Shown here: positions 1 through 64,000 of the stretch, piece after piece
Layout: every line of letters starts with the position of its first letter
Numbering within the stretch: the first letter of the stretch is position 1
NCBI RefSeq assembly: GCF_000003815.2
Contig: NC_049996.1
Span: 12,948,419-13,012,418 of the forward strand
Source of the DNA: Branchiostoma floridae
Taxonomy: Eukaryota; Chordata; Leptocardii; Amphioxiformes; Branchiostomatidae
DNA length: 64,000 nucleotides
Reading direction: 5' to 3'
The notes under the pieces: model-generated
Seen by the model: the letters and a program-made list of their open reading frames with translations, nothing else
Told to the model about the DNA's origin: nothing
The model's database searches: none
Made by a program: the position numbers and the translations under genes

Positions 1-1177
1 TGAGGGAAAATACCGACATGTGTTGGTGCGCAGATGTTGACTAGATATGCAAGTACGCTAAATTTTGTCACCGTGACTGAATGGTAGCATTGCAAACCGG
101 AAGTAACGTTACATTTTACGTCGTATTTTGGTAACTTTATCGGCTTCCTGCCTTTGCCGCGCCAGCTTCATAAGAAAGGAAAACAAGTTTGACTGATATT
201 TTCTCCGCCCACCTCTATTAATACAAGCGCGAGTAAAACGGTAAATGAACACTGTAACATCAATATTTTTACAACATTGTAGCGGTGTTAAACAGAGATA
301 GAGTCAAAGGCGCGGCAGTGAAATATTACTGAGCGAATTTTCAACATGTGGAGCGGCGAGCCACCGGCCTTTTTCTTTTTACCATGTCGGGCGCCGAACC
401 TCGGGTGCGAGGCGTCTCAAGCTTGTGGAGGCCTGGGGAAATTTTGAAATCTTGACCCTCTGAAACGCCAATTTCTGGCATTTTGAGGGACAAATTTTGC
501 TGGTAGTCCGATAAAAAATTTTTCCTAGGCCCTCCCCCCGGCTCAAATTTTTTTTCCTAGGCCCTCCCCCCGGCTCAAATTTTTTTTCCTAGGCCCTCCC
601 CCCTCTGACGACCGGCCCTCCCCCCCCGCTAAATATCGACCAGTCCCTTACAAGACTAGAAATAACCGTTTTTTTGTGACGCATTACAGTTTTTCCGGCT
701 TTCTAGGGTCATTGACTGGTATTTGTATCCCACCTTGCTTAACAAAATGCTGTACAGAAATGACTGTAACAAACGTTACCATAATGATTGCTCAATGTTC
801 TCTAAGCTTTTTATCTGACCCTGTGTAAAAGTGATGCCCACTTCTTAAATTTTCCTACGGACGTCCACTTATATCTTAAAGATTTTGCCACGAATGTTAA
901 TCATTTCAAAGAAAAAAGTGTAAAGTTGACAGCTGTACCAAACGTTACCTGCCCTGTAATACATAACCAATGGGGAAGAAAATGAAAAAGTTGACATTTC
1001 CTGGCTATGGTTAAAAGAAAAATTTTCCTAAACTATCAGGGAGGTTTCACTGAAAAATAAGCCGATTTATTTTGCGAACATAAAATTGCCATTTTTTACA
1101 TTTCAATATGAACGAGTGTTATGCGTGATGCTTGTTTTATACATACCTCCATGAAATATTAATAATATACTTTTTAG
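1..1177. other. Non-coding, upstream of or within first intron of the receptor gene
   Basis: No coding exon is recognised. The only structure seen is a short tandem repeat at about 519-606. A signal-peptide exon ending in phase 1 would be expected upstream but none is convincing here. Confidence 0.5.
519..606. repeat. Short tandem repeat, about 35-bp unit
   Basis: Three partial copies of a unit built on TTTCCTAGGCCCTCCCCCC followed by GGCTCAAATT and a T run. No function is evident. Confidence 0.85.
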
Positions 1178-1606
1178 TGGCAGGTGGCTGGGTGGAGACC
1201 GACCCGACATGGGTGACACCGGACCTATGGGAGGGGGGTGACGGACTCCGACGGGTTGCCGGGTACGTCTTGGACTCCAACTTCCAGACGACTTGGAGAC
1301 GTGGAGACGAAGAGGCCACCTGGCAGCTGACGTTTGATCTGCAGACGTCCCTGACGCTTTCCAGAATTCGCATTTGGTACATTGAAGGAGTCAGCACTGG
1401 CATGCATATGGATGTTATAGTCATGGTTATGACAGGACAGCAATGGACCACTGTGCCGCACAACACACACATCAGGAGTGGTGACGAAAATATTAAACTG
1501 AAAGAGATCGACCTGACTGGTATCCTCGCCTCGGGACAGTTTTGGCGTCTGCAGTTCCCATTGAGTGAATATCGTGGAGAAATCAGCGAGGTCAATTTTT
1601 TCCAGG
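1178..1606 (+). CDS. Exon: discoidin-like (F5/8 type C-like) domain
   Basis: About 142 residues starting near GGWVETDPTW and ending EVNFFQG just before donor GTAAGT at 1607. The alternation of hydrophobic strands (TWQLTFDLQ, SRIRIWYI, FWRLQF, ISEVNFFQ) resembles a galactose-binding beta-sandwich of the discoidin kind, which usually binds glycans or lipids. The acceptor is TTTTTAG ending at 1177, or CAG ending at 1183; both give incoming phase 1. The family call comes from pattern only and is less certain than the exon itself. Confidence 0.65.
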
Positions 1607-4600
1607 GTAAGTGCTCAGTACTACTTAATATGGCTTTCGAACTGAAATCGAATTAGCAAGAATCAAGCAGAACCAGCCGGAATGAAGTATTTGCAAACTT
1701 CGTGCCACATTCGCTTCCATTCGGTTTGGAATTCCAAATGGACCTCATATCCCCTTCACATTAGAAAGATTGAGCCAACATACCGTCAGAATGAAAATTA
1801 TTTTCTATTCCTGGGAATTCGAAGTGTATTCTAGAAATTCTAACCGCATTCCAGATATTCTTTTGGCCACACTCTGGTATGATTCGAAGTGGCTTGCTGT
1901 TTCTATTCTCCATCGAATGAGATAAGAATGTTTCGAATAATGTTGGAATGCCGTAGAATGCGGTCATGCTGCAGTTAGAATAGTTAACATACAGTCGGAC
2001 CAGCCCAAAGAACAGGCACAAATATCTGGAATGCAGTGACAAGGAATAGAGAATAATTTTTAGGCTCATTCTTGTACTAGTGTGAAGGGGCCTTAAGCTG
2101 GTATCTCACCTGACTGCGCATTTTAGAGATTTTTCTTGATGACCTTCGCCAGGAAGGTAATATTTTGGGAAACGTTTGTGTTTATTTGTTTGTGACAGTG
2201 TGTAGAAAACCAGCATAACTCGCCAGGAGGGAATGGGTTTATATTTGGCAAAATCAACAAACAAATCAATAGTAGCTTCTAATAATACCTAGTTCTGTGT
2301 ATCTTACTATGTTCGCCCAGCGTGCTCCGGAGTTGAGAGGACGGTGTGTACAGACGGTAACTGTGACGTCCATGAGGTGGTCTGTGACGGCATAGTGGAC
2401 TGTGACGACGGGAGCGATGAAAACAACTGCGGTAAGGTCGTTAAAGAGGATCACCAGTCACGTATGAATACAGTTACAAATTTCTTTTGAGCAATGACTG
2501 TTTTTAAAGGTAAGGTACATACCTCCAAATTTTCAACGGCTGACAGTCGATCTTTTTCACGGAGAATGACCTAGTCTCTATCTCGCGAGAGAACACGAGA
2601 CTAGGTCAGTCTTGCGTAGATCAGCTTCCCCCTCCCCCCACCTCCTTGCGGAGTAGGGGTAGGTAGGACTTGGGCAGCTCCCTACCCTCATTGCGGTTCA
2701 GCTTCGCACCCACTAGCTGGATGTGAATAGTCTCCTTAATCTTGCTGTGGGCCTTGCGTGCTTCTAGGTCAATGATAACTGCGGTTTTTGCAGACATCCC
2801 ACGCTGCGCCTGTCGGCGACACATTATTGCGGCAACTTTGCGAATCTTTCGCCGATTTTCTTTTGCAGGCGACCGGTCAGCCTTACACACAGGTTTACGC
2901 CTAAGATTTCATATCCTATGTTTGCTCCCAACGTAGATGCAAAAAAAAACTTTGATAGTAGTGATACCAGTGCAGTTTGAAGTGACCGCTCTTGTTGGCG
3001 ATACTACTAGTTCTGGTCCTTTCAAAACATTTTACAAGTTGAACCTTTTTACAACTTGTAAAATAAACGAAATGTCAGGCACAGCTCTGTGAGATAGTCG
3101 CCTAAGATAAAGGGTCGTTTCGCAACAATGTCAGGTCGCAACCGTCAGTTCGCAACAAGGTAAGTCTTTTCGCAACAAGGCACAAGTCGTTTCGAAACAT
3201 TTAAATGTTAGCCTAAAAGTATTAGAAATAGTATTTCTAACATAATAATACTCCTTCGGCGTAAAAATTTACCGGGTGCAAAAAACAACCCCGGCATGGG
3301 CTGCATGGACCTGAAGGCCCGATGATTTCCAAACGCCGGGCGGTACAGTTTCATACGTGTCGTGCACAGGTAGGAGTATAATTATGTTAGAAACACGATT
3401 TCTAATACTGTTAGGCTATCAAGATTAATAATATCCAAATGTTGCGAAAGGACTTGTACCTTTTTACTAACTGACGGTTGCGAACTGACATTGTTGCGAA
3501 ACAACCTGTAACCTCGGCAATCCTCGTACGTTTTACCTACGAATACGTTTTTCATAAACATTAATGCAAATTTCATGAAATTTGTGCAAATGCTTATGTA
3601 CCCCTGACCATTGAGTAAGACTTTATGTTATGTCTAGAAATTACAATCTACGTAAATGGACGAGTATTGTAGAGACCTTGTCACTGTTCCTCTGACTTAT
3701 TTTTTTTCTTGAATGTAGATAAAGAGATCTGTCCGAGTGGAGTCGCCATCAACAAGGCAGAGGTGTGTGACGGTACAGACGACTGTGGAGACAATACAGA
3801 CGAGCAGAACTGCTGTGAGTATGGACACATGTTTCTTCCTATTTCTTTGCCTTTCTCTTGTTCTTGTAGATTTGGTAACGTGAGTTAGGTGCAGATTTTC
3901 TCACTTTCATGCATTTAACCTTCAAATTTCCCAAGGTCAGTTTTAGGTACCAATTTCCATACATATTTTCTCACTTTCATTTCAAATGACGTAATAGATA
4001 TTTTTGTTAGAAATTCTCCCCCAAACATTATATTGGATTTTGTAGTTGTTTCATGTTCATCAATAAATTTAAATGAATGTGTATTTTTTACTTTCCCGGA
4101 TAGGAAAATCGATTGCTTTTGCTTTCTTTATATTCCTTCTTCTCCGTGATATGAGTACCTAGAAAAGGGGCACGGGAAAATATTTTGCAATTATGCCTAT
4201 TGCCTTCCTGTTTTGCGAAAACTATGGCTTTCATTTTTATCTAAGTACAGTAAAATGTTTAATGTTTTATCTTTTTCATCCGCAAACTTTTTTTCCCCGA
4301 AAAACAGATATGTTAAAAAAAAAACGAATTCCTTCCGCTTGTATTTAATGAAGGTGAGCGTCAAGGTAGGCTGGCCTGCAGCAATGGACATTGTATAGGT
4401 TCACAAAAAATGTGTGCCAATACCCACATACCCTGCTTTGGTGAACCGAAAGGACAATATGCTAGATGTGACGATGTGGAGGATTGTTGGGATGGCAGCG
4501 ACGAGTCCTGCTGTGAGTAAACTGGCTGTAATTTAGTAGGCGGTTAGCTTGAAAGTTCATCTGTGTTGGTAGAAGTCATTATTGAACTAGTTTAACTGTA

Positions 4601-7600
4601 ATATCCAACACAATTCAACTCTTCGCAATTCAGCCCCCCTGGCTGCCAAGTGGTCGGCCCACACAATAACAATAACAACAACAACAACGCAAAAATTGGA
4701 CTCACCCAAATTTTCGACTGAACAGCACCAGTCTTTGCCGAGGAATGAACAATCCACTGCTGCCGTGACCTCACGTTATGCAGATAGAACACGTGACTCA
4801 GTAAGCAGTGGATCATAGGTTGTATATACTAGTTCTGCATTGATGTGCATACATTAGATAGTTGAATGTTAATGTATGTATCAATTGTGGCTCAACAGTG
4901 CCCTTTCCCTCTTCAGCGGTCTCTGCATGTGACAATGGAGCCCTGTTCCACCAGCTTTCTCGGTGTGACGGCAGAGACGACTGTGGGGACAACAGTGACG
5001 AGCAGAACTGTGGTACGTACGGTTTATTTGGGAGTTAAACATTTGAACGTGCACTGCAACAATCAAGCTAGCCCATACTTTCCGTGCCTACTATAAAGCA
5101 TGCAAAAAATTTACTAGCATCTTCTTAGCAGCCCTTCTGTACACAACATTTACGATGTAACGTTATATGTCCACAGTCTGTTACTATCTTCGGGACAGAG
5201 GGACAAGCTACAGGGGCCGTGTAAACCGTGACAACTCCTGTCAGTTCTGGACATCTCAGTACCCTCACACCCATAACCACACTCCCCAGGCCTACCCACG
5301 GGCAGGGCTGGAGCGGAACTACTGCCGGAACCCGGACGGGAAGGACAGGCCGTGGTGCTACACAAACAACCCGCTCATCAGGTGGATGTACTGCGAGGAG
5401 GTCTTCGCATGTGACGGTAAATTCAACGTTTGTATTCTTCAGCGTCTTCAATTTCTATTCTTTAACCTCCAGAGCTAAGGACGGATACACCCGGTCGTGT
5501 TAATTAACAGCATCCAAACAGCACATGATCGATGAAATAAGATTGCGTGAGATCGCATGGCAGAGCGACAGCGTGTTTGGCTCAGGACCGAGAGGTCTCG
5601 AGTTCGAATCCTGTCATGTCACCGATCTTTTGCCCTTGGGAAAGGCACTTTACACGACTTTGCTCACTTCACTCGGCACTTTATACGACTTTCCTCACTT
5701 CACTCAGGTGAAAATGAGTACCAAGCTTCGGCTAGGGCGCTCCCTTGGATAGGACGTTAAATGGAGGTCCCGATTTTAGGAAGAGCCACACCTCGTGCAC
5801 GTTAAAGAACCTACCACACGTGCGATGGTGCGGTGTGAGTAATTCAAAACCTACAGTCCCTTGGCCGCACCTGGGGAAATTACTGTCGTATTGAGGTCAA
5901 ATGAGTGGCGCCGAATGGCAGCTCGCTCCAGACCCTTGTGGTTAGCCCCACCTACTGTAAGCTTCTCGCAATTCAACCCCCTGGCTGCCAAGACAGAGTA
6001 GTCAGCTCAACCAATAGCAACAACAACAACAAATGAAGCTCACAACCCATGACCGCAGTGGTCGTAGTGGCCGTATCATAGACACAAACACCTTTCCAAA
6101 CTCACTGCGATGCCATATAAAACTCTCTTGTCACACCTACCTTTAGCATGTTTGTGCTCTTCAATGTAGCAAAAAAACATTATCAACTTCTATATACGGA
6201 GTCTAACATAGAATGATAGTGACATCAAGATATTTTTTTTTCAAAACATACATTCACATAAGCTCGGTATACTCGTGGCAATTGTAGAAGTGCTTTCCTT
6301 TATATGTGTGACCCCTTTTGAAAACTATAATTTGACAGTGCTGAAAGCAGGGTACATCCAGACAGGCGTTTTCGCTGTTGGATGTCGCTGCGTAGGAGGA
6401 GGTATATTGTATATATCCTCCATTTTGTTTTTATTTTAGCTCCACCGACGCGATGCTTCTACGCATTGGATAAGGGAAGGAGCTACGCAGGACAGACTAA
6501 CAGGTGAGGTCAGCTGGGCATTTTAGGAGCGTACAAACCATCGACATATAAATATTTAAACGAATGCACAAAATATCCGATACTACCTAGGCAACACTGT
6601 CGAGAAACTGCAGGAGGTTTCCCTCTCAAAATGCCTTTTTATGAAACCAAGACAGATTTTACTATGATAATCGCAAACATGTAGTTGTTCATAATTGCGG
6701 GAACAGCTAATATTTTTTTCATATTTACTAGTGTCATCGGCTGTTTTAAGCTCTGATTATTTTAAGACAGAGGAAGAAAGAGGAAGAAGAACACACCAGC
6801 AAAAACAAAATATTTTCCCGGAGGATACATGATAATAAGTAAACCTACCTGGAGTGATCAATTATTTCGCAGTCACATACCTGAAAAACAAAAAACGACT
6901 CAAATTCCGCGGCATAGTTAAGTTAACGAGTACTACGGGTTATAGTTAATGATGCGTTAATGAATGCATATCAAAATTCAAATCGTGGGGATCGTTAAAT
7001 TGCAGACGACACCCGTTTGACACCAGTAAGTGAGTTGAAGAGCGGTACACATTTTGCTATTGCATGATCTAAACAACAGAAAGGAGACCGGGTGTGTCAG
7101 AGATGGGACTCCCAGTCCCCCCACAGCCACCCCCACACACCACAGGCTCTTTACGCGTTTATATACCGTATATCTGTACAGGGCAGGAGACCGGGTGTGT
7201 AAGAAATGGGACTCCCAGTCCCCCCACAGCCATCCCCACACATCACAGGCTCTTTACGCGTTTATATACCGTATATCTGTACAGGGCAGGAGACCGGGAG
7301 CGTCAGAGATGGGACTCCCAGTCCCCCCACAGCCATCCCCACACACCACAGGCTCTTTACACGTTTATATAGAGTATATCTGTACAGGACAGGAGACCAG
7401 GTGTGTCAGAGATGGGACTTTCAGTCCAAAACAGCCATACCCAGCACACACCATAGTCTCTTTACACGTTTATTTACCGTTTATCTATACAGGGCAGGAG
7501 ACCGGGTGTGTCAGAGATGGGACTCCCAGTCCTCCCACAGCCACCCCCACACACCACAGGCTCTTTACACGTTTATATACCGTATATATGTACAGGGCAG

Positions 7601-10600
7601 GAGACCGGGTGTGTCAGAGATGGGACTCCCAGTCCCCCCACAGCCATCCCCACACACCACAGGCTCTTTACACGTTTATATACCGTATATATGTACAGGG
7701 CAGGAGACCGGGTGTGTAAGAGATGGGACTCCCAGTACCCCCACAGCCACCCCCACACACCACAGGCTCATCCTGATGCAGGCCTGGAGGAGAACTTCTG
7801 CCGTAACCCTGACAACAAGGAGCGGCCCTGGTGCTACACCATGGATGCGTCGAAGAGATGGGACTTCTGTGACGTCATGGAATGTGCTGGTAAGAGGGTT
7901 TGAGCAAACCTGTAGCTTTGATCTATTCTCGTTACTCAAATATTGATGTCTTCCAGTCTATCACATTGTAAAGACTGTGCCACGATTACAAGTTCTTTTT
8001 GTAGACACAAAACGCCAATAGAAAGCTCATAACTACTGTAAAGTAATACAAACTTGACAGGGACTAATATTTGCCAAAATAAATGCTCTTATTCTCTACA
8101 ATGAGGATAACGGCTCTTATTTGAAAACAAGACACCAAATAGTTTCTGAAAGGCAAGACACCAAATAGCAAAAAATTAATTATTCAGTAACTCAGAAAAA
8201 GATAGAGAGCTAGATTCCACACCGAATTCAAATGAGCAGGAAATCTGGCCAACATTTTGAATTTTCAACACTGGTCTGATATTTCTTCCTTTAAACCTAA
8301 TGTTGTAGAAAATATGGTATGATGTCTTTAGCCTTGCAGCACGCTTATGTGTCATTTTGCTTTGTTTGACAGCATTTTGTTGACAAGTAGTGGAGAAAAT
8401 TTTTCAAACAGATCTGACATTTAATATGCTAATACGTTTCAACCTTATTTCTTAATAACATCCCTTTGTTCCTGGTAGCAGACACTGGCTGGACTCCCGT
8501 TGGCTTCTAATTAGTTTATGTGGTCTTGAGGGTCAATTCAGCTTTCAAAACTCCTGGCACAATTCAGTAGGGTGGATCTATATTGTTTTATGGTTATTGT
8601 GGACCCTTGGAACAGAAAAAGGATCTTTTAGAAGGTTCATGACTCTATGACTTTTTGTACACATGTGCAGCGAAATGCATTGTGGATATTGATTCAAAGA
8701 TAGAGGTATCTGAGACGTAAACAAAAACGTCCCCTGGGTACCAGCCGGGATCGGGCAGCTAGGGCAGTCTTGGTTTGGTTATACAGATCGGGTAGCTAGC
8801 GAGTTTTAGTCGGGGAGCCAAGGCAGTCAGCCTGCAGATCTCCTACTAGCGCCCCAGGGAGTCCGATAAGGTAGTGATAACTCCTTGAGGCTTAAACTCT
8901 CCGGAGCGTTAATGTGAGATCGGCGGGCTGACTGCCTTGGATCCCCAAATGAAGCTCGCTAGCTACCCGGTCATGTTTGGCTCCCAGGGTAGCCTGAGCG
9001 ATGACAGAGATGAGAACAGTTGAAGGAGGTTTCACCTCTGACATATTTCCCGCAAAATAGACAACACACGCATGTGAACTTAAATGCACAGATCTCTTAT
9101 AAGACAGCAATTGTCAATAACCATTCAAAACGGAATAAATGCATCGACAATCATTCATCCGTAATTACACATTTGTCTTCTCAGATCCCCCATCACCAGA
9201 CTCTGCCGACCAGGACTGCCATGGAGCCTACACCTGTGAATTTTCGTCCAAACGACTCTGCTACTGTGACAAAGACTGCGGCTTTTTCGGTGACTGCTGC
9301 GAAGACTTTCAGTAAGTAAACCTGTTCTAGCCTGGTAAAATCACGCTACTAGCAGCCTCATCGGCTCTGACCGAATGCTGGCCAACAACTGTTCACCATC
9401 TACAATCACATTCATTGAGTTTAAGACAGACATACATGTATATTGTTATTGATTATAGATATCGATGACAATCTTTTCTTCAATACGGCACCTATGGGTG
9501 TTAGGTACGAGGTAAGAAGATAAACAAGCTTTATAGACATGACAAAAAGTGCTGTAAAAATCTTTATGGTAGCGGCGATAGATTATATGTATAATCTATT
9601 CATCAGTTTGACTGATGAGTAACTGTTACCCTACATATCTTATTATCATAATGTCTAGCCCCCATCGCTATGATTTGACTAGTTTTCATATTTGAAAAAG
9701 AATTTCTGATTCTAATTGGTCCTATTCTCAGCAATTATGAAAATGGAAAGGGCATGGTTAAGTTCACAACATGACATGTTAATTGGAGGCATTGTGATTT
9801 ATTACAACTTTATTGCACCCACTACAGAGAAGGCAGTAAATCCCAAACACCGTCTGACCATCACCATCTGAAGTGGGACTGTGTTCCTGGCTTTTCTCGT
9901 GGCTTCACTAGAGAAAATGAAAATAAAGAGTCCTATTGGATGGTGGCTGACTGCCCAGGTGAATGGACAGATGACGTCACGAGGGATAAGTGTTTAAGAC
10001 AAGTGGACCCCTTCAACCCAAGTGAGCTAGTCTACCGAATGCCTGTAGAGGACACGTCAAACGTCCCCTACAGAAACATATTCTGTGCAATTTGTAACAA
10101 TGTTTCTTTGACAGAGACAATTCTTTGGATGTCGAAAGTTGAGTGTACAGGGATGCTTGCCTTGTCTCCACAAATCCCTAGGGGTTCCCAAGAATACAAC
10201 AGCATCATTGAAGCCAGTTGGGAATATTGCTTTGGAACGAAGACAATAGTGTTTGTCCCTTTAAACATATCACATGCAAGGCGATGTGTCCAGGCTAATA
10301 TTTTAGAAGAGAGTTGTGATATCTCCTCCTGTATGTCCTACAGTTACCCAATAGGCACTGGGTATAAGATTTACAAAAATTTTCACTGTGCTCTTTGTGA
10401 AGGGCTTTCTCTTACGGCAGCCGCCAAACTTAAGTGTGCTTCTGCTTTGGATCCATTTGTCCGAAATCAATGCACTAATCCTACTGCCTGTCCCTCAAGA
10501 TTCTCACTAACTAATCTGTTCAACTTTAATTCCTATGGCAGTGGTGGAAACAGTCCCAATCAGTGTCCTTCCGACACTTTATACGATCCATTTGCCGACT

Positions 10601-12330
10601 CATGCCGGTTATTCTCGTCTACCCGTAGAACTCACGGCTCGTTAAACAATACCACCCCCTTACAAAACTGCAGCAAACCCGCTCTGACGTTCACAGCGGA
10701 AGAGTTCCGAGTCCTTCCCAATGGTAGCGTCCACCTGTTGGGTTCTAACGTGTCCTGCCCAGCTGAGCAGGTGGCCATTCTGAACACAACAGCATCGATT
10801 TGCGGGGAGTGCATTCTTCAGTACTTCTCAAACTACACACAGACAGCTAACCCTTGGGACGCTGACCAGGGCTGGTTAACCCTAGGTCTTGTGATAGTGT
10901 CCGCTGTAGCAGTGTTTGGTTTCGTGGTCCACAATATCAGGTCTGGTCGGTGGGAGAAAGTCCCAGAAAAGCTGAAGGTTCAGATGTTGGTATGTATGGC
11001 GCTCGCTGAAGTCTTGTTTGTGGTACGTGTGCGGGTCCCCCTCGGACCGGCCTGTACAGCGTTCGCGATACTTCTACACTACTTCCTGTTGACGGCCTTC
11101 ACATCCATGAACGCTCTAGCCATGGACCTCTTTCTAACGTTTCGTGATGCTTTAGAAAGGAAGAAGCTGTACCAGTACCTGTTGTACACATGGCTGATGC
11201 CGATGCCTATAGTCGTAGTGACTTTGATTGTGGAATTCGGCAGTTCCGTCAGGGTGGGTTACGGAGAGAACTGTTGGATTGGTGATCCCATCAGCAGTCT
11301 GGTGGCTTTTGGGGTTCCTGTCCTCAGCGCCCTTCTGGTCAATGCTGTCTTGATCACTTTTGTTTTGCTGGCCTTACGGAAGTCATTTGAGATAGCCGAC
11401 AAGGCAAAGTCACGTTCGCACATCAGTAAGGCTTGGGTTTACTTGCGTATCTGCTTCCTGACGGGGTTCACCTGGATTCTCGGCTTCATCTATCCTTACG
11501 TCAACAGCCGAGCTGTCGAGTACATCTTCATTGTGCTGAATTCTTCTCAGGGCCTTCTGCTTACCTTGATACTGACAATAACATCGAAGGTGGTGCAGAA
11601 ATGGAAGGTGGCGATCAGAGCACGCTTCGGTCTGACTCAACCTAAGCAGAACGCTGGAGTAACCAACACTGCCAACAACAATCAGACTACCGCAACGGCG
11701 TGTAAGACCAGCTCATCTGCAGACATACCCATGACAACTATAGCTGATGTGGAGGAGAACAGAAAGCGCACTCAGCTGGATAGGCCTCATCAGGGCCGCG
11801 GATGTACCGCCATAGTTACCAATCTGACGACCACAGCATGCGGAACCGACTTTGCTATAGAAATGCCCAAGACAACTTTGGCTGATGTCGAAAACACCGC
11901 ACGCTCTCATCTGGACAAGCCTCAACAAGACGGAGCAACCGCCACTGCAAGCACTAAGCTGACTCCCGCAGGGGAAACTGGCGTAGTGGCAGGCGGAAGT
12001 GACGTAGTGGCAGGCGGAAGTGACGTAGTGGCAGGTGGAAGTGACGAAGTGGCAGGCGGAACTGACGTAGAGGCATGCGGAAATAACGCAGTGGCCGCAG
12101 GTGAAACTGACGTAGTGGCAGACGGAACTGACGTTGAGCCAGGCGGAACTGACGTAGACGCAGACGGAACTGACGTAGTGGCAGCCGGAACTGACGTAGT
12201 GGCCGCAGGTGAAACTGACGTAGTGGCAGGCGGAACTGACGTAGAGGAAGGCGGAACTGACGTAGACGCAGGTGGAAATGACGTAGTGGCTGCAGGCCGA
12301 ACTGACGTAGAGGCATGCGGAATTGAATGA
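1178..12330 (+). CDS. Mosaic adhesion-type / Methuselah-like GPCR gene, 5' incomplete
   Basis: Predicted cell-surface receptor. Exons: 1178-1606, 2321-2431, 3719-3814, 4354-4512, 4917-5012, 5177-5416, 6440-6503, 7699-7889, 9185-9311, 9828-12330. Every junction is GT-AG and the phases (1,1,1,1,1,1,2,1,2) keep one frame for about 1335 codons to the TGA at 12328. Domain order is discoidin-like, LDLa x4, kringle x2, somatomedin B, Cys-rich ectodomain, 7TM and repetitive tail. The first visible exon enters in phase 1, so a signal-peptide exon should lie upstream, outside the window or unrecognised in 1-1177. No GPS-type cleavage motif (His-Leu-Ser/Thr) is seen before the first helix, so a Methuselah-like rather than a classical adhesion GPCR is favoured. 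Ligand and G-protein coupling cannot be read from the sequence. Confidence 0.85.
2134..2265. repeat. Dispersed repeat, CTTCGCCAGGAAGG family (copy 1)
   Basis: This stretch starts with ACCTTCGCCAGGAAGG and shares phrases such as CCAGCATAACTC with copies at 42172-42460 and 50508-50900. It is an interspersed repeat of unknown class inside the first receptor intron shown. Confidence 0.6.
2321..2431 (+). CDS. Exon: LDL-receptor class A module 1
   Basis: One phase 1-1 exon encodes a complete LDLa module with six cysteines and the calcium-binding end CDDGSDENNC. The acceptor is GCCCAG at 2320 and the donor GTAAGG at 2432. LDLa modules bind calcium and mediate protein or lipoprotein contacts. Confidence 0.92.
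2568..2607. repeat. Short perfect hairpin
   Basis: GACCTAGTCTC at 2568-2578 is matched by GAGACTAGGTC at 2597-2607, an 11-base inverted repeat around a CTCGCGAGAG core. It may be the end of a small mobile element; the 1.1 kb around it in this intron holds no exon. Confidence 0.7.
3111..3507. mobile_element. Foldback / MITE-like element with ~130-bp inverted arms
   Basis: The left arm (about 3111-3255, with repeated TTTCGCAACAA) is the imperfect reverse complement of the right arm (about 3370-3507, ending TTGTTGCGAAACAACC). A centre of about 110 bases separates them. There is no coding capacity, consistent with a non-autonomous DNA element in the LDLa 1-2 intron. Confidence 0.75.
3719..3814 (+). 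CDS. Exon: LDLa module 2
   Basis: The 96-base phase 1-1 exon reads from DKEICPSG to the DCGDNTDEQNC signature. It starts after TGTAG at 3718 and ends before GTGAGT at 3815. It looks shorter than module 1: the N-terminal cysteine pair is reduced, so it may be a trimmed LDLa variant with two disulfides. Confidence 0.88.
4354..4512 (+). CDS. Exon: LDLa-like module 3, enlarged
   Basis: The 159-base phase 1-1 exon ends in the LDLa motif DCWDGSDESC, with extra cysteines (CSNGHC, KMC, IPC) ahead of it. It is about 20 residues longer than its neighbours, with an insertion between the first cysteines. The acceptor is AATGAAG at 4353, following a modest pyrimidine tract; the donor is GTGAGT at 4513. 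Confidence 0.8.
4596..4690 (+). repeat. Truncated SINE tail
   Basis: It matches the 3' end of the SINE at 5545-6034 (CTTCGCAATTCA, CTGGCTGCCAAG) and ends in (AAC)n. A 5'-truncated copy fits aborted reverse transcription. Confidence 0.7.
4917..5012 (+). CDS. Exon: LDLa module 4
   Basis: The 96-base phase 1-1 exon has the acidic motif DCGDNSDEQNC, preceded by a basic-acidic stretch RCDGRD typical of ligand-binding LDLa repeats. The acceptor is CTTCAG at 4916 and the donor GTACGT at 5013. It resembles module 2 in length and end motif, suggesting these two arose by exon duplication. Confidence 0.9.
5177..5416 (+). CDS. Exon: kringle domain 1 (unsplit)
   Basis: The 80-codon phase 1-1 exon carries a full kringle. 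The six cysteines lie in CYYL, SCQFW, NYCRNPDG, PWCY, MYCEE and FAC, and the kringle hallmarks YCRNPDG and RPWCY are intact. The acceptor is CCACAG at 5176 and the donor GTAAAT at 5417. Kringles are disulfide triple-loop protein- or lysine-binding modules. This copy is in one exon, whereas kringle 2 is split by an intron. Confidence 0.95.
5545..6034 (+). mobile_element. tRNA-derived SINE with (AAC)n tail
   Basis: The head has a B-box-like GAGTTCGAATCC near 5603 and an A-box-like TGGCAGAGCGACA near 5559, as in a pol III promoter derived from a tRNA. The body includes phrases repeated elsewhere in the window (ACTTTCCTCACTTCACTCAG, CACGTTAAAGAACC). The tail is a simple (AAC)n run. It sits in the intron between the two kringles, and body copies recur at 38541-38830 and 53783-54075. 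Confidence 0.8.
6440..6503 (+). CDS. Exon: kringle 2, N-terminal part
   Basis: The short phase 1-2 exon encodes about 21 residues with the opening cysteine (RCFYALDKGRSYAGQTN) of kringle 2. The acceptor is ATTTTAG at 6439 and the donor GTGAGG at 6504. It only makes sense when joined in phase 2 to the exon at 7699. Confidence 0.85.
7082..7774 (+). repeat. Tandem array of kringle-exon 5' halves (103-bp unit, 7 copies)
   Basis: Units start at 7082, 7185, 7288, 7391, 7496, 7599 and 7702 (period 103, once 105). Each unit is about 72 bases of the kringle 2 exon 5' end plus about 31 bases of upstream intron, including the acceptor TGTACAG for copies 2-7. Only the last copy runs on into the rest of the exon. 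Copy 4 (7391-7495) is the most diverged. The only upstream acceptor in frame with the true exon is that of copy 3, and it meets a stop near 7370, so read-in from earlier copies would not give a kringle. Confidence 0.93.
7699..7889 (+). CDS. Exon: kringle 2, C-terminal part
   Basis: The exon starts after TGTACAG at 7698 and reads AGDRVCKRWDSQ, then FCRNPDNKERPWCY and DFCDVMEC, which supplies the other five kringle cysteines. It ends before GTAAGA at 7890 in phase 1. A start at the nearby GGCAG (7703) would hit a stop at once, so the 7699 start is preferred. Its first ~72 bases are the youngest-looking member of the seven-copy 103-bp tandem array lying directly upstream. Confidence 0.9.
8728..8995. 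mobile_element. Foldback element with ~48-bp inverted arms
   Basis: Arms at about 8786-8833 and 8923-8972 pair (for example GGTAGCTAGCGAG with CTCGCTAGCTACC, and CCAAGGCAGTCAGC with GCTGACTGCCTTGG). It is a non-coding, MITE-like insertion in the intron before the somatomedin B exon. The rest of that intron (7890-9184) shows nothing else. Confidence 0.75.
9185..9311 (+). CDS. Exon: somatomedin B domain
   Basis: The phase 1-2 exon reads DCHGAYTCEF, then LCYCDKDC and GDCCEDF, giving the eight cysteines and the CxCDxxC / DCC spacing of somatomedin B domains. The acceptor is TTCTCAG at 9184 and the donor GTAAGT at 9312. Somatomedin B domains are small disulfide knots used for protein binding. To my knowledge they occur next to Methuselah-like 7TM regions in some invertebrate receptors, which supports the gene model. 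Confidence 0.92.
9312..9827 (+). other. Intron, no feature
   Basis: AT-rich intron between the somatomedin B exon and the terminal 7TM exon. Only its splice sites (GTAAGT, CTACAG) are recognised. Confidence 0.7.
9828..12330 (+). CDS. Terminal exon: Cys-rich ectodomain, seven-helix domain, repetitive tail
   Basis: A 2503-base exon following CTACAG at 9827. The ectodomain (9828-10870) holds motifs such as VADCPGEW and FCAICNNVS with many cysteines and Asn-X-Ser/Thr sites. Helices fall near 10873-10940, 10972-11030, 11053-11140, 11173-11241, 11283-11376, 11440-11505 and 11517-11585. Secretin/Methuselah-like marks are the extracellular loop-2 cysteine in ENCWIGDP, FTWILGF in helix 6 and LNSSQGLLL in helix 7. 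The tail holds two similar segments (TTACGTDFAIEMPKTTLADV and an earlier TTATACKTSSSADIPMTTIA) and then the repeats at 11971-12318. The stop is TGA at 12328. Confidence 0.9.
11971..12318 (+). repeat. Coding minisatellite in the receptor cytoplasmic tail
   Basis: Units of 21 and 24 bases encode variants of GGTDVVA and AAGETDVVA. There are about 15 imperfect copies, all in frame. The product is acidic, rich in Gly, Ala, Asp and Val, with no basic residue until near the end, so it should be disordered in the cytoplasm. Unit lengths divisible by three and the open frame suggest selection for length-tolerant coding. Copy number is likely to vary between individuals. Confidence 0.9.
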
Positions 12331-12398
12331 GTGGCTGTGCCTCTAGAATTGAACTCGTGTTTTCTTTATAATGAGTAGAGTTGACTTATAATAATAAT

Positions 12399-12404
12399 AA
12401 TAAA
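12399..12404 (+). promoter_or_regulatory. Candidate polyadenylation signal of the receptor gene
   Basis: AATAAA lies 69 bases after the stop, inside an (AAT)n run at 12391-12418. It could arise by chance from the simple repeat, so support is weak. Confidence 0.3.
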
Positions 12405-12564
12405 ATAATAATAATAATGATCACCGTGAAGATGTCAATGCAGATAAACGTTGATTCAATTAAAGTAAGCTCCCATATATAAACTAGACCGTCAGTATCA
12501 TGTGTCATATAACTTTAATTTGTTACGGTTATAATATTCAGTACTTACGTACTAGTATGCACAC

Positions 12565-12640
12565 TTTTGAAAATGTTCTGGAAAGTGTGTCACTTTAGCG
12601 CTCTCGCATACTCAAAGCCATATGCACATTTGCGAAACTC
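12565..12640. repeat. Dispersed repeat fragment (copy 1 of 2)
   Basis: It shares TGTGTCACTTTAGCGCT and GCATACTCAAAGC with 25386-25460. Short non-coding copies like this are probably remnants of a MITE. Confidence 0.7.
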
Positions 12641-15060
12641 CATTTTGCCCCTACCGCGAAAATAAATTCTCACCAAATTGAATGTATTTTCAATAGTACA
12701 TCGGGATCAAATATATCCGCCTCATGCCATCCGTCTATGTGAAGTACTAACCCAGCAATTATAAAAGCAAGGATGCACTTATGAGACCTTGCACTACTAC
12801 TCTCTATCGGTTTTGGTATGGACTGCAGAATAATTATAATTCCTCTCCTTGGAGATTAAACGAGACTGTGAAGAATGTATAACGTTGGCATCAACACTGC
12901 CATCTCTCACCATGAGCAGCCGTTTCATGTAGTTTTTATAGATACCGTTCTTTTATATGCATGTATTTGTAAGTGAAAATGGTAGTCGAGCTTCAGGTGA
13001 ATAATGCGCCAATGTGCAAAAACAATAACAGTTCATGGATGAGATCACACAGGTCTAGCTGTAACGGAACTTTTGACATGGTTTTTATTACTAGAATAAT
13101 CCAAGAGATATGTACAGAACAGCAACAGCCTCTCTTTATAGCCTTCATTAGTTTAAATAAGGCTTTTTATTCCCTGAATCGTTAAGCCCTCTGAAATATA
13201 CCGAAGCGAATAAGTTGCCCTGACGGCAGCCACGATTGCCACGATTAGAATTGGTTTTAAACAGGAGTGCATATTACCGCCGTTCTAGTACTGATTAAAG
13301 ATCAGCTGCGATCTGGAGTTACAATCAGATATAGCTATGACTAGTGGATATCTGTAGGTTTGAAATTCTGGCCTATCCAAGCCTTGTATCGTCCACGAAA
13401 GCGAATGTAATGGAAAAAATGGAAAATTTATCTTTCTGTTGATTTTTTTAGTTCGCTATGAAAAGTCTACTGCGAGGAAGGCAAACAGAATAATAAGCCA
13501 TTGTAAAAGAAATGATTAACAGTAGAGGACCACGTACGTATGATGCACTTTCAAGTTGCGTCTTTCCTTATATTGAGCATCATTGTCGTTGTCACTATAT
13601 TGTATTTAAAAGGTAAATTTCGAAAAGCAAGTAATATTGTCTTCAACATGTTAGCCAAAGTGGTTGAATTTTGTTAGAACTGACTTCGGACCTGCTTCAA
13701 AATACAAATCACGACAAAGATACAAACGTTTTAAATGATAAATACTGTAGTTTTCCGTGCTATAAAATGATAGGGTACAAGACTGTCATGGCAAATAAAA
13801 AACATTTTCAGCACCAAGTATTAAAAATTGCTATTATAAAAATTGGTCAAGAACAATTTCTTCGCGAAGCTAGCATTTTACTTATGAATAGATTGAAACT
13901 GTTTGTGCTATAATGAAACAATTTTTTATTGCACCTTCATGTTTCATCTCATCTTTAACAACCATGCTCAGGTGATTGTCATTCATTTTTTTACCATAAT
14001 CACAAGAGTTTCTCTACAAATATCACGAAGAGGACAACATAAAAACATTAGACTGGTAGTTTATTTTACCATTTCATTTATATTTGCGATTATTGTTTAC
14101 CGCAACATACCACGGAAGCAAACCCCCTGACTGTAGTGTACCAATGTATGGATTTTATGTACTTGTATAACTTGATGATTACTCCTTCTATGCAATTTTC
14201 TTACCCCCGGGAAAAACTGGATTTTCAATTGGTATGGTCTATTCAACACATAACATGTTTCAGTTGCTGTGTGAGTGAGACTCTACCAGCCAACAGAAAT
14301 GAGTTTCGCATGCATACATTGAGGTCTTTCATCATAGCCAGGATTGTTGTAAACAAAATATTTAAAACGAGTAAATATTGACAAATGAAAGTTTTATCTC
14401 AGTCCTCATCTTTTTGTCTTCTTTATTTATTCATTTGAACTTCACCGTACACAGAACAAATTTTGGTGGGGAGGCAAAAACAGGTGTAAAACTCATCTTC
14501 GAGTTGCCTCCCGTACAAAACATATAATGATAATGATAGCAAAGCCAATAATGGAAACAATAAAATACATAATAGTAATAAAATGACAATGGTAGTACAA
14601 TGATAGTAATGATAAGATCAACAACAATGATAACAAATATAAGAAAATCCATGACATCGATCATAGAAATAATAGTAAAATGAAATATGTATATGTAAAA
14701 TTTAAAAATTTGCACAGTTAGGGCGTTGGCAGTGGGTTAGCCAAGTGCATATGTCATTGGGGTGGAATCTCTTGTTGAAAAGGAAAAGGTAATGAGCTAG
14801 GACTACTTCTTTTAAGGTATTGATTGTGACAATTGGCCATGGACAGGCGCATACCGGAGGTACTCTTGGTGTTCCCCATGGTTATGTAATTTGTTACCGG
14901 GCCCCAGATTTATTTTAGGTCGAATTTTAGTTATCACAAAAACCGACCGGGTCTAAAAGAGCCCCGGGACCACACGGTGTCTTTTAAGTGCCCAGTATGA
15001 CCCTTTTTCCATTAAAGACCCAAGCTTAGGGCGCGTGTCATGTTTGGGCGTTCCCATTAT

Positions 15061-15061
<1 letters not shown>

Positions 15062-15108
<47 letters not shown>

Positions 15109-15118
15109 GCGTGTGTGT
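15062..15118. repeat. (TG)n microsatellite
   Basis: About 57 bases of nearly pure TG with a few C interruptions at the 3' end. Confidence 0.97.
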
Positions 15119-15694
15119 TTTTATGTGTGTTTAAAATGTAATAAAGTATCTTCCATAAAGTACGTCTGTAGTGCTTTTTATTTGAAAGATTTTGCTAGGA
15201 TACACTTGGCACGCCTGAACGACTTTTGTGGTTGTGCAGTCGGAATCATACCAGGGCACTCATTTCGAGGGTTACAGGTTTAATAGACAGGGGTAGCTTC
15301 AGACATTCTAAGCAGGCATTAACAAGTAAGATAGATTTACCACGATTTGAAACACTGACAACAAAAGCATTAATATTTGCTTAAATTCTAATTTTAAAAA
15401 CGCTGATTTATTTTTTAAACATTTTTGGTGGAGGCTGGACAGGTTAGACCTTCACATTTTGAAAAACAAGCACATGACTCACCGTCGTAATATTCATAAA
15501 TCTTAATATGTATTAAGTTAAACTCAGACAATCAACATAACAACATACGTAAGTCTGATCCTAGTTGTTTTTTACGTTGTGACGAAACAGCCACACGACG
15601 TCCACAGCTTACAAGCGCAGCTTAAGAACGAAGATTAAGAAGAAATCTATTTATTTTTTGCTCCAGTTTAAATCCCAAAAAGTAGCCTACTGAC

Positions 15695-15980
15695 ATGGAG
15701 GTACATGGTGCTGATGGCCCAGATGCCAATACCGGCGAGCCGATAGCAGATGTCAATCATATGCAGGCAGAGGGAAAGCTTTACTCAGAAGCAGGCGAAG
15801 AGTTACTCTCAGAGCCAGTGTTGTATAGCGCGCATTCCGAGTTACTCTCAGAGCCAGTGTCCTATAGCGCACATTCTGACATTTCGTCCCTTAAACAGAG
15901 AGAATCAGCAACCTACATCACTGGAGATCCTTGTGACGAAGATTGCACTAAAGATTACGAACAACGCTCGAGAATTGAAG
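15695..15980 (+). CDS. Gene A exon 1: start and cytoplasmic tail
   Basis: It starts MEVHGADG and is Glu/Ser/Asp-rich. An internal 39-base direct duplication gives ELLSEPVLYSAHS followed by ELLSEPVSYSAHS. A SATYITGD segment near the end resembles the Y-x-x-G motif of the later tail exons. Donor GTGACT at 15981, phase 1. Confidence 0.75.
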
Positions 15981-18900
15981 GTGACTATCTTACGGATCGA
16001 CATTTTTAGGAAGACGACTCTAGTAATATGTTCTTTATTTTCATAAATTATCTTGTAGAATCAAATCAAAATTTATTTTCCATAGACCAACATTTTTGCA
16101 TTTTTTTACTTTTAAACTTAAAAAAAAATGCCCCCAACTGTTCCATTCTTATAGGAAGGGGATATTTTTTTCTAAATTCATATTTGCACTGGTAATTACT
16201 AGCATTTAAAGTCTTTCAGCGGATGTCTTTTTGGATTGGTCTATTTTGCAATATTATATTTGGTACTGGTACTGGAAGAGTGCATTAATGCACGGAGGGG
16301 TGCATTTTTAAAAATTTATTTTGTGACTTCGGTGATTATGTCAAAGTCCTTTTTAGCGGATGTATTTTTGGACCGCTCCACTTTACATATGGGTATCACA
16401 GGTAGATTTTTTTGCACACGAGTGATGATACAAAATTCCATTTTAGGCGAAGTATTTAGACTATAGTTCATTTTATCTTTTCATGCACTGGGGACTTTTT
16501 TTGCTAAATTCAATTTTGGGTTCGGTTTCTTATTCAAAAGGCCATGTTTTCAGTTGGAGTATTTCTGGACTGATGTATTGTGCCAATTCAATTTGGGTGT
16601 GCTGAAGTCCATAATTGCAAGGGGAGTTTTGTAATATTCATCTTTGGGTTAAACCGTCATTAGCAATTTTTTTCTTCTTTCAAATGAGTGATTTTGGAAC
16701 AGCCTATTGTTGCTTGGGGAGGGGGAAGGCTAAAATATGCTGTATTTGCTCCCAAGGAAATGTCGACCTTTCTAGTTTTTCGTAACATTTATGATTAAAT
16801 ATTCATTGCTAAACTTTATTTGATAACATCATTTGTCAACATCCAAGATGGTGGACCACAGTTTAGCGATAGTAACATCAGGTTATTTTTTACTAAAATT
16901 CTGTCAACATCTTTTAATTTTTTTTTTACAAAATACTTATATGAACCTTTGTACCCATTGGGTTTTAGGGTTATATGTAGAAAATCCCATTTTCACGATT
17001 GCCGATCCAAATTAATTTCTTACATCATACTTGCGTCAGTGTTGTCACTATTTCGGTATTCGGTACATTTCAAAATGAAGGGTTCTCATGTAATTATAGA
17101 TATCTCTTTATGTATTCTCTAATAACAATAGAGAATTTTGTGCTATGTACTATTTTCCTATGGATTTGAATGGTCATTTCTATCAAAGAGGGAGAAACCA
17201 AAGAAGAATCCGTTGCCAGTGACACCTGCATGGATGACCCTGGTGACAACATTAACAATTCCATCAACACTAATGACATCAACAACCCAAAGAAGGGTAA
17301 TAAGGACAATGGACACGATGGGCAATTGGCTGATAAAAAGGAAGATACCACATTACCCATGAATGTACAAATGGACGCCGATGAGTTGTCTGATAACCTA
17401 CTCTATGTGCCTGGTGCGTTACGACAAGGTAACGGCAAAGGTACTTACTGCATTTCAGTATCCTTTTTATAATAAAATATACTCATCATATATCACACAG
17501 TGTATCCTGGCCTGATGATCAAAAGGCGATCTGACCTGCTGGACAACCGATACCTGACGGAAAAAAACAAGAACTGTCACAGCGCTTTATTTCATTAATA
17601 TCATGCAAACCCGCCCGAAAAATCAACAAAAATGTAACGGAAGCTGATAATATTTTGCGTCCTAGAATAAACAATAAAACATTGTTGCAACATTAATTCT
17701 CACGTCAAAATCCGCTATCTATTCTTTTTTAAGAAAGAGCACTTGGCCCATGCCAGCGTTTGTCCCGTGGAATCACTTGAGATACAAGTAAAAACCTGTG
17801 TGATACCTTAATTAAAATACACCTTTCTCACGCGGCGACCATGATAGATTTAAACGAAAATGGCCGCATGTCCATATTTGAATTATAGTGTGTGTTTTTT
17901 TCTTAATTCAATGGTATATGGGATCAGCTAGCTTAATAACAATACCTGTCGGTGACTAATTCTAGTTATAATATTTATCTTAACCTGCTTGAAAAAAAGC
18001 AGTTATTGTTTTTGGTAGGGATCACGATTTGGAGTTTGTGTTTCCAAACCAATATCTTACGAACCTCTGGATGGATAGCAAACACATTTGCTATATGAGT
18101 AGATATTGTGAGCCATTGTGCTTTAGTATGCATCAAATGTTTGCTGCAGTTTTGTGGCTCGTTTAAAAAATAGTAGGAGTAGATAACTACTAGCTGCAAG
18201 CCAGCTGGGTAATTTTTCACCCCTGTCACCACTGAGTGCGGGGTGAATCACTATATACACATTAGGGATATAAAGCCGATGACTGCACAGATCCACAACT
18301 AGTAGAAAGAGTAATTGTGACCATCTCTGTCACCTCTGTGTGGAATGAAAAATTATATTCACATTAGGGATATGTGCCAGGTGCGGGTGTAACAATAGGA
18401 AATGAAAAACGAAATGGTGAGGTCACTAGAAAGGTGTAGTTTTGGATCTAACCGTTTACCATAGGAAGATATATAAGATCAATGATGGAATAATTTTGGC
18501 AAACGTCAAACCATATCAACAACACAACACACCATACGCACCATCACAAAAGAAAATATTTCATGCAGATATGAGTTTTCAGACTCTTTTTTGATCTTAT
18601 ATTGTGACAATTAGTGTGATTTGGGCCCCGGGGGAAAAACTAACTGGTAGGTATCGGTGATGAAGTTTTGCAGAGTAATACAAATGGTTTCTTTCTTTGC
18701 GCATATTTGAAACTATTGTTAAATCTTCACAGACTCGGAGAGAACTCGTTGGCCTTTTCGACGACCTCATCTGCTCCGAACAACAATGATTGCTGGTGCA
18801 GTTGCTGCTTTGATTGCCTCGGGGGTTGCTGCTACAATCTGTGTTATTGTCGCCGGGGAAGGCAAACCAGAATTCAATTCGGTCTGTATTTTTTTATTGT

Positions 18901-21900
18901 GTTTCTTGAGACCAAGTCGTTACTTTTTATTTACTACCTGAATTCGCATTCTTCTACTTATAGTAAGGAAGATTAAGATAGATAGATATGTACCTTTCTT
19001 AGAAGTGTTAATAAAGTTTACTCGGAAATAAGAAATTGTTTATCGAGTCTTGTATTGACACGTTTCTTTAGCATTGTTGCCAAATGAATCCATACCCAAA
19101 CACGGCACATTGAAATGCAACGTAAGCAATATTACATCGCGTTAAAAGTTTAAATAATCTGGATAAGGCAATATGTTTGAAATTGATATTTTGCGCAGTA
19201 TATTCCAGCATTTACACCATTATATAATACTTTGAGCGGCTAAAAATGGCACAGAAACAAGCCGCGCTTAGATTTTCTAAATATTGCCCCCCCCCCCCCA
19301 TACTGCAGATGTTTAGCTCTATACTACAGATAGGTAGCTATATGCTACAGATAGGTAGCTCTATACTACAGATAGGTAGTATATGTATAAGATCAATGAT
19401 GGATATAATACAGATAGTTACCTATATACCACAGATAGGTAGTTATATACTACAGATAGCTATATAAAAAAATTTACTACAGATATTAAGCTCTATACTA
19501 TTTTTTGGTTTGTTGTGTTTATTGACAGTGCCCATCCCATGTATATATCGTGCTCACGTGCCATTTCATTGGAAGTAAATGGGAAAAAAATCCCGTATAA
19601 GATGCCTTGGGCATATAATATTTTCTCCATACATTATATCATGATTAGCATTATCACTAGCCTCTACCAGGCTACGTGGATCGGTGGTCTAATTGTAGAA
19701 ATTGGACAAATAGAGTCAATAGTACGCTAGGGGAGTCGGCCGGCCAGAAAAAAAAACATTGGCCTCACCACTTTTGCACCAAAATGAATTACAACGTTTG
19801 TATTTCATAACATGTTAGTGTCAACCACTGTAAGTTCAATATGTGTAAAGAAGTGCAAGAGTAAATGGTTGCAAACTGTTGTTACCTCAGGTTATGGTAC
19901 CAGCGACCAACGTGACCCCCCTACCAGCGACCAACGTGACCCCCCTACCAGCGACCAACGTGACCCCCCTACCAGCGACCAACGTGACCCAGTGGGGCAA
20001 GACAGTTGAAACTGCAAAGCAGAACCTATCAGTGACTCGGGAAGGTGTGGTACAAAGTCTACTGCAACTGTAACACTACATACACCAGATATAGAGTAAT
20101 TTCTATAAAAACTTTGATATATCATTATCAAGCAAAATGGACCCCCCCCCCCAGTCAAGGAGGAAGAATGTATGGCATTCATCCACCAAGAAGAATTGGT
20201 AGGTTCTAATTTGTAGAATTTTGAAGACCATTAGTAAAGTTTGTCATTTTCCGAAAACTCCCAATTTAACGCTGTCCAGTATGGGCTTCTTTGAGCAAAT
20301 GGGGCTACTTCTGCGGCCCGCGTTTGTAACTCCTATAATACGACGTGATTTATGTGATGTTGTTTGCTGGAATCAACTTGACTTTTGAAAATTTTCAGCA
20401 AATCACCAAAGAAATTAAAAACAGACGAAAATTGATTTAATTGATTAAAATACGTAAACAAATTTTATGGCATAAAAAGAAGTTAGACTTTGTCTGGTGA
20501 TCCATCTTCTTTGACTTCGACAGACAAAGTCATTAAATTTGAAGTATAATTCATAGATACTTTATTTTTAAAGATACACTTAATTACATCGGATTTTATT
20601 CATAGAAAAATAATAGAGCAGAACTGTAGCAAGAAAACCCCCCAGAAAACATAGTTTAAAGCAATTTTCGTTTAGAAAATGCCTGTCAACAATGCAATGG
20701 CAATACGAAAATTGGAAAGTTTCTTTAAGATAAGAATGTTTCCAACTAGATTTTAGGAAACGTTAATAGAAATTCAGTGACTTGTAAAATCTAGCGTAAG
20801 CCGTTCAGGCGCTATGCGACCTGAAAGTTGCACCGGCCTCGAAAGCACCCCCCCTCCCTCTGAATACGGTTAAGGTTTCTTTCGCATTCTAACAAAATCA
20901 TTACAGACAATCGACAAGCAACAAACACTTTCACTTGGATAATAAATTACCTGTAATGATTATTTAAGTCTGATCCTACAAACAGTCCCGTGTGGTAATT
21001 ATGAAACTGGATTTGTCATTGTTGTCGTTGATGTTATTGATGACTAAACTGAACTGATTTTTATAGCTGACATAAAGATGCAAAGTCGGCTACAGGTTTC
21101 CACCATATCGGCTAACGGTTAAGATGGCTGGCAAAAACTAAAAACAACTATACGTTTATAGAGAATTTTGCTTGACTAGGCAAAAATTCCCAAGTGAGCA
21201 ATGGATGTAATGGTACCATATCCCTGATGTTTATTTTATACCTGTGACGGGAAAACGTTCGATACGGGTGTTCCGGACCGGGTGATGTCTTTCCGTATCA
21301 GACGGGTTCTAAGTTGTTTCACATGGACTCCATTCGAATAAATCGAACTATTTCGGGCGATCCGACCTGCGGTCGGGCTGGGACTTCGGGCAATACGGGA
21401 TACACCGTGTTGTATTATGCATCAGTGGATAATGCAGGTCATGTAAATGTGCAATTTATGTTCTGATATTCTGTACGTTTTGAATAAACAAGTCAAACTT
21501 GGGCAATTATCAAGTCCACAAATGCAAAAATTGTAATGAAGTTTAAAAAAAGAAAATCGATTTTTTTAAAGTAGGCATAACATTCATAGTGATGGTCTTC
21601 CTGGAAATTTCTTTCTTTTGGTATTTAAACGTTCGTCCACTGTTTTAGCTCCCAGGATTGGCCGCTGCCAGGTCGGATACAAAATCCTCGCCTGGACCTG
21701 CATCAGACTCAGCTTTCGAAAAATGAACTGGTGGAAATCCAGGAATGCCTGCAATAAGGATGGTGCGAGACTAGCAATGCCTAAAACAGAAGAGTTGGAT
21801 CACGCTTTGAGACACCTTGTCCACAAGGAAGGTCATAACGTCAACTTTTGGATTGGCTTGCGGGACAAGGGGGGCTTCTTTCTTAAAGAGAGACACTGGC

Positions 21901-22469
21901 TCTGGGGAGATGGGTCTACATTGGGCCACTACAAAGTGAGTATATCAAGACATGCCTCGTCAAACAGAATGTATTTTTTGTCACGGAAGGTTAATTTTTT
22001 TAGAATGTTAGTCTTAGTGAGGAATGGGCAAACATACAAGGTCACTCGTCTAAAGGGCTTTGTGAAGGGGCTTGATTTTCCCTTTTTTTAGTCTCAGATG
22101 TTGCACAGCTTGGTTTAGCGTATTTTGGTGCCAGATATCCATATAATTAATAATTCATATAAATTATGTTTTGTTTTCTTTTGTGCTGGATTATTATTGA
22201 CTTTACGAGTAGCATACGATTAAATCAATACTATATTATGGTTTTGTGTAAAAAAAACGGCGTATTGCGTCTGCTATCGAGACTTAAAGCTGTTTCATTG
22301 CGTTTTTCAGGGATGGTATCCAGGAACGCCTGATAACAAAAGGTGGCTTCATTTGGCCAAATTGAAATTGTGCGTTCAATACAGGTCAGGGCGCACTGGC
22401 AACCATATGTGGGATGATATTAAGTGTAGTAACAGGCACGGGTTTATCTGTCAAGCGCCTCTGGAATAA
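15695..22469 (+). CDS. Lectin gene A: type II membrane C-type lectin, 6 exons
   Basis: Exons: 15695-15980, 17189-17440, 18733-18881, 19891-20044, 21649-21935, 22311-22469; phases out 1, 1, 0, 1, 0. The joined CDS is 1287 bases, about 428 aa. It encodes an acidic cytoplasmic N-terminus, one helix (about 20 residues within IAGAVAALIASGVAATICVI) preceded by arginines (positive-inside, so N-terminus in), a repetitive stalk and a C-terminal C-type lectin domain. The exon plan matches genes B and C, but there are fewer tail exons and one stalk exon instead of two. A glycan- or pathogen-recognition role is inferred from the family. Confidence 0.85.
15981..17188 (+). repeat. Intron of gene A holding a dispersed intronic repeat
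   Basis: About 16190-16790 shares phrases (TATTGTTGC, AAATATGCTGTATTTGCTC, repeated 'GTCTATTTTGCA'-like units) with 55300-55670 in gene C and, reversed, with 35515-35780 in gene B. It behaves as an interspersed element with an internally repetitive body. No exon is seen. Confidence 0.6.
17189..17440 (+). CDS. Gene A exon 2: cytoplasmic tail module
   Basis: The 84-codon phase 1-1 exon is Asp/Asn-rich and ends LLYVPGALRQGNGK. The ending YVPGALRQ is shared with tail exons of genes B and C. Acceptor ATCAAAG at 17188, donor GTACTT at 17441. Confidence 0.85.
17441..18732 (+). other. Intron of gene A
   Basis: AT-rich, with a short near-repeat of ATTAGGGATAT around 18270 and 18365. No exon or recognisable element. 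Confidence 0.6.
18733..18881 (+). CDS. Gene A exon 3: transmembrane helix
   Basis: The 149-base exon encodes an Arg-rich juxtamembrane segment, then MIAGAVAALIASGVAATICV, a clear signal-anchor helix. The donor is GTCTGT at 18882, which aligns with the unusual GTTTGT donors of the same exon in genes B and C. Acceptor CTTCACAG at 18732. Confidence 0.88.
19300..19500. repeat. Minisatellite, ~21-bp unit
   Basis: About nine imperfect copies of CTACAGATAGGTAGCTATA in the gene A intron between the helix and stalk exons. The unit happens to be open in one frame (LQIGSYM-like) but lies between well-placed splice sites and is not taken as coding. Confidence 0.85.
19891..20044 (+). CDS. Gene A exon 4: stalk with NVT repeats
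   Basis: It begins after TTACCTCAG at 19890 in phase 0. Four tandem 24-base units encode PATNVTPL (the last ends NVTQ), each with an N-glycosylation sequon; NLS follows, a fifth site. The donor is taken as GTGTGG at 20045, giving phase 1, exactly what the lectin exon at 21649 needs. Without that donor the frame stops at 20070, so a short secreted or membrane-bound form ending there is possible. Confidence 0.7.
21240..21420. mobile_element. Dispersed element sharing termini with 23517-23890
   Basis: It begins near AAAACGTTCGATACGGGTG and ends near ATACACCGTGTTGTATT, both matched in the copy at 23517-23890. It is a non-coding, probably non-autonomous element in the gene A intron before the lectin domain. 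Confidence 0.65.
21649..21935 (+). CDS. Gene A exon 5: C-type lectin domain, first part
   Basis: It reads CQVGYKILAWTCIRLS, then NACNKDGARLAMPKTEELDH, FWIGLRDKG and the WGDGS loop. It includes the extra N-terminal cysteine pair of long-form lectin domains and the conserved WIGL. Acceptor TTTTAG at 21648; donor GTGAGT at 21936, phase 0. Confidence 0.93.
22311..22469 (+). CDS. Gene A exon 6: C-type lectin domain, end
   Basis: It starts GWYPGTPDNKRW and ends RHGFICQAPLE before TAA at 22467. The calcium/sugar site is altered: TPD replaces the EPN/QPD motif and MWDD replaces WND, so calcium-dependent sugar binding is uncertain. An AATAAA at 22465-22470 overlaps the stop codon. Confidence 0.92.
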   Translation, partial: GWYPGTPDNKRWLHLAKLKLCVQYRSGRTGNHMWDDIKCSNRHGFICQAPLE

Positions 22470-23516
22470 ACATGAGTCGCCAAAAAAAGACAACATGGTA
22501 ACAGACCGTGTTTTAATGCTTTCTGTGTCCAATATGGGGCTTTTATGTGCAAGTTATCTCATCAGTCTAAAATGGACAATACATATTTACCATTATTTTT
22601 TGCTCGAATTTGTAATAAGTTGATATGTTTATGGGGAAAGGGAAGGAAACAATTTGGTAACTTTTCTGACATGAATATTTTACAAAATACGCTATTTGTA
22701 GAATGTATTTTCCAGGTTGTCCAGCCATATTAAACTAAATTTATTTTCTCACATAACGTATATACTATGTAATTAATACTGACGTTAAGAACGTATTTAT
22801 AAATCATGCTTATATGATGATGCCATTGATCACAACCCAAGATAATAGACCATATCTTTAGCTCCGGAATAATCCTCATATTGTTCGTAAATTTTCTCTA
22901 CCGGGTATCTTTTCTGGAAAAGAATATTCAAACGAACAGTTTAGTCTGTTGAATTTGGGGGCTGTTTGTTGAAAGCAATGCATTTTTAAAATCCAAAATG
23001 GGTGATTAATAATAGCAGATACCACCTTTTGTATGTAAGACATCACAAACAACGACGTTTTTTATTATTATGCTGCTATTGCTTTTAACAAAAACAGAAG
23101 TGGTATGAGGTACTAATATCAAGATTCCTTCTCTTTCTGTTAAATTTTTGTTGCATCCCATAACGTTTTCCAGGGTATACTTTTTTATTGTTCAATCTAA
23201 TGGAATTAACATAAATGACATCATATTGACGTTGTCACGTCGCGTTGTAAAGACCTAATGTTTGCTTGAATTATTTAATTTTTCGTTTTATTTAATTCTA
23301 CAACCATACTTAGTACCTTGTACCTTACGTGAAAGGGCTATGCCCTCATAAAGGGACCGAGAAAGGCAATGAAATGTAATTCAATTGCAACAATTTATCT
23401 GCTGTATAAGATATATAAGCTGTATAATGCGTGTATAAGATGTATTTTATGCTGTAGAATGCACTGTATACAACTTTTCAGTCTCTATTTCACAATGACG
23501 TATAATGTTTTATGTC

Positions 23517-23890
23517 ATACATGTGACGCGAAAACGTTCGATACGGGTGTTCCGGACCGGGCCGTACGCTTCCGTATCGCACAGGTTCGTAAAACGTATC
23601 GCACAGGCTCCATTCGAATAAATCGAACTGTTTCGAGCGGGCCGAATACGGCACGGTTGGCAATTCGAATACCTGATTCGGACGTTGGAACATTGCTGTT
23701 GCAACACTTATTGTTCGAGGGCACCAAATTTGTTCAACTTCTGGCGCATTTCGCATTAAAACATGGGTTTCCTCATGTGGGTATGACATAGATAAAATAC
23801 AACACGGTGTATTCCGCATCACCCTCGGTCTCATCCCTTCCGCGGGTCGGGCTGACACCTTGGGCGATACGGAATACACCGTGTTGTATT
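23517..23890. mobile_element. Dispersed element ending in a perfect hairpin
   Basis: It shares its start (AAACGTTCGATACGGGTGTT) with 21240-21420 but is twice as long. At its 3' end 23796-23816 (AATACAACACGGTGTATTCC and one further base) is a perfect 21-base inverted repeat of 23870-23890. Confidence 0.7.
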
Positions 23891-25385
23891 CTATATGTAT
23901 ATCTGATAATGGCAGTGTGTGACTTCGTTAGTAGTTTTGTTTGGTGTAGGTGATTATTTGCTACATGCTGATTAGATGAATGTTAACAGTCTCAAAATTT
24001 TAAGTATTTGAGTTGAAAATTAGACTGTAATACTCGTTGACTGTTGTCCGAAGGGTACCTGTCGGCTGTTTTCGGCTTTTTTTTCGTTGAAATGAATCAA
24101 TTTGCTTATTTGCGCTTTTTCTATATGGTTAGTGATTTCGTTGCATTCTACTTATGTCCCGTATATATAAAGTACTGCCTTTTTTGGTGATATTTATAGT
24201 ACGGCGTCCATTTTGGAAAGAAATGTATATCAAACCGCCATTCAAACGTAATGTAGCTCAGCTAGCTGAACGTGGTCACAATGTCATTCATGGTTCAAAA
24301 ACACCAAATGTATCACATAACAAATTTCATGCTTATGGGAATTGGCAAAATTTAAATGAACAAGTTATGGATTGCTCTAAGTGAACAAAGTATAACAACG
24401 TTTGGTGTTTCAGTGAGCACAACATATATAATAACATGATTCAGCCTCATCATAGGCTGCGATGTTTCACAAAATAAATTTTTCTCATTTTCGTCTCACG
24501 CAAAATTGTGTTTGCTTGTCGCGTCGCTGAAAAAAAAATCAAAAATATCTTTTAATTTAAAAAAAAAACAAATGTTATTTGACTGACTGTTACTGATTCA
24601 GTGCACCACAAATTTGTTAACACAAACTGTATCACACATGAGCATGCCCATGATGGTGTGGGCAAGGAACTTTGAAGCAATAAAATATTATCCAACAGTA
24701 AATGGGTGATTTCCTCCTCTATTTAAGAAGAGTCAAAGACATATATTTCGTTAAGAAAGAAGAAGAAAGACATAACTTCACCTTTTGGGTATTCTGTTTA
24801 TAGTTGAATTATGCAACAGAAAACTAGAAAAGCAGATAGAGGGGCCTGGGTTTTACGAATTTGCTACAATAAATATTGGGGGGGGGGGGGCAGAACGACC
24901 TCATACAACAAATTAGCTGTTTCATTGACTCCCATAGTAAAATATGTGCCTTATTTAGCTTCAAACCCGATTAACGAATTTTTCTTTTGAAAATGGTTTG
25001 CTTTTGATCAAAAGTACTATAATTCACTTTGTTTTCTTGGTACCAAACTTTCACGGTCTAGGAAAATTTAACTTGTTCTTAGAACTAAATGTTCACTGTC
25101 GTGGAAAGTGCACATTAAAAAAAGTCTATTGATTTATTTATTATCAGTAATGATAAGTTCACGTTACAGTCGTCACAGTGAAAACCGTGAACATAACAGT
25201 ACATTGAAAAAAATCAGGAATTACAGAGTACACTTTTTGTTCAGGCAATATTCCAAAATTTCCACCGAAAGTACGGTATTTATGTCATCTAGAATGTATC
25301 ATTCATTGATGCACTCTCTATTCAGTACGCGCGTTGCAGCAAATGACCTATATTAGGTACACACTCATACCAAGGTGTAATTGTA

Positions 25386-25460
25386 AATGCAGAAATGTTC
25401 TGGAAATTGTGTCACTTTAGCGCTATTGCATACTCAAAGCTATCGCAGATTTGCGAACAC
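25386..25460. repeat. Dispersed repeat fragment (copy 2 of 2)
   Basis: Counterpart of 12565-12640. Here the left edge reads TGTAAATGCAGAAATGTTC, resembling the start of the MITE at 46120, so both may be relics of that family. Confidence 0.65.
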
Positions 25461-28400
25461 TCCAGGGGCTAAAAGTTTCCTATTGGACATCTGAAATTGT
25501 CTTCATTCATAGTTAGAGTAAAAAAGACCTGTTTCTTCCAGATCACTTCAGTGTCACTGACGAAGAATAGTGGATTCTATCCGAAACGTCTGACCGTTTC
25601 CAAAACCATATCCATTTGCTTGGGTAACTACTTTTTGGTGTATGAAGATATACATAAATGTGTGCGTCGGACGAGGAAGGTGCTTTCACATTCTTTAGGC
25701 AGGTAATGACAATACGCTACTATTTTGCACTGACTGTCTATTGTACTATTCCTTGTAATGATTACGTACATATTGAGAACAATACCGAGTGTTTGTCCCT
25801 GCCAGCTGTATTTCTCATACTATAGGTCATAAATGAAGTACAAATTGCACATTTACCGAGTGTACCTTTTCAGGTTGATTAATTACTTGAAAGTTTATTT
25901 GCAAGTTCTTGTCCGAGGGCTAATTGCAACATAAAACATACAGAATAAATGGCAAACATACAGAAAAAATGAAAAAATTGGTATAGATAACAATCGTGAT
26001 ATGTAGAAACAAGAGGCTATTGTTGTGATGACATGTACAGCTAAGGGCTGCAATCTAAACATTTGGGGTTTGACTCCTTTTCTGGAAGTAAAACAATAAA
26101 ATGGATACAACATTATGTATAACCACAAAGTCTCTGAGCAATTATTTTTGTTGTCTGCAGCCATGGTTTTCAGATGTGACTGAAATGTCGCACACATATT
26201 GGTATCATCTTGAATTGAAGAACCAGTACACATGACATTGAAATCATTACAAAGTTTCCTATAAATATCAGCGTAATTAATCATACCATATCACTACAAA
26301 ACAACAACCAATAGATACTTCACATTCATTTTGTCTACTGTACAGTTTGATAACTGTCTTGACTGATCATTATCATATAGCCAGGCGACGTTGAATAATA
26401 CCAGAAGGCCCAATTTCACATTGGTTATGTCGTAGCACAGAAATCCATTAAACGCTGTTATTAAATGAATTTCTAAGTGTTAAAATGCATAATCCACCCG
26501 GCACCAGAACCAATCAGAAGGAGAGTTCACAGCCTTTTGACCAATCAGAATAACACCCACAAAGGAGGAATGCTCACCCCCAGAATTGAGGAATAATCAT
26601 AGATGCACTACAATATTTTTTTTTATTATCTATTTGTTCAGCTGTTTACAAACAGCCATGGCTGCCCAACTGCACTACAATAGGGAACGATTATGAAAAG
26701 ATTGACATGCCAAGATTGATGTGTTATGAATATTTTCTTTGGAAATTGTTTTGTTTTTCTTAATTTTCAAATGTACTTCTCAGAAATCTGACACGTATGG
26801 TATGAAAGGATCTATGCGTCATACAGCGATATGTATGTCTGTCTCATAAGGGCTAGTTTGGATGGGCTATATGATAATGAATCGGTTCGCTCAATTAGTC
26901 GATATATTTGGTCTTTATAGCAAATCACCAGACCTTACGACATCATATGCATATGCACCACGGGACAGGTTATTATACTTTTATACATGTATCTCGCCTG
27001 CTCTAGTTACAGAAAAAACATTTTCGAAGCCGATATATAGCTTTGCGAAAACAATGGTTCCAAAATGGGTAAAGTTTAGAAGAATAGATCCTCTTAGAAT
27101 CTCGTAGCTGTCTAGTACAATTCTTCTACTTTAACAGTTTAAAATCTCAAGTTTTTGTCTACCCCTCCAAAAATAAAGGTACAATGCTTTACTAACATAT
27201 AACTTGACTCGACTAGTTTAAGACAGAACGTTTCAAATTTACTCAAAATAACAAAGAAAACTGTATAGATGCTAAAAATCTTAGAAAGATGACTACTTCA
27301 ATTCAAATCGTTGACAACATTTTCGTTTTGATTTCATGGTAGATATTATTCAGATCCTAGACTGTCTCGCTCTGTTTTTTATAGTTATAGACCAATATCA
27401 TTAATAATTTAAAAAAAAACGAATTTATGTCATCCTTACATTGCCATTTATACATTTCTACTATGTTGTGGACCTTTACAATATTTGAACCAATATTTAG
27501 ACCCTGTTCAGTTTAAATTTGTCCTTTTTGAACTATGTTTTGAAATATAAATTTGCGATTGCGATGCCTCCTTGCTATACCAGAAAGGAGTCTTATCTTG
27601 GACTCGGTCGCTCAGTCATAAAAGAACAATGTTCCTATGTTAGTTGGTTCAGTGCAATTGATTATCAAGTTCACTTTAAAAGAATACAAACTTGCCTTGA
27701 ATTCATTTGCACCCTCTTATTAAATATATACCTTACCCAACTTCTTGAACATCTTAGACCCTACCCATGCTCTCCGCCTTAATTGTTTGCAAAGTCACTG
27801 ATTATTTTTCTTCCATAACGCCAATGTCATTTTGCGCTTCTAATATTTGTTTATGATAATAGCATGTACATGTAACCTCTTCAGCTAAAAAAAATAACTA
27901 TAACTAACATTATCGGAAGGATTCGACTTCCCCTACTTTAATTTTTCTTTCATCGCCAATTGAAAATCTTAATTGCACAACCATGTATGAATGTACATAT
28001 TCCCGACTCGTCTCATAACAATCGGACTGTCCCTGGGACGCTCCATCCCACATTTGAATTCAATGCAAACTTGGGCTATCCAAAACATACCTTATCTATA
28101 AAAGGCTGTATTTCATAATGGGCCTTTGAGCACAGGAAGCAAAGTAAACATGTTTGGCATAAATAGAAAAAAAATAATACCTCTATGAAATATAAGGAAA
28201 AACAAAAACGGGAAACGGTATTAAATTTGTCGAATTCAACCTTGCCGATTCAACATGGCGAATCGCAATTTTTTAATAAAATAATCTAAACGTAATTTGG
28301 ACACAAACTACTGGCGTTTTTCCCGTGCACTTTGAATCGGAACTGTAATTGGAAAAAATCTAAATTTTGAAATGTACAATTTATTCTGACTCATCGAGAT

Positions 28401-28725
28401 TGGTGTCCATCATCTACATTCAAATGACCCCGCATGGGGCATCGTGGGGTGGGGAGGGGGCGGAGCGGAGCTGAGGCTCCCAGGTTAGGGCGGGCAGGCC
28501 GCCTGCCTAGCACGGAAGCAGTCGTTGGGAGCACTTAAACCGTGCCAGGCAGGGCATTCCACTCAGGAATGGTGCGTGGGAAAAATGAGTTTTTATATGT
28601 GTCGGAACGGGCGAAGATGGGTTGGTATTTGTGATCGTGGCTTCCCCGGGTGCGCCCCATTCCGCACGGTAAGATGTAGTGATGAGGGAAAGCTCAGCCT
28701 TTTTACCGGGCGTCTTTGGTCTCAT

Positions 28726-47041
<18,316 letters not shown>

Positions 47042-49007
47042 GGTCTGTAGAGTAACAGAAAGGACCAGATTACTGGAGCCACCACGAGAACTCTTCGGTC
47101 ACACAACTTGATATGTCTGGCTGAAGTCTCGTCAACAAAAAGAAATGATTATAAACAGGTAATCTACAGAACGTAATCTTTAGATGTTTGAGACTTAAAA
47201 AACTGCACTACAGTTATAACAAAAGACAAACATTTTGATATCAAAGTATAAACAATACCTTATACCAATATTAATCATGTGATGTCTGATGAGTAATACA
47301 CGAGTTTCAAGAAATATCTAAAAGTAACATGTACTTATCTTATATTTGTCCGATGTTAAGAAATTGTGGTATGTCAAGCGACATAAATGTGCCTTCCATT
47401 GTCTAAATAATAAATCTGATAATGTCATAAGCAGTTTGTAAGTACATGAGGTATTGTTTGCTGTGTCTAGTTCGTTTGATCAGGCCCATTGAATGCAAAT
47501 GCATGAAATATGTCTAAAGGCGTTAGAAGAAAAAGAAAATTACATTTCTTTGCGCAATTGAATCAACAGCAGCAATAATTCGTCATGAAATATTTATAGG
47601 AATATGAATCAATAACCCGACATTCGGTGATTAATTTGTACTCAAGCTACGTGTTGCGACTAGTTTCCAGACCTACTAATGAACAAACATGGTTCACGTA
47701 ACCTTTCCCCCTATTGTAGGAGCCATCGTCAACGTTTAAAACGTTACATAACCCGCACAATAAGTTGCTCTCAGTTTTAGGGTTTGGCCGCTGACTCGGA
47801 AACAAAATTTAAACCTTGTCAAATGTCTCATTTTCATACCGATGAAATTAAAACAAGAGCTTAAAAAATCATATTGATGGCAACGATGCAAATCAACATA
47901 GAAATTTCTGAGGAAATCAACATAGTATCAAATACATAAGAAAGATTTAATCACATCGGTATCATAGAAATATACGATACAGAATTGTACTTTTAAAACT
48001 CGTATTAGTATCAATTTCTACCTCACACAGATCCAACAATCATCTGTTCCACCTGTCTCCGTTCCCGTCTGTTCCGTGGCATCATCATCGCTGCTGCAGT
48101 ACGTGTTCACCAGGATTCTAGGCCATTTCGTGCAGTGGTTTTAAACGTTGACGAAATCTCTTAAAATAGGGGGGGGGGGGGAGGTTACTTGAACGATGTT
48201 TGTGCATTGTTCAAGAAGTCAAACCAAACCTGTTTAGAAATAGCCAACACTAGTATTAGATTAGAATATTATTTATGGCTGTCCATTGTCACTATGTGTA
48301 TACCATGTACATGTACTTGCAATTAGCCCTCGGGCACGAACTTGCAAATAAACTTCCTATTATCAATTGTTCACAGACATACTTGTCTGAAAACTAGTCG
48401 CAACACGTAGCTTGATTACAAATTAATCACCGAATGTCGGGTTATGGATTTATCTTTCATGACGATTGATCAAGCTGCTGTTAATTCAATAGCACAAAGA
48501 AATGTAATTTTCTTTATTTTATAACGGCTGTAGACATATTTGATACATTTACATTCAATGGGTCTGATCAACAACTAGACGCAGCAAACAATACCCCACG
48601 TACTTACAGACTGCTTATGACATTATCAGATTGATTATTTTAAAAATGGAAGGCAGCTTGATGTCGCTTCGCATACTACAATTTCTAAACATCGGACAAT
48701 AATAAGATAAGAATATACTATTGGGTATTTCTTAAACTCGTGAATTTATCATCAGAAACCACATGATTGATATCGGTATAAGGCCTACTCTACTTGTTTG
48801 TACTTTGATATCAAACTGTTTGACTTTTGTTATAACTGCTGTGCACGTTTTGAAGTCCCCAACATCTAAAGATTAAGTGCTGTAGATTACCTGTTTATAT
48901 TCATTTCTTTTTGTTGACGAAATTTCAACCAGACATATCAAGTTGTGTGACCGAAGAGTTCTCGTGGTGGCTCCAGTAGTCTGATCCCTTCTGTTACTCT
49001 ACAGACC
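47042..49007. promoter_or_regulatory. Shared head-to-head upstream region of genes B and C
   Basis: About 1.97 kb separates the two start codons. Both ATGs follow an identical CTGTTACTCTACAG acceptor-like string, so each gene should have a 5' untranslated exon in here. The outer parts mirror each other; the middle (47.7-48.4 kb) does not. No TATA box or initiator could be assigned. Confidence 0.5.
48031..48100 (+). pseudogene. Truncated transmembrane-exon copy at the palindrome centre
   Basis: After CCTCACACAG at 48030 it matches the first 70 bases of the gene C helix exon (54455) and then diverges after GCTGCTGCAGT. About 300 bases of upstream intron (47750-48030) also match 54170-54454. 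No donor follows, so it is a non-functional exon fragment. Confidence 0.88.
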
Positions 49008-49107
49008 ATGAGCTCACAGGGAGATAAGCTACGCCAGGAGGCTCACAGTAGAGATACTGGAGTTATGCATAATGCAGTAACATCTTCATCACAAGATGTA
49101 CCTACAG
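49008..49107 (+). CDS. Gene C exon 1: start
   Basis: MSSQGDKLRQEAHSRDTGVM to SSSQDVPT, donor GTGTGT in phase 1. ACC precedes the ATG and an acceptor-like CTCTACAG lies just upstream, pointing to a separate 5' untranslated exon. Confidence 0.9.
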
Positions 49108-52100
49108 GTGTGTTTGTTTACATTGTTTTATGTAGATTTTTCACAATGCTAAAGGGAGTACTCTTCAAGCAGAGGTTAGGCTCCGGTTATTGTTTTTAAC
49201 GTTTTTTAGTAATTTTCATCGGGCTTTTTATTTTGCATTGTATCTCACTGTGGCCTGAGTTAGTTTTTGACAATACACATATACAAAATATGATACAAAA
49301 TAGAAAGTCCGATAAAAACGACTAAAAGAACGTTCAAAATACAGCCGGAGGCTAACCTCTGCTCGGAGAGTTAGGAGGGGGGGACTCAAGCGCATAAGTA
49401 CATATTCAAGTTGATCTTTCACATACTAAATCACTAAATGCAAAATCAGCAATAAAACTGAACTACTAGTATATCCAGAAATATACAATACTGATATTAA
49501 TGATACAATAAAGAATACATAATCAAAGCGCAAGAACTCCGTGAGTATGAGGCAATGCTTTTTTCCCAATTCAGGAGTTTTCAATTTGTTTTCACTAGTT
49601 CAGTTTTGGCAGAGAATTGTGTCTTTTAAACACTTGCCTATTTACCGAAAGAAACAGATCATTTTGAAACCTTGGATTCTAGGAGCCTTTTTCGAATTAA
49701 AAAAAAAACAATCCAAAGACATTTTCAAATCATAAAATCAGCTCATTATGGAGCGTGTGTCGGTTTGTTGTCCACTGCCTTTAAAGCACAAGCCATGCCC
49801 CATAATAGTAAGCGTAGTACCTTACCATAGAAACTCCACACTACTTCACCTTTACTTTGTGGATATAAATGCACAAGGGACTAAATGCTAAAACAGATCT
49901 GTTTTTCACAGGCGTTGACGACACTGTAAAATTCACGACTACCAATGAGAGTACCGATACTTCTGATTCCCAAGTCAAGCATCATATCGAAAGTGATAAC
50001 ACCATCATCTTAAGGCAAATCGGCGCCCCAAAGAACGATAGTGAACATCCAACTGACACGGAAGCGGGGAGCACATTTCCCGTAGCTGTAGGCACGAATA
50101 TCATCTGCTTGGTTGACAACACGGAGTACACAACTGGTTCTGCACAACAACCTGGACACAGAAGTATGCTCTGTTGTTTGGATTCCTTTGGTATTGATGT
50201 AGAAATAGTGATGAGGAAAGTGCTTTTAGTAGTATTTTTTAGCGTAGTATTTTTCTTCCTCAGCTCACCGTAATACAACAAGTTCAGTTCAGGTCAGTTC
50301 ATCCTCGGAGACGTGACACCATCGTCTCCACATGTTCCTGTCCAGCATGATCGAACGGAGCTGCTTTATCTCACATAATGTCAAAGAAGTCCTATAGTAA
50401 TGTTCTTGCTAGGAAATAATATATTGAACAATGATATATAATTGTATTTATACATGTATAATGTTGTTTAATGAACAGGCATTTATATGTGTTAGTTAGA
50501 TTATTACCTTCGCCAAGAAGGTTATGTTACGGGTAGCGTTTGTATGTATGTATGTATGTATGTATGTGTGTGGAACCAGCATAACTCAAGAACGCCGCAA
50601 TGGATTGTATTGATATTTAGTATGTCGGTAGGTCTTGATTAGGCATGAAAACGATTAAATTTTGGGCCCCCTAGCTGCCTGTTACAGTACTGCAGCGGAA
50701 CTTCCTGCTTTGATATTTCGAGTTCTGCACATGTTGCGGCTATGATTTTTGAGTGGTACACAGCTCTTGATGCCGAAAGTTAGTGATGTAGGCATGGGCC
50801 CCTAGCGGTTTGTTTTGGAACTGCAGGGCAGGTTTAATGTTATACTTGAAAAGGGAATAACTCAAGAGAGGGTTAACGGATTGTTATGATTTTTGGTATG
50901 TAGATAGCTTAAGTGATGCTTCATATAATGACATATTTATTATGCAAAATGGAATCTTATTTGCATAATTGATTAAGAAATTTTGTAAACACATTCAGTT
51001 CCATTATAAGGCCATTGCGACATGTGACAATTGTAACTGAGAAGGAGAAGAATATTAGTTGAAATATATATTATGCAAAATAAAGACCTAATTTGCGTAA
51101 TTTATGTTTTTGATAATGTATGTGCGAGGGTTGGTCAATACGTTTTCGGCGCCTCACCCTGAAAAAAGTGCACTACTCAAATTTCAGTGTAAAGTTTTTA
51201 ATGAATGTGTACCGAAATTCAAATAATTGTGATCATTACTTTGGGCGACACCCGGTAATGGTGAGTAAGAGAGGAGAAAAAACATGGGCAATTGAGCTGC
51301 GACATGAGGTGTGCGGGTCAACGTACTCTGCTGAAAGCCAGACACCCACTCTAAGACTTAGATCTTTTTGAAATGCAAATGTAATCCTTATAAACATGTT
51401 GACAACATGTCTTCAGAGAATGTGCGGCATGGGGAGCTCGCCTACACATGTCTGATCTTAGTTAGTCCGTTTTGTCTCGCCGATTACTTCTTGGTCTTAC
51501 AAAAAGATGTTACCAGAAAGTAACAACTGCAATGATTTGAAATTTGGACGATATTTAATAAAGGCTTCATAGAACGACGTTGTGCCTCAAAATTTGAAAA
51601 GTGCTTATTATTTTTTGGTTTGTTTGTTCTGGGTGAGGTCGAGAACTTATTGATCATCCCTCTTATGCATATGTATTGCGTTGGCATAGTAACCACTTAA
51701 CAGTTATAAGAAGGGGGTACCAGTACGGTGTACGGTACAAAACCGTTTTTTTTTTCTTTTTGGACCTTTCCAGGAAAACCGGACCTGAATAAAATCATTG
51801 GACCGGATGTTAGACCGTTTCGAAATTGACCAGATAATACCGATAGGTGTTCACGTGTTTTAGGGTTAACATGTCCAAGAAAATAACAAGAGCTAAGTAG
51901 TTGAGTTGATAGTCATTTTAACCAAGTTTCAACAGTCAAATTTGGCCCAAACCAGAGGCATCGAGTGTTGTTTACATGAAGATAGGATTGTAAAACGCCA
52001 ATGGACGTCGGATGCTCCACCAAACAGAATCCTTTGTAGTGAAACAGACCATTGTTTTGAGTATGATACATTCACAGATAATTTGGTCCAGGTTCAGGTC

Positions 52101-55100
52101 CGGACCAGGACCTGATCCTCTGAACCTGGACCTGAAGTTTCTGTACCGGTACCCAGCCCTAGTTTTTAACCTTGATGTTGATCTCTGACTCTTTTACTTA
52201 TTTTCTTGCAAAGACCTGCCGGCAATTCCAAGATGGCTGACCATAGAGGCTGATGACTGCGATAATGACCCAGACAGCCACGTGTACCATAATTCCGAAT
52301 TAGATGACATCAACAGTCTACAGCAGGCTGCTAAAGACGTTAGGCAACGAGATGATACAGAAGAAGACAACGCCTCATCAAACAATGGACGGAAGGACGA
52401 GTCGGATTCGATAAACTACCAAAACTATGTGCCTGGTGCCCTTCGACAAGATAGCAACAAAGGTAGAGTTGAGTTTATTGTGATACCCTTTATCTCATTG
52501 AGCTAATCTTCCAAGGCTCATTAAAAAACACAGTATATACATTGTACAAGTTGATGGACAGACATCATGCACTCAAAACAGATACAAATACATATACCTA
52601 AAGTCAAGAAGTGGGGTCAGAGGGTTATATACAATAAAATCATGTTCCGTAGAAATTGTCTATCATCTTCTGTAACAATCTTGTATCAGAGACTATCTTG
52701 AAATCTCTGGGTAGCAGATTCCACAGTTTGACTGATCTGTAAGTAAATGTTCTACTCCCACTGTTGTTCCTTGCATTCGGTAACTTATTCGGTAACTTAT
52801 AGTAACTTATATGCACTGCCTAGTAGAGTGACTATGGCATGCAGGTATATACATAATAACTGTTAAGTTTTTTTTTTCCTTCAATGAATAGATAAAGCAG
52901 CGCTGTGCGTCCATGCCTTAACTACGAGCTACATAACCTTAGAAAGTATCAAATTCAGATTGAACAGAGATGCTTCTATGCCACATACAGACTTCTAATC
53001 TATGTTTCCCCTCAAGAAGTCTCAGAATACCCCATTGCAACGTTAGATGATGTAAAAAGCCGGGAAGAGGGCAGGGAACCCAAATAATACCATTTACCGC
53101 TCATCTGTCGTTTTGGTTTAGGGCAATGCCTTGATTCAATATTAACTAAAGGAAGATATTAAAAGATTGTAAAGCATGTAGCGTTGGTATGGCGTAACTG
53201 GAGGGTAAAGGCATCATGATATAGTAAAACTCTTTTTTTTGTGTGTGGTATTTTACGACTGCAAAGCTAAAGGCAATGTAAAATTTTACGAATGCAAACG
53301 TAACTGAAACTTTTTTGTGTTGTATATAGCCGAATTCCTTGTACAATTCTTTATAATTTTTTCAGTGTTACATACTTAAACTGGTGCGTTGATAGATAAA
53401 CTTTTAACGTCTCCGGAACCCATAAATCATTTATCATTTATATCATATGTAAGTCTTTGACTCGGGTACTCTATTTTTTCTACTTGTTCTACAGAACAGC
53501 AGACAGTGAGCACCATAGAGGCTGATGACAGCAATAACGACCCTGACAGCATTTATGTCAACAGAGATGAGAGTAACAGCCAACAGCAGGGTACCGAAGA
53601 CAGTGGACAACGAGCTGATAAAGAGAAAGAAACTGCATCATTAAACAATGTACAGACGGACGACTCGGGCTTGCTTAAGAACCCAACCTACGTGTCTGGT
53701 GCAGTTCCACAAAATAACATCAAAGGTACATATCACATGTACTCTGTGTTTCTTTTAATGGGAAAAGGGGTATTGCGGCACTTAACACTGCTTTCCTCAC
53801 TTTACTCAGGTAAAAATGAGTACCTAGCTTCGGCTAGGGCCGTCCCTCGGATAGGAGGTTAAATAGAGGTCCCGTTTTGGGAGAGCCACACCCCACACAC
53901 GTTAAAGAACCCCCGCATGTGTGCAATGGTGCAGTGTGCGATCGTGCGAATTCCTTCCGTCTAGAATTGGTGATTCCCTTCAAATCACCAGGACTCCAGG
54001 AAGAATGGTGACATATCCGTCACTGCTGGAGATCTGTATAACCAAACCCATGCCCTAACCCTTACCCGTAGGCAAGAAGTGGAACATTACAGAAAGTCAG
54101 ATCGACAATAGATACTCCTTAAACTCCACTGTTTCACTTTACGTTACCCTAGTCTGCCATAGTTTCCGCCCAATAAGCTGCTGTCAGTGTCAGGGCTTGG
54201 CCGCTGACCTGAACTGATACTCGGAAACAACCATTGTCAAAGGTCACATTTTCATACCGATAAATGCAAAAGGAATACAGCAATGTATATTGATATTGAT
54301 TGAGAAAAAAGGAAGTCAACATAGAAGTTTCTAAGCAAATGAACCTAGTAATATAGAAGAAATATCTAATCAAGTCGGTATGATACCAAAATAAGATGCA
54401 GTAATGTACTTTAAAAACTCAACTCGTATTAGAATTAATTTTGACCTCACACAGATCCAACAATCATCTGTTCCACCTGTCTCCGTTCCCGTCTGTTCCG
54501 TGGCATCATCATCGCTGCTGCAGTGGCAGCCTTAGTTGCTGCAGGAATCACTGCGGGCGTTTATCTCACTCTCGCAACGGAGAACAATGCCAAGCTCAAT
54601 ACAGTTTGTTTGTTTTTTGTTCTGTTTTCTTTTCTTTGTAATGTACTAAGGGTATAGCTAGCCTTTTAAAAATGTACGAAATTTACAGTCGGATAAATGA
54701 GAAAATCTTTGGAGACCTTAAACCATCATGAAAAATTGCGGGCTTTTCCAAATTTGTTGCAGATGGCTTTCACATTACATAATAGATAACAATGTCATTC
54801 ATATCTATATTTTAGCCATACCACGGGTATGGTGAAATATATTGTATTTGTAATGTTTCATCTTTTCTTCTTCTTCTGTGTCCTTTTAATTCTTGATATT
54901 GATAAATCTCCGTCGTTCCTGGACCGAATGACCTGAAATTTGGCAGAATGGTAGAAAAGGCTAATATAGATCTACTTGGATTCTTTTATTTGTTTTGTTT
55001 GCTTATCTGCCTTTAAAAGGATTTGTTGATTTTTCTTGGTCATTTTTAATCCAAAAACTGTATAATTTGGCCCCATGTACCCTTGTCTTACAACCAAATG

Positions 55101-58100
55101 AACTATACTTGGTACAGATGTGCCTCTATCATATGCCCATACAGATTCAATAAATTTGTTGGCATAAATCACAACAAAATGCTTAATTGTGCAATTTTTT
55201 TGGCAATCTTTTGTGCTTTCGTACAAAAGTACATTTTTTTCATCCTGTATCCAAATTTTAAAACCAAATGAATTGTATGTGAGTAGTATTCGGCTGGCAA
55301 TCAGTCAGCCTGGTTTTATCTGGAGTCCATCGATGCACGGGGGAATTTTATAAAATTTAATTTTGGACTGGGTTGCCCATACAAAAGATAATATTTTAAG
55401 TGGGAGTATTTCTGGAATGGTCTATTTTTCCATTTTTACATGGGGTGTGCTAGAAGAGTCCATTCTTGCACGGAAAATGTTTTAGATTCATTTGTTGGCT
55501 AAAGTATGATTAGAAAAAAATCGTTTTTCAAGCAGAAGTGGTCCAATTTCGCACATTGGTGTTTTTGGAACAGTTTATTGTTGCATGGGGAGGAACATGG
55601 CTGAAATATGCTGTATTTGCTCTAACGCAAATGTTGGCCTTTCTGGTTTATTGACACAGAACCCACTAATCATTAAAGAAGTGGGACTTTTCATCAGCCA
55701 CTTCCTCCAAAGAAGAAGTCAAACCACCCAGTAAAGAAAGTAGAAGCATGTACATAGATAGCTGACGTGTGTGTATTTAGAATAGACACTTGTTACTTTT
55801 CACTGTCTGTATCATTGCAATAAGCCTACGGGCATGGATTTGCAAATAAATAAATATTGATAATATCTTCTTTTACTCAGCTTCTAAGCAGCAAAACATT
55901 TACAGCTGCTGTACCTGAGTGGGTAGCCAGTTATAATCTCACGGCAACACCTGCAAATATGTCTGCCGAACTGCCGATTGTGACTAAGGTGAGTTCAACT
56001 AACTCTGATTCTTTCCAACCCATGTAAGGTCTTGAAGTAGTAAAGCCGCATCCTTCTTTGCGACTTGAAGATATTGGGTTTGCTTATTATGTATGATTTT
56101 TTGTATGGAAGTAAAAAGTATATATATTTATGTATGATTTCGTGTGTGTCACATAGTGATTCGTGCGTATCACATGATATTCGGACGAATCTCATAGGTT
56201 TCTGCAAATTCATATTCACCCCTGGCCTCTCAATTCAAATTTTTAACAGTGGCGTTCATTTTTCATAAAAACGGATGAAGATGAGCTGAATGGAGTGTTT
56301 AACTTTAGTTAGGTAATTTCGGCACGTTATTTTTGTGACCCCCCGTATGCAAGCAGGCCTGGTGCTCGTTCCATGAACTCATAAATCATAGAATACTAGT
56401 AGTCTACTCAGATGTACTAGAAATAAGGCTGGATGTTCTGTATACCAAAACTTACAAAGGACTGTTTGAATCGTTGTCACCGGCCCACGGCCATAACAAG
56501 CAGACGATATAGTGTGGAGCAGAAGCAGGGAAATCTGGGCCCTTTTTTGTGTGTCTTACTCATGCAAGCAGGTCCCCGTGCTCGTTTCATGAGTTTACAA
56601 TCCTGATTTGTTTGATATCATAGGAAACTTTTTGAGGGAGAGAGGGAGAGAGAGAGGGAGAGTGTGTGTGTTTATTCATTTACTTTTTTATTTTTTTATT
56701 TACTAAGTTATTTATGTATTTATGTAGACATTTATGTTGATACTTCTTTCAATCACGTCAGGGTAGTTTTAACTCAAAAACTCAAATGTCTTGCATAATG
56801 TTATTTCAAGTCGTGTTTCATTCCTATTAACAAACATAAACATCGATATTACACATTGCTTACTTATTATCACAGTTTCCTACGACCATCGTGCAACTTG
56901 AGGCTTCTAAGCAAGACTCGTCTACGAACAATAAAGGTAAGGAAGACTGTTTTGATTGAGCGCTGTTTTTTTTTATATTTGACACTTTTGCACCGTATTG
57001 GCTTCGTATGCATAGAAGACACGTATATATTCTGCACGCTATTTTTATCTAGCAATGGACAGGGCTGTTCCTTATCCAGTTTAAATGTCCTTTTAGTGTT
57101 ACTGTTACCAAAACAATAATCAGAACACTTTTTGGTCCATCGTATCGTCATCAAAGATTGTCTAAATCAACCAACGTTACATACAATGCCTAGTGAATTG
57201 TCAATCGAAAGGCTGGTAATTCACGTACTGTTTTTGGTCTACCAGTTTGTGTTATCGATATTAATTTTCAAACTGTTAGTCATGTTCATCGTACAGATAT
57301 CTTGTCAATAAAAAAAACTCTTTGTTGAATCAATGGACGACAATATACCCCATCCGAATGTTTGTAGTTTTTCGGCCAGCCTAAACTTTAGATTTAATTT
57401 CACATACATAAAACTTTGAATTCTTATTGATTTTGCTCTATGCAATAATCCAAGGTGGCTGACCCCAGCTAATAACGTATTATGCTATGTATATGACGTC
57501 GTTTTATGACGTCACTTGAACATCATAGCTGTCATAGCTGTTGCTGTTGACAACAGAAGTCTGAGCAAACATCAACATTAAATAACATGTTTGTAAAATG
57601 TTGTCCCATTCATTGGGCTTCACAAAGATACCCTTTAAGACCGTTTTTAAGACATGAAATAACATAAATGACGTCATAATGAAGTCACAATTAATGTGAA
57701 AATTACTTACCGACCATCCTTTGAATTTTATTGTTATGCGATGGGCGTCATTATACTTTAATGCCACCCCCTCTCCATGGTATTGGGATATTAATGTAAG
57801 ACCTGTCTAAATTCATGATGCAGAATATCAATAAAACACTACAAACTTTACAAAAGTGTGATATATTCAGACACATGTTGTTGCAGCTGCGATGAGCGAC
57901 AGCTGCCGACCTGGATACAAGCTCCTTACCAGCACCTGCGTCAGGCTAAGTTCCCGGAAAATGACCTACTGGAACGCAAAGAGCGTCTGCAAGAAGGAGG
58001 GAGCTACACTCGCCATGCCTAAAACAGCAGAGTTGGACCTCGCGTTGAGAAGTCTTGTTCGCACGGAAGGCCAAAACCGCACACATTGGATCGGCCTGAA

Positions 58101-59552
58101 GAACAAGTGGCGCTTTCGTCTGCGTGAGAGGCGCTGGAAATGGGAAGATGGGTCTAGATTGAGCAACTACAAAGTAAGTTTATGGTGTCATGCCTTAAGT
58201 GCGTGTTTTGTAACTAAAAACCTAGACCAGATGCTTATGAAATTACAAATATGATTTTGAGGTCTTTCTTTCTTAATTGATATTAAGTTCGTTTTTGTTT
58301 TAACCCTATCTAGACCGGGCTTTTTTGGGATTCCTGGGACGGGGAGGGGGGTGGGGGTGCTCCTTCGACCCCCCCCCTTCGTAATTTCCAAACGGCTTGG
58401 GTTACGTTTTATATTTTCTATAATTTTGTATCGTTATGACGTAATATGACGTAATTATGACGTCATAATGTCATATTTTGGGCTAAAATCATCTAAATAT
58501 GAAATTTCCGCTGTACTTACAGGTATTAAACAAAACGATGACTACAAAGGTTGTATCATTGGTGTAAAGTCTGCCAAGTGTTTTGTTGCCATTGACGACG
58601 ACACTGACGCCTATATGACGTCAGAAAATGACGTCATTTGTCCGCCATCTCGGATCGACAAGCTTGAATTTTCTAAAATACGATTTTGTCCACATATAAC
58701 CCCAAAACCCAATGGAAGTGGACTAAAAAGGTTCAACTGATTGTGTTTTGTAAAAAAAAAAGATTTTGACGGTATTTGAGTAAAAATAACATGTATTTAT
58801 CGTTGAAAACGTCTATATCCGCCATCTTGGATTTTGACCCATGACGTCATCAAATTAGCATAAATTATTAACATTTGATTAGAAATAAACCTTAAAATTA
58901 CACAGGATGTAAATGATATAGATAAATAAGTTTGGTTTTGCAATAATACCATGAAATCCCATAATTCAAACTGAAATTAGTAAATTTGGTAAAGTATGCC
59001 TGTCAGAAACCCGTTGCCATGGCAACAGGAAAAATAAAAAAAATAATTTTTTTTCCACAGAATTGTTGCGAACAATATTTTAGGAAAAGTCGCGAAGTTT
59101 TATAGTCCTAGCGTGCGTCCTTCGGCAGTTATACGACATCAAAGTTGGAGCAGGCACTTTTAGCAACCCCCCCGGTCTATATAGGGTTTAGTACATGAAA
59201 TTGTTTCTATGTTGAAGTTTGTGTATATTTCAACTTACACTCATATCATAAGTTATTATTAATTTTACAATAGACCAATTCCTCTCTGGCCAATTTGTTT
59301 CGCTGCATAATTTATGGAATGTACTGCTTAGAAATATTCTAATATGGAGAAAATATTACAGTAAATGGACTATTTTGATACTAAACTGTTTCCTTAATGT
59401 TTTAACAGGGATGGAACCCAGGACAGCCAGATAACCGCGGGTTTCATCATTGGTGTGTGCACTACTGGTGTGGTCCTACTGGTTATCCCATGTGGAATGA
59501 TCGTATGTGTGAAACAAAGCACGGGTTTATTTGTCAACGATCTTTTGCATAA
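49008..59552 (+). CDS. Lectin gene C: type II membrane C-type lectin, 9 exons
   Basis: Exons: 49008-49107, 49912-50163, 52214-52462, 53495-53725, 54455-54603, 55881-55988, 56876-56936, 57887-58173, 59409-59552. Phases out are 1,1,1,1,0,0,1,0; the CDS of 1581 bases gives about 526 aa. It has four cytoplasmic tail exons, a signal-anchor helix, a two-exon stalk with N-glycosylation sites, and a long-form C-type lectin domain. Both sugar/calcium motifs are intact (QPD and WND), so calcium-dependent galactose-type binding is predicted. Inverted paralogue of gene B. Confidence 0.9.
49159..49370. mobile_element. Foldback element beside gene C exon 1
   Basis: GCAGAGGTTAGGCTCCGG near 49170 pairs with CCGGAGGCTAACCTCTGC near 49344, with further pairing through the body. 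Counterpart of 46640-46890. Confidence 0.8.
49912..50163 (+). CDS. Gene C exon 2: cytoplasmic tail module
   Basis: GVDDTVKFTTTNESTDTSDS to NTEYTTGSAQQPGHR. 252 bases, the same as in gene B. Acceptor TTTTTCACAG, donor GTATGC after CAGAA. Confidence 0.82.
50508..50900. repeat. Dispersed repeat, CTTCGCCAAGAAGG family (copy 3)
   Basis: Begins ACCTTCGCCAAGAAGGTTAT, includes (GTAT)n at 50540-50570 and phrases such as GCAGCGGAACTTCC shared with 42172-42460. It lies in the large gene C intron between exons 2 and 3. The rest of that intron (50164-52213) shows only arm homology, for example 51120-51690 with 45010-45460. Confidence 0.7.
52214..52462 (+). CDS. Gene C exon 3: cytoplasmic tail module
   Basis: DLPAIPRWLTIEADDCDNDP, ending YQNYVPGALRQDSNK. 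83 codons, phase 1-1. Equivalent of gene B exon 3. Acceptor TTGCAAAG, donor GTAGAG. Confidence 0.85.
52466..52855 (-). mobile_element. LINE 3' fragment
   Basis: The minus strand encodes RSVKLWNLLPRDFKIVSDTR and then a stop, the usual last residues of a CR1/L2-type ORF2. The 3' end GAGCCTTGGAAGATTAGCTC resembles that of the LINE at 29880. It inserted a few bases after the exon 3 donor, and gene B has none at that position. Confidence 0.75.
53267..53279 (+). pseudogene. Stub of a lost tail exon
   Basis: CTAAAGGCAATGT after GACTGCAAAG copies the acceptor and first 13 bases of gene B exon 4 and then breaks into unrelated sequence. The intron before it matches gene B, so the rest was deleted. Confidence 0.8.
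53495..53725 (+). CDS. Gene C exon 4: cytoplasmic tail module
   Basis: EQQTVSTIEADDSNNDPDS, ending NPTYVSGAVPQNNIK. 77 codons, phase 1-1, equivalent to gene B exon 5. Acceptor TTGTTCTACAG, donor GTACAT. Confidence 0.88.
53783..54075 (+). mobile_element. SINE body copy in gene C intron
   Basis: Contains CTTCGGCTAGGG, ACGTTAAAGAACCCCC and CTGGAGATCTGTATAACC, the inverted counterpart of 38541-38830. A tRNA-like head is missing or decayed. Confidence 0.78.
54455..54603 (+). CDS. Gene C exon 5: transmembrane helix
   Basis: IICSTCLRSRLFRG then IIIAAAVAALVAAGITAGVY. 149 bases, donor GTTTGT, phase 0. Only a few residues differ from gene B exon 6. Confidence 0.92.
55300..55670 (+). repeat. Dispersed intronic repeat
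   Basis: Internally repetitive phrases (GGTCTATTTTTCCATTTTTA, GTCCATTCTTGCACGG) shared with 16190-16790 and, reversed, 35515-35780. Its class is unknown. Confidence 0.6.
55881..55988 (+). CDS. Gene C exon 6: stalk 1
   Basis: LLSSKTFTAAVPEWVASYNL with sequons NLT and NMS, ending LPIVTK. 36 codons, phase 0-0. Confidence 0.9.
56876..56936 (+). CDS. Gene C exon 7: stalk 2
   Basis: FPTTIVQLEASKQDSSTNNK, 61 bases, phase 0-1, donor GTAAGG. Counterpart of gene B 32579-32519. Confidence 0.87.
57887..58173 (+). CDS. Gene C exon 8: C-type lectin domain, first part
   Basis: SDSCRPGYKLLTSTCVRLSS, VCKKEGATLAMPKTAELDLA, HWIGLKNKW and WEDGS. 287 bases, donor GTAAGT. Very basic mid-region (RFRLRERRWKW). 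Confidence 0.95.
58302..59188. mobile_element. 887-bp element with AACCCTATCTAGACCGGG ends
   Basis: The 18-base left end is inverted at 59171-59188 with one mismatch. GC-rich runs sit inside each end, and the interior is rich in TGACGTCAT-like sites. A 90-residue open frame (58468-58740) has no recognised domain. It splits the gene C lectin intron and is missing in gene B. Confidence 0.8.
59409..59552 (+). CDS. Gene C exon 9: C-type lectin domain, end
   Basis: GWNPGQPDNRGFHHWCVHYW to HGFICQRSFA, TAA at 59550. QPD and MWND are both present. Acceptor TTTAACAG. Confidence 0.95.
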   Translation, partial: GWNPGQPDNRGFHHWCVHYWCGPTGYPMWNDRMCETKHGFICQRSFA

Positions 59553-59645
59553 ACGAGACAAAAGAAGCCCGGTAAAACATACTGGCTCATATAGAAATTG
59601 CTGAACTTTCTTTCCAACACTGAAATCAATATAGGGACTTACCTT

Positions 59646-59880
59646 AAATTTTTCGGTCAAACTCCGTCGACCTTGTTTACAGAATGACCATCTCTATCTC
59701 CTGCAGTGACGTCAGGAACACGCCACTTTTGAAGGAGGGGGTCATAAGTATCAGAAAGTCTATGTCGCCCCCCGTCTCTTTTGAGTGTGGGCCTGTGGGC
59801 TCTGTGGGTTCCTGACTTCACTGCTGGAGATAGAGAGGGTCATTCTGTGTACAAGGTCAACGGAGTTTGACCGAAAATTT
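59646..59880. mobile_element. Foldback element with ~74-bp arms
   Basis: 59646-59719 (TTCGGTCAAACTCCGTCGAC within it) is the imperfect inverse of 59808-59880. It lies just downstream of gene C and has no counterpart downstream of gene B, so it is an insertion in the right arm. Confidence 0.85.
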
Positions 59881-61485
59881 AGGGTCACACAGTCTTTTAT
59901 GGATAAGGTATGTTTTGGATAGTCCAAGTTTACGTTGACGACTGAAATGTGGGAGGGAGTGTTCCAGGGACAGTTTTTTATGAGGCAAATCCGAAATGTG
60001 CATTAATGCATGGTTGTGCAATTTAGATTTTCAATTCGCTATGGAAGAGAGTTAGAAGTTGGCGGAGTTGACTGTTAAATAATGTTAGTTATAGTTCATA
60101 AGTGACATTGGCGTTATGAAAGAAAAATTACCAGTGACTGTGGAAACAATAAGTCGGAGAACATGGGTAGGATAGAAGATATTCAAGGAGTTGGGTAATA
60201 TATATATTTAATAAGAGGGTGCAACTGATTGCAAGGCAATTTTGCATTCTTTTAAAGTGAACTTCATAATCAAATGCACTGAACCAACTAACATAGGAAC
60301 ATTGTTCTTTTATTACTGAGCGACCAAGTCCAAGCTAGACTGCTCTCTGATATAGCGAGAAGGCATCGCGATTGGAAATTATACATATTTCAAGAAGTCA
60401 ATTGAAAACAACGTAAGCCTAAGAAATACTTCTTATACTCTCACACCAAATGGGATTCTGAACTTTATTCAAAAGACAAATTCAAGCTGAACAGGAGCTA
60501 AATACTGGGCAAACTATCATGGCAGAAATGTACAAATGGCAATGTAAGGATGTCTTAAATTCGTTTGTTTCTAAACCATTAGTAATATTGGTCTATAACT
60601 ATAAAAAGGTACAGAGCGAGACAGTCTAGGATCTGAAAAATATCTACAATGAAATCCAAACGGAGGATGTTGTGAACTATTTGAATTGAAGTAGTCATCT
60701 TTCTAAGTGTTTTATCCTCAATTCGGCTTTCTTTGTTATTTGGACTTAGTTTCAAACGTTTTGTCGAAAACTATCAAGTAAAGTACAGAACATTTGAAAA
60801 AGTACTGCGTCAAGTAATATATTAATAAACTTTTCTTAGTATTGTACCTTTATTTCTGGAAGAGTAGACAAAAACTTGAGATTTTAAACTTTTAAAGTAG
60901 AAGATATACTAGACAGGGGATTCTAAGAATTTATTCCTCTGAATCTTACCCATGTTCGGGGCCATGTTTTTACACAGTGCTATCTGTTGTTTATTTCTGT
61001 AACTAAAGCAGGCGATGCTAATGGTTGCTGTTTTCGTAGTAATATGGTATGATTAATTACGCTGATATTTATAGGAAACTTTGTAATGATTTTTATGTCA
61101 AGTGCACTGGTACTTCAATTTAAGATGATACCAATATGTGCGGGACATTTCAGTCACATGATCTGAAAAACATGGCTGCAGACAACAAAACTACTTCCTC
61201 AGAGACTTTGAGGTAAAACATAATGTTGTATCCATTTTATTGTTTTACTTCCAGAAAAGGAGTCAAACCCCAAATGTTTAGATTGTAGCTCTTAGCTGTA
61301 CATATCATCGCTAGAATAGCCTCTTGTTTCTACATATCACGATTGTTATCTAAAGTCTTTTTGATTATATTTCAGACCTACCATAGGTATGGTGAAATAT
61401 ATTGAATACGTAATTATATTTCAGCCATACCATAGGTATGGTAAAATATATTGTATTCGTAATGTTTCTTTCTCCTGTCAAATCT
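59881..61485. other. 3' flank of gene C, palindrome end
   Basis: Matches 25980-28100 in inverted order up to about 61350; no gene. From 61380 two near-copies of CCATACCATAGGTATGGTAA-type sequence precede the satellite. Confidence 0.6.
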
Positions 61486-63905
61486 TCAAATCGAATCATC
61501 CCCGGATATTGAAAATCGGAATGCTCCTCTTCTTCTCCACACATTACATAGCTGCAATTGAAGATTGGAATACTTCTCTTCTTTTTCACACATAACACAT
61601 CTGCTATTGAAGATCGGAATACTCCTCTTTTTCTCCAAGCATAACACAGCTGCTATTGAAGATCGGAATACTCCTCTTCTTCTCCACACATAACACAGCT
61701 GATATTGAAGATTAGAATGCTCCATTTCTTCTCCACACATAACACTGCTATTGAAGATCGAAATACTCCTCTTCTTCTTCGCACATAACACAGCTGCTAT
61801 TTAAGATCGGAATACTCCTTTTCTTCTCCACACAAAACACAGCTGTTTTTAAAGATCGGAATACTCCCCTTCTTCTCCACACATAACACAGCTGCTATTG
61901 AAGATCTGAATACTCCCCTTCTTCTCCCCACATAACACATCTGCTTTTGAAGATCGGAATACTCCTCTTCTTCTCCACACATAACACAGCTGCTATTGAA
62001 GATCTGAATACTCCCCTTCTTCTGCACACATAACACAGCTGCTATTGAAGATCTGAATACTCCCTTTCTTCTCCACACATAACACAGCTGCTAATGAAGA
62101 TCGGAATACTCCTCTTCTTTCCCACACATAACACAGATGCTATAGAAGATCGGAATACTCCTCTTCTTCTCCACACATAACTGCTGCTTTTAAAGATCGG
62201 AATAATCCTCTTCTTCTCCACACATAACACAGCTGCTATTGAAGATCGGAATACTCCTCTTCTTCTCCACACATAACAGAGCTAATATTGAAGATCGGAA
62301 TACTCCTCTTCTTCTCCACACATAACACAGCTGCTATTGAAGATCGGAATACTCCACTTCTTCTCCACACGTAACACGGCTGTTACTGAAGATCGGAATA
62401 CTCCTCTTCTTCTTCACACCTAACACAGCTGCTATTGAAGATCGGAATACTCCTCTTCTTCTCCGCACATAACAACAGTTCATATTTAAGATCGGAATAC
62501 TTTTCTTCTCCACACATAACACATCTGCTTAATTGAAGATCGGAATACTCCTCTTCTTCTCCACACATAACACATCTGTTGAATTGAAGATCGGAATACT
62601 CCTCTTCTTCTCCACACATAACACATCTGTTGAATTGAAGATCGGAATACTCCTCTTCTTCTCCACACATAACACATCTGTTTAATTGAAGATCGGAATA
62701 CTCCTTTTCTTCTCCACACATAACACAGCTGTTTTTAATGATCGGAATACTCCCCTTCTTCTCCACACATAACACAGCTGCTATTGAAGATCGGGATACT
62801 CCTCTTCTTCTCCACACATAACACAGCTGCTATTGAAGATCGGAATACTCCTCTTCTTCTTCACACCTAACACAGCTGCTATTGAAGATCGGAATACTCC
62901 TCTTCTTCTCCGCACATAACAGCTCATATTTAAGATCGGAATACTCTTCTTCTCCACACATAACACATCTGCTTAATTGAAGATCGGAATACTCATCTTC
63001 TTCTCCACACATAACACATCTGCTTAATTGAAGATCGGAATACTCCTTTTCTTCTCCACACATAACACAGCTGTTTTTAATGATCGGAATACTCCCCTTC
63101 TTCTCCACACATAACACAGCTGCTATTTAAGATCGAAATACTCCTCCTCTTCTTCACACATAACACAGCTGCTATTGAAGATCTGAATACTCCTCTTCTT
63201 CTCCACATATAACACAGCTGCTAATGAAGATCGGAATACTCCTCTTCTTTCCCACACATAACACAGCTACTATCGAAGATTCGAATACTCCTCTTCTTCT
63301 CCACACATAACCGCTGCTTTTAAAGATCGGAATAATCCTCTTCTTCTCCACACATAACACAGCTGCTATTGAAGATCGGAATACTCGTCTTCTTCTCCAC
63401 ACATAACACATCTGCTATTGAAGATCGGAATACTCCTCTTCTTCTTCACACCTAACACAGCTGCTATTGAAGATCGGAATACTCCTCTTCTTCTCCGCAC
63501 ATAACAGCTCATATTTAAGATCGGAATACTCTTCTTCTCCACACATAACACATCTGCTTAATTGAAGATCGGAATACTCCTCTTCTTCTCCGCACATAAC
63601 ACATCTGCTTAATTGAAGATCGGAATACTCCTTTTCTTCTCCACATAACACAGCTACTATCGAAGATTCGAATACTCCTCTTCTTCTCCATACATAACAC
63701 AGCTGCTTTTGAAGATCGGAATACTCCTCTTCTTCTCCACACACAACACAGCTGCTATTCAAGATCGGAATACTCCTCTTTTTCTACACACATGACACAT
63801 CTGCTATTGAAGATTTGAATACTCCTCTTTTTCTACAAACATAACACAGCTGCTATTCAAGATCGGAATACTCCTCTTCTTCTCCACACATAACACAGAT
63901 CGGAA
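61486..63905. repeat. ~50-bp satellite array with higher-order structure
   Basis: About 48 tandem units of 46-51 bases around GATCGGAATACTCCTCTTCT and CACACATAACACAGCTGCTA. Variants such as TTCACACCTAACACAGC (near 62414, 62861 and 63446) and TAACAGCTCATATTTAAG recur in the same order, giving higher-order blocks of about 447 and 585 bases. Minus-strand open frames (CVEKKRSIPIF-like) run through it but reflect the repeat. Confidence 0.95.
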
Positions 63906-64000
63906 TACTACGCCGGCGATTCGTTTGCTAACGTTATGCCTAGGTTACACATAGCATAATTAAGCTCCCGAACACCAGCCGACCCTTAGCCGACACAGGT

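Follow-up and report, generated by a model that had tools for sequence, protein, structure and literature searches.

A dispersed lancelet family of class-B receptor genes with discoidin-like, LDLa, kringle and somatomedin B modules, and a 103-bp array at one of their kringle exons

We analysed a multi-exon gene on the forward strand of Branchiostoma floridae NC_049996.1, in a 64-kb stretch of DNA that is referred to here as the window. When the exons between 1178 and 12330 were joined from genomic DNA, they gave 1337 residues with a single stop, at the end, and the one open frame encodes an F5/8C-like module (discoidin-like, DS), four LDLa modules, two kringles (K1 and K2), somatomedin B (SMB) and a class-B seven-transmembrane domain (7TM), in this order (Table 1). 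A first-pass annotation had described an unbroken frame, and all four junctions that it named (1606/2321, 5416/6440, 7889/9185 and 9311/9828) carry AG and GT and keep the frame. Its gene span of 1178 to 12330 was incomplete, as the signal-peptide (SP) exon lies outside the window; its first module is present, but begins at 1184, at an AG 6 nt downstream of the proposed start. Both AGs are present in the window gene, and the DS acceptor matches 1184 in all eight paralogues in which the start of this exon was found. With the DS start at 1184 and the SP exon included, the summed exon lengths give a coding sequence of 4095 nt, or 1364 aa. LDLa 3 has Cys as its 5'-junction codon, and LDLa 4 and LDLa 2 share 57% identity across 28 aa. 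The window contains no N, and no further paralogue was found within its 64 kb.

Table 1. Parts of the receptor gene and the associated tandem array; positions count from the first base of the window
Feature	Position	Strand	Remarks
Signal-peptide exon	C18:12944900-12944984; window -3518 (~3.5 kb before the window)		upstream of DS exon
Exon 2, discoidin-like (DS; F5/8 type C)	1184..1606	+	phase 1-1
LDLa 1	2321..2431	+	six Cys; phase 1-1
LDLa 2	3719..3814	+	four Cys (C1-C3 pair seemingly missing); phase 1-1
LDLa 3	4354..4512	+	phase 1-1; inserted loop with two extra Cys
LDLa 4	4917..5012	+	four Cys; phase 1-1
Kringle 1 (K1/KR1)	5177..5416	+	single exon; phase 1-1; NPDGK motif
Kringle 2, first part (K2a)	6440..6503	+	phase 1-2
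Tandem array, 'mirage' minisatellite	7082..7769	+	period 103 bp; 6.7 copies
Kringle 2, second part (K2b)	7699..7889	+	phase 2-1; NPDNK motif
Somatomedin B (SMB)	9185..9311	+	phase 1-2; final Cys encoded by next exon
Last exon	9828..12330	+	Cys-rich juxtamembrane region, class-B 7TM, cytoplasmic tail, TGA stop
Coding tail of ~21-bp repeats	11968..12326	+	7-aa units, GGTDVVA-like

The module set of the first-pass annotation was borne out by Pfam scans of the individual exons. Specifically, the kringle profile scored 80.0 and 79.6 bits (cut-off 34.3), three LDLa exons scored 29.5, 30.5 and 31.3 bits, over the cut-off of 24.1, the SMB exon alone scored 24.9 bits against 23.1, and 7tm_2 scored 70.6 bits in the last exon against 20.6. 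The third LDLa, at 19.3 bits, stayed under its cut-off, as did the DS exon of the window gene when scanned alone (18.4 and 17.6 bits against 27.8 and 28.2). The DS assignment comes from the family, since F5_F8_type_C was matched by all eight family DS exons scanned (best E 5.4e-5); no usable match to DS was obtained in the PDB. Joining the two exons of kringle 2 raised its score from 79.6 to 87.9 bits, and joining the SMB exon to the next one raised its score from 24.9 to 27.4 bits, supporting the junctions 6503/7699 and 9311/9828. Note that within a longer joined query of 554 aa SMB scored 21.5 bits, under the cut-off.

The gene combines a long modular N-terminus with an adhesion-like 7TM, as in adhesion GPCRs, and the nearest solved 7TM structures are of that class (ADGRL3, 1.9e-14; best secretin-type, 0.0022). 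A class-B (7tm_2) seven-helix domain is also a trait of Methuselah/Mthl receptors, and the first-pass label 'Methuselah-like' agrees with published 7TM trees, as far as the available text of that source goes (PMC4768249). The Mth ectodomain (PF06652) gave no Pfam match, either in the last exon at E <=1 or in the stalk at E <=10. Twenty Cys precede TM1, the first being the last Cys of SMB, and they are kept in all ten genes compared (the window gene and nine paralogues, p02-p10). The stalk thus appears Cys-rich with no recognisable GPS site found: GPS/GAIN gave no Pfam match, and residues 251-350 of the last exon contain no HL[ST]-type motif.

In classic lysine binding by kringles, Asp at the second anionic position plays a role. 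Both kringles have Lys (NPDGK, NPDNK) where plasminogen K1 and K4 have Asp, and this was so in 10/10 genes; identities were entered by hand for the 21 paralogues with K2b. Plasminogen K3 has Lys at that same position. Because Asp is replaced in both kringles, classic lysine binding by K1 or K2 would not be expected.

The array at K2b has a unit that comprises the 3' end of the intron and the first ~71 nt of the exon, and its last copy continues into the true exon. In this array AG precedes 5 of the 6 scanned unit starts, the true exon included, so that the splice signal is repeated along with a tandem repeat that spans an intron-exon boundary, as in mirage minisatellites. No coding role is claimed for the array, whose 103-bp period is not divisible by three and which contains stops in two of its three forward frames.

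We searched the same genome (513 Mb) for relatives and found 24 family 7TM loci at an identity of at least 58%, the window gene included; short 7TM fragments on C9 and C343, both devoid of modules, were left out of this count. The gene is one of about 24 close family members scattered over several contigs. For the pairing of loci, coordinates were entered by hand, 29 of 45 7TM match rows (pieces and stalk-only matches excluded) and 23 of 25 DS rows were used, and KR1 places were chosen by eye. Upstream on the same strand, K2b accompanied 22 of the 24 7TM loci, and KR1 and DS 21 each. Conversely, each of the 22 K2b exons recovered at 80% identity and above has a family 7TM exon downstream on its own strand. 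The order L2-L3-L4-K1-K2a-K2b-7TM was found in 10/10 genes (LDLa3 of p07 weakly seen), and the SP exon is upstream in the window gene and eight of the nine paralogues. Boundaries and phases are common to the ten genes apart from exceptions in p03, p04 and p06-p10: SP, DS and LDLa1 are absent from the 20 kb fetched for p03; the LDLa4 acceptor of p04 has moved 3 nt; the DS donor of p06 is GC; LDLa3 of p07 is weak and lacks a donor; in p08 DS is split across two places and the SMB exon was not seen (Ns); p09, a far locus with 4,701 Ns, has LDLa1 upstream of DS; and the SMB acceptor was unplaced in p03, p06, p09 and p10.

The exons are mostly under purifying selection. Between the window gene and the nine paralogues, dN/dS was 0.29-0.47 for the 7TM exon and 0.18-0.35 for K1; it rose to 0.84-0.95 for certain short exons (SP, K2a) and exceeded 1 once, for LDLa3 against p04 (1.40, 52 codons). 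These comparisons omit LDLa1 of p03 and p09, DS of p03 (not found) and p08, LDLa3 of p07, SMB of p03, p06, p08 (not found), p09 and p10, and SP of p03 (not found).

We then compared exons of a close group, defined by 84-85% 7TM identity (the window gene and p02-p05), with those of more distant (far) paralogues. Synonymous divergence in close and in far pairs was 0.16 and 0.43 for the 7TM, as opposed to 0.12 and 0.16 for K1 and 0.17 and 0.16 for K2b. This K1/K2b pattern points to homogenisation across loci and does not prove it. Tentatively, and at less than an even chance, ongoing gene conversion between loci may keep K1 and K2b near-uniform, the mirage array possibly serving as template or hot spot, while DS and LDLa3 diverge. 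The alternative, which we regard as rather unlikely, is that site constraint keeps the two exons alike. Their GC3 is high (0.76 and 0.68), a few free, saturated sites could equalise close and far distances, and SMB also has little contrast (0.24 and 0.33; 5 sequences, 4 far pairs). Constraint on the exon fits less well with the flanking sequence, as the likeness at K2b continues through the ~200 bp of intron that precede it (far 0.88 and 0.87 versus 0.88 and 0.89 in close pairs) and falls after the exon (far 0.17). For K1 the intron evidence is weak, because far pairs are nearly as alike over the 100 bp that precede the 7TM exon as over those that precede K1 (0.54 versus 0.59), which constraint would accommodate. 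In the tree of K1 and K2b, the close genes have terminal branches of much the same length as in the 7TM tree and their clade has lost its stem, which speaks against constraint; in its favour, 4/5 close genes still cluster (78/92) and the close clade is not rejected by the AU test (p 0.36). Informative sites separating close from far genes speak against constraint, with 0/17 in K1 and 1/17 in K2b plus 32 nt of intron, compared with 70/416 in seven 7TM blocks and 9/57 in LDLa2, LDLa4 and K2a. PHI gave p 0.013 both for K1 and for K2b with 32 nt of intron; restricted to K2b codons it was not significant (p 0.085), and 3/7 7TM blocks also had p < 0.05, both in line with constraint. No earlier report of K1/K2b homogenisation was found in the open-access literature searched.

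Taken together, the locus very probably holds a single lancelet class-B (secretin/adhesion-type) receptor gene with the layout SP-DS-LDLa4-K2-SMB-stalk-7TM-repeat tail, in a family of about 24 genes. It is highly improbable that two neighbours, one for a secreted DS-LDLa-kringle protein and one for an SMB-7TM receptor, were only apparently joined. Other places in the genome do seem to have SMB-7TM genes with none of the listed kringles close by, and the open frame of the SMB exon extends upstream as far as an ATG at 9139; this frame, however, shows no evident signal peptide on visual inspection, the SP exon lies at the head of the joined gene here and in most paralogues, and the SMB and kringle 2 scores rise on joining across introns. 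The linkage of K2b with the 7TM and the phases shared across ten genes led us to reject the two-gene reading, as the first-pass annotation had also done. A decayed or chimeric copy from assembly or recent duplication, for which the partial copies near paralogues at C18 7.75-7.89 Mb might speak, is hardly credible given a 1337-codon open frame, dN/dS mostly below 1, the same structure on several contigs and a window free of Ns.

Exon shuffling through phase-1 boundaries, as proposed in the first-pass annotation, is supported by the exon phases and the conserved order; its statement that all boundaries are phase 1 holds where DS, each of the four LDLa, K1 and K2 begin and end, whereas an intron inside K2 is phase 2 and SMB leaves in phase 2. 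An SMB-7TM receptor would be the older core, because three remoter relatives (C2:27.63 Mb, C7:9.35 and C2:19.38), matched through their 7TM at 32-35% identity, have SMB just upstream and no kringle within 300 kb among the kringle places listed (read by eye; 150 of 528 and 150 of 524 candidates scored). Three other relatives match the stalk only and were not counted here. The phase-1 modules (DS, LDLa, kringle) may then have been inserted, in the lancelet lineage, into a phase-1 intron that separated the signal peptide from SMB, which would make the gene a clear case of exon shuffling. In the protein, the ectodomain modules may recognise a protein ligand, secreted or at a surface. The stalk would relay this binding to the 7TM, and through it to a G protein, with no GPS autoproteolysis involved. 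Matrix or protease-like ligands, as suggested in the first-pass annotation, may be candidates; that earlier reading as a whole is partly supported. Exon-by-exon exchange would yield a receptor with a shared-partner part and a variable part, in which near-uniform kringles meet a partner common to paralogues and diverged DS and LDLa3 give each receptor its own specificity. If homogenisation holds in other lancelets, the family would offer a clean setting in which to ask how individual exons undergo concerted evolution across chromosomes, for what reason, and whether mirage arrays drive it.

The combination, called unusual in the first-pass annotation, is real and lies in one gene, but it is not new in kind. 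The available text of Nordstrom 2008 (PMC2246102) already describes ten lancelet class-B-like receptors with SMB and kringle, from one expansion, and lists LDLa and discoidin among lancelet adhesion-type GPCRs. Kringle and SMB on one class-B-like receptor in many copies are common to both; here we count ~24 close loci against those ten, found no GPS, and lay out the DS-LDLa4-K2-SMB-7TM order, phases and SP exon. In the parts available of de Mendoza 2016 (PMC4768249), the Mth ectodomain is arthropod-only, the SMB-bearing B. floridae receptor XP_002608881 is filed under Methuselah-like, and SMB also occurs in Nematostella and Saccoglossus homologues. The window gene resembles these non-arthropod receptors in having a class-B 7TM with SMB and without the Mth ectodomain, and adds kringles, LDLa and discoidin. 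SMB with an adhesion-like 7TM likewise recalls planarian PARF1 and NvX, the latter having some homology with Methuselah receptors, and the accessible portion of that account mentions no kringle, LDLa or discoidin for them (Zamanian et al. 2011, PMC3261222).

Mirage minisatellites are known from amphioxus globins and Adh3, according to the available text of PMC3087553. The K2b array is like them in its tandem copies over an intron-exon boundary with repeated acceptors, and like BflGb6 in particular, where the 3' intron end and the 5' part of the exon are duplicated too. It differs from the globin and Adh3 cases described there in that most of the scattered paralogues examined here carry a related 103-bp unit at this intron too.

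Re-deriving the exons of the first-pass annotation base by base confirmed that ten exons join into one frame, which runs from 1178 through 1337 residues to a single stop (12328-12330). Its placing of all modules before the 7TM on phase-1 boundaries held for the discoidin-like (DS) exon, LDLa1-4 and kringle 1 (K1), all of phase 1-1, and for the outer boundaries of kringle 2, but kringle 2 consists of two exons (K2a, 1-2; K2b, 2-1) and the somatomedin B (SMB) exon is 1-2; the last exon, encoding the 7TM, is entered in phase 2. The AG before 1178 keeps the frame, as does that before 1184, but the 8 of 8 paralogues with a located DS start have their acceptor AG solely at the position equivalent to 1184, and a signal-peptide (SP) exon, with relatives in eight of the nine paralogues (p02-p10), lies upstream. 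The gene thus begins outside the window.

Features of the gene, its family and the rest of the window
Feature	Position	Strand	Remarks
SP exon	C18:12944900-12944984		outside window; ends in phase 1
Tandem array	7082-7769		unit 103 bp
Coding 21-bp repeats	11968-12326		cytoplasmic tail of ~7-aa GGTDVVA-like units; such tails also seen in p03, p04, p05
5' half gene (SP, DS, LDLa1-4, K1) with second DS nearby	C18 ~7.864-7.869 Mb	-	single 7TM exon left for both; partial duplicate or assembly fault
C-type lectin frame	21570-22091	+	Lectin_C, 37.4 bits
C-type lectin frame	57862-58254	+	Lectin_C, 41.0 bits
Related ORFs	38882-39226, 40467-40829, 45684-46073	-	NPTYV-, QTYV- or NTEYT-like motifs; Pfam on three of all five such ORFs, no match
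Related ORFs	49869-50273, 53461-53862	+	same motifs
Long open frames	32794-34512	-	HTLVIPWSYLG-type repeats; by look, simple repeat, not gene

Per-exon Pfam searches confirmed both kringles, SMB and 7tm_2, with LDLa above the cut-off in three exons and below it in one. The window gene's DS exon alone scored under the cut-off; F5/8 C was matched by 8 of the 8 family DS exons scanned (best E 5.4e-5), and comparison of DS with solved structures gave no usable match. Scores of kringle 2 and SMB rose when exons were joined across introns, which tests two of the junctions independently; with the long joined query SMB reached 21.5, below the 23.1 that it needs. Four cysteines are present in each of LDLa2 and LDLa4, which, judged from spacing, appear to lack the first and third. 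In the last exon, 20 cysteines ahead of TM1, the first being the last Cys of SMB, are kept in all ten genes, and a GPS-like motif sought in this region was not found. Adhesion GPCRs are the nearest solved structures to the last-exon protein, and from the 7tm_2 domain we infer that the product would signal as a receptor. Lysine binding by kringles requires an Asp at the Lys position of NPDGK/NPDNK. Both kringles of all ten genes have Lys there, as in plasminogen K3 and unlike plasminogen K1 and K4, and would be expected to bind proteins in another, non-lysine manner.

Searching the genome with the last-exon protein gave 45 places, including 24 family loci at at least 58% identity (the window's own counted in). 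Two short fragments (C9 and C343) also exceed 58%, and the remaining places are either remote relatives or additional pieces of these loci. Among the 150 of 524 K2b candidates scored, 22 exons had at least 80% identity, and each of them is followed on its own strand, 840-3347 bp downstream, by a tabulated 7TM place. DS and K1 were each paired with 21 of the 24 loci (four of the DS pairings, at more than 20 kb, are possibly wrong). Two listed places each of K1 and DS had no partner, and neither fragment was paired with K2b, DS or K1. When 20 kb upstream was read for the window gene and nine paralogues, the order LDLa2-LDLa3-LDLa4-K1-K2a-K2b-7TM was present in 10 of 10 (LDLa3 weakly in p07). Six of them (window gene, p02, p04, p05, p06 and p10) have every module, SP through 7TM, in series. 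The dN/dS of the 7TM exon between the window gene and the nine was 0.29-0.47.

K1 (5177-5416 in the window gene) and K2b (7699-7889) appear to be without most of the divergence that separates close pairs (window gene and p02-p05) from the others, as if homogenised between loci. Median synonymous differences for close/other pairs were 0.12/0.14 in K1 and 0.19/0.16 in K2b, against 0.15/0.43 in 7TM, 0.20/0.50 in DS, 0.18/0.45 in SP, 0.18/0.35 in K2a, 0.12/0.37, 0.10/0.56, 0.20/0.65 and 0.19/0.38 in LDLa1-4, and 0.24/0.33 in SMB (4 far pairs). The corresponding means were 0.123/0.159 (ratio 0.77) for K1 and 0.171/0.162 (1.05) for K2b; in 1000 drawn 7TM blocks, the ratio of means never exceeded 0.60 (79 codons) or 0.67 (63 codons). 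The close clade had a stem of 0.106 and support of 100/100 in the 7TM tree; trees of DS, of LDLa2+LDLa4+K2a and of three 7TM blocks matched in length recovered it at 99-100. Identity to the window gene in DS (Spearman 0.72, n 19) and LDLa3 (0.64, n 12) tracks 7TM identity; for K2b, across 21 paralogues, the two are uncorrelated (0.16, p 0.49). We tentatively read the kringle pattern as gene conversion between loci. The main rival is that constraint, rather than conversion, keeps these exons alike. The K1+K2b tree did not recover the full close clade, but four of its five genes group (78/92), and this grouping favours constraint, as does an AU test that did not reject the close clade for K1+K2b (p 0.36); the PHI test lends conversion no more than modest support. 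Flanking likeness extends ~200 bp into the intron ahead of K2b and ~40 bp ahead of K1 and is lost past the exon ends; since a fair likeness (0.54) is seen ahead of the 7TM exon too, strong flank evidence for conversion is limited to K2b.

The tandem array consists of copies of the intron end and the first 71 nt of K2b. Arrays of this sort, termed mirages, are known from the Adh3 and globin genes of amphioxus, where published RT-PCR suggested normal splicing (PMC3087553). A ten-gene scan, counting the true exon each time, gave 15 array starts for p07 and 6 for the window gene, whose copy at 7384 escaped the ungapped scan; there were 5 in p06, 4 each in p03, p04 and p05, 3 in p10, 2 in p08, 2 in p02 (one diverged) and 1, hence no array, in p09. 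A related 103-bp unit occupies the equivalent intron of the dispersed paralogues p02-p08 and p10.

SMB also lies just upstream, on the same strand, in three remoter 7TM-matching relatives (C2:27.63 Mb, C7:9.35 and C2:19.38; 32-35% identity), with no kringle within 300 kb among the kringle matches listed, as judged by eye. At C1:10.32, C4:11.47 and C16:12.79 (26-33%) SMB is upstream and the match is confined to the stalk. Considered alongside the splice phases, in which SMB exits in phase 2 and the other modules enter in phase 1, the first three suggest that SMB-7TM arose before those modules were added.

The addition of kringles and discoidin to a GPCR, initially considered unusual, is real, but receptors of this kind have been in print since Nordstrom 2008 (PMC2246102). 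That survey describes ten amphioxus genes with kringle and SMB as an uncharacterised adhesion expansion, gives LDLa and discoidin as amphioxus-unique domains within its comparison, notes GPS in many lancelet adhesion GPCRs, and gives methuselah receptors as absent from amphioxus. De Mendoza 2016 (PMC4768249) reports lancelet Mth/Mthl homologues from 7TM trees and SMB in B. floridae XP_002608881, Zamanian 2011 (PMC3261222) describes the NvX and PARF1 receptors with SMB, and a 2025 survey (PMC12716839) lists kringle as an adhesion-receptor domain. Taken together, these reports indicate that a receptor with this domain combination is of an already known kind.
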